DNA from: Nereocystis luetkeana | Taxonomy: Eukaryota > Sar > Phaeophyceae > Laminariales > Laminariaceae | Direction: 5' to 3' | NCBI GenBank assembly: GCA_031213475.1 | Contig: JARUPZ010000002.1 | Coordinates: 17,910,079 to 17,974,078 of the forward strand | Length of the DNA stretch: 64,000 nucleotides | Shown here: in pieces, positions 1 through 64,000 of the stretch | Position numbering within the stretch: the stretch's first letter is position 1 | How the letters are laid out: each line of letters begins with the position of its first letter | Notes under the pieces: generated by a model | Told to the model about the DNA's origin: nothing | Seen by the model: only the letters and a program-made list of their open reading frames with translations | Database searches by the model: none | Program-made: the position numbers and the translations under genes

Positions 1-1057
1 TCTATCACGGATGAATGTACGGCGTACGCAGTATCAGCACAAACATACATACAATACAGGCTTTCGTACGTATCAAAAGAGTGTCCAAGTACATATGATA
101 CGTGCATGCGGCGTCGGGGTTGCTTTACTAGAGCATGGCGGTCTTGGCGTTTGCCAGCTAGCTGGCATTTGTAAGTCGTCGATTTCCACGTCAACATTTA
201 GAAATTCTACTTGCTGCGTTCCATTATTTCTTGCGTGGGAGCCAGCGTAGCAGGCGGAACCGGGCGGAACCGCCCGCTACGCGAAGCGCCTTGTAGACAC
301 ATACATATTCCTTGCACCATTTTGCGGTCTACTTGACGCAACAAACATTTCATGGAACGCCTTACGCTAGCCACGTTGAGCATGCACTCCGAAACGACTA
401 GTAATGCGATACCGCCACGAGCGAATCCCGTTTCCGTTTTTTCTGGCCCTCGCAACAGTTTCACTAGAAACATCGTGATTGGTAATCAAATTTACTATGA
501 GTTACTTACATAGTTAAACACGTAAATAATATAAGTATCGTACCTGGTTTAGATTTTTCAAGAAGCACCACAGGCGGTTGCATCCCCCGATCCTTGCTTA
601 TTCTCTGACGCCTCGAGCGAACACGACGTGTTGCACTGCTGTGTTGCCATGTCGATGTGTTGAATCTCCTGATCATGTTTCAGCTTTTTTCTTTTCTGGT
701 ATGTGTTTCTGCTTATTATACGGGCAGTCACATGAGTGACGTTCGCAGCTTTTCTGCAGAAAGAAGAAGAAGAAGGGAATTGACCTTTAAAGTTTGCGCA
801 CGTAGGCTTCCTTCATAATATACCTTTTTCCGACTGGCTTTCCTCGTTCGGCGGCGTTTTATGAGCGATAGACATAGAAAATATTGAACTTCATGCCGCA
901 CCATTGTCGGATGGCAAAGAAGCAATATGGATATAAACTCCCCTCATTAACACTCCATCCACCGCAACATATCCCCACAACCGTTGCCCGTCCATGTACT
1001 TGAATGCCCATGCCGCCTTCCAAATGCCGGCACCACAAGCAAACCTACTTGAGACAG
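1..1057. other. Region upstream of the first CAP gene; missing first exon expected here or beyond the window edge
   Basis: No domain is recognisable here. The CAP gene that follows needs a first exon with a signal peptide ending in phase 0, as its minus-strand paralogue has. The only hydrophobic N-terminus I see starts at ATG 675 (MFQLFSFLVCVSAYYTG). No convincing phase-0 donor gives it a useful length: a GTATGT lies after eight codons and a weak GTTTGC lies further on. I leave it as a candidate only. Confidence 0.3.
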
Positions 1058-3561
1058 GACGGGGGACATGCGCGCGAACAGGACCATCGCGGCCTCATTT
1101 CCAGCAATATGGCGACCTTGCTTGACCTGCACAACGATGCGAGGTAAGCGCGCACCTCGCCTTCACTAGCATATTAGCAAATACAGAGGTGCGTTGAATC
1201 TGGTTGGCAGGCTTGACGGTCTCATCATGTAGAATTTTAATTGCGACTGAAATCAAGGCTAATCGAAGACCAGTCAGGTTAGTGGAGTCCTATCGATTTG
1301 TGCACTTGCGATAATAATGTGAGATATGTCATTATTACCAGAAAAGTGGCATGCAGCCAATCGCCATCAACACTACTCCCACACGAAAACCACCCCATCT
1401 CTCTCTCGCGTTCGGTCCCGCTTGAAGGTGCCTACACAAGGCAGACCCCCTGACATACAGCAACAAAGTGGCCACCTCTGCCCAGGTAAGACCACAGCGT
1501 TGTCTTCGTGTGATAGCGTGCAGAAACCAGCAGAAATCAGCGTGATTCGTATATTCCGGGGTCGTGTCGACTAGTAGGTGACGGCAAACATATACAGTAT
1601 ACCTGCATTCTGATACCGATTCGTACCTGGTTCGACACGCCATTTTTAGGCAGTTGCGTCCCAGGAACTCAGTTCCTGGTAGCTATAGTTGTGGCAGTAC
1701 GCGTTATGGTTGCCATATCGTTGATTTACCATACCACGAACTAACGCACACTCCTCTTGAGTAACGCCCCCCTAGGTAACGCCTCCCCTCCCCCACATGA
1801 GCACACCCGGTGATATAGGGTTTTGTCCGATTTTTATCGTCCCTACACTAGGGGTACGTTGAATACCACACCCCCCACGGAGGTGCGCCTCGAAGCAAAC
1901 TCAAGCTCGAATATTACCATACTACCTGGCGGATGCCATTTACCCACATTACTACTACTCCTACTTCTCCCACTGTGCCCCAAGCCCCAGCCACCGGCCC
2001 TAACATAATATTTGTCGCCCATCACAGAACTTGTCGCATGCCATTGTAGAACCTACGACTAAGGGAACGAAATGTTTTTCAGCGGGACAAAGCCATTTGA
2101 GGTGCGATATTCGGGAGTTTTGACGCCATTAGTTTCTTATGGCGGTGCCTATAACCGGAGCATACGGTGATTAGTGCTCTGGCGCCTGTTTCATGAAGTG
2201 CAACGAGAACTGGATACAGTCTAGCGGTCTCGCGCCGTAGACGTGTAGCCTCCTCACAGCCCCTGCCCCGGGGGTGCGATGGAGACAACACACGCAACGA
2301 TTCCGTGGTAAACGGCAGGACTGCACTACGCTTAACGGTCTTTATGTAGGCGATCTAACATCCCTGGGTCGATTCCTCCTATCATGCCTGTTGGTTGTTC
2401 GTCTGAAAACAGTCTCATGCTCAAGCTCTGTCAAAAGCTTGTGGAGGTCTTTTCCACAGCGCAAGAGAAGACCGCAGCGGCTATGGAGAGAACATCTACT
2501 TTTGCGCTGCCAAGGGATTGGCGAAGTGCTACACGCCCGAGAAGGCTATGAAAGGCCTATGTGAGATTTCGTCGTTCCCGATAGACGGCAATGGTTGCGC
2601 CATTACGTTCGCGAGTAGATGTCACCACTATCCAAGCCACGTAATTGTTCGAAGGCTATCATGTGGCGCGTTCACACAACTTCAAGCAGCGCAACCGAGC
2701 GTTGTGTTGCTCGCTGTGAATTAACTAGAAGGACCCCTACTGTAGTTATGATGAAGCCTTCGTTTCCAGGTTTGAAGCGATCACGTTGCTCCTGTCCGTC
2801 TGGTTTCCAGAAACATGCATATACAGTTATGTATTTGCGCTGGCGACCACTTTGCAAACCCACAGATGAAAACGAAGTGAATACGAACAGCGTGAAAGAG
2901 TACGGGGGGCACGCAACGCAAATCCTGTGGAAGTCGACCACACAGCTGGGCTGCGCGGAGGCAACTTGTACGAATGATTCGTGGAACTACTTCTACCTCG
3001 TGTGCCAGTACAACCCCACGTGAGTGGTAATGGTATGTTCTGGACCGTCATGGCATAAATCGGGATTTAGAAGGGTGATGTCGGAGGGGGAGGGGATTGG
3101 GGTCACGGTGGCGTTACTAAGTGCGCGCAGCAAGGCCCCGGGTTGAACAAGCAAAGCAGGGTGTCTTAGTGCTGCGACAACACCCGTTGCGTTCTGCTCG
3201 TGGGTGCGAGGGTGCAGCTTTTTGAGCAGTCGCCTGAATGTACATTCATTAAAATCTCGGACCAAATACGCCGAGCAGGGTGCCTCGGAACTGCAACAAC
3301 ATCCGCAGCGATATGGCCATGGGTGTGATAATCCAGCTACTTAAACAACAGATTCCCAGAAGCGGGACTTGAACACGCACACGGGCCGACAGCGGTGAGC
3401 GTCAACACACCGTGTCGCAAATTTTCCCTAACCTGTTCGGCCTCGTACCATGCGCCGCTCCGCCCCCGCTCTCGGCCATGACGTCTGCATTCAGCGGAAA
3501 CCTCAACTTGAGCACCATGCTAGAAACGGAGGTGAGCCTGCCGACCGGAAAGAACTGCTAA
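1058..3561 (+). CDS. CAP/SCP (PR-1-like) domain protein, five exons recognised, first exon not found
   Basis: CAP proteins are usually secreted, cysteine-rich defence or interaction proteins. The exons I can place are 1058-1143, 1428-1485, 2413-2560, 2866-3019 and 3495-3561, with stop TAA at 3559-3561. Together they give 513 bp, an exact multiple of three. Visible motifs are LLDLHNDAR at the domain start, SGYGENIYF, GGHATQILWKS and the signature YLVCQYNPTGNL. The last is formed only across the junction of the final two exons, which supports the splicing model. Donors are GTAAGC, GTAAGA, GTGAGA and GTGAGT; acceptors end in ACAG, AAG, ACAG, ACAG and TCAG. The three internal exons have the same lengths and phases as the complete paralogue at 30695-34536. 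The first exon with the signal peptide is unidentified, so whether the gene is expressed is uncertain. The 3' half lies inside segmental duplication copy A. Confidence 0.8.
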
Positions 3562-4051
3562 GACGAGGCAATATTGAATCTTCCACCCTTTGGCCCCGCC
3601 GGTGGAAGGGAGGGCGTCGGAGAAGTAGGCGTGGGCTAGTGGCTGACTGGAGATGGTAGTCGCGACGAATCAGGAAGCAAAACCTGGTCAGGAAGCCATG
3701 AAGCAAGAACACGTGGTGTATTTCAGAAGCAAGTTATGGGGCACTAGGTTTACGAGCGTACAGTAGATCGTACCAAGGTGATCGTACCAAGGTGTATACT
3801 TCCAACAGAGGGGTTCCATGCTGTAAACTTCAAACATGTTGTGGTGCAGGGTCGTTTTCGGCCCATGCGCTGTGCATACTCTCAAGCAGTATAGTAGGCT
3901 CGTTAAAGAGCAGGGATTCGAGCCCAGCTGAAACTTCCTTTTTTCGGTCGGTGAACGCAAGAGGGCTGCGAGGTTGCGAACTTCCATGATCATCGACGAT
4001 CAATGGCATTTTGATCCCGTTTATGGGGCAATAAACCAGGAAGCATACTAT

Positions 4052-4140
4052 GGGGATCGAGAAAGAAGGTGGGGATATACCGGGGGTCGAAAAAGAAGGC
4101 GGGAGTATACCGGGGATCGAAAAAGAAGACGGGAATAACT
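4052..4140. repeat. Tandem repeat, three units of about 30 bp
   Basis: Three consecutive units begin GGGGATCGAGAAAGAAGG or a close variant and end TATACC. The duplicate region in copy B lacks the array and has a G-rich stretch at the matching place. Confidence 0.8.
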
Positions 4141-4547
4141 GTGGCTTGTCCAGAAGGTCGCCAGTCGTAAAACGTCATGCGATATTCCCAGAGAACGGAA
4201 CGTCCTGCTCAAACCGATAAGCATCTTGCTCTACAGCACAGTAGAGTTTGGTCTGTTTGAATTCGTTCTGGAGTGCGTCTGGGCGCTGGTCCCTGTCTGT
4301 TTCGTTATATACAGGTATATATATACCAGTATATTATATATATACATGTTTGTATCGTCTGTTTAAGAACTGTGTAGGGAAGTATATTGAAATTTGGCTC
4401 CGGTCATACAGTCGCTCTGTCGAATGGCGGACGCCCGTCAACCTCGGAGTATGTCCCGGCATGGCATGTGTGTTGAAGACACTAGATGTGTGGTAAAACC
4501 GAACTACTCCTGTCTACCTAGGGAAAACAGGCCACAGCATTTAGGGC

Positions 4548-5115
4548 TCAGGGTTCACGTCTATTTAGGGACAAAGTGTTGTGCGCCGAGGCAATGCTTG
4601 AGTAGCTACATTGTAGGTTGTGCTGGTGAAGGATAAACGGATTGAGATAGCGAGTGGCACGTAAGGCGTTTTGTTCGACGAAGACACCGTTCACCTGGAC
4701 AATTGCACCGGCTGCTTTCTCTTCCATGTACGCGTTCATACTAGTTGTGTGAGAGCGGCATTGACGTTTGCCACCTGGCTCTGGTTGTGTGTTAGCGTTG
4801 CCGTGACTCGGTGTTCCGTCACCCGCGGGACTCGATCATGGCTTTGGATAGACGACGAATCAAGTATAACGATTCCCGTCTAACAAGAAACAATAGGCCA
4901 TAGCTAATATGAAAACCGTTTGGGCCGTGACAACGTCGGTATGAGTGATGTATGAGTAACGGTATGCGGTAGACTGTGACTCGCGCGGGGTTTCATTCGA
5001 CGAATTGATGTTCCCTCTTCTTAACTTCACGTCGAGGTTGGAACTTCTTCAGGCGGGCGCATGCTGGCAATTGCCGTCGTAGGTTCCGATATGAATTGGG
5101 GACCGCGTGGACTCA
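4548..5115 (-). pseudogene. Unknown ORF remnant shared with copy B (first block)
   Basis: Two minus-strand peptides are preserved in both duplication copies. One begins MNAYMEEKAAGA and is followed by a region ending near RYLNPFILHQHNLQ. The other ends KFQPRREVKKREHQFVE followed by a stop. Copy B has the same stop and mostly conservative changes, such as K to R and Q to N. Frames shift between the blocks and no family is recognised. It may be a decayed gene or a mobile-element remnant; coincidence in a diverged repeat is also possible. Confidence 0.3.
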
Positions 5116-5289
5116 ATCAAACCTTGTGACAGTGGCAGCCGATACCGTTTTGGGCCAGAACGGCGGGCTCCGAGAATGTCCAAAGCATCAGGAGTATAGC
5201 GACTTAGATCCTAAGAGTCCGGGTCTAGCCCGTCTATGCTGTATTAATATATATTTCTGCGCTGTGCCTTAATCTCCATGTGTTCACCA

Positions 5290-5850
5290 TGTTTCAGCAG
5301 CTGTCTGCCTCTACGTCCCCAAAATCATCAGGCTCCTTGCATTTGAGACGTCGCTTGGCCTGCACTTAGAGTGAGGACTGAATGCCTCGACAACTGGTTC
5401 GTACAAGCTTTCAGTCAACCTCAATTTTGCAGCGATAAAACAGCGTTGACTGAAATAGGTCAAAATAGACAGTCCGGATGATTAGCGAGACTTTGAACGT
5501 GATGACGGGCGCAACAACAGTGATGCACGGCGATGCGTGGTAGGCGGTAGATCGACAAGACATATCTCAACTCTTGTTTGGTTTGTACTTCGCCTCTGTC
5601 TCTCTTTTTAGGAGATGTTGAGTGAAACACTAGATTGATACTGTTGCATCTCGGGCGTCTCTGCAGGGGGGTGGTCCAGGCAGCCATCACGCACCTCTGT
5701 ATTTCATCCAGACGCCTCAGCACCGCAACTTCAACAACAAACGGCCTCCCGATAACTGCGTTATCGACAAAAATAAATACACCAACTACAAAAAGGCCGG
5801 AGCTTTGCTCGAACCAACGCACGAATCCCGACCACCGCCTTGCCATGGGC
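5290..5850 (-). pseudogene. Unknown ORF remnant shared with copy B (second block)
   Basis: The minus strand reads a peptide containing VAVLRRLDEIQRCVMAAWT. Copy B has the corresponding VAVLGRLDFVRRCVMAAWT at 43371-43592. Further downstream, frames containing the block KLVRTS are also shared. The conservation looks protein-like, but both copies carry frameshifts and the product is not recognised. Confidence 0.3.
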
Positions 5851-6306
5851 CAAGCCGTCTAATCACCGTGATCCTACCCAAAATTATCTGCCCTTCTTGG
5901 TTGTTATGTTGTCTTCAACACCAGCTACAGTTTGCAGTTCATTTTAATCATCCTGTACACGCATCTCCGGAAATATAATGTACCTGGTATTGCGTTTTTA
6001 GCCGATGGAATATTATCAGTTATATCCCCACTCAACTAATAGTGTCCTGTTTTTCTCTTCCTCGCCTCTATGGTCTGTCTCTTTACCCCCCCCCCTCCCC
6101 CCTCGTCATGCTCCGTCTCGGAATGGCTCCGGTGTCTGTGGTCAAATGGCTAAGCCAAGCAACTAATGAGTACCTCCGTCTTGGTGCCACTTTTTCTGTC
6201 AACACCCAGACCTAGCATTCAAGGTACGCCATAGGTGGGTTAGGACACATGGCATAAGGGGCGCTGCAGCGATATCCGTTAGCGTAGGGCACACATCAAG
6301 GCCTTC

Positions 6307-6409
6307 GCCTTAACCCCTTTAGAACCGCAGTCCCGTTTTGGGGAAAAACTACTTGAACATTGAGTGGTTTGTCCCCAAAACGGGACTGCGGTTCTAAAAG
6401 GATTAAGGC
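6307..6409. mobile_element. Foldback MITE with TTAA target-site duplication (piggyBac-like)
   Basis: The two arms (about 6314-6343 and 6372-6402) are near-perfect inverted copies containing TTTAGAACCGCAGTCCC, separated by about 28 bp. TTAA flanks both sides. The matching place in copy B (near 44032) has a single TTAA in otherwise alignable sequence, so copy B looks like the empty site. TTAA duplication and CCC-starting ends are typical of the piggyBac superfamily; assigning this element there is inference. A diverged relative lies at 32039-32132. Confidence 0.8.
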
Positions 6410-7780
6410 CCCCATAATATCTGAAATACCATATTTAAACAATGCCAAGACCTTAAACATGCCTCCACATTATTAGGTATGGCGATTGGCGTGTGTACAC
6501 CAGCTTGTAGCTGATGTGTCCGCCTAGACTCGATTGCCGATGGCCGGCAATACACAGTCAAAATGTTCGAGGCAAGCACGTACGTGAAGTTTCAAATAGA
6601 AGAGAAGAAGAAGATGGTGTGGTGACCCCAAGCCACAGTGTTGATTGATTTGCTCAGTCGGCTGGAAGCTGATGATGGTGAGCAAACGTGGAGTGATCTC
6701 AAAAGGGGGTGGGCGGTGCGCGTGTGCGCTCGCAGCTCGCAACAAAGGACGAATCTTACATTTCGGTCAAACACAAACTAAAAGAAGGGAGTACCCTTGT
6801 TTTTCGTTCAAAACCGAAACAACGAAGAGAACCCCCATGTTGGTCATAACCGTTCGTCATAAGTCGCACACATGTCTGATGTGTCTGATCGTGGATACGT
6901 GTGATTTGTATAAGTGGATATTCCGCCGGGCTGATGTGTTTAATCGTGCGGATACGTGTGATTTGTGTAACGGGAAAAATGCGGCGGGATTTATTCTTTC
7001 CCGAATGGGTTTTGGTGTAAGCATCAACTGGATACCTTTATGGGATCCTGGGACGAAGGGATAGCCCCCCTTCGTTCACTTCATCTTTGGTGGTTCAACA
7101 TCTTCTCTCTGGCCCCATGCCAAACTCCCGGGTGTTCACTCACTGACCCTCCTAACCGAGGCAACCAATTACACGAGGTGATCGATTATGCTAGCACAAT
7201 TGATATATCAAAGATAACTCGTGTATGGGTTGCAAGATGGACCCGTCGATCATCGCGGACCTCCCCGAGGAAACTCGGAATGCGATTGAAACGAATTTCG
7301 CTAGTTACGCCGCAGATCGTTCAAGATAGAAACAACGAAGAGAACCTCCAGATATACTGCAAAACACCTTACCTTGGTATATCTTGGGGTACATAGCCAT
7401 GACCCCCGTGTAGCCTATATTGTTACTCGAACCAGAACTAAAACTATGCTACCGATCCCGGAGGGATACTGAAGATATCCTTTCCAATATTTGCCAATAA
7501 TAGCACGTACGTATAATGTGCTGCCTGCCGTAGACTATGTACCTACGTACAACGGTAGAAGATCCATGGTACTACTTTTGTCACTGGGACTTATTATGTG
7601 CGTAAGGGTGCACATCAATCAGTAAAAAGACAGCTGCTGCTGCCGTATCCTACCATACCTCAGACTGGAAAATTGTCTGTTGTACCTACATAGAATGCGT
7701 AAAGGTATGCCAGATGATTTAAGTAAGTGCTATCGAGTAACGAATATGATGGCTACTGACAAGCATCATCTCCAATACAC
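6410..7780. other. Stretch of copy A with no counterpart in copy B
   Basis: Copy B jumps from the equivalent of about 6440 to that of about 7780, so this 1.3 kb was gained in A or lost in B. It contains a tandem duplication of about 61 bp at 6872-6995, recognisable by GGATACGTGTGATTTGT in both units. Two ORFs of 139 and 118 codons (6645-7064, 7040-7396) have no recognisable domain and I do not call them genes. Confidence 0.45.
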
Positions 7781-8133
7781 ATGCCTTACGCCGTTTCATG
7801 CCATCCCTTCTGGTGATTTGTTTACGTCTTACATGCCATATTTTGGAGAGAAAATGTCTTTTAAATTTTTGCCTGTCTTATAGAAGTCACCCCCGACTCG
7901 GTTTTAGCGTGTTTAAACTAGCGGCGCTAATTTGGTGCGCATAACGCGGTTTATTGGGCCTTCTCGAGGGCAGATAGATGCCGACACCGTTTGCCTGACG
8001 AACGTAAGACACGCAAGAAGAGACGCAATACACAAAGAAACACCCTGTTGAGAAAGGACTCTGAAACATTTTTGAAGGCATGTCCTAGACGTCAGGGCTA
8101 ACCCCCTACTTGCAGTACACAAGTACGAGTAGG

Positions 8134-8408
8134 TGTGAAGATCACGGAGAGCGGGACACTTTGTATCCCTGGACAGGTCTGCCTGTTAAGCCGGCACTCG
8201 TTGGTACTCACGTTGATGTTCGCTTAGAGATAGAAGAGCCACTTTATTCCTTTCGTGCGCGACGGAGACTGGGGCCACGCTCGTGCCTCTCTGGAAAACC
8301 CCCGGTTTTCCACCTACGATACGCCTTCCAAGTACTACAAATACGATCCCCGTGCCGGAACCCATGGAATTACCGGGCTTTCAACCTCATACAAAGCAGT
8401 ACATAAGA
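8134..8408 (-). repeat. 3' LTR of element 1
   Basis: It is about 94% identical by eye to 22117-22392 and to the interrupted solo LTR at 49181-61119. Its outer end reads TGTGAAGATCACGG on the plus strand, where the other LTR has TGTTAAGATCACGG. Inside it lies a noncoding stretch (8409-9075) before the coding region, with a G10 run at about 8639. Confidence 0.85.
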
Positions 8409-9075
8409 CTAGCCCACTCTGATGAGCCGTATATGCAGAATTATGGGAAATTCATGGAAACCTCGATTCCACAACTAGAACATGAGTCGAAGATGCGGCT
8501 CCTCAAAACCCACTCCCACACCTCTGAACGGCAAGGCAACGAAGCCGGCAAAGTACGTAAAAAAGAATGAAAGGAAGCGTAGCCTCAAGGGGCAGGAAGA
8601 AATCGTCAACGAAAAACCATCGCCATGTCACCCGCGACGGGGGGGGGGAAGAAGATGCAGGGAAAGTGAAAAGGGGACATGAAAAAACACGAGAAGAACA
8701 ATATCAAGGAAGATATCAAGAGACATCGAAAACCCAGCCTACTACTCGGGAAACGTGTCCTGTGCCACAGTAAGTGGCACGATTACCCAAACCAGCCCCG
8801 ACACTGAGCGGGGGGGTAGGCAGGACAGAATACGCGAAAACATCCCTAGCCAAGCCCAAGAAAAACACTCGAACAAACAACCCAGGAACACACCTGCCAA
8901 AAGAAAAAATCCACCCGAAAAGTCGGAAGACATCAACACCGAGAAAGACCACCGCCCAAATCGAGGAAAACGTCAAGAAAAATAAATTCGAGCGCAGCCA
9001 AGAAGCGAAAATCAGCTATCCACGGCGGCGCCTCGAGATTCGTCTACGTTACGCTGGACCCCCCGTGCAATTGCG

Positions 9076-9552
9076 CTAGCCAAGTGAATTTGGGGACACC
9101 AAGAGCCACGTACAGCTCTCGTCGAAGTCGTGTAGCGCGCCGGAGATCGAGGAAGCTTGATCGGTCCCGGGTCGTCCAAGAATCGAAATATATACTCCAT
9201 CCGTGGGCGTAGTCGCGCTGATTTTCCCGAGCCACCACAGCCCGTCGTCGCCCTTGTACCAAAAATGGGCCCCGTTGGGAATCACGGTGTTGCAGAATCG
9301 GCGGAGCCAGTCGGCGTGCGAGACGCAGCCATAGCCGGGTGCCAGAAACCGCTGGCCGTTATTCCGAGAGAGCTCCCGTTGTGCCGCGCCGATTCTCATT
9401 CGGCGGTACAGGCGGTTGGTTTGACGATGCTGGTTCGGGGTGCCGGCCCAGTAGCGCAAGATTGCTTGGCGAGAAAGCTGAAGGTCCATTTCCCGTTCCC
9501 AGGATGGACGGGAAAGTCCAGTCCAGTGCGTCTCGTACATCACTGACGCCAC
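9076..9552 (-). pseudogene. pol: Element 1 Pol C-terminus: tudor/SH3-like tail after a chromodomain-like segment
   Basis: This segment continues the integrase polyprotein in a shifted frame. It contains YWAGTPNQHRQTNRLYRRMR and HFWYKGDDGLWWLGKI. The equivalent part of element 2 is in frame with its integrase and has the order chromodomain-like block, RYWAGDPVQ, then a GSYIYFKTTHSGWQLARVV block. The tryptophan-rich strand pattern resembles tudor or SH3-like barrels, but this is a weak structural guess. Confidence 0.55.
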
Positions 9553-10369
9553 CTCGACCTGGAACCGATTGGTGTCCGGTAATCGTTTCCACTTCTAGTC
9601 GGTGAAGAGGTGTCGAGACGTCGTCCTGGGTGACGTGGTACGGGGGAGATTTCTTGGAGAAGCTGTTGAGCACGTACTGCGTCAACCCCGCCGGCAAATA
9701 CTTCGGCATGTCGCCACGGTCGTGGGGGTTGGCACAGAGCTTGCAGCGTTGACCTGAAACGCGCCGACGGGCATCCGCGCCGGGCATGTCGGAGGGGAGA
9801 TCTAAATACAGGAGCTTGGCCCCAAGAGGAGACCCGTCCGGGGTGTCCGCTGCGGAGCAGGGGCCAACTGCGAGAACTTTGTAGGGGTCTGTCCAGTTGA
9901 GTGAGAGTTTGGCCTTGAGGACCTTGGCGTCCGTGTCGGGTTTTGCCCCCTGGCGGATGGTGGCCGCCGTATTGTACACCCACGCCCAGCCGCCGACGTC
10001 AAACCTGGGGACCGGACGCAGAGCGTCGGCGAGGGCGGAGTTGCGGCGGTTCACACGGGCAACAGTGAGGGCGTGGTGTTCGCGAACGATAGCATACGCG
10101 CGCTGTTGGCGGTCCATCGCCAAGTCGCAATAGGCGAGGTGGTCGCGGGCCAAGCTTTGGTGGCCGGCGACGCCAGCACGCTCGAACATCGTGAGGGGGA
10201 GGCGTGGCAGCCGATCCATATGTACCTCGTTGGGAGCCAAGCCCGTGGCGGCACTGACCGAATTGTTGTACGCAAGTTCGACATGAGGGAACTGTTCATC
10301 CCAGTTGTTCTGGAGCTCGTTGACGACCATTGCCAGCATCTGCGCCATCGTGTGGTTGACACGTTCCAC
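9359..10369 (-). pseudogene. pol: Element 1 integrase C-terminal half
   Basis: The frame opens at the conserved catalytic-glutamate region (ERVNHTMAQML). It continues through GLAPNEVHMDRLPRLPLTMF to a GPY/F-like segment (NWTDPYKVLAVGP), a CXXC block (RCKLCANPHD) and VLNSFSKKSPPYHV. Almost every block has a counterpart in element 2. The frame is offset from the upstream integrase half, so a frameshift separates them near 10400-10460. Confidence 0.8.
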
Positions 10370-10459
10370 CCCGCCGTTGCCGTTTGGGTGGTAGGAGCTG
10401 GTGGCAATGTTTCGAACCCCGAGAAGCTGATATACGGCGTGCGAAAGCTTGGAGCAGAA

Positions 10460-11134
10460 TTAGAGGCCGTTGCCCGAGAGGATGCTGCGCGGGCACCCCC
10501 AGAGAGGAATATACCGGTTGATGAGAATGTTATCCGTGCCCTCAGCGGTGAACTCTGCCCCAGTGACGGCGTACATGTCGGCTCGGCGGCTGAAACGATC
10601 AGTGAAAATCAAAATGTAGGTATTTCCTCGAGGAGTCACATGGAGGGGGCCGAAATAGTCGATGCTGACGGCGATGCCGGGCCTTTCTGGCAAGGGCAAT
10701 GTGATGATGGGCCACCGGACCGTCTGCCGCGACGTTTTCCGTGCCTGGTACTTCAAGCAGTGGCGTAGCCACCACCGGGTGCAGATGCTCATACCGATCC
10801 ACCAGTAGAAACGTTCGAGCATACGTAGGGTGCGCGCTGTTCCTAGGTGGCAGGAGGCCGTGGAATGGCAAGCCTGCATGACCCAAGGGCGCATGAGGAG
10901 CGGCACATAAATGCGGATAGGCTCGCCATTCAATAAACAGGCCGCACGACCCACCGGGCGTTGCGTGCCTGACGCAGGGGGGGGGGGGCGGCTGCCGGAC
11001 GAGTAGAACGATGCCCGCGTCGGTAGTGTGTAAACGGCCTTTGGTAGCCAGCTCCTGAACCTCCGAAAAAGGAGGGCGCTGGTGGGAAGGGAAACACGAC
11101 CAAAAGTCGGCCGGCAAAATTTCCGGCCGGCCAA
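10460..11134 (-). pseudogene. pol: Element 1 integrase N-terminal half, catalytic residue lost
   Basis: It shows LLMRPWVMQACHSTASCHLG, then FYWWIGMSICTRWWLRHC, then a core with SIDYFGPL and WGCPRSILSGNGL. In element 2 the corresponding core motif is LSDRGTEF, so the second catalytic aspartate has become glycine. The zinc-binding CXXC is CLKY here, against CYTC in element 2, so one zinc ligand is also lost. The integrase cannot be active as read. Confidence 0.85.
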
Positions 11135-12218
11135 GGGCTATGTAGCGCATGGTGGCGCTGCACGCGGGCTCGGCCTGTTGTTCCCGTGCCCATTCGGTGT
11201 GCGAATAGCGCTCTACAGAATCACCAAATTGAAAGTCGGCAGCTGCGCCGAGAGCGTCGAAGTCATTCGTGGGGACGGGCGGTTCGTCAGTTGGCAGCGG
11301 AAGCCGTAAAAGAGGGGTTGCCACGGGCTCGGCGCCGTCGCGGTCGGACGGGATGGGTACCATCGGGACCAACGAAGAGGCAGGAGCCGGGGTCAAAACG
11401 ACTGGCGCGGTCGGTCGCGGTCGTGGGGCTCGCGGCGGGGTGATAGCACGCCGGGCGGATGGTCTAGGGGCCCCGCTGGGCCCGAAGCCATAATCAATCG
11501 CAGGCGGCGCGGAGCCAGAGGCGGCGGCCGTTCGTCGGCGCGTCCGAGTGGGGATGCGGCCGGAAGACGGGAAAACGTGCGGGGGAGCCGGGGTGCCAGG
11601 CGTCGATGGGGTAGACGCGGCCGGATCAGTGCTCACAGCGGAACCTTCTCCCTGAATATTGCTCGTCTGGGGAGGAGCGCGCTGGGCGACAATCGCCGCT
11701 GCAGCGGGGGCATTTGCATTGGCCAGGTCTGGAGGGGCAGATGCGGCCGGAGCAGTGCTCCCGGCGGAATCTTGTCCCTGTAAAGTGCTCGTCGGGGGAG
11801 CAGCGCGCTGGGCGACAGTCGTCGCTGCAGCGGGGGCTTCTGCATTGCCCTGGCCACAAGGGACTGACGCTGCCGGAGCAGTGCTGACGGCGGAATCATC
11901 GCCCTGTAAAGTGCTCGTCGGGGGAGGAGCGTGCTGGGCGACAATCGTCGCTGCAGCGGGGGCTTCTGCATAGCCCTGGTCGCCCCCGGAGGGTACGACG
12001 AAAACCAAAGCGAAAGCGGTGTTGGCGGCAGGTGAAAAAAACCGCAAGCCAGGACGGCGATCGACGGTGGCGACGGAAGCAGAGGCACGAGCGACGAATC
12101 TCCCAAAAGGAGCAGAGAGGTCGTCAATCCTCATACGTGGCCCGTGTGTGCGAAAATCGCGAAAATCCGAAGAGGTGAAAGGCAGCCCACCCAAGACGGC
12201 ACGTTCGAGGCGGGGCAC
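10599..12218 (-). pseudogene. pol: Element 1 spacer between RNase H and integrase, alanine/proline-rich
   Basis: The region opens with a non-repetitive part, followed by three units of about 40 aa (120 bp; roughly 11640-11975). Each unit contains variants of AAATIVAQRAPPPTSTLQG. After the repeats come proline-rich sequence and a block reading YSHTEWAREQQAEPACSATMRYIALG before the integrase. Frames change within the segment. No catalytic motif is present in the spacer. Element 2 instead has an acidic non-repetitive linker here. Confidence 0.65.
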
Positions 12219-12369
12219 CAGCCCACCCGAACCGACACCGGGGGTCGGGGAAGAGCGAGTGCGAAGCCCGCAGGCCTGAATGAGGAAGATACCCCCGTCC
12301 TCTGCGGGTGTGAGGCTGCTAGACCCACTGAGGTCGTGTTCCGTGGCCGGCTCTGGTAAGCGAGAGAGA

Positions 12370-12815
12370 AAATCAGCATTGCCGTTGGCGGTGCCCTTGC
12401 GGTACTCGAGGGTGTAGTCGAACGCTGTGAGGAACTCGAGCCACCGCTAAACTCGCGCGTTGTAATCCCCTACATTGGCGATGCTCTCAAGTGCCTTGTG
12501 GTCCGAAAAGATGCGAAACTTTGTCCCCCATAGGTAGCCGCCGAGTCGGTTGATAGCCCAGAAAATGCTGCGCGCTTCGAGGTCCAACGGGGTTCAGGGT
12601 CTCTCGGAATCGAGAGTAGCGCGGCTGATATAAGCAATGGGCCGTACCGAGCCGTCCAGATGTTTTTGTTCAAGCGCGCCCCCGAAACCGTCGATGCAGG
12701 CGTCACAGTACAAGCGAAAGGGGCGGGAGTCGTCGGCTACAGCGTCCCAGTCCGGGAAGACCAAGATTGGTGGGGCAGCGAGCTCGGCGAGGATCTGGCG
12801 AACGATAAATTCCAC
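12370..12815 (-). pseudogene. pol: Element 1 RNase H domain, frameshifted
   Basis: The N-terminal part reads PFRLYCDACIDGFGGALEQK and then PIAYISRATL. After a frame change, the other reading gives FRIFSDHKALESIANVGDYN and then an in-frame stop near 12447. Downstream, DYTLEYRKGTANGNADFLSR matches the RNase H end of element 2 (YTLEYRPGKVNGNADLMSR). The ribonuclease is interrupted at least twice. Confidence 0.75.
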
Positions 12816-12905
12816 GGCCGGCGTAAAGACGTACGTAACCCCCTTCCGGAGGAGGGCAGTGAGAGGCCGGATCCTTTTAGACAGGCCGGGCAGGACTTTG
12901 CGATA

Positions 12906-15137
12906 TTATCCCACGCCGCCCATCAATGCTCGGACCTGCTTGAGGTTCTTGGGCATGGGCATTTTCAACAAACCCGAAAAGTTTTCCGCATTGGGGCGTA
13001 TACCCGCAGGCGAAATGGAGTGGTCCAGAATTTTAGCGTCCGTGGCACCGAGGCGAGCCTTCGAGGGGGAGAGCTTGATGTTGTGTTTGCGCAGGCGTTC
13101 GAAAAGGGCTCGTATCGTCTTGACGTGGGCCGTCGGATCAGAGTCGAAAACGATCACATCATCGAGGTAGGCCGCCACCTGTGCCAGGCCTTTGATGACT
13201 TCGTTAATGGCTTTGACGAACCAGCCGGGCGAAGCACTGCTGCCTTGGGGCATTACGATCCACTCGTAGAGTCCCGTAGGAGTGCAAAATGCCGTGAGGG
13301 GGACGGTGTCTTTGTGCGCCGTAATTTGGTGGAACGAGGAGACCAAATCGAAGAGAGAAAACACCCGTCCCTTCCCCAGGGAGTCGAGAACTTGATCCAC
13401 GCGAGGAATAGGCAGCTGGCTGAGGTTGCTGATCTGGTTGAGTTTCTTGTAGTTCCCTGTGATCCAAACGCCTCCCGACTTCTTCGGGATGACCACCAGC
13501 GGGCTCGAGTACGGAGAGGTCGAGTGCTGGATCAGACCCGCCGCTAGATACTGATCCAAGGTGGCCTCCACTTCCTCGGCCAGGATGGGGTTGATGCGGT
13601 GCGGCCTGGACGTGACGGGAGGGCTTCCTTCCGGGGCCGAAATCACGAAACGTATCAACGAGCAGGAACCAAAATCAGATTTGGACTTCAAGAATACGTC
13701 CGGAAAATCGCAGAGAACATCTCCCAGTTGTTCGATGGTCTCAGGGGTCCAGTCCGTGCCATGAAGGTCAAACGCCACCTCCCGCAGATGCAGCGGCAAA
13801 CGTGCCCAGACGCCCAGGAACGAAACGCGCTGTGCTAGGCTCAAACGCTCAAGCAGTGCAGGCGAAGGAGAGCTCGGAGCTGCGAGGGGGGAAGTTGAAA
13901 CTGGCGAGACCGGAGCCACCTCAGATAATCCTGACGGAGGGCTGGGGGCTCGGTTGTTCTGATGCAAAACGTCCCGTGGAACGCTCAACAGTGGGGCGTG
14001 GGCGACGCCGAGGATATCTCCAGGCTTGAGGGCCGCCACGCCAACGAGGGGAAGAACCTGTCGCCCGGAGGCGACGAAGTGCTGCTCAGCCGAGGGCAGG
14101 TCGGGCTGAGGTATCATGTCGACCAAGTAGTGCCCAGTGAGTGCCGGGGAGCCATCGCTTCGAACCAAATTAACCACAAGGAGTTGAGCATCGTCAGACA
14201 GGGTGACGCCTGTCGCGCCCTCGTAGCGGAGATGGAAGCCTCCACCCGAAGCGGCGGGGTCGATGGCGTACACGGACATGCCTGTCGGGGTGTGGTGAAG
14301 CAACTCCAACTCGACAAAAACGCGATTGTCTGACGGCCGGGGTGGGAGAGAGCGATAGGAGCGGCTATTAAAACGCATCCAGCTGTCACGTCCCAGCAGT
14401 ACTGCATGCTGCATCACTGAGGGGGAAACCACGCAGGCCCAAACTGCGAGGGAGCACGTAGGCTCATTTTCTCGAAATAATTGAACGCTCAGGCGCACTC
14501 TCGTCGATGTCTTTAGAGGGGTTGATTCGCCAAACCCCCCCCAGGAACGAGAGGAGCATTTCTCCTCGCACGCGATGGACGCAGCACCAACCGTGAGCAT
14601 GCGATCCAAAACAACTTGCCGAATGAAGGTCTTTGGGGAGCCAGTGTCAAGAAGCGCCACGCAGCCAAAAGGTGCAAGAACGCCAGCTCCGCTGTGGATC
14701 GCGATTTTGGTTGTAACAGAGGCGTCGTCGAGGGTAATGGTGCCCTCGACGAGGCAGGGGCCATGTTCTGGCAGCGCGAGGGAGGGGTCGACACTAGGTG
14801 CGACAGCCAAAACCTTGGGGCTGTGATCAGCCGGCGCTTCAGAAAAATAGGTCGAAAACTCCAAGGGAGGACCTAGGCAAGCGCGGGCCACGGGCAACGG
14901 GCCAGGCGGCGCTGGGGAAATCTCATGTATTCTGTCAGTCGTGGTTGGAGTGCACAATGGATGAGAAGAGGCGGGGGGTGCCAACCCGGCCTCACTTGAG
15001 CGGAGGGTGTCGCGAACGGCGGAAAGAGCTTTCCCGAGCAGATTTTTGCCACGCCACCGAGAGGGGTCTTGAGCCTCGGGGTCATCTTCCCGGAGACCGG
15101 TGCCCCACACGGAGTCAAAAGGGCTGGCTTCAGCCAA
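12906..15137 (-). CDS. pol: Element 1 open frame: NADAR C-terminus, aspartic protease and reverse transcriptase
   Basis: This 743-codon frame is the longest intact piece of element 1. Residues 1-46 are the end of the NADAR domain (SPFDSVWGTGL, GKNLLGKALSAVRDTL). A linker follows. The retropepsin motif LLDTGSPKTF is at about residues 162-171 and its closing block LLGRDSW about 95 residues later, in one frame. The reverse transcriptase then shows VVIPKKSGGVW, LFDLVSSFHQI, MPQGSSASPGWF and the catalytic YLDD. The frame ends in the RT connection (MPMPKNLKQVRALMG). Element 2 has the same protease-RT order but no NADAR piece. Confidence 0.88.
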   Translation of the reverse strand: MAEASPFDSVWGTGLREDDPEAQDPSRWRGKNLLGKALSAVRDTLRSSEAGLAPPASSHPLCTPTTTDRIHEISPAPPGPLPVARACLGPPLEFSTYFSEAPADHSPKVLAVAPSVDPSLALPEHGPCLVEGTITLDDASVTTKIAIHSGAGVLAPFGCVALLDTGSPKTFIRQVVLDRMLTVGAASIACEEKCSSRSWGGFGESTPLKTSTRVRLSVQLFRENEPTCSLAVWACVVSPSVMQHAVLLGRDSWMRFNSRSYRSLPPRPSDNRVFVELELLHHTPTGMSVYAIDPAASGGGFHLRYEGATGVTLSDDAQLLVVNLVRSDGSPALTGHYLVDMIPQPDLPSAEQHFVASGRQVLPLVGVAALKPGDILGVAHAPLLSVPRDVLHQNNRAPSPPSGLSEVAPVSPVSTSPLAAPSSPSPALLERLSLAQRVSFLGVWARLPLHLREVAFDLHGTDWTPETIEQLGDVLCDFPDVFLKSKSDFGSCSLIRFVISAPEGSPPVTSRPHRINPILAEEVEATLDQYLAAGLIQHSTSPYSSPLVVIPKKSGGVWITGNYKKLNQISNLSQLPIPRVDQVLDSLGKGRVFSLFDLVSSFHQITAHKDTVPLTAFCTPTGLYEWIVMPQGSSASPGWFVKAINEVIKGLAQVAAYLDDVIVFDSDPTAHVKTIRALFERLRKHNIKLSPSKARLGATDAKILDHSISPAGIRPNAENFSGLLKMPMPKNLKQVRALMGGVG

Positions 15138-15456
15138 AACATTTGTTGCCAGTGCTCAATAGGTGCTGCTCCATGACCGGGGTCTGCGTGAATTTGGCAA
15201 AGGAACCAGCAAGGGCGGCGTCTTCCCGAACGCGGTCCCAAGTAGCGCAGTCGAAGTTATGCACGCCTCGACCGAGGCGTTTCTGTTCGCGAGGGTCTGG
15301 CGAGGCCATAATCCGCTCCGCTGTGTCGTGGTCCAGAAAAAGGCGAGCCTTTTCAGCCATCATGTACTGCTCCGCGCAGGAATATGTCCCCTCGCCAATG
15401 ACAAAAACCGAGGGGGACCACTGCGAAAAATAGGAGGGGGGCTGCCAGAAAAGTAC
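15000..15456 (-). pseudogene. NADAR (YbiA/DUF1768-like) domain inside element 1, split by one extra base
   Basis: NADAR domains are N-glycosidases. Known members act on riboflavin-pathway intermediates, and some remove ADP-ribose from nucleic acid bases. The minus-strand frame 15130-15951 contains FWQPPSYFSQWSP, VIGEGTYSCAEQYMMAEKA, DPREQKRLGRGV, FAKFTQTP and LLSTGNK. The next frame (from 15137) continues with LAEASPFDSVWGTGL, DPSRWRGKNLLGKAL and AVRDTL. Together these cover the family from start to end, in order. The break falls between STGNK and LAEAS and is explained by a single extra T. The domain lies after the Gag zinc knuckle and before the protease. Element 2 has no counterpart at this position. 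Assignment rests on motif order seen by eye. Confidence 0.85.
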
Positions 15457-16820
15457 CGCCCGCTCCGTTGAATACTCGAGAGTAGGGTCAAAGACCGAAG
15501 GTGTCGAGTCGTCGGTGGCCGCCGTTGCGGTGTGTGTTTGGGGAAGTGTGCTTCTCTGAGAACACTGAGCCCCTGGTGCACGAGGCGAGTCAGGCTCCAC
15601 GTATACTGGCTCAGTGTCATCATTGCCCGTGGGCAAAAAATCGCCAGAAGGTTCTCTTACTGCGCCCGATGATCCCTGTCCTGGACCAAAGGGGGCAGGG
15701 GGCTCTGAGCCCGTTCTGCTTGACGAGAGCTGCGATTCTTCCGAATTTAACGGGTATGCAGTCCGGTTGATCTGACCGGAGGCTGTGGAGTCACCACTGG
15801 CTCGACGGGCAGTACCAGGCTTTTCCTGTTCCACTGGAGCCGAAGGAGCGCGGCGCACGTGGAGTGGTGTGCGCGAAGACGAAAGAGGGCCTGCAGACCC
15901 TGTAGATGACTTCAAGAACGGTGCTCCGGTGGGGGGCAACAAAGGGTCCACCGGAGAGGGCTTTCGTCCTGTAGACCTGGTGGGGAAGGGGTACGAGGTA
16001 GCTAATCTTGTCGACTCTTCCTTAACAGGAAAAATGATTGGACGGCCACCGTTATTGCGAGGAAACGCCTAGTCGAGCTTCAACCGACATCTCGGGGTTT
16101 TGGTGTTTGCCTTCCCGCACCTCAAACCGACCGCCACCGCATGGCCGGGAGGTGAAAGAAGGGGACACTCTCGCTGAAAAGAACGACGCGACGGCGCGAC
16201 ACGCGTGGTGCCGTGCGGTGCATGGTTCGGGAGAGGGGCGTTTATCTCGCCTGCTCTCGTGCCCAGGGTGAGGGGAACGGCGTTCGAGGCGCGGGCTCCC
16301 GACGTCGGCGAACACGCCCGGAGACTCCGCGGTAGAACCGGTGGAGCACAGTCGCTGCGTCGGTCCGAAGTACGGAGCAACGTGCGGGAGTGGGGCGGCG
16401 CTGGACGACGCTGAGTGCTGAGCGAGCCTGGGACGCGTGTATCTTGTGAAATCAATGTATTTTCTCCCGGCAATGCTGGCGGCGGGCGGGCAGGAGGAGC
16501 CGAACCGCCGTCGACCTGTCAGTTACCGGCGCGGAAGGTGCCCGGATGGCGTCCGTTGGGGTTACCGTCCGAATTATGCGAGGCACCGTAGCGAACCCCC
16601 GAAGCGGGAGCCGCGGTGGAAGAGGCAGAGTTGGTCAAACCACCACCGTGGTAGCCGGAGTTAGACTGTTGGTGCCCTCGCTCCACGTGTGTGTTGTAGC
16701 CGCCACCTTGTCTGTGGCCCTGGCCGTGATGCTGTCCACGCGAATGGCCTGAACGTCGCCTGTTTTTCTTGTGGTTGTTCCTGTTCAGCCGTGAGTTATT
16801 TTCGCGGCGGTGTCGGTTCA
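15457..16820 (-). pseudogene. Element 1 linker between Gag and NADAR, low complexity
   Basis: The part just before the NADAR domain (15457-15951) is rich in Ser, Pro, Thr and Gly and shares an open frame with it. Further upstream on the minus strand, 16519-16821 reads an Arg/Asn/Gly/His-rich peptide (for example GQHHGQGHRQGGGYNTHVER). This resembles the Gly/His/Arg-rich segment in element 2 Gag. The stretch 15952-16518 shows nothing I can identify. Confidence 0.5.
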
Positions 16821-16824
16821 TGCG

Positions 16825-17397
16825 TTATTGCCAACGACAAAACGCCGCGCCGTCGTCGCCGAGAGTTCCGACGTCGGGGTGGAGAATACCGCTGAGGTTT
16901 TGAAAGGGATGCCTACACTGTCTGAGGGAGTGTGAGTCTTCGTGGCAGTTCAAACAGCGGCCTCGGGTTTCGCTGAGGGCGGCCGCGCGGGCGGACGATG
17001 AAAGTAGACCGCTCCAGAGAGGGGGGTCCTCGGTCTGGATGGGCATGCAAACAGCGTGAATTTCAGCATAGTGGTGTTCTTCTAGGGACCAGCAGTTGAA
17101 AGCGGTGTCAAGCCACGGGTCGAGGCAGTCAGGGATAGATTTGTGGACGTTCATCACAAGCGGATTATTGCGCAACCCCGTCTGCCAAACAGGCGACTGG
17201 GGAAGCGTCCGGCCCTGGCCGCGACCATTACTGGCGGGCCGGGGCCCCGACGGGGTGGATGACCGCACACTCGTCGAAGAAGCAGGCAAAGAAAAATATG
17301 TTTCGCCGTTGATGGCAAGCGTCTTATTATTCGCGAGAGTCTCAAAAGCCAGCCACATGGCGTCCAAAGTACCAAACGGCCTCGACACGGTAGCCAA
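16825..17397 (-). pseudogene. gag: Element 1 Gag C-terminus with CCHC zinc knuckle
   Basis: The 190-codon frame contains CLNCHEDSHSLRQC, a CX2CX4HX4C nucleic-acid-binding knuckle. It is followed by FQNLSGILHPDVGTLGDDG. Element 2 Gag has CMNCGHENHFAREC followed by FLNRSNLIHPAVGDGTPQE, clearly the same protein end. The frame differs from the capsid frame upstream, so a frameshift lies near 17400. Confidence 0.85.
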
Positions 17398-19946
17398 ACT
17401 CCCGGGTACAGCGTGGGCACCAAGCTGGGGAACTGCTCGTTCACCGCCATCCGAACAACCTCCAATACAACCTCCACCCCCGGAGCCAAAACACGCTCAG
17501 TCCCCGTCGCTGCCGACACCACTCCACGAAAAGCACGGCTAAAACCGCAAAAGGGGGTCCCGTTAGGTACGCCAAAATTATGCAACTTGGTGTAGCTGGC
17601 CCCCGTGTCGGTGCGATCGTAGTGGTTGCTCAGCAGCCTCAGGAGGAGCGTGAACGCTTTCGGTCCCGTCGATCCAGCTGCGAGGGCGCGCGACACCTGC
17701 CCAAAACAATCATCCATCAAGGTAGTGAGGGGGGCGGTCGTCGGCCTGTCAGGTGCGATGGCGCGCGCGAAGGATTTCTTGAGGGGGTACTCCCAACCGG
17801 GGATCCAATCGGTAGAACTGAGGCCTTCGTGGCTGCCATCGTTGCACATCATGAGAATATCAGACGTGGAGGCCTTAACCGAACGAGTGAGTTGTTGCGC
17901 GGCGTCAGAAGGGTTGATCGAGGAGGGAAAAAGTAGAACAGAAATGCGTGAAATATACTTCAGTCCCAGGTGTTTGTACGCCCGTTGGACGTCTGTGTGC
18001 TTTTTCGCGGTGGCGGCGGCGGCGGCGTCGATCGCCGCCGTGCGAGCGTGGGCAAGGTGAGACGACACGGGCATGGCGCGGTCCTCGTACATAGTCAGGC
18101 GACCAAGAAGCGCGGCGGACGAAGCAACTTCCGCCAGCGAGGGAACCACTTGCCTGTTGGAACCGGTGGTGACTTCGGGAACGGGGCTTTCGCCGCCGCC
18201 GTCCGTGCAGGACCTCGAAGAGTTGGCCTGAGACGCGTCTCCCCGCGGGTGGTAGCTCCAATTTCGCCCGTCGCTCGAGCTGTCCTTCCCCTGGCCCCGG
18301 TTACGCCGCCGACCAGCCCCGTTTCGCCGGAACGTGCTCCTGCAATGGTCTGAACCCTGTCCGCGGCGGGCCTTGCCGTCTTGGCCTGTCGAGGCTCCCC
18401 CCGTGGTTGGACGCCAGCGGTCCCGGGCGTCATCGCGGCGGTAGGGGTGGTCACGGGCCCCAGAGCCGTCGGGGACTCCCAGGTGTTGGTGCCCCGGGGG
18501 CCGGTGAGTCCTGTCGTCCGAGAGGGGGTTGGAGAGGGCGTGGGCCTGACCCGAGCCCTGTCCGACGTCCGGGAGCCGTTGTCCCTGGGCGCCGAGGTCC
18601 GCCCGGCGCTTGCAGTGGCGCCCATACTCCGTCGGGGTCGGCCAAAAAACGGTAGCGGAGCACAAATCGTGCGCCTGCCGCAGGCTTTTCACGAGGGCCA
18701 TGGTGTGCTCCCGGCGTTGCTGGCCCTTCCAGCTGTCACCCGCCATGACAAGCCAAGCGTCGTGGACGGAGAGGTCGTCCTCGGGCATGTCCAGTCGGAG
18801 CTCGCGAGCAGCAGAGACCACCTTCGAAGCCGCCTCCAAGGGGAAGCATGAATTTGGGGCAGCGGCCATGCAGGCGGCACTCCCCTGAAAGAAATCCAGA
18901 TCTTCGGTACGCTCGATCCGGGCGTCGACCGCGATGGCGCTAGGAGGGAGCGTGGCGAAAAAGTCAAAACCGGGGGCTGGAGTGGCGGTTGTCGCGGTCT
19001 CGGCATAGGGAAGGCACTCCCCTGAGTGTCTCGTCTCGGCAACACGACGGGGCTTCGTGCTGCTGTCCGCCCGCGCCGCCCGCAGAGCTTCCCTGGCGCG
19101 GGATATGGAGGCCTGGGCGCGGGAGGCGGAGCGTGCGGCGTCCTCCGAGGCCACGGCGGCCTCCTTCGAAGAGTTGTATGCGGCCTCCGAAGCAGTGGTA
19201 GCGTCGGCGTCGGTGCCAGCGGCCGCTGATGCCACAGTCTCGGCCTCCGTGAGCGCCTGCGCCCGGCGGCGGGCGGTTTCCGCCGAGGTCGCTCCGAGGG
19301 TCTCGGCGGCTGTCAAGGCCCGTTCTGCCGCCGCGATATCGGGGTGACCATCGGCTGCAGCAAGAGGCCGCTCGGCTGCGGCAGCATCGGCCCGAGCTGG
19401 GGTCGAGCATTGGGCCATGGTTCCCCCGCCGAGGTCCGGGACGTCCGATCAGCGCCGGATGAGGGCCGCCTGAGCCTCGGCCGAGAGGGAGGTCCAGGCC
19501 TCTGGTAGTTGAGAGGGCGGGGCTTGATCCCCGTCCTGCGCTATCTCCCTAGTGGCGCCTTGCTTCGTCGTCCCCTCCTCGTCCTCGGAACTACGGGCCT
19601 CGTAGTCCATCGCGTCGTCCAAATCTGCCCGGCCCGGGCGCTGGGGTGTACGCTCTCCCGAGGAGGGAGAGGAGCCGTAAGTCCTCAGGCCACTGGCAAA
19701 CCTGGCGGGGCTGGGGGACTCCTCCCTTGCCTTTGGTGTCCGAGGCATGCTGAGTCGGGCGGTGAGTCGGGGACGGGCGAAACACATCGAGGCAGGGGAG
19801 GGCACCGGGGCAGGGGGGGACACCGGGGCCGGGGGGGGCGGCATTCGGGGGAACTTAGGGTTGTATAACGAAGGAGCGGCGGCGGCAGTATCCGCGGCTC
19901 GTGCTGCAGCAACTTGTCTAGCGCTGATGAGGGCATGGCGAGCCAT
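17154..19946 (-). pseudogene. gag: Element 1 Gag matrix/capsid region
   Basis: The frames 19449-19946 and 17154-19418 are in the same phase, separated by an in-frame TGA at 19449-19451. The C-terminal third resembles the element 2 capsid: STDWIPGWEYPLKKSFARAI corresponds to VLWTPGWEMCLQRHILRSI, and FGVPNGTPFCGF to LVVPAGTPFSKY. The N-terminal part is alanine-rich with a likely coiled coil. A central stretch reads Arg/Gly-rich nonsense, probably an out-of-frame segment between compensating indels. Confidence 0.7.
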
Positions 19947-22017
19947 TCGGCGAGCACTACGAGCGCTTGAGGAGTCAGCTTCGGCCCGAGAAGGTAGCGC
20001 GATAGATATGCGGTTGTCACAGGGTGTACGTGTACTAACATCCAGCGTGTTTGGTGCAGGTACTTCGCCGGTACTGGGGGGGGGGTGTCATAAGCATCGT
20101 CCCTTCCAACAGCAGTAATATTTTTTTCCTCAGCACATTTTCCAGCAGAATCAGCGCGGGTCGCTACAGCAGCGGGTATGGTAGGCGCTATACTGAACTC
20201 CACGATGCCTTCTTGTGGGCGGGGCGCAGGAAAATTTACACGAGCGGCCGTCTCGCTCCCTCTAGCAGCAGTTTCAAAACTCGCAGCATTACTGTAGGTT
20301 CCAGCGGAATCGGCGTGGGTGGCTACGGCAGAGGAAAAAGCAGGTGCACCACTGAAATGTACTGTGCCGTGTTGTGGGCGAGGCGTGGGAAAAATTTCAC
20401 GAGCGGCCATGTCGCTCCCTTCAACAGCAGCACCAAAACGCGCAGCCGTACTGGAATTTTCAGCAGAAACGGCGCGGGTGGGTATAGCAGCAGGCAACGC
20501 AGACGCAATACTGAAATGCAGTGTGCCGTCTTGAGGGCGAGGCGTGGGAAAAAACTCACGAGCGACCATGTCGCTCCCGTCAACAGCAACATCAAAACTC
20601 GCAGCCGTACTGGAAGTTTCAGCAGAAACGGCGCGGGTGGGCACAGCAGCAGGCAACGCAGGCTCAAGACGGAAATGCAGTGTGCCGTCTTGTGGGCGAG
20701 GCGTGGGAAAAATTCACGAGCGACCATGTCGCTCCCTTCAACAGCAGCATCAAAACTCGCAGCCGTACAGGACTTTTCAGCAGAAACGGCGCGGGTGGGC
20801 ACAGCAGCAGGCAATGCAGGCGCAATACTAAGATGCAGTGTGCCGTCTTGTGGGCGAGGCGTGGGGAAAAAATCACGAGCGACCATGTCGCTCCCTCTAA
20901 CAGCAGCATCAAACCTCGCAGCCGTACTGGGATTTTCAGCAGAAACGGCGCGGGTGGGCACAGCAGCATGCAATGCAGGCGCAATACCTAACTCCAGTGT
21001 GCCGTCATGTGAGCGAGGCGTGGGAGAATCTTCACAAGCGACCATTAAGGAAGTAGACTCAATACTAAAATCCTGCGTGCCGTCTTGTGGGCGAGGCGCG
21101 GGAAAAATCTCCCGAGCGGCCGCATCTCCCTCTCTAACAGCAGTATTAAAACGCCCGGCTGTACGGAATTTCCACGCGGAATCGTCGTTTGCATCTACAG
21201 CTGTGAGGGAAGCGGGCTCAACATTGAAATCCAGTGTGTCATCGTGTGGTACGGGCACGGAAAAAATCGCATCGTGCGCTCGCGTTGTGGGAAAAAATTA
21301 ACGAGAGGCAGCATCGCTCGCGGCTATCCTACGCGTACGAGCGAGGTCGGGCAGCAGTGGAATCGTGCGAGGCGGAAAAACAGTCGCAATAACTCTCTCA
21401 TCTGGCCCAGGAGCACGTAGATCCGATGGCGAAGAGCGCAGTTGGCAGGCGTGAAAAACGCTACGTCCAGGTTCGTCCGACACTCTCCTGTCCAGAGCAG
21501 AAGCAGCTGACCCCACGCCCTCAGCGGAGCCAGGTGACTTGGACGGTAGATGGCACGAGTGGGGAATCAAAACTGCAAAGCCCAAGGCCTGGCCGCTTAC
21601 ACACGCCACGCTCTCCGAAGGGTCCGACGCTCTCCGGCCCAGAGCGGAAGAAGCTGGCTCAACGCTCTCAGTGGAGCCAGGTGGCTTGGACGGCAGATCT
21701 CGTCCCGGCGAGCGAGAAGGCTCGGAAAAGGTCTTGAACGAGGTCCGTCTGCCGGAAGCTGCTCGAGATTCGCCAAGGGGCCCCAGCCCTGGGTCTTCGG
21801 ACGGGCGAGTTGTACAAGGCGCGCGATCCACGTCGTCATCACGGGGCTCCTGCCGAGACACACGCTCCGTATGGTGGTTTGTTGTACAAGGCGCTCGATC
21901 TCCATCGACGAGCCTTGGGCGGTGGGGCACTAGGTGGCTCTGGGCCTCAGAGGCTCGTCCACCACGAGGGGAAGCAGACCCTCCCTCCCCGTGAGTCTCC
22001 ATCGTGCAGCGGAGCAA
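19685..22017 (-). pseudogene. gag: Element 1 Gag N-terminal extension with about 52-residue tandem repeats
   Basis: The first frame (21298-22017) starts about 100 bp inside the 5' LTR, as expected for a retroelement leader and Gag start. Downstream, 20140-21290 is a tandem array of about seven or eight units of 155-161 bp. On the minus strand a unit reads variants of AVPTRAVSAEKSSTAASF and AREFFPTPRPQDGTLHFS. Because unit lengths are not all multiples of three, the frame changes along the array. Long plus-strand frames over the same DNA are antisense readings of a stop-poor repeat. Confidence 0.65.
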
Positions 22018-22116
22018 ACTGACTAAAACAAAAAGCTAAAACGAAAGCAAAAACAGAGTGAAAAAAAAAACTTGCACCGGTAAAAAGGCTAAAAGTCCTA
22101 AGCCGAAGACGTCACT

Positions 22117-22392
22117 TGTTAAGATCACGGAGAGCGGGACACTTTGTATCCCTGGACAGGTCTGCCTATTAAGCCGGCACTCGTTGGTACTCACGTTAAT
22201 GTTCGCTTAGAGATAGAAGAGCCACTTTATTCCTTTCGTGCACGACGGAGACTGGGGCCACGCTCGTGCCTCTCTGGAAAACCCCTGGTTTTCCACCTAA
22301 GATACGCCTTCCAAGTACTACAAATACGATCCCAGCGCCAGAACCCAGGTAATTGCCGGGCTTTCAACTTCATACAAAGCAGTATCATAACA
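22117..22392 (-). repeat. 5' LTR of element 1
   Basis: In element orientation it begins TGTTATGATACTGC and ends GTGATCTTAACA, so it has TGTTA/TAACA inverted ends. I see no clean TGG-type primer-binding site directly inside it, perhaps through decay. The outer flank continues as segmental copy A from 22393. Confidence 0.88.
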
Positions 22393-23610
22393 GAGGTGCA
22401 TTTAGTTTCCGTAACCTCGCTATATACTCTCTTAAAAAACAAGGCCTTCATTATAATACCTATATGGGGTATTCTCAGATATTTCCCCAACGAAACAAGT
22501 ATCACAGGTCGCTGGTGTGTTTTGATATTTTCTTCGCTGCCGGTGCTCCTCCTGTCTTTGTATTCCGTTTGCGAGTCCCCCCTGTCCCCTCTTCCCTTTA
22601 ATTTGCATTTCATTGCCAGCACCATCTGCATTTCTTTCCCCCAGTCCTCATTATCGCCATAGCCGTCTGCTACGTACGAACAAAAAAACAGCGAATTCTT
22701 GTTTTCAACTACGAATTACGTTCAGGTGTTTCTCATATAAGACAACACCTACAGCAATACACCTCTCCTCATCTCCTTTTTCCTAGCGTCTTTCTTAGAG
22801 CGAATCAGGCCCATTGCAGAACATCACTGGTTCGAAAGTATAAGTCCTTTGTCACGTGCATAGTGTGTACCAACCATATTCTCCAATACAGAGGTGAGCT
22901 CTACTGCAACTTTTCTTATGAATAGTAGTCTCGTTTCTCCGGCCCCCGCTCCTTCCTCTCGTATTATTTATGTGTATTCCTGTCTGGTGCATGTACATGT
23001 TGATACTACAACTTGATGTTGTTGCAGGGTGGAAACCCTTCGGGATGTATCTGGATATTATGCACATACCAGATAAATACTGTAAGTACGATGACGAGCA
23101 CATATATTAAATAGCGCTGGAATTATATGAACGCCCACAATAACCCGGCCCCCGGTTGACAAGCCCAAGATACAACGCCGAAATGGAAAATTTACACTTA
23201 TTATGCGTATATAATAACAGTCACAAAGACTGCGTACCTCATAGAGCTGCACCTCGCCGGTTACCCGCCACTTACGTCGGGGGTGCCTGATAATACTCGG
23301 ACGCACTACCCGACCCAGGTAACGGGTACCCGGTGGATTTTGTGGCTGTAAGCGGCTACCCGCGGGCGAATTAGAGGGTACCCGTTCAGCAATATATATA
23401 CCGGGTATTGTTTACGTCTACTCGGAAGGCCATCGAGGTGATTGCGTTTACTCCACTCGGCAATTGGAACAACGACTGAAAAATAGTGTGGTTCCGTATG
23501 GGTGCCCATTATTACTCGATATTCAGTGCCGGGGGTGGTTGATGTTATCACAGAGGCAGGGCACTAGACGTCGATCTGGCAGGGTCGTGCACATTAGCAC
23601 ATCCGTGTGT
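22393..23610 (+). repeat. Segmental duplication copy A, second part
   Basis: It aligns with copy B from about 44640 to 46215. Landmarks include a shared block near 23041 and 45271 (GGGATGTATCTGGATA), the ACGCCCACAATAACC block, and the GGTACCCG-rich segment at 23300-23420 and 45540-45640. No gene is recognised. The MITE in copy B is absent here, near 23490. Confidence 0.8.
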
Positions 23611-24890
23611 GAAAATGGGCTGGAGGCAGGTGGTGTCTGCATAATACATGTGTTGTTTTGTATTGCCTCCTATTACAGCAGTGAAGTACTGTTATCGCAT
23701 TTAAAGCCTCGATAATATGCCTATATCCTCGGCTAGGAAATACTGCTGTAGACTGTAAGTTCACACAGGATATACCACATACATGGACTACGGGTTGAAT
23801 TGGGAACAAGTATGTAACTTCGTTCAAGTAAGAGACGGTGTCGTGTTAAGGGTTACATAACATTTAGTGTGGAACGCGTGCTTCATATGAACATTAAAAA
23901 TTGTGCGGTATTCTACCCGGTTTGTAATATGGCTCCTACGGGAAACAGTCCGGTATTCGGGTTCATAGGGCATTTCCTATGGAACGAACTTCATATGGGA
24001 CAAAGTATAGTGTTCTGGTTATTTACGAAGTTGTACGCAATAATATGTAACGGGTAAGCCATATATAGTACCAAACATCTGGGGTATGTGCTCATATAGG
24101 GAATATATTTATATTCCGGTTTATGTAGCAGTGATATGCGACGTTGTTCATATAGGAATTAGAACCGTATTCTGGTTTATACAGCATATGGTATAAAATA
24201 ATTGTGATGGTGTAGTACATCCACCGTTTGGGAGCGTATGCGAATGTTATATAGCCAGGCTCACCGGCGTCTTCTCTTCCCTACCCTCCTCGACTCATGT
24301 TCATTCTGTGCGCGTAAGGATGAGAGGCTTCCCATTTCCGAGGTCCGAGTCATTGTATTGCGTTTTACACGTCGAGATCTCGCGTTGTAGACCTCCATTG
24401 CACATTTCTTTCAAGCTTTGGGGTGAAGTTCCCGCTAGTGTATCGTTTTTCGCCTTCTCTTTTCTCCGAGCCCTTGTGCCCTCTCTGATTTGTTTAGTTT
24501 CGTGCGTTGTCCTTCCGGATAGTAGCTTATTTCTCAAGTGAGGCGTCGAAGCCTGACCACAAGGTGCGGGGAAAATCTAGTACCTCGTTTTCATGTTGAA
24601 ATTACCGCATCTATACTCGATCTCTTTCGATTTTTGGATGATATACTCGTAGTCATCATCCTTTTATCGTCGCGTGATCTACATCTACGACCGTTCGTGT
24701 TGGGCTGGTGTGATGGAATACTACATCCACCGTACAGGAATATATGTACATACCCGTATGCGATATGGTTGCACTTAGCGCTTTTGGAATATTTGTTACC
24801 GCTGACCTCCTCTTGTGTGTCACTATCGGCTCGGTCTCACCTCAATAGCCAGCTGTTGTCGTTCGTTGAGAGAGTCCTTATTTATGGGGA
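23611..24890. other. Intergenic stretch with nothing recognised
   Basis: No domain, RNA gene or clear repeat was found. Several short ATATGG and CATATGG phrases recur (23880-24200), for example around ACGAACTTCATATGGGAC, but they do not form a regular array. The 159-codon frame at 24538-25017 has no recognised product. Confidence 0.4.
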
Positions 24891-25338
24891 TTTCCTCCGT
24901 ACCTCGCTCCTGAATCCTCTCTGGCCACGGGGCGGCCAGACGCCACGAGAGTTGAGTGCTGGTATTGCTCAGCAAGTGCGACGTGTGATTAACAGACAGG
25001 CACGTGACAGGCAATAATCATGCACGGTGTGTGAACAGGATATAGTTTGACTTGTTTCTTTCGTTCTTTGGTCGGATTGACTAACCCCATGTAGCGCCAC
25101 AGAGCACCCGTATCGACCACTACAGCCGATACGGGGTTTCCATGACGCAGACAATGGCGTCCCCCGCCGGGGACACTCCATTGTATACCTACATCGATTG
25201 ACAACGAGCCATCCTACGGCCTTATCGCTGTCTTACACGATGCACCCTCCATACGTCACTAGTCAGGTCAGTCGACGTAAATCACAGAATACCCTGTCGC
25301 CCTCCTGGGCGACTTCTGGAGCTCGTGGCGCTGCAACA
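24891..25338 (-). repeat. 3' LTR of the short element
   Basis: Nearly identical to 26785-27240, apart from small indels. Its sequence includes CCGATACGGGGTTTCCATGA and the GCGACTTCTGGAGC block near the TGTTGC end. Confidence 0.75.
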
Positions 25339-26440
25339 CCCCCCCTGCCCGACGCAAACATATCGTCGGTGCACAGCGGGTCTCCCGGCCCCTACCCGGT
25401 AACAGCGTGGGCAACTCCTCCTCCACTTCCCCGACGAACCGGCTGCCGCGTCCCTCCTTATCCGTTCGACGCTTAACGAGCTTCGGCCACGTACGGACAT
25501 CCCCGATTCTCGTGACGCGATTACTACGCCCTCCGCTTCTCCTTCTGCCGGGCGCTGCTGCTGTTTCGGCTTCTGCGACGGCTGCTATTGCTCCTGTTGC
25601 TTCCGTTGCTGTTGCTGCAGCTGATGATGACACAGTTGCTGCGCCTGATGCTGTTCCACCTCTTCCTCGTTCTTCTCCACCTGGGCCGGCTGTTTGCGCT
25701 CCCTCCGCGGCGGCGGAGGCGGGGGCCCTGATTGCCCCTCCGTCCTGCGGGTTCCCGTTGCCGTGCTCGGTTGCTGCTACTACGGTTACGCTCCTGCGTG
25801 GCGCTCCTGCTACGGCCGTGGTGGCTGATATGGCGGTCACGACTGCGACTGCGCCTCCGTGTATCTAACTTGAAAATATTACGATGCTTTAGCATCCTAT
25901 GCCGCTTATGCAACGGGGTACACACAAACCTACCCGACACCTGATCCGGCGTCCTCTCATAGACGCTTGTTAGCTCAGACCGGGCTGCTCGACGGTAGTA
26001 ATTCGCTACGCCCCGGTCCAATGCTCGTGCGCCCGATTCGGGTGGATGCCTTCCCTTCCGCGTTTCCTGGCCGCCTCCTTGATCAAGACCCTGTTACCCC
26101 CCAGCGTCTGCTAACCCCAGCAATTCCTCTGAGTTGGTGCGTCGTGCCGCGCCCTTCTGGGGCTCTTTTCCCCTGCTGTCTCTTGAGCATCCCTCTCAGC
26201 CTCCAGAACATCTGCTGCCTCTCCGCCACGAAATTGGACGAATTTGCGCCTCATGTGGTTCGGCTGCTCATGGAAGATCTTGAATTCATGCTTCATGTGC
26301 TCCGGCCGCTTATGGAAGATCTTGAGTTTGGCTGCCAATACCCCAACACCAGCTGTGCAATCGAGGATTTCGTTGAAACTCATAATTGCAAGCACTGTGT
26401 GAAACTTCGCTCAGGAACATTTGGTACACCCCTACTGCGG

Positions 26441-26776
26441 TCGTTTGAAGGTACTGACGTGACTCCGAGTAAGTAAGTCGTTAGAAGGCACTGACGTTCA
26501 CGCCACGTTTGAAGGTACTGACATGACTCCGATTAAGTAAGTCGTTTGAAGGCAATGACGTTCACGCCACGGGTGAAGGTACTGACGTGACTCCGAGTGA
26601 ATAAGTCGTTTGAAGGCACTGACGTTCACGCCACGTTTGAAGGTACTGACATGACTCCGAGTGAGTGAGACGCTTGAAGGCACTGACGTTCACGCAACCT
26701 TCACGCCACCCCCCGAAGTACTGACGTGACTCCGCGTAAGTAAGTCGTTTGAAGGCACTGACGTTCACGCCACCCC
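26441..26776. repeat. Tandem repeat inside the short LTR element, about 65-bp units
   Basis: About five units, each with two half-units of the form TTTGAAGGCACTGACGT, alternating with GACTCCGAGTAAGTAAG. It sits next to the 5' LTR in the leader position. Confidence 0.85.
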
Positions 26777-26784
26777 CCCAGCCC

Positions 26785-27240
26785 TTTCCTCCGTACCTCG
26801 CTCCTGAATCCTCTCTGGCCACGGGGTGGCCAGACGCCACGAGAGTTGAGTGTTGGTATTGCTCAGCAAGTGCGACGTGGGATTAACAGACAGGCACGTG
26901 ATGAGCAATAATCATGCATGGTATGTGAACAGGATATGGTTTGACTTGTTTATTTCGTTGTTTGGTGGGATTGACTAACCCCATGTAGCGCCACAGAGCA
27001 CCCGTATCGACCACTACAGCCGATACGGGGTTTCCATGACGCAGACAATGGCGTCTCCCGCCGGGGACACTCAATTGTATACCTACATCGATATGACAGC
27101 GAGCCATCCTACGGCCTTATCGCTGTCTTACACGATGCACCCTCCATACGTCACTAGTCAGGTCAGTTCACGTAGATACATCACAGAATACCCTGTCGCC
27201 CCCCTCCTGGGCGACTTCTGGAGCCCATAGCGCTGCAACA
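26785..27240 (-). repeat. 5' LTR of the short element
   Basis: The partner of 24891-25338. The bases just inside it (minus strand) are GGGCTGGGGGGGTGG, which does not allow a primer-binding site to be named with confidence. Confidence 0.75.
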
Positions 27241-28691
27241 TATTCCCGTACTCGCCCCAACCATCGATCGGAAGAGGAGCCTGCTTAGAAATTCCTTTGT
27301 GAGCAAAACATCCTGTTACGGTTTGTGAAGCTTGTGGGAACGTCCCAGTAAACTGGTATCTCCATACGGGCTGGTTTTGGTCAGTGTCTTGGCTGGGTTG
27401 TGCCCTCTCCCACCCTCAACTCACTAGAGGACCAACTATAAGAATATCGTGATCTACAAGCAGCGGGTCCTACCCACAGCGTCAACATCCCTGTGTCTCT
27501 TGCCTGCTTCTATCTCTGCAGTACCCTTCACACAATGAGTACACATATATATACGCACATTTGGTACCTGGTACGATATATCGTCGCGGTTTACGTGCCT
27601 AGGGGCTTATATTGGTGTATATAGCATCGATTGTACCTACGGTAGAACACTGCTCGAAATATAACGTCATTCCGTTTTATATAATCTTTAAGAAACTGTT
27701 CATTACAGGATAAAGTATACGCATACATGCATACCCGGTATGGTGTACAGCAGTAGCATTGTGACAGTGTATACCGGATTTTGTATGATAGCTACGTTCC
27801 TTTCCGGCCGAAGGGCCCCAATACGCAAAAAACGATGATACGAGTAGTTCCCCTTTTTTTCGATTGGAAAAAAAATGATATATCACGTGCATATTCATGA
27901 TTGTATTCATGGTGGACCGTTCCGGTCGGAGATTGGTTCATCATGGTGATGCCAAAAAACGGGACAGCAACGAGCGGTAAGCGGCTGGTAGTTAACGGTG
28001 AGTATATACCTGGTGCACAGCAGTAGAGCGTGCATTGGCGAGTTGACGACAAAAGCATTCATGTTGAATTGACGATAGTGAGTAACGTCGGTCACCAACA
28101 AACGAAAAGCGCTCATGGCCTACCGCCGACATGTTACACACTAACGCCTACCGTACGCAGTGGTTATCGTACTAGTACTAGCAGTCATCGGTCACGGCAT
28201 TTTTCCACATTCTGTTCCGTCAGTCGCACCCCCAAACTGCCCTCACTCCCCGGCTTTGTCCAGAAGACATTGTATACCGGTTGAGGGGGGATAGTGTACC
28301 GAGGTTATTGAACAAACCCGCCGTGCTTTACCCTGGGGTGTCCAAACGGGTACCCGTTAGCCAAATATCCTACTCGGCCAAGGGGTGCGACTGCGGCGGG
28401 TATACCCGTCGGTTACACAACTATTTTCAAAATGGGTTGCAGCTCAACGGGCAAAATTACATTGAGTGCCGTGTTCTTCCAGGCGATTGCCCCGCTCGGA
28501 TGCTGGTAGCAAAATTCTCAAAGCGCTGGTCACCGGACATCCAAACGTCGCAGGGTGCTGTTGAAGGGGAAGCCCTACACGTGAGCGCGATTTTGTTTAT
28601 TGCCTGTGCGAGAGACGTAATGGGTGGTCGCTTCGGATTTTACATTGTCCTCCCTTCGCTTGTGTTCGTTCATTTTTTTTTTTTTTTTTTT
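27241..28691. other. Intergenic stretch, AT-rich, no gene recognised
   Basis: It contains two TACCTGGT motifs (27565, 28008) and palindromic GGGTACCCG-type words near 28345-28400 like those in the segmental duplication. The 207-codon frame at 28281-28904 runs into the SINE and its T-run and is not considered a gene. Confidence 0.4.
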
Positions 28692-29018
28692 TTTCTCATC
28701 CCATTCATTATCTTCGCACATCTTCTTCTCTCTCTCCTTCCAACTCGTAACTCAGATCCGGGGTCACATAGCAGGCTCTTCTCCCCCCTTCCCGCTACGG
28801 TACGTGCCTTCATTTTTATCGCGAGAAGATTTCAGCCTTTTCTTCCTTCGTCGACTCGCATCGAATTGTGCCTACCCACGCTGCAAGGCGCTCTCAACAA
28901 TTGAATCCTTTTTTATTTTTGCAAATAAAGTCAAAGTCCGACCCACCTGGGGCTCGAACCCAGGACTCAAACAAGTAGAATTCGAGGTTAACCACTTGAA
29001 CCACCGGGGCGACCGGCT
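28692..29018 (-). mobile_element. tRNA-derived SINE, copy 1
   Basis: On the minus strand it starts with a tRNA-like head (about 28944-29015). The A box is within TGGTTCAAGTGGTTAA and the B box is GGTTCGAGCCC. A body of about 250 bp follows. At its 3' end the plus strand shows a run of 22 T (28673-28694), that is, a poly(A) tail. A second copy at 48037-48363 has the same 327-bp length and differs at only about four positions by eye. RNA polymerase III promoter boxes plus tail are the hallmark of a SINE. Confidence 0.88.
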
Positions 29019-30325
29019 ACCTCTTATGGTTACTCGGCTGTCTCTTTTTTAAACTGTCTTCATCCCATGATTTCCATTCAGTCATATCTGATGCATGACG
29101 AACAAACCTTTTTTGTGCGCTGGTGCAATCACAATGAAGCCTTACAACCCGGAAATGCTACCCCCGGTTTTGCTGCCACGCCGTCCGAAGCGACGGTAGA
29201 CGTAACTTACGACGGTAAGGTGCCATGATGCGCCTGCATCACGATTTTTCAATCTACAAGTGAGACAAGGCAAAGAAAGCCTTCGAATGAAACCCAGCGC
29301 ATCCCACCGTCTATCTAATACCGTGGCTTATACCTTTGGCTATCCCACACCGTGGTTTGTGCGGCACAACGGCCGATGTCGTAAACGTTTCCACAATATG
29401 TTTTCTCGGCTACGAACGGCCTTTGACTGCCAAGTCTTAAGCAGCAATCAATCTTCTCACAAACAGATGCGGGGAGGCAGCCGCAGGTGCCCTATAATCG
29501 TGTGACGACGGCACTACTGCACAGCCAATGACAGGGGCAAAAGACGCAAGCCGTCCTAAACAACGAGCGTACAAGCTTACAGTCTAGACGAGAGAGCAGC
29601 CAGTCGCTATCTGACGTACAAGCACCCCAGGGCTTTCGTGGGGGGAATACCCTCATCAACCACCATCTTTCGTATACCGCTTCACATACAATACAAGTGA
29701 CCACGATGCAGCGACCCACGCGTGGATTCATCCGTTTCGTGCTTTATTTTCATAGAGACAGGATTCCTTATAATTGACTAGCAGTCTGTCTGAACACATG
29801 CCGGAAACTGTCGTGGGCACCAGAACACCGTACAACCGCAACCGTGCTACAGTTTTATGACGAGGGCCGTGTGACAACATAGATACGGAGCACGCCGCTT
29901 TTACCAGGATGGTACATGGACAGGTGTCATACGTGGTAAAGAGACCCCCGCGAACGTCGAGAAGTATGCCGCGGGTACCAGACGGACGTGTCATGACAAC
30001 GATACTACACGAGCCAGGCTGGATAACAAAACAAACAATATCTGCAACACCGTTCTTCTAAAGATAATGCGAAACACGGAGAGGAGAAAACAGACAGAGG
30101 CCAACGTTTAGGCGCGCTCGGGCGCGGACAGAAACAGAACAAAAAACACGTATTCGGCTGTTTTTACATTGTATCAATTGATTCGCTCCCCAGTTTACGG
30201 GTGCCCTCCGTCTTGCCTCCCGGTAAATGCCTTACCTGGTACATTTTATCGCACAGAGGGCTCGTTATTGCCACTCCCAGTCGATGGAATTCGCTTCTTC
30301 TAACTGACGCCCTTGCGCGCTTTCA
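29019..30325. other. Intergenic stretch with nothing recognised
   Basis: Short frames only (for example 29260-29505, 29728-29994), none with a known domain or the exon signals seen in the CAP genes. Confidence 0.4.
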
Positions 30326-30410
30326 GGGGTCGGAAACGATTACGTAGCCGGGGTTCGAACCCTTAACTTCTATACCCAGCCGATCGACTTGACTATACCC
30401 AGCTAATGGG
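30326..30410 (-). other. tRNA-like sequence, possibly the head of another SINE
   Basis: On the minus strand a TAGTCAAGTCGATCGG A-box-like segment is followed about 20 bases later by the perfect B-box region GGGTTCGAACCCC. The acceptor stem does not pair convincingly, so I do not call a functional tRNA. Confidence 0.4.
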
Positions 30411-30694
30411 TGGAAAACGACGCTTCGCATGAAGCGCGTAAAATGCATCGAAGCCAAGTACTACCAACATCGGCATACCTTTATACAATATATGTCAATG
30501 AATCAGGTGCCGACGACCTCGTCCAAACATGTTCTCGGATAGGTTTAGCAGTCCCAGATATCTGCGCAACTTTGGCTTTAGTTCCATCCGGACCGAAGTT
30601 TTGAGTCGTCGGCCACTAGCCTGCATCGTCAACGCGAGGTCCTTGCTGCCCCTTGGTGATCTCTAGGCGATAGACGTTTCGATACAGCGTAATC

Positions 30695-33600
30695 TCAACA
30701 GGACTTTCCATTTCCAGGCAGTTCCACTTCTTGTTCAACAATGGCCATGTAGTTGCCGCTGTACGTCACAGGCGGGAGAACGATCGGAGTGATGCACGGA
30801 AAATCGCCGAACAACGAAAGGCCCATCAGCGTTTCTAGATGTCTATTCTCCCCGATGCTACGCTGTCCCTACGGCAGTTTCCACGTTGTGCGAATCAGAG
30901 CCCCACGTTTATGCATGTTATCGTCCGCGGACATGACGCGCAACGGACGTTAGCGCATCGCTCGGATGCCTTTTGTTAGACGAACACGTCAGGAAGGTTT
31001 AGATGCGTGAACGTTTCAGCACCACGAGGATATGACCCCCGCCCGACACCCTCCATCGTCAAAAACTCGAATGACATGGCACTACACACGATACCTATTG
31101 CGTTTACTCACGGAGGGTTGTACTGGCACACGAGGTAAACGTAGCGGTACGAATCCTTCTCGCAGGTCGCCTCGGCGCAGCCCAGCTCTGTGGTCGACTT
31201 CCACAGGATCTGGGTGGCGTGCCCGCCGTATCCGGTCACCGCGTCCACCTTGATTTCTTCGTCGTCTGAGAATGAACACAGCCGCGACCACCAGCGCACG
31301 TCCATCGCCCCGGAATGAGGCGTAAAGGGGCGACGCGATCGTGTCAAATTAAAAAATAGGACCTCATTATCTTCGCGTCCTCACGGCGAGCAACACAGCA
31401 ACCAAGTTCGCAGCTTAATGTTAAGTACGCGACGCATGACAGCCTTCGAACAACCAACTGGAGAGGGTCATGGACACGGCTGCTCCTCTCGACTCGCCGT
31501 CCTTGCAATATGCTGAGCGATTGAGCTCTTGATAGAGCGATTACCTACCTGGTTCCCGTCAGGACGCATGCTCACAGGGTATCTCCCGATTTGTCTGAGG
31601 CTCTTCACTCGAGGAGCTGTCTTACCTCACCCATACTATAATCCCACGGTTAGGGGTTGCACTTCTTTGCCTTCTGAGGCAACAAAAAATTAAAAAAAAA
31701 TAAAAAAGCATATTTTCTGACCGGTTGAGCTCTTCAAGTGAGAAACAATTAGTATACCGCATAGTAGTATACGTTTACTGTAGTACATTCGTCGTGAGTC
31801 TAGCCCATACGGTGCGTTAACAAACTGCTTCAGCTAATGTTCCAGGTGCGTTGTTGAGCCCTCCCAGCGTCATCCCTAGAGGGGCATTGCTCTTTTAACC
31901 GACGAAGGTTATAACCAAGACGAACAACCCCATGGCCTACGGGTACAACGAATATGGCATACCTTGTCGAAAAACAATAATGGAGCTCCGTCAGTCACAT
32001 ATGTTTTGGTCGAGAAATTCTCTATGATAGCACTCAGCTTAGCTGTTTTTTTGCCGCGATCTTGTTTTGGGGACAAAGTTATTGTAATTTGTGTGGTTTG
32101 TCTCCAACACGGGGCTGCGGTACTAAAAGGGTCTCAGAATCGTTTGGGCGAGAGAGAGCTTCTCCTCATGTGAAGAGCTTACACAAATAGGTCCCCAGCC
32201 CCGGCCGTGGCATCGCTGTCTCATGACATAAATATCCTTCGGGTTACTTACAAGCGGAGGGCATACACACTCACACAGGCCGTTCATAGCCCCCTCGGGC
32301 GTGTAACAACTTCCGGAGCCCATCCCCCAGCACATGTACAGGTTCTCGCCGAAGCCGTGGCGGTCTTCGCTCTCGCTGTGGTAAAAGTCTCCGCAGGAAC
32401 TGGACAGAACTCGAGCGTGGTCCTGTAAATCAGCGGACAAGTAGTGCGTAAGCAGACGGCACACATAGGAGTGATGTATCGACAAGAGCTCTACCGTGTA
32501 CTGCATATATTGTTTTTATGCCGACAGCACGTTCACCGTGACGGGTAGTTATCAGTAGCGAACCTATCGCTACTAGGAAAGTATGTGTTTGGGAACACAC
32601 GTTAAACGGTAACCCGAAGCAAACTGCCGAAACGAAGGGTCTCCAACCACTCGTAACGTTTCACGAAAATTGATACGAACTGTGGCCTTCATGCACCGCA
32701 GCAGTAAACGGCCACAGAACAAGGCATCGCGCGGAAGCCCAGGTGTCACGACACAAAAACACGGCAGCAGCAGGGATCTTACCATGGCAGAGTTGGCCAC
32801 CGTGGTGCTGTACGTGAGAGGGTCTTCGTTGTGCAGGCACCTTGAAGCGCAACCGAACGAAACAAAAGAGCCGGGGTAGGGTGTCTTCGTGTGACGAGTG
32901 TTCTTACTATCGGTTGAATCCGTGCTGCTATAATAGTGGTACTGCAATGATAGAATCGAATACCTCACCAAACGTGTGCTACGTTTAATGACAACTCCTA
33001 CCCTTGGGCTCGGTCTTCGAATACCGTCGACATACACAATACTCAGTACATATTACATTTAAATAGTCTAGCTCGGCAATAAAAACCGACACACTGCAGC
33101 CCCTGCTGTTGGGCTAACGTAGGAGGGCTGCTTGCTTACCTGGCTTCGTTGTGCAGATAAAGCAAGGTCTCCATGTCGCTGGGAAGATTCGTGGGAGGTG
33201 ACGGAGATGGTACATCGGAGGACTCATCGTCGCCGCGGCCGCCACGTCCACCCCGCCCCCCGCGTCCCCCCCGCCCGCCCATACCACCCCCGCGCCGCAG
33301 GCGGCGCTGTTAACCGATATGCAATAAGAACACGGGCGAGTACACGGGTAGGTGGTACAGTTAAAAGGGAGAGACACGAATCTCGATGAAACGTGTACGA
33401 GGGTAAAAAAAACACGTTAATTGGCGTGTCAAGGCAACAAATACTCCAGAAAGTAGTCGGAAATAATATTTTCGCTCGCCCAGAACTCTGGTTTTCCGGG
33501 TGAGTCTCATATACGGCCTCTACCCTGCAGGGGAGGGGGGTATGCTCCGGGTGTGGTCAAGGGCGTCTAAGAGTGACACCAGGACTGTGTACGTGAGCTA

Positions 33601-34536
33601 TAAGTCGAAGGACTATAGCTGTTCAGCCCCCGAAATAAACTTGCACTCCCCCTATGTGTTTTGCTATGTCAAGGGGCGTGCTAAACTGGTGCCGACCCAT
33701 GTTCATTAGGCGATAGTCTTGAGCTAGTGAGGGGGGAGGTTTGCTTCCTTCGCAGAGACTATGGTCACACAGGGTTGTCGCTTACTCCCTCGATAATTTG
33801 CTTGGGTACTGCAGAAGTAACGCTCGCACCAAGCGTGTATGAGCTATAGTAGTTGCCTCATGTATTTCAAGTTCATTTGGGATTTGGGATGCGCCTGAGC
33901 AAATTTGTTTGTATTTATTTCCGGACCACAGTGTGACACTTCGAGGGCATTTGAATACTTCCTTGGGTCGTCGCGCGCGGGCTCGACATATCACACGTAG
34001 GAAGCTCATGCAGATCTCAGCTAAAACACGTTTACATTGGGTAATCGGGTCATTGACGGGGCGGATGCGTCTCATTCTAAATTTGTGTCACATTTCTCTC
34101 TCTGGTTTTGGTGTTCGCGGCCTGTTTCTCCATCGCTGAATAGTAGTTTATTTTATGTGTAAACCGAGAGAGACGGAAAACAAACTATAGAGTACCTGGC
34201 ATAGAACAAGCGCGCCCGATGAGCGTGTCTGAGTGTCACGCAGCTTACGAAGTTGAGTTTCAATCATTCAATCGGTCGCACTCACAGCCGGGATGTTTGC
34301 AAATTTTTATAACAAAAGCTGAAAGGCATGCGCGAACGGAGATTTCTGGAATCTGAAGCGAGCAAAAATCGGGTTATCGCGCATGCAATCAAGTACGAGC
34401 TCACATGCTGGGCTTTCCTTCCGGCGACAGTATCCTGCACGTTGGACGTCCGGTAACCGGGGGCTTGAATTTCCGCTGCCATTAATCCGAGGGGCATCAT
34501 CGCCAAAAATAACACGGCACTCACGGCACTCCGCAT
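30695..34536 (-). CDS. Secreted CAP/SCP (PR-1-like) protein, six exons, apparently complete
   Basis: Exons in gene order are 34405-34536, 33140-33306, 32783-32840, 32275-32422, 31112-31265 and 30695-30758. They join to 723 bp, giving 240 aa plus TGA. Exon 1 encodes a signal peptide (MRSAVSAVLFLAMMPLGLMA). Exon 2 encodes an Arg/Gly-rich linker (GMGGRGGRGGRGGRGG) and the domain start LLYLHNEAR. Exon 4 has HGFGENLYM. Exon 5 has GGHATQILWKS. The junction of exons 5 and 6 creates YLVCQYNPPGNY, a full match to the CAP family signature. Donors are GTGAGC, GTAAGC, GTAAGA, GTGAGT and GTGAGT, and every acceptor ends in AG. The protein is probably extracellular; its target is unknown. The RGG-rich spacer between leader and CAP domain is unusual. 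Splice sites were inferred from frame, motifs and the paralogue. Confidence 0.9.
32039..32132. mobile_element. Diverged foldback MITE in intron 4 of the CAP gene
   Basis: It is related to the element at 6307-6409: it shares TTGTTTTGGGG, GTGGTTTGTC and a GCTGCGGTACTAAAAGG arm. The inverted arms have decayed and TTAA is not visible at the ends, so it is an older copy. Confidence 0.6.
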
Positions 34537-34826
34537 CTACAGCACAGTACGAGGAGGAGTGAACGACAAACAGGAGAAAAGGGCGCGTCGTCCACAAAAT
34601 ACACAAGCGCTTAGAGCGGGCCGAGTGCTATAGCAGTATATATGGTGGCGGGGGCATCTATGTTTGTACGCCATCACATCCTTGAAGACCTGGTGCGTGT
34701 AAACTTGTCAAGTAGGTGCACTGTCGACATCAGGCAGGCGCTCAGTAAGACAGCACATCCGAAGACGATATTTACGCCTTTTTACGCCAAATTGAAAATG
34801 CCCAAGAACATACATATATATGTAAT

Positions 34827-34912
34827 ATACATACATACATACATACATACATACATACATACATACATACATACATACATACATACATACATACATACAT
34901 ACATACATACAC
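34827..34912. repeat. Microsatellite (CATA)n, about 21 units
   Basis: An uninterrupted run of the tetranucleotide ATAC. Confidence 0.97.
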
Positions 34913-35983
34913 CAAGACAATCTTCTAGGAGGTTGCCTATGCCCCACCGCGGCTCTCTAAACATTATGCCAACGAAACAGGCATAATAACTTGAGTGTTT
35001 AATCATGCGTGGTAATATACTACCAGGTATAGCTTTGCAGTACTGTGCGGTTTTAGCTAAAAGGATGCGGTAACAGGAACAAATAATAGGTACTCTGCTG
35101 GTATTTATTTGACGATGTGTTATTGACAGTGAGTTCTTCCGTTTATCCATCCAACGACATCGAGCACGCATCGTATGTTTACAAAGAGTCTCCGAACGCA
35201 CATACATGCGGAGTACAGAAATATAAATGTCTTATTTTTTTTGTATACGTACTCAACGAAGAGTCTGCGGAATGGCTCACGTTCCTAAAAATATACTACC
35301 TGGTATAATCCCTATTGAAATATGGTATTCACCGCAGAATATGTAGATGAGTACATATATATATGCGATGTGCAATGCCAAACGTGTACAACGGTACAAA
35401 GTTGGTGCATGTACAGTTGGCTGGACAGGTCTGCACAGGCCTGCACGAAAATGTTTTCGAAGGCGCGATCACTATATACCAGGTACCTGGTTGGGGTATT
35501 TTTACAGACGGTTCGCGCTTCGCGCTTTCGGCCTGCGGCGACTCCTGCGGAGTCTTAAAGCATATTCCTCCCCCCCGGTAAGTGAAAGCAGGATGCTAAA
35601 TGGGATCAAGGTACGGGTGGGACTACTGCGAGCCCAGGTAGTAGGACCAAGTTCGGAAGCACTCTGTCTGGTATAAAAGTATAACCCTACTCGTACGTTG
35701 TTCGTTTTTGCACGCATTCTTTGTCGCGGCCAGCTGTACATACACTGCACCTCGTGTGTGTGGTGTACTCGGTAACTACTCCTATTTATACTACTGGAAT
35801 ATGACACGCACGAAACGGCAGAACAACACTGAGCCAAAGCAAACGATGAGTGCGTTGTACCGGTGGTATGATACCCCGTATGCGATACATGTATAGATGT
35901 CCGTACGGTGGGCTTCGGGACACATTGCGACAGTGTGTCAACCGCGTATTAAGAAAATCGCTCAACCTCTGCCACGGCAGCTA

Positions 35984-36390
35984 TTACAGACAAAACGGAA
36001 AACATTTAGGAACGAAACAAAACATGGGAACGGACGGTTTTTTTTAGAAAGCAAACCAATTGTGTACAACTCCAAGAAAAAAAGTTGACAGTCCTGTGGG
36101 GCTGTACAGCAGCCTTCGAATGAGCTGTCGCTCAGGCTGGAAGTCCTCGGCATCGCCGCGGTAGCCAGCATCTAGAGAAATCACAATAGAGCCAGCGCAT
36201 ATCGCTTTTTGCGCCCACCCGAAGGCACGAGATGGAGCATGACCGTTCTGACGAGCTCCTCTCACAGGGCTGGCCAAGGGGTTTCGCAGGATCATTTTGG
36301 TTATCTGATACACCACATGGTTCTGGAGATACGGCTTGGTTCTCATTTTAGGCTTCGTTCCCATTTTTCCGATTTGTTGAGAGTCTGTAA
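35984..36390. mobile_element. MITE copy 1, about 407 bp
   Basis: It is nearly identical in its interior to 45729-46123. The left end is TTACAGACAAAACGG. The right end is its inverted counterpart, CCGATTTGT followed by GAGAGTCTGTAA, with a few extra bases in the right arm. No protein is encoded. No clear target duplication is seen at this copy. Confidence 0.8.
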
Positions 36391-37527
36391 GAATAGTAGA
36401 GAGCAGACATGTCGCAAGCTCTATCAAATCTTGTAACGAGCACTGTGTTTGTGAATAAGTTGTTGTGGAGTACTTGTACCGTCACAACGAGCTCTGCTCT
36501 TGAGAAGGACCAAGCGATGGGCTTCGAAGCTGCCCTGTGCCAGCAGTAGATAAAGCTTTGGACGAGATATTTCTGTCAGACCGACCCTGCGGCGATTCCA
36601 GATACATACGCGGGCATATTCACAGAGAAAAGAAACGTATCTGGCGCCGTTGTCGACAGAGACTCAGACTCGGCTGCACCTACCTGGGTTGGCAGTCGCA
36701 TATATTCGGACAGCTGGTGCATTGCTGAGTGCTGCGCGGGACCAGGTGCTAACCACACAGCAACTTCTACCACCACTGTCTGTGCTGCAATGCACAAGTC
36801 TGCCTAACGGACCCGGTGCCGAGAATTATGTTGACCCAGTCTTTTTTCAACTACATACAGGCAGCACTACAACTCACCTTGTAATTTACTGGTGGTAAGT
36901 TGATCACCAAAGAAAGGAGGAGACTAGGAGCGCTGGGGGGTTGCTGGACTTGGAATTCCTCGGAGAGTGGGGAGTGAGGAGTGAGGTTGGAGGTGGGAAG
37001 CTGGGCAGCAAGAACCGACCCGAGAAAACTAACGGGCACAACATCCCAACTGCTGTGTCAACCAACAGAAACCCCAACGGCTACATACATACAGGCAGTA
37101 TGTATATATTTACGAAACATATACAATATGTACGTACAGAGTACAATGTTGTTGTGGTTACAACTCATGCACTAGAAATGATGTAAGTGTTCGGTTAGAT
37201 GCGGGACAAACGAAAGGGCCAGAAAGAGGGTGCATAGACACGCAGATAAATATACAGGAACTACTCTTGTTTGTTGTGCACTTCCTATTTTTTTATATTT
37301 CTGGGTAAAAAAAGCTTACGCCCAACACACTTTCTTATTTGTGTACCGGTTCTAGTCCATCTGTAGGACACAGACTTTAACATGACACTCCGCCAGTGTA
37401 CATGAACCTACTTGTGCACTTGCTAATACTTTTCATTTAGGCAACTGCTGCGGTTGCATGCGGTCATACCAGGTATCGTATATACCTGGTATGTATACAC
37501 TACTATTAATACTACAACAGCAGTAAG

Positions 37528-37549
37528 TAGTAGTAGTAGTAGTAGTAGT
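37528..37549. repeat. Microsatellite (TAG)n, about 7 units
   Basis: A short perfect run of TAG. Confidence 0.9.
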
Positions 37550-37640
37550 GGCGCTACTCAAGTCCAGGTATGCACAATTTATATATATACAGACAAACAC
37601 CAGCCAGCACCTGGTATATAGTTATTACTTCTCTTCTTGC

Positions 37641-37729
37641 CATCCGACAATGTGCAGCATGATCTTCAACATGGATCACTCATAACTTTCCCGAAAGAAG
37701 AAAACCTCGGAAACAAATGGAAACCCATG
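37641..37729 (+). repeat. Dispersed repeat of about 90 bp, partner at 48647-48744
   Basis: The block from CATCCGACAATGTGCAGCAT to TGGAAACCCAT recurs on the opposite strand at 48647-48744, with an 8-base insertion and a few changes. The type of element is unknown. Confidence 0.75.
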
Positions 37730-40644
37730 TCTACCTCCCCGTTCTGCGCCAACTTTCGGCTTTTGTCTACTCTAATCCTCTACGTCATTTATTTCGCTTG
37801 CGATAATATTATATGCTCTACTATTATTAGTATAATAACACGAATACTACTACTCACTCGTAGTAATAATGCTTGGGCATACCACGTACCTGGTAACAAA
37901 CTTGTACTGGTGTGCCTGGTTTTCCAGCATCATCGTACTGTTTTACTGCTATATACTACTGTATGTAGTAGAGGTGGGCACCGGAGAGTATTGCGTCTTT
38001 TTTGTCGTTTTCTGTTGTTGTTGCAGAGTCTGCGCACACCATTTTGCGACTGACTGGATAACGTTGGTGCTGGTATTCAACCTAAACTACACCAATCTGG
38101 ACGTCAATATAAGGACCACATACTGCAGTATCAGTACTAATTAACATGTAAACGACCCTTCTATATCCTCTCAGGATGGTACATAGGAGTTGATTACTCT
38201 TAAGAAGAGTCAAGAAGAGTATAAATAACCTATTAATAGCAACAAACTGCATAGAGCGCCTACAACGTGGGTATGTGGGCAACGTATGGGTTGCAACAAC
38301 AGTGTGGCCATTTTTAAAGCCCATACGACATATAATATCAAGGCTCTACGTTTCGTATTAACATACCGGGTACTAAACACCGCACGAATTAAAGAATACC
38401 TGAGCAATCATGACCAACCAACCACTGAACATCCAAAACAACCTATTATTGATAATGAGGTTAACTCTACTGTTTTGTTGTTGATGCTCTCTCTGCACCA
38501 TTCATTGCCGTTATTATAACCGGAAGTATAATATCAGGACAAACAACAGAAATTCGAGACATACATGCCGCAACGATAGTACTAATAATCAATGCCAAAC
38601 AACTACTACCACGTACCAGGTAAGTAATTAGATTCTAGATGTATATCTATTTATTTCGTCTGGCAATCTGCAGGACCAAACGTCAGTCACAAACAAGGGA
38701 CGGAGAAGCCTCGACTACACATTAACACTACAACTTACTCTCGTCAAAAACTAGATTAATAACGACAATCCCCAACTTTTATTATTACTCCTTGGTTATT
38801 GCCGCCAAGGGTGGCAAAACGGCATTTTCTAATATATACCATGGTAGCAGCAAGCGACATAGACGGAGACTTTGCAACGCAGCTTATACACAAACTTGAC
38901 GAATCTTCCTGCTTTTCTGCTGAAAGACGTCTCCTTCGCTTCAGAAAGTGGAGTCTACCCTTCCTTCCCGACTCTAGATGCCACTCTTAGAGGCCGATGA
39001 CGCGTGCAGTACGGGCTTTATACGTACATGCTGACTGTGCCCGTGACGTGTCGCGGCTCAGGCTGTGTGCATTGCGCGTGGGGTGTGGTGATTGTGGTCG
39101 TGTCGTGTGTGCTCTGCCATCATGTTGTCGTACTACTGCGCCTTTCCGAAACAAACAGCAAAACGAACGATGTTAAACAGCAAAACAAACGATATTATAC
39201 CAGAATCTAGATACAGGAACATACATGTTATATGCCGTGTCTCGATACGCCGTGACCCGTGAACGGATGTGTGGTATACATCATATTGATATGTGGCACT
39301 GTTTAATCTCAGAACAACAGTATAAATACAGTAGTAGCGACCGCACGTGTGGTATATTTGCGTCACGGTAGCGTTGGCTGTCACCCATTGGTTTAGTCTC
39401 TAAAATCCAATAAGAATCCGCTGCCGGTTCTGGCGGTTGGCGGCGCGATCATACTCGAAGACGTCTGATGATGTGTTTTCGAGAACCGCCGGTGCGCCGT
39501 CAACGTTACCCCCTCTACGCCTCTACTGCAGTTCAAGGCAACCGTTGGTCCGCAAACCCAACATGATCGTCGACGGTGAGACCGACCAGCATATATATTT
39601 GCCGTAGTCTCGATTTTGCGCAGTGCTTTGCATCGATTTCACGCGAAACGCTATGCCACACTAAATCCTAGGTTAAACCTTTAGAAGAATCAGCCGGCCT
39701 TCTGCTGTATTTAAAACATATACTAGGCACCTGCTACCTGGTACATAAGTACTGGTAACTTATTACAAACGTAATAATAGTATTTATGTGCGGCAGAACA
39801 GTATTAGTTGTTCCCCTCTCCACTTGATAGGCGTTTTGTTAATTTGCTTCAGAATCAAATGGGTTTGGCAAATAAATATGACAGCAGCTGTTCCCCGAAT
39901 CTATTGGGGGGGTCCATTTCCAAAATTGAGCCTATGAATCTGGGGACCAGGCGAATTGCAACCTAGCTGGAGGGTACCGTTTCGTTGATACAGGATAGCA
40001 AAGATGCCGCTTTATTTTCGCGAACCTCGAAGGTAGAATGGCTAAGAAGGCCGATTCTTATCGGAGAGAGGTTTTTACAGATTTTCCCAAGTTTGTTAAT
40101 AATTTGAGATATATATGTATCAAGATACGGAGGCGTTCAGTCACTATTCGTGAAATTCTCCAGAAGAAACGAAAAAATCAGGTCTGTTAACTTTCACGTC
40201 CTTGGAAATAAAAATCAGGAAAATCTGGAACATTGAAAACTACCTGAAAAAAACGTGGAAATTATGGGAACAAAGCTCTTCGATAAGAAAACAAGTGATT
40301 AGATCAACGATAAATATCCGCACCTACGTTAGGAGGAAAAGTACCCTTTATTACAATTTTTTACTGTTACTTTATCTACCGTAGATATCCTATATATATG
40401 GTGTGTTTGGGGTCGGCAAATTGATCCACATACTCGTCTGGTTCTTCAGTAGTTACGATTTGGTTTGGGTTCGTTTGAATTCATTTAGTAATGTACATGT
40501 GTGTGTAGTAACACATATAAGAATTAATTTCACGAAGCCCTCGTTTCGAAGTCGAACCGATCACGTCGTCCCTGTCGTCTGCTTTTCAGAAACATGCATA
40601 TAAAGTTATGTATCCACGCTGGCGGCCACTTTGCAAACCCGCAG

Positions 40645-41321
40645 ATGAAAACGAAGTAAAGGCGAACAAGGTGAAAGACTACGGTAAGCACGCGACTCAG
40701 ATCATGTGCAAGTCGACCACACAGCTGGGCTGCGCGGAGGCGATCTGCAAAACGGGCTCCTGGTACAACTTCTACCTCGTGCGCCAGTACAACCCTGCGT
40801 GACTAAAAATTGTGTACCCTGGACCATCATGCCTTAAACCGGTGTTGGTATGAGTGGTATCGGCTGCGAGTGGAAATTGGGGTCACGATGGCGCTAAAGA
40901 CTGCGGGCTGCAAGGCCCCGGGCCAAACACGCCAAGCAGGGTACCTTAGAGATTTCTATTGATGGTTGCGAGTGAGCAGCTACTTGAGCAGGTGTCGAGA
41001 CATGCATGCAATATGATCCCGGACCAGATACGCCGAGCAGGGTGCCTCACAACTGCAGCAACGTCCGCTGTGTTACGGCCGTTGGTGTAATTGTACGGCT
41101 ACTCAAACAGCCTATTCCCAGAGGCTGGACTCAGACATGCACACGGGCCAACACCCGTGACCACCAACACGCCGTGTCGCACATTATTTTCCCTAACCTT
41201 TTCGGACTTGTACCATGCGTCGCTCCGCCCCTCGCTCTCGGCTATGACACCTGCATCCAGCGGAAACCTGGGCGCCACGCTTAACGCAGAGGTGGGCCTG
41301 CCGACCGGCAAGAACTGCTAA
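40645..41321 (+). pseudogene. 5'-truncated CAP gene copy, last two exons only
   Basis: The exons are 40645-40798 (154 bp, same length and phase as in the other copies) and 41261-41321 with TAA. The spliced end reads YLVRQYNPAGNL and finishes LPTGKNC, like the copy at 1058. Upstream exons are absent because the duplication begins inside the preceding intron. The signature cysteine is arginine, and the tryptophan of the first motif is cysteine (QIMCKS). The donor is a weaker GTGACT. It is very probably non-functional. Confidence 0.82.
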
Positions 41322-42278
41322 GACAAGGCAAGATCAAACCTTCCATCCCTTGGCCCCGCCGGTGGCAGCAAGGGCGTCGGCGACGAAGCCGAGGGCTAGT
41401 GGCTGACTGGACATGACAGTCGCGACAAAGATGAAAGCAAAACTGATCAGGAGATTTTGATGGCCAAACCTACATGATGTTTTTCAGAAGCAAGTTATGA
41501 GGCACTTGGTATATTAGCGTACTGTAGATCGTACCACGGTGATCATACCAAGGGAGATACTTCCGTTCGCTGGGTTTTATGCTGTATGCTTTAAATATGA
41601 TGTGGTGCAGGGTCGTTTTCGGCCCATGCGCTGTGTATAGCCTACACCGGTGCAGCAGTAGACTCGTGAAAGATCGGCGGTTCGAACGCCGATGAGAATA
41701 GACCTTGCGGTCGCTGAAAGCGAGAGGGCTGCAAGGTTGTGAACGTCCATGATTATCGACGACCCACGGGATGTTAAGCTCGTTTATGCGACGGAAGTAT
41801 CTACCGGGGGGGGAGGGTGGAGACGGGAACATAAACGGCTTGTCCAGAAAATCGCCAATCGTAAAACGTCATGCGGTATTCCCAGAGAAGGCAACGTAAT
41901 GACAAAACCGATGAACGTCTCGCTCTACACCGCAATGCGTAGAAGCCTTGGCCTGTTTCGGTTCGTTCCTGTCTGCCCCTGGGTGGTGGTCCTTGTCCGT
42001 TTTCCTATATATATATATGTTGTATCTGTATTTTCTGTTCAAAAACAGTTTGGGTATTGATATTGAAATCCGTGTCTGGTCGCTCAGTAGCTCCGTCGAG
42101 TGGCGGGCGTCCGTCAACCGCGGAACATGTCTCGACATGTGTGTTAAATACGCTACATAAATTAGTGGAAATAGCGAAAACTTCCTGTCTACCAAGCAAA
42201 ACCAGTCCACTGTATTCGAGGCCGAGAATTCCCGTCCACGAAGGGAAACATGCTACACCCGAGACAACGCTCGAAAGG

Positions 42279-42830
42279 TTACGTTGTAGGTGTTTTCGTT
42301 CTAGGATCACTGGATTGCGATAGCCAGCGGCTTGCACGGCATTTTGTGTTACTAAGACACCGTGGGCCTGGATGTTTGCCACCGGCTGCTTTCTCTTCCA
42401 TGTACGCGTTCATATTATTATTTTGGAGAATGCCATTTGCGTTTGTCACCCGGCTCTGGTTGTGTGGTAGCGTTGCCGTGACACGGTGTCCCGTCACCCG
42501 CGGGGCTCGAGTACGGTTTTGGATAGACGACGAATCAAGTGTCAGGATTCCCGTCTAACGATAAAACTCAGGCCATAACAGGTACCAGGTACCAGGTAGT
42601 TGATATAAAAGCCGTCTGGGCCGTTACGGCGTTGGTATGGGTAATAGATGAGCGACGGTATGCGGTAGATAGTGGCGTGCACGATGATTCATTCGACGAA
42701 GTCATTTTCCGTCTTCCTACGTTCACGTCGAGGTTGAAACTTCTCCAGGCCAGGAGATGCTGGCAACCGCCGCCGTAGGTTCCGATACAAATATGGGACC
42801 GCGTGGATGCAAACCTTGTGGCAGCGGTAG
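42279..42830 (-). pseudogene. Unknown ORF remnant, copy B partner of 4548-5115
   Basis: The minus strand reads RVTATLPHNQSRVTNANG into MNAYMEEKAAG. Further upstream (42689-42830) is IHAVPYLYRNLRRRLPA, ending RERRKTENDFVE and a stop at the same position as in copy A. Unrecognised. Confidence 0.3.
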
Positions 42831-42969
42831 CCAACAGGCATTGGGCCTGTACTTCATGCTTCGAATAAATCCAAGGCACCAAGATTTTAGAGACTCAGAT
42901 CCCAAGGGCCCGAGTACAGCCTATGTACGCTGAATTGATGGTATTTTGCACTGCACTTTATCCCCGGTT

Positions 42970-43592
42970 TCACCATGTTGCAGCAGCTTTCAGTCCCAGG
43001 TCTCCGAAATGATCAAGTTCCTTGCACTGGAGACTTCGATTTGCCTGCACTTGGAGTTCCGACGGAATGCCTGGACGACTTGTTCGTACAAGCTTCCAAT
43101 CGACTTGATTTTTGCAACGATGAAGAAGTGTTGCCTTACAATGGTAAAAGCAATGAGTCCCAGCGATCAGCGAGGCTTCGAATGTGATGACGGGTGCGAC
43201 AGCAGTAATGCACGGCGATGCGTGGTAGGTCGTAGATCGACAAGACATATATGTAGCAACTCTTCTTTGGCATAAACGTATTTTCTCTCTCTTGGGGGGT
43301 GTAACGCGAGACATAGGATGATGCTGTTGTATTTTGGGGCTTCTTTTAAGGACCCCAAGTCGATGCTGCTTCAGTTTAGGGCTTCTTGCAAGGGATTTGT
43401 CCAGGCAGCCATCACGCACCTCCGTACAAAATCCAGACGCCCCAGCACCGCAACACTATCAGCATACGACTCCCCGATCCCTTCGTTGTCGAAACAAAGA
43501 AATGCACGAACTACGGGAACGCTGGAACTTTGTTCGAACCAACACACTATTATAGTCCTGACAACTACATTTGCGCCTAATCGTGTCGTCAA
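42970..43592 (-). pseudogene. Unknown ORF remnant, copy B partner of 5290-5850
   Basis: It contains VAVLGRLDFVRRCVMAAWT and, in a second frame (42970-43419), KLVRTSRPGIPSELQVQANR. Copy A has frames corresponding to both. Unrecognised and frameshifted. Confidence 0.3.
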
Positions 43593-44114
43593 ATTACCGT
43601 GATACCCTAAACAATACTCTACCCTTCAAGGTCTTTGGGTTGTCTTGAACACCAGCTATATGCTGCATTCATTTTCATCATCCTGTAAACTTATCTCCCG
43701 AAATAAATATGTTCTTATTGTTTTTTTCGATGTGGTATTATCCGTTATTTCCCCACTAAACAAAGATTTCCTACTTTTATTGCTTCCTCGTTTGCTTTCT
43801 CTGCCTCCTTTACCTCCCCCCCCTCCTCACGCTCCATTTCGAAATAGCTTCGTTGTCTGTGGTCAAATGACCAAACCAAGCAAGTACTCAGTATCTACCC
43901 CTTTGGCCTTACTTATTCAACCAACACCCAGACCTAACGTTCAAGGTACGCCATAGGTGAGTCAGGACACATGGCGTGAGAGGCGCTGCAGACAACGTCC
44001 GTTTGCATAAGGCACATATCAAGGCCTTCGCCTTAAGGTCCCCATAATGTCTTGAATGGCGTGTTTAGACAAGGTTAATGCCTGCAAAAAGAGCATCCAT
44101 ACTTTATTTTGAAC

Positions 44115-44477
44115 TTTTTGCGCCTTACATATCATATTTTGATAAGGAAAATGTCTAGAAAGTTGCCTTGTGGAGGCGTGCCTTTTTGAAGTGACCCCGA
44201 TCCCGTTTTTAGGGAGTTCGAACCAACGGCAATAATTTGGTTCACACTACGTGGTTTATTGGGCCAGTATATTAGTCATGCCATGCACGTGCCTTATGCC
44301 GTTCCATGCCATCCGTTCCTGGTTTTGCACTTTTTACGCACTATATACCATGTTTTGATGAGAAAAATGATTTGTAATTTGCCTTAAGGGAGCGTGTCGT
44401 ATTGAAATGACCCCGAATCCAGTTTGAGAGAGTTCGAGCTAACGGCAATATTTAGGTCCACAAACCGTGGTTCATTG
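44115..44477 (+). repeat. Imperfect tandem duplication of about 180 bp in copy B
   Basis: The two halves share ATATCATATTTTGAT or ATACCATGTTTTGAT, then GACCCCGA, and a GTGGTTTATTGG or GTGGTTCATTGG end. Copy A has one such unit (7790-7960). Confidence 0.7.
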
Positions 44478-45728
44478 GACCTTCTCGAACGCAAATACCG
44501 GTAAGTTGGCTTACGGAATTATGACACGCAAGGCACCAAACATCTTCAAAGGCAAGACTCTGTTGAGAAAGGTCTTTGAAGCATTGTTTAAGGCATGCCT
44601 TAGACGTCCGAGCTTGCCACCCACTGTATGCGAGTACGAGAGGGTACATTTATTTTCCATACCCTCCGCATATCATCTAATAAAGGACAAGACCTTCATT
44701 ATTTCACCTCAATGGGGCATTCTCAGGTATTTCTCCAACTAAGCAAATATCAGGTACCTGGTGCGTGCATTATAAAACGTTTTCTTTGCTGCCGGTGCTC
44801 CGATTTTGTTCCCTTCTGGCAAGCCCCCCTTGCGCTCTCTTCCCCTTATTTTCCTTCTGATTTCCAGCACCATCTTCACTTACTTCAGTATCATCACCCA
44901 CACTATCGCCATTGTTGTATCCTACGAACAAAATACAACACATCCGGGTTTCCACCGACTGAGTATTCTCAGGTGTTTTTTATATACAACAGCACCCACC
45001 CCTCTCCTCATTTCCTGTTTCCCCTGTGTCTTGAGATGACCAGACCAATTGCAATACACCACTGGTTGGGGAACAAACCTGTTATCTCTTACAATGTGTG
45101 GGACAACGATTTGTTCCACCACAGTGGTGATCTTTAGTGGCCACTCTTCTTTGTCATATCCCCCCCCCACCCGTTTCTTTCTCCCATGTTTCATATTATT
45201 TATTCCTGCCTGGTATACTATCACATTGATACAATAGTTTGTTCTTGATATAGGGTGGAAACCCTCCGGGATGTATCTGGATACTATCTACATACCAGGT
45301 AAATATTTAAAGTACGAGCATGAGTATATATAGCGCTGGTAAAAAATACACGCCCACAATAACCTGGCCCTTGTTTGACATATTAGCCACAAGCCCAAGA
45401 TGTAACGTCAACGTAGAAAATATACAGATATATAATAGGAATTACAAAGACAGGATATCATATAGAACTGCACCCCGTCGGTTACCCACCACGAACGTTA
45501 CGGGTATCCAAAAGGCTACAACTCGAATGCATACGCGATCCTAGTAACGAGTACCCGGTGGGTATTGTGGCGGTTAGCGGGTACCCGCGGGGTACCCGAG
45601 GGAGATTTTGCGCGTACCCGTTCATCGATTCCCCGGGTATTGTTTACGGTACTCGGATGACTATAGAAACGATTGCGGTTATTCAACTCCGCCACTGGCA
45701 CAACGACTGGAGAACAGCGTAGGCTCAG

Positions 45729-46123
45729 AACAGACAAAACGGAAAAATGGGAACGAAACAAAAAATGGGAACGGACGGTTTTTTTTAGAAAGCAAACCAA
45801 TTGTGTACAACTCCAAGAAAAAAAGTTGACAGTCCTGTGGGGCTGTACAGCAGCCTTCGAATGAGCTGTCGCTCAGGCTGGAAGTCCTCGGCATCGCCGC
45901 GGTAGCCAGCATCTAGAGAAATCACAATAGAGCCAGCGTATATCGCTTTTTGCGCCCACCCGAAGGCACGAGATGGAGCATGACCGTTCTGACGAGCTCC
46001 TCTCACAGGGCTGGCCAAGGGGTTTCGCAGGATCATTTCGGTTCTCTGATACACCACATGGTTCTGGAGATACGGCTTGGTTCTCATTTTAGGCTTCGTT
46101 CCCATTTTTCCGATTTGTCTGTT
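45729..46123. mobile_element. MITE copy 2, 395 bp, with TCAG target duplication
   Basis: Terminal inverted repeats of about 45 bp start AACAGACAAAACGGAAAAAT and end with the inverted counterpart TTTTTCCGATTTGTCTGTT. TCAG lies on both sides (45725-45728 and 46124-46127). The segmental copy A is uninterrupted at the matching place near 23490. There is no coding capacity. Interior identity to the copy at 35984 is about 99% by eye. Confidence 0.88.
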
Positions 46124-46267
46124 TCAGTTGGATGCCCAATACTTGATTTTCGGGGGCAGGTATAGTCGATGCCATCACAGAAATAGGGCACTAGGCGTCG
46201 GCTTGGTAGGGTCGTGTGCACAGCTGCTACAAGCTTTTACCCTGGGCTGGGTAATCGTTCGAGTGTT

Positions 46268-46340
46268 TACCCCTATAGCTCAGTATGTAACACCTTCCCA
46301 TTTGACGTCGACCAGGTCACGGGTTAGAACCTCACTTCGG
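46268..46340 (+). other. tRNA-like sequence
   Basis: It contains the A-box-like TAGCTCAGTATG and the B-box-like GGGTTAGAACC. A second, truncated copy of the left half lies at 46529-46560 (TAGCTCAGTAGG). Both are preceded by CCTGGGCTGGGTAATCG. This looks like a second family of tRNA-headed repeat, not a tRNA gene. Confidence 0.45.
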
Positions 46341-47223
46341 GCGTTTCTTTTTAGAGACGCTTGCGCGTGACTAAACCAAAGCAAACCTCCCTGGTTCTCC
46401 AAGTAATGAAACGAAGCGGGCAGGTCAGCGTACATACGTATATGGTTCCGACGCCCCAAAGATCCCGCCGTTCAGAGGGGGGGGAGAGTGTTATAATGAT
46501 TGCCCTGGGCTGGGTAATCGAACGATCTTTTACCCCTGTAGCTCAGTAGGTAACGCCTTCACACAGCACAGTCGTGTGTGCAGATGGACTAAATGCGATG
46601 TCTGCAAACATGTTGTTCTGCAATGCGATGCGTCTATATCCATTGGGGGTAGAGAGAGAACCATTTCCCACTGTTTCAAAACGTGGTCGCAGGGTCCGAG
46701 AAGGTTGTTTATCTTGGTCGAGGACCACACGACTATTTGCTTGGACATTTCCCGAGACGTTGTTGGAGAGCCGCACACACCTCCTGCTCCCGTTCGGCAT
46801 ACTGATCCCAGGCTGACCTAGTCTCACCCAGATCTGAGCGCTCCACACCAAATAAATCTGGATATTTGGGTAGCAATCGGCAAGGACCATCAAGCACCCT
46901 AATCGCACCCCAACGGCCCCAGACCTGAGGGGGGTCGACGAAGCAAATCTCATATCTCAACATGCCTCCAACCGTATGGGGGAAGATTTCGCGGTGATCC
47001 ACGCTGCTCGGCTTTTGTTTAGAGATTTGTGTGTGATACTCTATTGCCCCTGGTCTCCGATTTCGGATGGCTTGGCCGCTCTCTTGTCTCCGGGATAAAA
47101 CGGGAGGATAAAATACTTACGAGAACTATGAAGTACACCTTCTTTCTGGTTTATGAACCGACTACATCGCCCTCGCCTCCTCGTTCCGGTTCCACTGTGT
47201 ACGTGCCATGATGCTCGCTGTGC

Positions 47224-47375
47224 TACCGCGAAGTTCAGACAAACAACGTGGCCGGGTACGGGCCGCATGCAACCCAGATCATGTGCAAGCCGACGACAGA
47301 GATCGGCTGTGCACTGGTGACGTGCACGAAAGGCCCGTTGAACTGCGTCTACCTCGTGTGCTAGTACAATCCCAC
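47224..47375 (+). pseudogene. CAP domain exon fragment with in-frame stop
   Basis: The frame reads GYGPHATQIMCKPTTEIGCA and then VYLVC followed by TAG and YNP, ending at a GTGAGT donor. It corresponds to the 154-bp exon of the other copies. The downstream intron is also recognisable (compare 47376-47510 with 3020-3150). No partner exons were found nearby. Confidence 0.8.
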
Positions 47376-47679
47376 GTGAGTACTCGTGCAATGTATGCGC
47401 CCTGGGACATCACGGCGTAACGGATTGATGGCGAGGATTGTCGGGCGAGGTGGGCGGGGTCACGGCCGCACTGAAAACTGCACGTGTCAAGGTCCCGGTC
47501 TAGATACCCCATTAACGCCGTCGTAACACCACCCCAGAGTCATCTGTGCTTTTCGTGTAAAGTAGAGGGCCCGCAATAGAGCCGGTGGACTAGTGCCTGC
47601 TGCCCGCTTAAGGGGCTGGGAAATCGCTCGGCACAGATGGGACTACTGCTGTAACTATCAATAGGCGTGGCAGTGTAAC

Positions 47680-48640
47680 GAACGATGGGATACAAACCCA
47701 TGTATTATTAATAGGTATACAATGGTACCTGGTATACGAAACCATGTATACCGGATGAGTGATGGTATACAAAACCATGAATGCAATGGTATACGAAACC
47801 ATGTATACGTAGTTATGGTATACAGAACCATGTATATTATGATGTACGGAACAATGTATACTTACGATGGTATACAAACTCATGTATACTACCTGGTATG
47901 GTGTACGGACATAAATTCTTATGATGATAAAAAACATTCAAACCATGGAATACAAAACCATGTAACCATGTATTATAAATATTATTATGTATACTATTGT
48001 ATACGGAACCATGTATATATATATATATATATATTGTTTCTCATCCCATTCATTATCTTCGCACATCTTCTTATCTCTCTCCTTCCAACTCGTAACTCAG
48101 ATCCGGGGTCACATAGCAGGCTCTTCTCCCCCCTTCCCGCTACGGTACGTGCCTTCATTTTTATCGCGAGAAGATTTCAGCCTTTTCTTCCCTCGTCGAC
48201 TCGCATCGAATTGTGCCTACCCACGCTGCAACGCGCTCTCAACAGTTGAATCCTTTTTTATTTTTGCAAATAAAGTCAAAGTCCGACCCACCTGGGGCTC
48301 GAACCCAGGACTCAAACAAGTAGAATTCGAGGTTAACCACTTGAACCACCGGGGCGACCGGCTTATATATACAGACTGATGATGTACGAAACCATTCCCT
48401 TCATACCATGACATACAAACCATGTAGTATGTATACTATGGTATACAGAACCATGCATATAATGATAATATAGGAAGGCATGTATTCTATACATACGTAT
48501 AGTTTACGAACCGTGTATGTATACTATGGTATACTGAACCATGTACACGTGATGATGATAAACATAACCATCCATACTACGTATGTATGGTATACAAAAC
48601 CATGATCTCGAGCAATGGTATACAAAACCATCCATACCAA
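47680..48640. repeat. Degenerate satellite of GGTATACAAAACCATG units, split by a SINE
   Basis: About fifteen imperfect copies of GGTATACNAAACCATGTATA spaced roughly 20-45 bp apart, on both sides of the SINE at 48037-48363. Units near the ends are more diverged. Confidence 0.8.
48037..48363 (-). mobile_element. tRNA-derived SINE, copy 2
   Basis: Same length and sequence as 28692-29018, with the same A and B boxes at the minus-strand start. Its 3' tail is a (TA)n stretch (48014-48034) instead of poly(A). A TATATATA stretch also follows the other end, which may be the target duplication. Confidence 0.88.
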
Positions 48641-48646
48641 ACAATG

Positions 48647-48744
48647 ATGGGTTTCCTTTTGTTTCCTTTTGTTTTTTTCTTTCGGGAAAGTTGTGAGTGA
48701 TCCATGTTGAAGATCATGCTGCACATTTGCACATTGTCGGATGG
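48647..48744 (-). repeat. Dispersed repeat, partner of 37641-37729
   Basis: An inverted copy with an 8-base insertion and a longer T/C-rich segment. It adjoins the satellite. Confidence 0.75.
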
Positions 48745-49180
48745 CTAGAGAAATAAATAATAATAATGATGTAATGTCTTCAATGGCATACGATACCGTT
48801 CATACCGAAAAGTGGTGTGTGCCTTTGACAACATTCAAGCTTTGCTCGGCCTTCTACACAGTGTGAGTATATGCGACGATTGCTCGCAAGCTTTGGTACA
48901 CACAAACGGAAGGGAAATCAATGTGCTGAACGACGAGTTCGTCCAAGGGGGTGTGCATGCAGAGTGCGCAACAACAGACGATACGAACCATTTGGTTGAT
49001 CAACCCTTTTTCGAAAAGATTTTTAAAAGAAACTGCATGTCTTGACGGTGGTGTGGTTGCAACAATGACCGTGCAGTATAACGGGCTGGAGTCGCTTGGT
49101 GAACGATACGACGACGACATGACTCCTCGGTCGAAAAAGGCATCATCGACCACACGAGCAAGAACATGCATGCCTGCGAT
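48745..49180. other. Stretch before the interrupted solo LTR, no gene recognised
   Basis: Overlapping frames on both strands (48812-49045 plus, 48854-49171 minus) have no recognisable motif. Confidence 0.35.
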
Positions 49181-49240
49181 TGTTATGATACTGCTTTGTA
49201 TGAGGTTGAAAGCCTGGTAATTACCTGGGTTCTGGCACTG

Positions 49241-49854
49241 TGGTGAGATTGGAGTTTCAGTTGGAATTTGTATGGACAGATTGAGTTAGTAAGGATTGAG
49301 AGTGGAGATGGAAGTTTTCTTGAGAACCGAAAATGCTTGTTTAGGAAGCATTTTGGAGATTTGAATGAGAGAATGTCAGATTTGAATGTGAGAATGCCAG
49401 AATTGAATTTGAGAATGCAAAATATTTGAATTGAAAGAATAAGTGCAGAAATTAGCCAATCAGCAGCAGTGCATAAGGAGATATACGAGAAAGTGAGCTG
49501 AGAATTGAAGATGGGGTACAAGAAAGTAGATAGCTTTGAAGTATGGAGTGTGTTGATAATAGCCTCGAGAGTTGAGAGCGACGCTTTCCGTTGGGATGCA
49601 CGGCACGCTTAGCTGTCGACAATTTGCAATTGGAAGAGCCTGGCCCGAGCAGTTGGAGGCAACAGGACGAGGGAGCGGCACCCAGGCCCCACCTCTGTCA
49701 GTACACGTTTCTCCAAGCCACCAGCTGCAACCTTGGACGATAATACACGAGAAAATACTATCCTTGAATTGAGTCACTGCATTGATACATCGAGCCTATC
49801 AGCACAGAGCATTCTGCTGTTGATCAGAGAGAGAGAAAAGGCTTTCCTTTAAAG
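49241..49854 (+). repeat. 5' LTR of element 2
   Basis: Starts TGGTGAGATTGG and ends TTTCCTTTAAAG. The boundaries are fixed by the CACTG duplication and by the adjacent primer site. The end is not the usual CA. Confidence 0.93.
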
Positions 49855-49872
49855 TGGTGTCGACGGTATCCG
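49855..49872 (+). other. Primer-binding site of element 2
   Basis: TGGTGTCGACGGTATCCG begins directly after the 5' LTR. The leading TGG pairs with the CCA end of a tRNA. The particular tRNA cannot be named from memory. Confidence 0.7.
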
Positions 49873-49904
49873 GACTTTGTATCTCTCCTCGACTCGACCG
49901 GACC

Positions 49905-52900
49905 ATGTCTTCTCCTGTACGTTCATCTGGTGAGCAACAGCGTGGTGTGGTGACACGGGGGGTAGCCCGCACTGCCTCTGTCGGCTCTAGGCCGCGTACT
50001 CGTGCGAGTACACGCGATACCCGTGTAGAACGCAGTCCCACCCAGCTGACGTTGGCCCACCACGTAGAACAGCCCTTGGCTCATGGTGTGGCGGGTACAG
50101 TAGAGATTCCCCCTAAGGGACACGGGAAAAAGCACAGCAGCCGTCGTGCCGCTGGTAGGGGTGTGCGTGTTCCCTCGCCCACTTTTGATCGCAGTGCGCC
50201 CATCATGGTTAGCTCTGAGGCTGCTATACCAACGCCGCCGCCTCTGTTCCTTCCGCCTGCGCCGATTGTACGCCTGCGTCACTCGTCGTATTTAGCTGCC
50301 GCGAAAGATTTCGCTCAGGCGCGAGCGTCTGAGGTGGACCCTGTTGTGGTGGGTCCTGGCGTGCCGTCTGATCACTCAGACGAGGAGGTGGAGTGGTCGG
50401 ATGCTGAGACAGGCCCCACTGCTTCTCTCAAGGAGGAGGAGGAGGTGGAAGAGGAGGAGGAGGAGGGTGTGGTGGTGCCTCCGGCCAAAGGGCGGAAGAG
50501 TGCTGGTTTTGCCGCTGGTCTTGATCTGAAGGGAAAGGGCCCGTCCTCGCCGCCGTCGGATAGCGGTGAAAAAACGGTGAGAGTCGGAACCGAAATCTCA
50601 GACGATTTGACTGCGACGGTTAGGTCCATTATGGACGGGTTGTCGTGGGAACAACAGTGTAGAGTGGTGGGGATTCACCCCACAGCTGCCACTAGGGGAG
50701 TCACTGCTGCGGGTCCGGGTGGTGCGATAGTCCGGGTGGTGGAAGCGCCTCACAGGAGGGTTCCCGTAGTTGACAGACGTATTCGTAAAAAGTCCCTCGT
50801 TTCTCGCCCTACTGCTGTGCCCTCTCTCACCTCTGATGAACTGTTTGCCCGCGCACTGCAAGCAGAAGAAAATGAGGCGGCAGACCGTATAGCAGAGACG
50901 TTGGCTGCAGACGAGAAGCTAGCTTTAGAATTGTCTGAGTCGGACTCGTCTCCCGTGTCTCACACGAGCTCTCCGCGTTCTGTGCATGCTCCTCCGAGTC
51001 CTCTGAACTCACCTGGTGTTTTGCTCCCTGCCAACTCATCCCGCGCTGTGTTTGCTCATGACAATCGTTATGATGTCCTGTCGTACGAGCAGGGGAAGCA
51101 GACTTCGGATCGTATTGTTCTGAAAAATCCGGCCCAGAGGCAACTGTTCGTCGACAGGAGAGACCAGCGATCTGCTGAGCTGGAGAAGTCGGTCCTCGAG
51201 CTGGAACGCACCGTCGAGGCGGTCAGACACAAAACGTATGCCCAGAGGCAGAGCGACCTCGACAAAGCCGCGGAATGTCGTCGCCGCACTGAGGCGGAGG
51301 AGGTGAGAAGGGTCGAACTTTCCACCGCCTTGCATGCTTCGGATCGCGCCCTGGCGGATCACAACATCCGCACCAAAGCCCGGAGAAAGGCCGATCAGGA
51401 GGAGGCGGACAGAGACGCAGTTGAGACCAGAAAGATGGAGGCTGGTCTCAAGGAGAGAGAGTTAGCTCTGAGACGTAAGGTTGAAAAGCACAAAAGGGAT
51501 CTGGAGATGCGGCGTCGCCGCGCGGAACATGGTGGGGCGACGGTATTGTCGTCTACTGCTGCTGCTGCTGCTTCCGCTGCTTCTGCTGCTGCTACTTCCG
51601 CTGGTGCTTCTGCTGCTGCTGCTGCTTCCGTTGCTTCTGCTGCTGCACCTACTGCCACTGCTTCTGTTGCTGCCCCTGCTTCTGCTACTGCTCCTGCTCC
51701 GACTACTGCGGTACTAACGGCAGTCGGGAAGGACGACCTGCAGACGGCGGTGCGACTCGTACACATACAACGGGAACTTAAGGCGAGGTTCCCGGAGCTG
51801 GACTGCGAGGAAAGGCTGCAATTGGCAGAGTCCTCGCTGAGGGCACAGCTGGCTGCTGCACCGACGACTGGTCCCACGCAGGTACTAGCCCCTGCTTTTA
51901 ATTCGGTGCCCGCGCCTATTCAGGCACCTATGCCTGTCTTTGCCCCGGCTCCAGGAGGGATGGGTGGGCCGGCGGTTCCAGAAAACCGAGTAGGCAATTT
52001 CATGGGTGGGCAGGGTATGCACCCTGGAGGGATTTCTGGTCGCCCGCAGGGACACCACGGTCCGGGACTGCACGATCAGCGGGGAAATTTTGGCCGGTCG
52101 CATGGACACCATAGCCACCGGGGACAGCCTAGTTCTAGGGGAGGGGGACGACAACACCCCAATAAGAGGTATGACGGGGAAGAAGGGATGAGACTTTCCA
52201 GTGATGATGAAGAGGTTGTTTGGGTAGAGCAGTCGCGTAGGGCCACTTCATCGCTTCTTACTGCCCCTGCGTCGAATCAGGCTGTAGCTGCGCCTGCTAT
52301 TCCTCTTGTCGCCCCTGTAGCCGCGCCTGCTGTGCCTATAGCTCCTCCTGCTGTTGCCCCTGCAGTAGCTGTACCTGCTGTTGCTCCTGCAGTAGCTGTA
52401 ACCGCTGTTGCTCCGGTCGTGCAACCAGTACCCAATCCTTTGATTGATGATGTTCCGAGTCCTCGCCGCAGAGCCGAGATTGGTCGCTTGTATGCCCGGT
52501 TTGATACTAGGGTTTTGATGCCGGTACCATTAATTCCATTCACACATGATCACAATGGTACTGATTTAGTGCATTTCACCACTGCGATCAATGACGCCGT
52601 CATCAGCCTGCGTGTTGCCTGTGAAGACTCGCACCCTGTTTTGTGGACCCCGGGTTGGGAAATGTGCTTACAGCGGCATATCCTGCGTTCTATCCGAACT
52701 AATGCTCCTCAGGTGTCGGACGTTCGGTCGCTAGTCACGCAAGCTTTTAAGGACGGAATCAGACTTCAAAAGGAAGGTCAGATTGGTCCAGATGTCTTGC
52801 AGTATATCGTTCGAACGTTGTGCCGTGGACTTAGCAAGTCTACCCCTGCAGCTGTGATGCAAGCGTTGCAGAATTTGGTAGTACCGGCGGGTACACCATT

Positions 52901-53582
52901 CAGTAAGTATGTGACTGAGTTGAAGTTGCTACTTGCCAACGTTCGCAGTGTAGGTCATGTTGCGCCTGAAGACGGTACACTTCAGATTGCAATTAAAACG
53001 GGCGTAGATGACCAGTTTGCTGTGTTGGGAGCGCAGATATTTTCTGGTCGTAATATGACTGCCGTACCGTATAGCAGTGTAGACGGTTTAATGGGTGCTT
53101 TGGAGGATTTGTCCTTGAACCAGACAATGGCAACTGCGTCGGCAAGGATGACTGGCGGAATGACCACCCGTTCGAAATCCTACAACCAAGCATTCCGTAG
53201 CAGGCAGTTTGGGGGAGTTATGAAAGTCGAGGTTGATCCTTTTGAGGATGAGGCAGAAGAGATTGGTCAGGTGCATGCGGTCCTGCAAGAACGTGGCGGT
53301 TTTGGTCGTAATAACAAAGATCCACCTTTTTACGTCCAATTTGACACCAGAGAAAATCGTGATGCTGCCCGCAGATCATATGGGCCACGATGTATGAATT
53401 GCGGTCATGAAAACCACTTTGCGCGAGAATGCCCAGAGAAGTTTTTGAATAGATCGAATCTGATTCACCCTGCCGTTGGTGATGGCACGCCCCAAGAAGC
53501 CGAAGCACGCTGGCGCCGATGGCAAAAGCGATTGTGTCAATGGGCTCTTGCGCGCGCACAAAGAAATGCTAAATCATCCTGA
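49905..53582 (+). CDS. gag: Element 2 Gag polyprotein, 1225 aa
   Basis: Gag forms the virus-like particle and packages the element RNA. I use the ATG at 49905; the frame is open upstream, but only from a GTG at the LTR edge. Residues about 410-545 are a long charged coiled coil. Residues 549-605 are an Ala-rich tract coded by GCT runs. About 680-750 is Gly/His/Arg-rich. About 850-1085 is the capsid-like part with LWTPGWEMCLQRHI and LVVPAGTPFSKYVTEL. The zinc knuckle CMNCGHENHFAREC is near residue 1162. It is large for a Ty3/gypsy Gag. It ends in TGA at 53580-53582; the next frame continues in the same phase with no other stop. Element 1 has a homologous, broken Gag. Confidence 0.92.
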   Translation: MSSPVRSSGEQQRGVVTRGVARTASVGSRPRTRASTRDTRVERSPTQLTLAHHVEQPLAHGVAGTVEIPPKGHGKKHSSRRAAGRGVRVPSPTFDRSAPIMVSSEAAIPTPPPLFLPPAPIVRLRHSSYLAAAKDFAQARASEVDPVVVGPGVPSDHSDEEVEWSDAETGPTASLKEEEEVEEEEEEGVVVPPAKGRKSAGFAAGLDLKGKGPSSPPSDSGEKTVRVGTEISDDLTATVRSIMDGLSWEQQCRVVGIHPTAATRGVTAAGPGGAIVRVVEAPHRRVPVVDRRIRKKSLVSRPTAVPSLTSDELFARALQAEENEAADRIAETLAADEKLALELSESDSSPVSHTSSPRSVHAPPSPLNSPGVLLPANSSRAVFAHDNRYDVLSYEQGKQTSDRIVLKNPAQRQLFVDRRDQRSAELEKSVLELERTVEAVRHKTYAQRQSDLDKAAECRRRTEAEEVRRVELSTALHASDRALADHNIRTKARRKADQEEADRDAVETRKMEAGLKERELALRRKVEKHKRDLEMRRRRAEHGGATVLSSTAAAAASAASAAATSAGASAAAAASVASAAAPTATASVAAPASATAPAPTTAVLTAVGKDDLQTAVRLVHIQRELKARFPELDCEERLQLAESSLRAQLAAAPTTGPTQVLAPAFNSVPAPIQAPMPVFAPAPGGMGGPAVPENRVGNFMGGQGMHPGGISGRPQGHHGPGLHDQRGNFGRSHGHHSHRGQPSSRGGGRQHPNKRYDGEEGMRLSSDDEEVVWVEQSRRATSSLLTAPASNQAVAAPAIPLVAPVAAPAVPIAPPAVAPAVAVPAVAPAVAVTAVAPVVQPVPNPLIDDVPSPRRRAEIGRLYARFDTRVLMPVPLIPFTHDHNGTDLVHFTTAINDAVISLRVACEDSHPVLWTPGWEMCLQRHILRSIRTNAPQVSDVRSLVTQAFKDGIRLQKEGQIGPDVLQYIVRTLCRGLSKSTPAAVMQALQNLVVPAGTPFSKYVTELKLLLANVRSVGHVAPEDGTLQIAIKTGVDDQFAVLGAQIFSGRNMTAVPYSSVDGLMGALEDLSLNQTMATASARMTGGMTTRSKSYNQAFRSRQFGGVMKVEVDPFEDEAEEIGQVHAVLQERGGFGRNNKDPPFYVQFDTRENRDAARRSYGPRCMNCGHENHFARECPEKFLNRSNLIHPAVGDGTPQEAEARWRRWQKRLCQWALARAQRNAKSS

Positions 53583-54887
53583 AAATGCAACGGTAGGTTG
53601 GCCTCCTTTCCGGTAGCACTACGGCTGTCGTCTCTCCCATCGCGCACCCCTTCAGGTGGCGCAGATAAGGATAAGGTCGTTCGAGGGGGAAGACCCGCGA
53701 CAACTATAAGAAATACGGTCGAATCTGTTTTGCGCGGAGCAGGTCAAGACCAAGAGGCAGGATGCAATCTGCCTAAGAACGGTAAGAGGGGCGGTAATGA
53801 AATCTGTCGCCTTCCAGGTAGTGATGGAAGTAATTACCCTGAAACACCGTTGAGCGCTCAAGTGTTACCACCTCTTTGCACACGTCTCGTCGTTAGTAGT
53901 AATTCGATGAGATCTGACCGTCCGAACCGTGTTGATATTCGGACTAGGCCCCCGGTTAAAACGCGAGTTCGAAGCGGTGAAGTTAAGCCGAGTGTAGCAG
54001 TGAGTGGTTATACTAAGAACAAGTCAATATCCACAACTGTAGGGGAACGAAGCGCACCCCCTTCGGCTGATCAACCGAAGTTTTTGACCTCCCCTGTACA
54101 GAATACGAGCGCCCGGGGAAGTCTAGGAAGGGGATTAAGGAAGCGTGAGAAAGTTTGGTGTTACCCCGGCAAAGGTACGCCCAGTGCTCCTCGCATAACC
54201 CCGCCGACAACTACCCGGAGTAGATATGTTGGTATGGATGATAGTTTTGACCTAGGAATACGTGAAAAGAATGGTCGTTTTCCTAAGGTGCATGGTTTGA
54301 GTAGTATAGAAGAAAAACGACATGAGTTAAAACCGAAGTTGAAGGATACCGGTGAGGTTAATGCATCTAACCAGAACCCTGTTGTTTTAAAAGCTGGAGG
54401 GCAGCCAGCTAAGGGTAGTTTTATGGAGTGTAACAGCGGTGATTTTTCTGGTCCCGAAATAGTCAATGACAATATTCACGCACTTGAACCCTCAGCGAGG
54501 AAGAGTTCTTATGTACCTACTCCTGTTTTTCCCCCTGCCAGCGTGTTACTACAACCCGGGGAACGTGCCGATTATTTGTCGGAGTTTACGAGAGCGGTTG
54601 GTGGTGATGTTATGCTGAATAGATGGGACCATACGGCTGGAGCACAGCTGTTTGCGGGTACCAAGGCACTAAGGACTCAAGCAGTCAAAGCATTGTTGGA
54701 TACGGGGAGCCCAGCATCCTTCATTCAGGAGAAGGTATGGCTGAGAATGCTTGCTTGTGGATCTGCTTCTAAAGACGCCTTGAAAAAGGTCGAAAGGAAA
54801 ACTTGGGGAGGTTTTCATGGAGTACCACTAGTAACCTCGTACCAGGTACGATTGAATATTTATTTGGGGAACAGTGAAAAAAATTGA
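53583..54887 (+). CDS. pol: Element 2 linker and aspartic protease, N-terminal part
   Basis: It is in the same frame as Gag after the single TGA, so readthrough would give a Gag-Pro fusion. The first 350 residues are a basic, low-complexity linker with no recognised domain. This is where element 1 carries its NADAR domain. The retropepsin motif LLDTGSPASF is near 54690-54720, followed by TWGGFHGVPLVTSYQVRLNI. The frame ends in TGA at 54885-54887, just after an A7 run (54877-54883). The rest of the protease, with LLGRDSW, is in the next frame. In element 1 both halves share one frame, so the break here looks like an indel in the homopolymer. Confidence 0.85.
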   Translation, partial: KCNGRLASFPVALRLSSLPSRTPSGGADKDKVVRGGRPATTIRNTVESVLRGAGQDQEAGCNLPKNGKRGGNEICRLPGSDGSNYPETPLSAQVLPPLCTRLVVSSNSMRSDRPNRVDIRTRPPVKTRVRSGEVKPSVAVSGYTKNKSISTTVGERSAPPSADQPKFLTSPVQNTSARGSLGRGLRKREKVWCYPGKGTPSAPRITPPTTTRSRYVGMDDSFDLGIREKNGRFPKVHGLSSIEEKRHELKPKLKDTGEVNASNQNPVVLKAGGQPAKGSFMECNSGDFSGPEIVNDNIHALEPSARKSSYVPTPVFPPASVLLQPGERADYLSEFTRAVGGDVMLNRWDHTAGAQLFAGTKALRTQAVKALLDTGSPASFIQEKVWLRMLACGSASKDALKKVERKTWGGFHGVPLVTSYQVRLNIYLGNSEKN

Positions 54888-57800
54888 TCATGGTTCGGTT
54901 AGGTCCCCTACTGTTTGTTTGGCAGTGTATGCGAATGTTGTACCGGATGAAACGATGAAAACTGCGGTTTTATTAGGCCGTGATAGTTGGTCGCACTTCC
55001 CTATCCGAAAATATCGCGACGTGGATGCTCATAAAACAGTACTAACTTTTGAAACCGAAGGCGGTTCAAAGACCACTGATCAAAAATTCACGCAGTGGGT
55101 GAATAACGCTGTTGGTATGGTAGAAGAGAAAGGAAATGGTCAAGTAGTAGTCCGTGTTGACAGCCATAGATATCGCTTGCCGAATGCTATGTCTTGGTTG
55201 AAAGTACGCCTTACGAATGCTGATGGTAGTCCTGCCATCAAAGGTCAATACTACATACGTTTTGGACCAAGTTGGTTTCCTCAGGAAGCTATCGTAGAAG
55301 CTGGAGCGTCTGAAATACCAATACAAAGATTGAATTCGGACAGCTTCCAAGTACAGAGAGGTATGCGTTTGGGTGTAGGTGGTGAGAGGTTGACACTATG
55401 CGAACTGGACAACGCGGAGATAACTCCCAATGAGATGCCGAGCATAAATGCCATAGTAGAAGGAAGTGGCAGTCCAGAAGTTTTGAATGATGAACCACCG
55501 CCGGCAGTGTTATCTAATTTGAACCCAGTACAACGGAAAGCGTTTATACAATTATGGAATAAGGTCCCCACGCATTTGCGTGCAATTCATTTTGATTTTG
55601 AAGAGAGCCTCTGGACTGAAAACGATATTGATTCTCTTGGAACCCTACTCTGTAAATACGCACACCGTTTTTCGAAGCATAGCACTGACTTGGGACATGT
55701 TACAGTTGATCCTTTCCGCATTATTCTTAAGAAAGATGCGCAACCGGTGAAACAAAGACCGTATCGACATTCCCCTGTGTTAGCTGAGAAAGTTCAAACT
55801 GAAATTGATAAATTGGTTTTAGCGGGAATTTTACGTCGATCATATTCAAATTGGTCGAGTCCGCTAGTGGTAATTGCCAAAGCTGATGGTCGCATTAGAT
55901 TGACTTGCAACTACAAGCGTTTAAATGCACAGTCAATTATTCCAGTTATGCCTCTACCCACAGTAGATGATTTGTTGTCCGACCTTGGCGGAGCGAATGT
56001 GTTTAGCACTATGGATCTAGTGAGCGGGTTTTTCCAGTGCTCTATACACGAAGACTCTATTCCACTGACCGCTGTTTGTACACAAGCTGGAAATTACGAG
56101 TGGACCGTTATGCCAATGGGTTTAGCTTCTAGTCCTGGATGGTTTCAATCCATTATGTTGCGTGTGTGTGAGGGTTTAAAACGTGTTCGCCTTTTTATAG
56201 ATGATATTGTGTGTTTTTCGAAAAACGGGGCAGAACATGTGTGTGATTTGGAGAGATTTTTCGAAAGATTAACGACGTTTGACCTTAAACTGGCACCGAA
56301 GAAAGCATTTTTAGGAGTGCGAGTCATCAAATTTTTAGGACATCGTGTGACGTCAAAAGGGCTAGAACCTGATCCGAGTAAAGTAGAGGCAATGACCAAA
56401 TTGCCCATGCCCTCGAATGTCAGCCAGTTACGATCGTTGTTGGGAGCTTTATCGTATTACCGGAAATTTTTGCCCCATATGGCAACTGTTACTCGACCTC
56501 TGAATAACCTCTTGAAAAAAGATGTTGTATACGTGTTTACCACAGAACATGTCGAGATAGTACAAAAGTTGATAAAACGACTGACGAGCCCAGAAGTTTT
56601 AGCCTTTCCAGACTTTAAAGCGGCAATGTCAGGAGACCGTCCTTTTCGGTTGATTACAGACGCATCGATAGATGGGTTAGGTGCTGTAATTGAACAGACA
56701 CAACCGGATTCATCCGTTCGACCAATCTGTTTCCTGAGCAGAACAACATTACCGAATGAGCGCAATTGGAGCGCCACAGAACTGGAATGTGCTGCTATAG
56801 TATGGGCTATAAAGAAAAACAGGCAGTTGTTTTATGGCATTCCTTTCACGGTGGTAAGTGACCATCAACCTTTAAAGAATTTGGAGAGTCTGTCCACGAA
56901 AGTCAATAGAGTACAGAGATGGTTTGATTTTTTGAGTGCTTATACGTATACGTTGGAATACCGGCCAGGAAAGGTAAATGGCAATGCGGATTTGATGTCG
57001 CGATTACCATTGCCTGCTACAAAAGCTGATAATGACCCTGATGTCCGATTGTCTGATCCTACAGATATCGATGTTTACATGATCGGTGCAAGCGGAGTCC
57101 GGTCTTTGCTTCTAGCAGAACCTATGAGTTCAACCTTGGAAGGGTTGGAACAGCCGGAACCCGGGTTTGTTTTTACGGTGGGGGAGAGAGAACTGAGGAC
57201 TGCGCCGCTAACCACCAACGAAGAGTCAGCTCGAGTTTGGCAGGTGATCCAGAATGAGCGGAAGAAAAGACAGTCGACCACAGTAGAATCGCAGCGTATA
57301 AATGCTATACCAGACGATACACCTCTGGTAGAACCAACGTCGCAAGTAGTAAGTGGTCAATGGGAGCCTGGACTTGTATTGCATGCTTGTCCTATGACGG
57401 AGGAAGGTAGAACCCTTCTAGGCATGAGAGAAAAACAGTTAGTCTCTGTGATCGATCCTGAAGAGGAAGGTGGTAGTGCTGCTGGATTAGCTGGTAGCCA
57501 AGACCATGGTGAAAACAGTGATGAACTTCCAATGGAAGATTTAGAGAGTATGGAAGCAAGGGAATTTGGAGAAAGATTGTGTGAGAAATCTGCTAGTGAT
57601 TGGGCCACAGAGCAGCTAAAAGATGAAACCGCACGAACCGCAGTTGATTTTATACTTGCTGGAATCACAGTTGACGATATTACTAATGAAGTTATACCTG
57701 ATACAGTGGATAAAATGGAAGTGAAGCGGTTAGTCTCACAAGGAGAATTGATGGAACTCACTAATTCGCAAAAGCTACTAGTTAAACGTCTTACTCGTGA

Positions 57801-59772
57801 ACCTGTGCATCGCGATAACAGGAACCCTGGACGGTTCGAACGTTTGCTGGGAGAGGAGCCAGTGAGGACTTACGTGCCATTGTTGTTGAGACCTTGGGTG
57901 ATGGATTGTACTCACAAGGAAGCCGTTCATTTGGGTGAGAAGGTTACACTCACAATGTTACAGCGGTTTTATTGGTGGGTCGGAATGTCCGATAGCGTCA
58001 AGTGGTGGATTAGGAGATGCTATACATGCCAAGCCAGAAAAACAGCTCGAAGTACTGTCAGATGGCCGTTAGTTTCATTGCCACTACCAAGTCGTCCAGG
58101 ACAGATGGTGTCATTTGATTTATTAGGACCTTTGCCGGAAACGAAGAATGGAAATGTTTATGTTTTTTTGATTGTAGACTTATTCAGTAGACACGCAGAA
58201 GGATATGCGTTAACAAAGGAAGAGAAAACTGCCAGAGGCTGTGCAGCAAGGATAGTGGATGATTACATACCAAGATGGGGGTGTCCTCACACCTTTTTGT
58301 CCGATCGAGGTACGGAATTTATATCCCAAGTAAGTAGAGCTGTGTATGAGACATTGGGAGCTGTTAAGAAATTTACTAGCTCCTATCATCCTCAAACGAA
58401 CGGAATGGTTGAAAGGCTAAACCATACCCTTTGTCAGATGTTGTCGTATCTTATTGCTGATGATCAAAAGAACTGGGATGAAATGTTGATGCACGCAGTA
58501 GCAGCCCACAATAATAACGTAAGTAGAGGTACAGGGTTGGCTCCTAATGAGGTGCACATTGGACGATACCCAAGGTTACCTATGACGATATTAGAAGGAC
58601 GGGGTGTAAAAGGTCATCAGGGTCTGAAACAGGACCAATTGGATTATCTCGAACTTATGCGGGATAGACAAGTGAAGGCCTATGAGTTAGTTAAGGAGGA
58701 AGATCGTTTGATAAAAGCCAGACATGAAGCAGCAAACGAAAACTTGGAAGAGTTAATAAATCGACGTCCAAAGTTTGAAGTTGGAGGTTGGGTATGGATT
58801 TATGACGATAAGAGCACTATTACTGGAGGTGGACAACATGTGCTAAAAACCAAGGAAGCTGATTCGAAGAGTAGAAAGTTTGCATTAGCTGCAAAACTGG
58901 CTCAGTGTTGGACCGGGCCTTATAAAATATTATTTGTAGGACCTGGAACAGCAAACGATGGGAAAATAGTTGGAGCTAATTTATTGTTAGTAGAAGTTCG
59001 TAAGGATGAACCGGGTAGAGAGATCAATGCAAGGGTATCGATATATCGGTGTAAAAAGTGCTACAACCCTCACGAAGGAGCGGAAGGGCCGAAATTTCTG
59101 CCATGGGCTATGTGCAGTTATGTTCTAAATAAGTACTCGGAACGTTCGCCCCCTTTCCATTTAACCGCTGAGGACGTTAGTATGGAATTGGACAGCTATC
59201 GCATCAGACCAACCTTTATTACGAAACACCGAATTTCGAGAGGCCTAGGAGGGAAAAATGCAGTACAATACTATACTAGCTGGGACGAGGTGAAAGTTAA
59301 AACCTGGGAGCACGAAACTGATATTGAACAGTATGGAAACTTAGTCTCAAGATACTGGGCAGGAGATCCGGTACAGGTTGGAGGAGAAAACGCGAAGTAC
59401 CGAAGATATCGAGTACAGCTTGCCAAACGTGCACTTGCAAGTGCGAGAGGCGAGAGACATGTCGCGAAGGGATACAAAGTTTGTTGTGATACTCGTGGTA
59501 GACCTGGAATATATGACCCTGACATCATTGGCTCTTATATTTACTTTAAAACCACGCATTCAGGATGGCAACTGGCAAGGGTAGTGATGGTGGCAGAGGA
59601 CGCGCAGAGCAAGAACTTGCCGCATACGATCAAGTTACTGGACCTGGGAAAGAGGTACAATGTTCATCTTTCTGAGGAGAAGCTGACAACTGTTAGCGAG
59701 GAAATAGGAACTTGGTGTTGGCATGTTCATGTCACTATGCAAAGTAGTAAGAAGTTTCTGCATGCTATGTAG
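54874..59772 (+). CDS. pol: Element 2 Pol: protease end, reverse transcriptase, RNase H, integrase, chromodomain-like tail
   Basis: A continuous frame of about 1630 codons. LLGRDSW closes the protease near residue 32. RT motifs are VVIAKADGRIRLTCNYKRLN, FSTMDLVSGFFQC, MPMGLASSPGWF and FIDDIV (about residue 442). RNase H has LITDASIDGLGAV, ATELECAAIVWAI and VVSDHQPL. An acidic linker follows. Integrase has an HHCC zinc finger (HKEAVHLG to CYTCQARK), then SFDLLGPL, LSDRGTEF and an E in GMVERLNH, with 35 residues between the second D and the E. WTGPYKILFVGP is the GPY/F module. KHRISRGLGG to TWEHETDIEQYGN resembles a chromodomain, and a tudor/SH3-like block follows. All catalytic residues are present. 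Confidence 0.94.
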   Translation: MKKIDHGSVRSPTVCLAVYANVVPDETMKTAVLLGRDSWSHFPIRKYRDVDAHKTVLTFETEGGSKTTDQKFTQWVNNAVGMVEEKGNGQVVVRVDSHRYRLPNAMSWLKVRLTNADGSPAIKGQYYIRFGPSWFPQEAIVEAGASEIPIQRLNSDSFQVQRGMRLGVGGERLTLCELDNAEITPNEMPSINAIVEGSGSPEVLNDEPPPAVLSNLNPVQRKAFIQLWNKVPTHLRAIHFDFEESLWTENDIDSLGTLLCKYAHRFSKHSTDLGHVTVDPFRIILKKDAQPVKQRPYRHSPVLAEKVQTEIDKLVLAGILRRSYSNWSSPLVVIAKADGRIRLTCNYKRLNAQSIIPVMPLPTVDDLLSDLGGANVFSTMDLVSGFFQCSIHEDSIPLTAVCTQAGNYEWTVMPMGLASSPGWFQSIMLRVCEGLKRVRLFIDDIVCFSKNGAEHVCDLERFFERLTTFDLKLAPKKAFLGVRVIKFLGHRVTSKGLEPDPSKVEAMTKLPMPSNVSQLRSLLGALSYYRKFLPHMATVTRPLNNLLKKDVVYVFTTEHVEIVQKLIKRLTSPEVLAFPDFKAAMSGDRPFRLITDASIDGLGAVIEQTQPDSSVRPICFLSRTTLPNERNWSATELECAAIVWAIKKNRQLFYGIPFTVVSDHQPLKNLESLSTKVNRVQRWFDFLSAYTYTLEYRPGKVNGNADLMSRLPLPATKADNDPDVRLSDPTDIDVYMIGASGVRSLLLAEPMSSTLEGLEQPEPGFVFTVGERELRTAPLTTNEESARVWQVIQNERKKRQSTTVESQRINAIPDDTPLVEPTSQVVSGQWEPGLVLHACPMTEEGRTLLGMREKQLVSVIDPEEEGGSAAGLAGSQDHGENSDELPMEDLESMEAREFGERLCEKSASDWATEQLKDETARTAVDFILAGITVDDITNEVIPDTVDKMEVKRLVSQGELMELTNSQKLLVKRLTREPVHRDNRNPGRFERLLGEEPVRTYVPLLLRPWVMDCTHKEAVHLGEKVTLTMLQRFYWWVGMSDSVKWWIRRCYTCQARKTARSTVRWPLVSLPLPSRPGQMVSFDLLGPLPETKNGNVYVFLIVDLFSRHAEGYALTKEEKTARGCAARIVDDYIPRWGCPHTFLSDRGTEFISQVSRAVYETLGAVKKFTSSYHPQTNGMVERLNHTLCQMLSYLIADDQKNWDEMLMHAVAAHNNNVSRGTGLAPNEVHIGRYPRLPMTILEGRGVKGHQGLKQDQLDYLELMRDRQVKAYELVKEEDRLIKARHEAANENLEELINRRPKFEVGGWVWIYDDKSTITGGGQHVLKTKEADSKSRKFALAAKLAQCWTGPYKILFVGPGTANDGKIVGANLLLVEVRKDEPGREINARVSIYRCKKCYNPHEGAEGPKFLPWAMCSYVLNKYSERSPPFHLTAEDVSMELDSYRIRPTFITKHRISRGLGGKNAVQYYTSWDEVKVKTWEHETDIEQYGNLVSRYWAGDPVQVGGENAKYRRYRVQLAKRALASARGERHVAKGYKVCCDTRGRPGIYDPDIIGSYIYFKTTHSGWQLARVVMVAEDAQSKNLPHTIKLLDLGKRYNVHLSEEKLTTVSEEIGTWCWHVHVTMQSSKKFLHAM

Positions 59773-60284
59773 GATAACATGAGAACGGGCAGATGAGGGG
59801 GAATGGTGGAAATTAATCATCTGGGACGTATACATGCATTAGTAGCAGAAACTGGGACAGGGAGTGGGCGGTTAAGAGAACGTCTGTATGGTTAGAATTG
59901 CTGATTCGGAGTACTATGATTGAATGGTTGTGTAGAGTGTCTTACATAGTGAATGAGAGAAATCAGTTGTTTATAATCAGTATGACATAATGGGGGAAGG
60001 TGGTTAATTTTAGGACCGATCTGCAGTCTTCGGACAGGTCAAAGGGATTACAACAGACCAGACTTCATAACATTGCAAAATGGTTGAATACAGGTCGATT
60101 AGTGGAAAGATTTGGGTGGAAAGATTTTTGGTTAAGTTTAGGAAAGAGCTCTGAGAGATAACGTTTTAGTATGTTAGTTTTAATGCAATGTACTGTTATT
60201 TCAGTAGCAATCTCAAACTAGGGTGGTGTTATTTCATTGTGACTTTGTTGCGAAAAGATGACAATGAACTTGGGGGGGCAAATG
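59773..60284 (+). other. 3' untranslated region of element 2 with polypurine tract
   Basis: Noncoding, with no domains. It ends in TTGGGGGGGCAAATG (60270-60284) immediately before the 3' LTR; the G7 run is the likely polypurine primer. Confidence 0.7.
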
Positions 60285-60898
60285 TGGTGAGATTGGAGTT
60301 TCAGTTGGAATTTGTATGGACAGATTGAGTTAGTAAGGATTGAGAGTGGAGATGGAAGTTTTCTTGAGAACCGAAAATGCTTGTTTAGGAAGCATTTTGG
60401 AGATTTGAATGAGAGAATGTCAGATTTGAATGTGAGAATGCCAGAATTGAATTTGAGAATGCAAAATATTTGAATTGAAAGAATAAGTGCAGAAATTAGC
60501 CAATCAGCAGCAGTGCATAAGGAGATATACGAGAAAGTGAGCTGAGAATTGAAGATGGGGTACAAGAAAGTAGATAGCTTTGAAGTATGGAGTGTGTTGA
60601 TAATAGCCTCGAGAGTTGAGAGCGACGCTTTCCGTTGGGATGCACGGCACGCTTAGCTGTCGACAATTTGCAATTGGAAGAGCCTGGCCCGAGCAGTTGG
60701 AGGCAACAGGACGAGGGAGCGGCACCCAGGCCCCACCTCTGTCAGTACACGTTTCTCCAAGCCACCAGCTGCAACCTTGGACGATAATACACGAGAAAAT
60801 ACTATCCTTGAATTGAGTCACTGCATTGATACATCGAGCCTATCAGCACAGAGCATTCTGCTGTTGATCAGAGAGAGAGAAAAGGCTTTCCTTTAAAG
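60285..60898 (+). repeat. 3' LTR of element 2
   Basis: The same 614 bp as 49241-49854, with no difference noticed by eye. Peptides read from both LTRs are the same over their shared length. Confidence 0.95.
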
Positions 60899-61123
60899 CA
60901 CTGGGATCGTATTTGTAGTACTTGGAAGGCGTATCTTAGGTGGAAAACCAGGGGGTTTCCAGAGAGGCACGAGCGTGGTCTCAGTCTCCGTCGTGCACGA
61001 AAGGAATAAAGTGGTTATTCTATCCCTAAGCGAACATCAACGTGAGTACCAACGAGTGCCGGCTTAATAGGCAGACCTGTCCTGGGATACAAAGTGTCCC
61101 GCTCTCCGTGATATTCACACGAT

Positions 61124-62485
61124 TCAGTGAATAATACCGGAATCGACTTGTAACGAGTTGATAATATACAACTATCTATACAGTCAACGGTCTGTATCAG
61201 AGACGGGCTGACGTCATTATTAACGGTTGACTGCAGCCAGAGCACTCACGATATTGCCGTATTAACAGAACGAGCGGGGACTCATATTGTGCCCGATGAG
61301 GATACTTTACTTTAGAGTGGGCAGTTCACGCGCTCGACTGCCCGTCTTCAGTTATACCTGGTAGTCCAATGGAACGATTCCGACACTGGCACTGGAGAAT
61401 ACGTTATCCATGTATTCAGGAATCCCTTGTGTCTCGCAAAAAGAGGCAGATGTAAAGCACACTGTGTCCCTTCCACCCAAAACGATTAAGAAAATACCGT
61501 TCATTACTTGATTGAATAACCACACCCATGCATATTTCAAGTATATATACATATGAGCACTGTGCACGGGTACTGTATTAATACTCAAATGATCCAACAA
61601 TAACGCACGAATGTATACTCTTGGTGTCTGCACACCCTTGCATATGTACAGTACTATTGATGAGGACCGCAGTAAATAGGACCAAATGTTGTTATTAAAA
61701 ATAGGCAAATATATAGGTTTTTGACTGTACCGTAGGTCCTGGTCCTATTTACTATGGTCTCCCGTAATAGTTGAACGTTTTCTCCCACTTACTTGTACGT
61801 CTCAAACTCGATAGCAAATTACCACGAATAAAATGCTAAAAGCTCGTGCGGGGCATATTCACACGAAACAACCAAACACAATCCACACTGACTGGCATCT
61901 CAACGATATACCGGGACACTGGCTGTTGGGGTTCAGCACTTAGGTGGCTAACCATGACTTGGTTTGAGGGCACTACTCCACAAACAATATCTCCCGAGCA
62001 ATCACGAGACAACTACACGTGAGGTTGCGAATCACGTGCTAGACGGCCCACTACAGGGCGAACGACATCGGGCCGGATATTTGAATGGTAGAGGGTGTGG
62101 TGCGACGGTGCTGACAACAAGTACTCCCAGCGGCTATAGCGACGTCGACAACAAACGATAGTGGGGCTTGTTTCATGGTGACGAGGCGACAACGTCTCGC
62201 TTAGGGTCCACAACGATACGCGCTGATCATCTCATGACATTGTGGCACGATGTTGCCATGTCTCCGAATACCCAAAACTAGACGTTCTATCTTTCACGAG
62301 AAAGTGGTATTGGAAATTCGTCGGCGAGGCTTTACCAGGGCAGCAACGCTTATGATTTTCAATATACAGTAGCTTCAATAGCATACAGGCCGATGTGCAC
62401 GGTGAGCACAGAGCCGCCTATATCAGGTACCGGCAACGTTGTTCCTAGCAAGGACCCGCCCAGTGCTGTAAAATCCGGTAACGAA
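61124..62485. other. Intergenic stretch with nothing firmly recognised
   Basis: Only short frames. The last few hundred bases before 62486 may be the decayed 3' end of the integrase-bearing remnant that follows. A single TACCTGGTA motif lies at 61355. Confidence 0.4.
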
Positions 62486-63560
62486 CTAGACGCGTCTATA
62501 TGGTTTGCCTTCATAGGAATGAACTGATGTTTCTGACGTTTCCACGAGTTCGCCATCCCTCGCAACACGATAAATTACCGGCCATAGTTGGGAACGCACA
62601 GTAAAGGGACCACGCAAGGGACTAATACGTTTGGGGATGGGCCCATCAGCAACGGTATAGATGCGGTATACCAACACCTGATCTCCCTGCTGATATTGCG
62701 GAAAGGACAATTTCTCGTTAGACTCTGTCTGCTTATCGGTACGTTCCTGTAAACTGCCACGAGCAATTTTGTAAGCGAGTTGCAGGTTTTCAACGGTACG
62801 ACGGGAGTATTCGAATCGTGTTCCAGAACCAAACGTGACGGGACGCCGACAACAATGTCGACGGGTATCAGAGCTCTACGACTAAACTTGAAAAATGTGG
62901 GGTTTCTTCGAGCGTTTTTGAGGTATGCTGCGCTGTGCGCGAGCTCAAAATACGTTAGTAGTTCTGCCCAATTGTCGTATTTAGCGTTTGTTTACGTGCA
63001 TAGGCAACCTGTTGTGCCAAGTGCTATGCACACGCTCTAAGGCGGAGTTGTCTTGTGGGCGGTACGCTGACGTGCGCATTTTTTATGAACCCGAATACGG
63101 CTGGCAACTCCTTGGCATATTCATGGTCAAACTCGCTACCGGAGAAGAGAAAACAGAGAACACGCGTTCTACGACAACTAGGCTGGAGGAATTGTGACGG
63201 CTGATTTGTCACTAATCGCGACCAACACGAGAAAACGAATCATGTGGTCAATCACGAACATGGCGTACTTCGAGTTATTCGACGACGATTTGTACTCGAC
63301 CAGGCCAGGATGTACACCTGCAACGTACGGAAAGACGATGCTCAACATATACTTCAGAGGACGGTAATACGCCTTGCTTGCAATGTTGGTGCGAAATATA
63401 GCATCGAATCGCGTGGTTGCGTCTTTGTACATAGACAGCCACTGAACCACGGTCTCGGGTTGAATGAGCGTAGCGCTTGAAGCTAGATGACCACCAAACG
63501 CAGATAGATCGCGGCATGAGTTGTTCGTGGAGTACGAACCTGGATGCCCTGACCGCCACG
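62486..63560 (-). pseudogene. pol: Remnant of a third retroelement integrase, heavily decayed
   Basis: Minus-strand pieces in changing frames follow integrase order. YAMFVIDHMIRFLVLVAISD (63178-63450) matches the first-aspartate region. GSEFDHEYAKELPAVFGFIK (63024-63212) matches the block after the second aspartate. GDQVLVYRIYTVADG and SPLRGPFTVRSQLWPVIYRV (62486-62710) match the C-terminal domain. It differs from elements 1 and 2 and has no visible LTRs, so it is an older, separate lineage. Confidence 0.75.
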
Positions 63561-63599
63561 TGGTCTGATGAGATTATTTATAGTCGTTGTCTTCGAGGA

Positions 63600-64000
63600 C
63601 AGAGGAGGAGAGAGAGAGCGGAGCCTAGCTCGCAACTCGGAGCGGAGAACGGAGTGTTCGAACTCTCCTCATGAACACACGGCAAAATTCACAATAACGC
63701 CTGCGAAGATATACGCAACCCTCTACAGCTTGTAACCGTCGCTGCCGGAATGATCCAAACGAACACCCTCCCTGGCTGTTCACAGCAATGATGAGACCAA
63801 AGAGACTTGCTAGGACCTACGAACAGTCAACGACCATCCCGCAGGAGGAAACCTGGCCACCGGGTCAAAACCCCCTGTATAACACATATACTCCAAACCA
63901 TTGCAATTCAAAAACCGGCCGCATCCCAAACGATGGCCATGGCCAGAAAATAAAATGTCAAGTGGTGCCCTATCCCCCCGTGCCCTTCAAAATAGCGCAG
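63600..64000. other. Right edge of the window, nothing recognised
   Basis: No frame with a known domain and no clear repeat. It may be upstream sequence of the decayed retroelement. Confidence 0.35.

What the first reader, a model, noticed from the sequence alone, without database searches (positions are those of the whole stretch)
15000..15456. NADAR domain built into a Ty3/gypsy retrotransposon between Gag and protease
The sequence shows a full set of NADAR motifs in order (TYSCAEQYMMAEKA, REQKRLGR, STGNK, SPFDSVWGTGL, GKNLLGKAL). They are in the retroelement polyprotein, with the protease and RT in the same open frame as the domain's C-terminus. Known NADAR proteins are N-glycosidases; some remove ADP-ribose from nucleic acid bases and others act on riboflavin intermediates. 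An LTR element carrying one could be countering host ADP-ribosylation of its nucleic acid, or using NAD-linked chemistry during replication. That role is inference. The related element 2 lacks the domain, so it looks like a lineage-specific gain.
Basis: partly seen in the sequence, partly recalled or inferred. Interest (0 to 1): 0.88.

Follow-up and report, generated by a model that had tools for sequence, protein, structure and literature searches.

The report
NADAR enzyme domain inside algal retrotransposons
A jumping-gene family common in this alga-like genome carries, between its capsid and its protease, an enzyme domain known elsewhere for removing ADP-ribose from DNA bases; the same arrangement was published for the brown alga Ectocarpus in 2025, so it is real and curious but not new.

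Summary
On the minus strand, 15000-15450 encodes a NADAR domain (PF08719) between a Gag zinc-knuckle motif and a protease motif of a 14.3-kb LTR retrotransposon (LTRs 8134-8406 and 22117-22390). Here the domain is split over two frames near 15142-15155, so this copy is broken. It is no chance capture: all 150 scored matches (of 778 candidates) in the 465 Mb genome exceed the Pfam cut-off, and 47 of 150 lie in stop-free frames of at least 2000 aa. Five NADAR types were seen; the four compared are 45-58% alike. The ADP-ribose-binding and catalytic residues of the solved Phytophthora NADAR are kept in 59-62 of 62 distinct stop-free sequences. It is already in print: PMC12477816 reports an Ectocarpus Gypsy lineage whose families all carry a YbiA-family NADAR at the N-terminus of Pol. 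Added here: a second genome, active-site retention, differing NADAR and RT histories (suggested, not shown), and stop codons at the Gag/NADAR border in 7 of 91 places. The likeliest role is an active glycohydrolase in the virus-like particle that removes ADP-ribose from the element's nucleic acid; that is inferred from homology and untested.

The parts
22117..22390 (-). 5' LTR of element 1
   Evidence: 274-column alignment at 94.9% to 8134-8406; K2P 0.049
20070..21163 (-). 159-nt tandem repeats in long minus-strand frames upstream of Gag
   Evidence: spacings 159, 159, 317, 159; ORFs 19685-20713(-) and 20323-21297(-)
16825..19448 (-). Gag region, named by position (ORFs 17154-19448 and 16825-17496), in more than one frame
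   Evidence: no Pfam Gag match
16915..16956 (-). CCHC zinc-knuckle motif (CX2CX4HX4C)
   Evidence: pattern only; no Pfam zinc-knuckle hit
15142..15450 (-). NADAR N-terminal part, profile 2-117
   Evidence: PF08719 96.5 bits, residues 207-309 of ORF 15130-16068(-)
15000..15143 (-). NADAR C-terminal part, profile 117-163, in another frame
   Evidence: PF08719 50.7 bits, residues 5-52 of ORF 12906-15155(-)
14637..14654 (-). aspartic protease motif LLDTGS
   Evidence: motif only; no Pfam protease hit
13038..13487 (-). reverse transcriptase RVT_1, YLDD at 13158-13169
   Evidence: PF00078 79.7 bits; motif
12600..12803 (-). RNase H (partial)
   Evidence: PF17919 42.2 bits, PF17917 35.7 bits
11608..11985 (-). 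126-nt tandem repeats between RNase H and integrase
10733..10906 (-). integrase H2C2 zinc-binding domain
   Evidence: PF17921 43.5 bits
10469..10687 (-). integrase core (rve), below the Pfam cut-off
   Evidence: PF00665 16.3 bits against cut-off 32.6
8134..8406 (-). 3' LTR of element 1

Best explanation
The window holds an old, broken copy of a Ty3/Gypsy-type LTR retrotransposon lineage in which a YbiA-family NADAR domain is a standard part, placed between Gag and the protease, at the N-terminal end of Pol. SHOWN: the order Gag / NADAR / protease motif / RT / RNase H / integrase, high copy number, several diverged NADAR types, and retention of the ADP-ribose-binding and catalytic residues. INFERRED: the domain is an active glycohydrolase made with Gag-Pol, packaged in the virus-like particle, that cleaves N-glycosidic ADP-ribose adducts (guanine-linked in the tested relatives) from the element's RNA or cDNA, and so keeps the template readable when host ADP-ribosyltransferases act.
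For: Architecture in the window and in Pol proteins from other sequences. Genome: 150 scored of 778 candidates, 150 of 150 over the cut-off, 47 of 150 in stop-free frames of at least 2000 aa. Family A: 31 protease-region rows examined (those of the first 39 that start within 13 residues of the query start): 16 have a NADAR match just upstream (12, 4 more), 1 is the window's split copy, 5 of 5 fetched also carry it (one only weakly), 9 were not looked at. Active site, 62 distinct stop-free sequences: E43 61, K50 62, R79 60, W89 62, R93 61, E125 59, D130 61, W133 62. The roles of these residues, and guanine-ADP-ribose hydrolysis by the YbiA-subfamily NADAR of Phytophthora, come from passages of PMC11543638. 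NADAR pN/pS is below 1 in the two families tested (0.50, CI 0.36-0.72; 0.43, CI 0.26-0.81).
Against: No activity was measured. The genome copies were chosen by Pfam score, which favours conserved ones, and copies with stops were left out of the 62. NADAR pN/pS is not clearly lower than that of its flanks (share of bootstraps with NADAR as high: 0.26, 0.60 and 0.23; 0.048 for one flank). In 11 of 27 Pol rows from other sequences R93 is C. No DarT match in this genome; PARP gave one match of 50 of 199 positions; both searches ignore introns. The NCBIfam model that fits best names a riboflavin-intermediate N-glycosidase. Particle packaging is assumed from the position next to Gag.
Confidence: 0.45

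Rival explanations
1. The domain acts on small molecules, as E. coli YbiA does on riboflavin-pathway intermediates, or on free ADP-ribose derivatives, and serves the element by house-cleaning or by blunting an NAD-based alarm signal.
For: TIGR02464 (riboflavin biosynthesis intermediates N-glycosidase) scores 150-158 bits against cut-off 73.7 in five of five unbroken domains given. PMC9503650 argues that phage NADARs mainly counter small diffusible ADP-ribose derivatives (passages).
Against: TIGR02464 names a broad family and does not test the substrate. At the positions of Phytophthora R93, K75 and Y84, E. coli YbiA has K, A and P; the genome's element domains have R (61 of 62), K (53 of 62) and F (60 of 62). 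A metabolic enzyme has no obvious need to be fused to Pol.
Confidence: 0.2
2. The domain works without catalysis, as a nucleic-acid or RNP binding module or spacer between Gag and protease that helps packaging or handling of the element RNA.
For: Position next to the Gag zinc-knuckle motif. PMC9303266 (search listing only) concerns a nematode trans-splicing protein and holds 'NADAR domain' 25 times. PMC12477816 suggests processing of RNA intermediates.
Against: E125 and E43 are kept in 59 and 61 of 62 distinct sequences of types 45-58% alike, which binding alone would not need.
Confidence: 0.2
3. The domain is a tolerated passenger captured from a bacterial or algal gene, and looks conserved only because copies are young.
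For: Family C copies are young (median NADAR dS 0.03). The flanks show similar pN/pS. Copies were chosen by Pfam score.
Against: Active-site retention over types that are about half identical, and in most of 27 Pol rows from other sequences, needs long purifying selection. Between types dS is saturated or 0.98 and above, while dN is 0.36-0.58.
Confidence: 0.1

Closest known systems
NADAR-bearing Gypsy lineage of Ectocarpus (e.g. Gypsy-12_Ec32), PMC12477816
   Same: [quoted passage not shown] blastp hits outside Ectocarpus almost exclusively bacterial (passages, section 5 part 1 of 2). Ectocarpus proteins with NADAR plus RT were found here as relatives.
   Different: Another genome; family A is old and broken; five NADAR types; stop codons at the Gag/NADAR border in some family C copies. 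I could not compare with the Gypsy-12_Ec32 sequence itself, and the supplements were not read.
Phytophthora nicotianae NADAR, PDB 8BAU (PMC11543638)
   Same: YbiA-subfamily domain with the catalytic Glu; best solved match (E 1.3e-27 with the element-domain profile A1); the eight ligand-site residues checked are nearly all shared.
   Different: Not part of a retroelement; has an insertion within the fold (passages); only profile positions 7-121 align in the best stretch.
E. coli YbiA, PDB 2B3W
   Same: Same family and same catalytic Glu; second solved match (E 5.1e-14).
   Different: Differs at the R93, K75 and Y84 positions; known for riboflavin intermediates (PMC11543638 passages).
Ectocarpus Esi0017_0056, a stress-induced protein with DUF1768 (= NADAR), PMC7922944
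   Same: YbiA-like NADAR in a brown alga, thought there to come from bacteria by lateral transfer followed by duplication (passages).
   Different: Described there as a 391-aa protein; the term searches 'retro' and 'transpos' gave no occurrence in that paper. Its relation to the elements was not tested here.
Tx1 LINE ORF1 NADAR of Crassostrea gigas
   Same: NADAR inside a retrotransposon protein (PMC12477816 section).
   Different: LINE ORF1, not LTR Pol; called divergent there; not examined here.

Membership tests
Ty3/Gypsy LTR retrotransposon | Two direct LTRs flanking the body | tested here: met
   8134-8406 and 22117-22390, 94.9%
Ty3/Gypsy LTR retrotransposon | RT and RNase H upstream of integrase | tested here: met
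   order on the minus strand; rve is below its cut-off in the window, H2C2 above
Ty3/Gypsy LTR retrotransposon | Protease and CCHC Gag | tested here: inconclusive
   motifs only; no Pfam hits
Ty3/Gypsy LTR retrotransposon | Target-site duplication | tested here: inconclusive
   15-nt flanks printed; no clear duplication seen by eye
Ty3/Gypsy LTR retrotransposon | Primer-binding site and polypurine tract | not tested
   bases next to the LTRs were printed but not compared with tRNAs
NADAR superfamily (PF08719) | Profile match over the curated cut-off | tested here: met
   96.5 and 50.7 bits for the two parts in the window; up to 179.3 bits in genome copies
NADAR superfamily (PF08719) | Conserved fold | tested here: inconclusive
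   model of P0001, a database protein that groups with family B: mean pLDDT 84, 128 of 201 residues at 90 or more; fold comparison was switched off
YbiA subfamily | Catalytic glutamate in the last strand (not Asp or His) | tested here: met
   E at the E125 position in 59 of 62 genome sequences (K in 3) and 26 of 27 Pol rows (1 gap); definition from PMC11125620 section 7
DarT1-associated NADAR (BC4488) | Catalytic aspartate and DarT partner | tested here: not met
   Glu instead of Asp; no DarT match in the genome
Ectocarpus NADAR-Gypsy lineage | Gypsy RT clade with NADAR at the Pol N-terminus | tested here: met
   RT tree: own families A-D lie in one starred clade (SH-aLRT 96, 56 rows) with NADAR-bearing Ectocarpus proteins such as P0146 and P0154; E was not in that tree

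The most novel reading that the evidence does not exclude
NADAR is a fast-evolving or repeatedly replaced weapon of these elements in an arms race over ADP-ribosylation of nucleic acids in brown algae: families C and D share 87% of their RT but only 51% of their NADAR, and their NADARs do not group with those of A and B. This would point to an undiscovered algal ADP-ribosylation defence against retroelements.
Probability: 0.15. Interest if true: 0.85.

Novelty: new member of a known kind. Interest (0 to 1): 0.42.

Why it matters
A retroelement lineage that has kept an apparently active NAD-linked glycohydrolase over large divergence is a natural handle on whether eukaryotes such as brown algae use ADP-ribosylation of nucleic acids against mobile elements. 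The phenomenon itself is published. What this case adds is a testable prediction (an active domain) and a sign that the domain changes faster than, or independently of, the polymerase that carries it.

Tried and rejected
Chance insertion of a host gene at one locus: rejected. A free-standing host donor gene in this genome: a search with a free-standing Scytosiphon NADAR (P0007) gave 150 scored of 865 candidates; the best-scoring row has 56% identity, no row more than 57%, and the first rows are family A places already known, so no close host orthologue was seen. An intron-split or outranked gene would be missed.

Single origin of all retroelement NADARs: not rejected by the AU test (p 0.16), yet 0% of 200 bootstrap trees show one clade and the tree needs 3 changes. 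That group of 33 rows includes 4 database rows (P0001, P0018, P0024, P0093) that I added because they grouped with the elements; without them the quick tree needed 6 changes. NADARs of own families A-E as one clade (13 rows, with P0001, P0093 and P0170 added): rejected, p 0.0025. A-D on 22 matched rows: rejected, p 0.003. The same A-D group on RT-RNase H: not rejected, p 0.27, though the free RT-RNase H tree does not show it; the quick RT tree has a fork of 15 rows with A-D at SH-aLRT 91. So replacement is suggested, not shown; faster NADAR evolution in C and D fits too. Between I dropped 7 rows (bac_L109, vir_L120, vir_L116 as long; two identical viral and two near-identical bacterial rows).

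NADAR as more constrained than its neighbours: one search suggested it, the codon bootstrap did not bear it out in general. Chromodomain in frame 9076-9594(-): no Pfam match. Rfam on the window: no match at gathering threshold. Bacterial and viral neighbourhoods: ORFs of two loci listed, not pursued. Phage relatives: 690 records match a free-standing algal NADAR, all under 60% identity; not pursued. The Tpt1/KptA search never ran.
Full report
OBSERVATION. The NADAR call is right. On the minus strand of the window, PF08719 matches at 15142-15450 (profile 2-117, 96.5 bits) and 15000-15143 (profile 117-163, 50.7 bits); the curated cut-off is 35.1. The two parts are in different frames, so this copy of the domain is broken, as is the rest of the element (RNase H and integrase lie in further frames).

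THE ELEMENT. LTRs at 8134-8406 and 22117-22390 (94.9% over 274 columns; K2P 0.049) bound a 14.3-kb element read on the minus strand: 159-nt tandem repeats in long frames, a Gag region with one CCHC motif, NADAR, an LLDTGS protease motif, RT with YLDD, RNase H, 126-nt tandem repeats, H2C2 and an integrase core below its cut-off. Gag is named by position. Element 2 (49239-60898) has identical LTRs and no NADAR match; it sits inside a solo LTR of element 1's family, whose two pieces flank it.

GENOME. The 465 Mb genome gave 778 first-look NADAR candidates, of which 150 were scored, all over the cut-off; 47 of 150 lie in stop-free frames of at least 2000 aa (counted from its table; rows on small contigs may be assembly duplicates). 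I held 100 loci (8, 92); 99 gave a usable domain (one clipped locus, L010, was dropped). Eight pairs cover the same place, leaving 91 places; there are 81 distinct DNA sequences. They were sorted into types A (window's type, 19 distinct), B (5), C (55), D (1) and E (1). NADAR identity between the A, B, C and D domains compared is 45-58%. For family A, the protease region next to NADAR found 150 scored of 1316 candidates. I examined 31 rows, those of the first 39 that start within 13 residues of the query start: 12 have a NADAR from the list just upstream, 4 more have one in the list, 1 is the window's split copy, and 5 further rows were fetched and all 5 have NADAR upstream, one only at 35% over 86 residues. 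The other 9 were not looked at.

ACTIVE SITE. Residues that bind or act on ADP-ribose in the Phytophthora NADAR 8BAU (E43, K50, R79, W89, R93, E125, D130, W133; PMC11543638, passages) are present in 61, 62, 60, 62, 61, 59, 61 and 62 of 62 distinct stop-free sequences; over all 99 loci, stops and duplicates included, they are present in 98, 99, 97, 99, 98, 95, 98 and 99. K75, which there lies near the site without touching the distal ribose, is K in 53 of 62. In 27 Pol proteins from other sequences the same positions hold except R93, which is R in 16 and C in 11, and gaps at E43 (4) and E125 (1). The copies were picked by Pfam score, so decayed ones are under-represented. TIGR02464 is over its cut-off in the five unbroken domains given and in the window's N-part. 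P0001, a database protein that groups with family B, models well over the domain (mean pLDDT 84; block means 80 to 97 over residues 1-160); fold comparison was not available.

SELECTION. pN/pS of NADAR is 0.50 (CI 0.36-0.72, 17 sequences) in A and 0.43 (CI 0.26-0.81, 49 sequences) in C, below 1 but overlapping the flanks (A 0.59 with 11 and 0.46 with 4 sequences; C 0.62 with 30 and 0.77 with 45); only C against its downstream flank is near significance, 0.048 of bootstraps. Pairs are not independent. Between types dS is saturated in 6 of 10 pairs and 0.98-1.88 in the other 4, with dN 0.36-0.58.

HISTORY. A search with a 1167-aa piece of a family C ORF, from just after NADAR to beyond RNase H, gave 98 proteins; 38 show a NADAR by my profile, 37 of them over 30 bits. 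Many of the other 60 begin inside Pol: of 80 rows in the RT tree, 41 have too little sequence upstream to judge. In that tree the 27 NADAR-bearing rows all lie in one starred clade of 56 rows (SH-aLRT 96), with 26 unjudged rows and 3 that reach far upstream without a NADAR over 30 bits (gene models, which may be misjoined). P0140, P0148 and then element 2, on a long branch, are its nearest outside rows. NADAR trees put C, D and E apart from A and B. A clade of all retroelement NADARs is not rejected (p 0.16) but appears in 0% of 200 bootstrap trees; one clade of A-E (p 0.0025) or of A-D (p 0.003) is rejected, while RT-RNase H does not reject A-D (p 0.27). C and D share 87% of RT but 51% of NADAR; two pairs with like RT identity share 66-69% of NADAR (P0129/P0154 and P0124/P0125). 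The best-scoring matches outside the elements for A-E have 53-60% identity; for C and D these are as good as, or better than, the best other element family, whereas A, B and E have a closer element relative (the outside set may hold unrecognised element fragments). So exchange of the domain, or faster change of it in C and D, is open.

BORDER. In family C, 7 of the 91 places have an in-frame stop codon (TAG in six, TGA in one) right at the first residues of NADAR, in two neighbouring sequence contexts. Five of the seven lie in open frames of 2054-2055 aa, the other two of 1299 and 1457. In the one such locus looked at closely, a 373-aa open frame precedes the stop in the same frame. This recalls elements that make Pol by stop readthrough (recalled, untested); repeated decay is the alternative. 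I name no change that would alter it.

PRINT. PMC12477816 (Genome Biology 2025; [quoted passage not shown] That covers the finding's core. PMC7922944 (passages) describes an Ectocarpus stress-induced protein with a DUF1768/NADAR domain. Searches run: NADAR+retrotransposon, NADAR domain, DUF1768, YbiA+retro, brown alga+gypsy+NADAR, in an open-licence library only. In those listings and in the parts read I saw no report of active-site retention in, or of NADAR/RT conflict among, these elements; the supplements were not read, so this is no claim that none exists.

FUNCTION. Main reading: an active glycohydrolase of the Gag-Pol product that removes ADP-ribose from nucleic-acid bases. It rests on family chemistry, not on a test here. 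Host writers: no DarT candidate; PARP one match over the cut-off, 50 of 199 positions, 33.1 bits, of 6 candidates; both searches ignore introns. PMC4441479 (search listing only) is titled as showing that ZAP, a member of the PARP family (recalled), restricts human retrotransposition, so a link between that family and retroelements has precedent in animals. Rivals are listed with their confidence.

VERDICT. Real, widespread in this genome, and already described for Ectocarpus; interest moderate.

Noticed in passing
window 49183-61119: Element 2 (identical 616-nt LTRs, 49239-60898) is inserted in a solo LTR of element 1's family; the two LTR pieces overlap by 6 nt, as a target duplication would give.
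   Followed up: yes
family C loci L014, L019, L075, L076, L083, L084, L090: Stop codons of two kinds at the same place at the Gag/NADAR border, in two sequence contexts, with open frames of 2054-2055 aa in five of the seven.
   Followed up: partly
window 20070-21163 and 11608-11985: Tandem repeats with periods of 159 and 126 nt, multiples of three, in long open frames: the element seems to code for repetitive protein segments before Gag and between RNase H and integrase.
   Followed up: no
P0002, P0005, P0007, P0016: NADAR proteins of Ectocarpus, Scytosiphon and Pylaiella carry an N-terminal Cys/His-rich stretch, with no Pfam match besides NADAR in the one tested, P0002. Family A and B elements share a short D.T.EY segment before the domain with them.
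   Followed up: partly
P0221: A 2912-aa database protein listed with PF02481 (DprA, name recalled) and NADAR.
   Followed up: no
window 2753-6313 and 40534-44036: Two long stretches 74-77% alike in the same orientation, about 38 kb apart.
   Followed up: no
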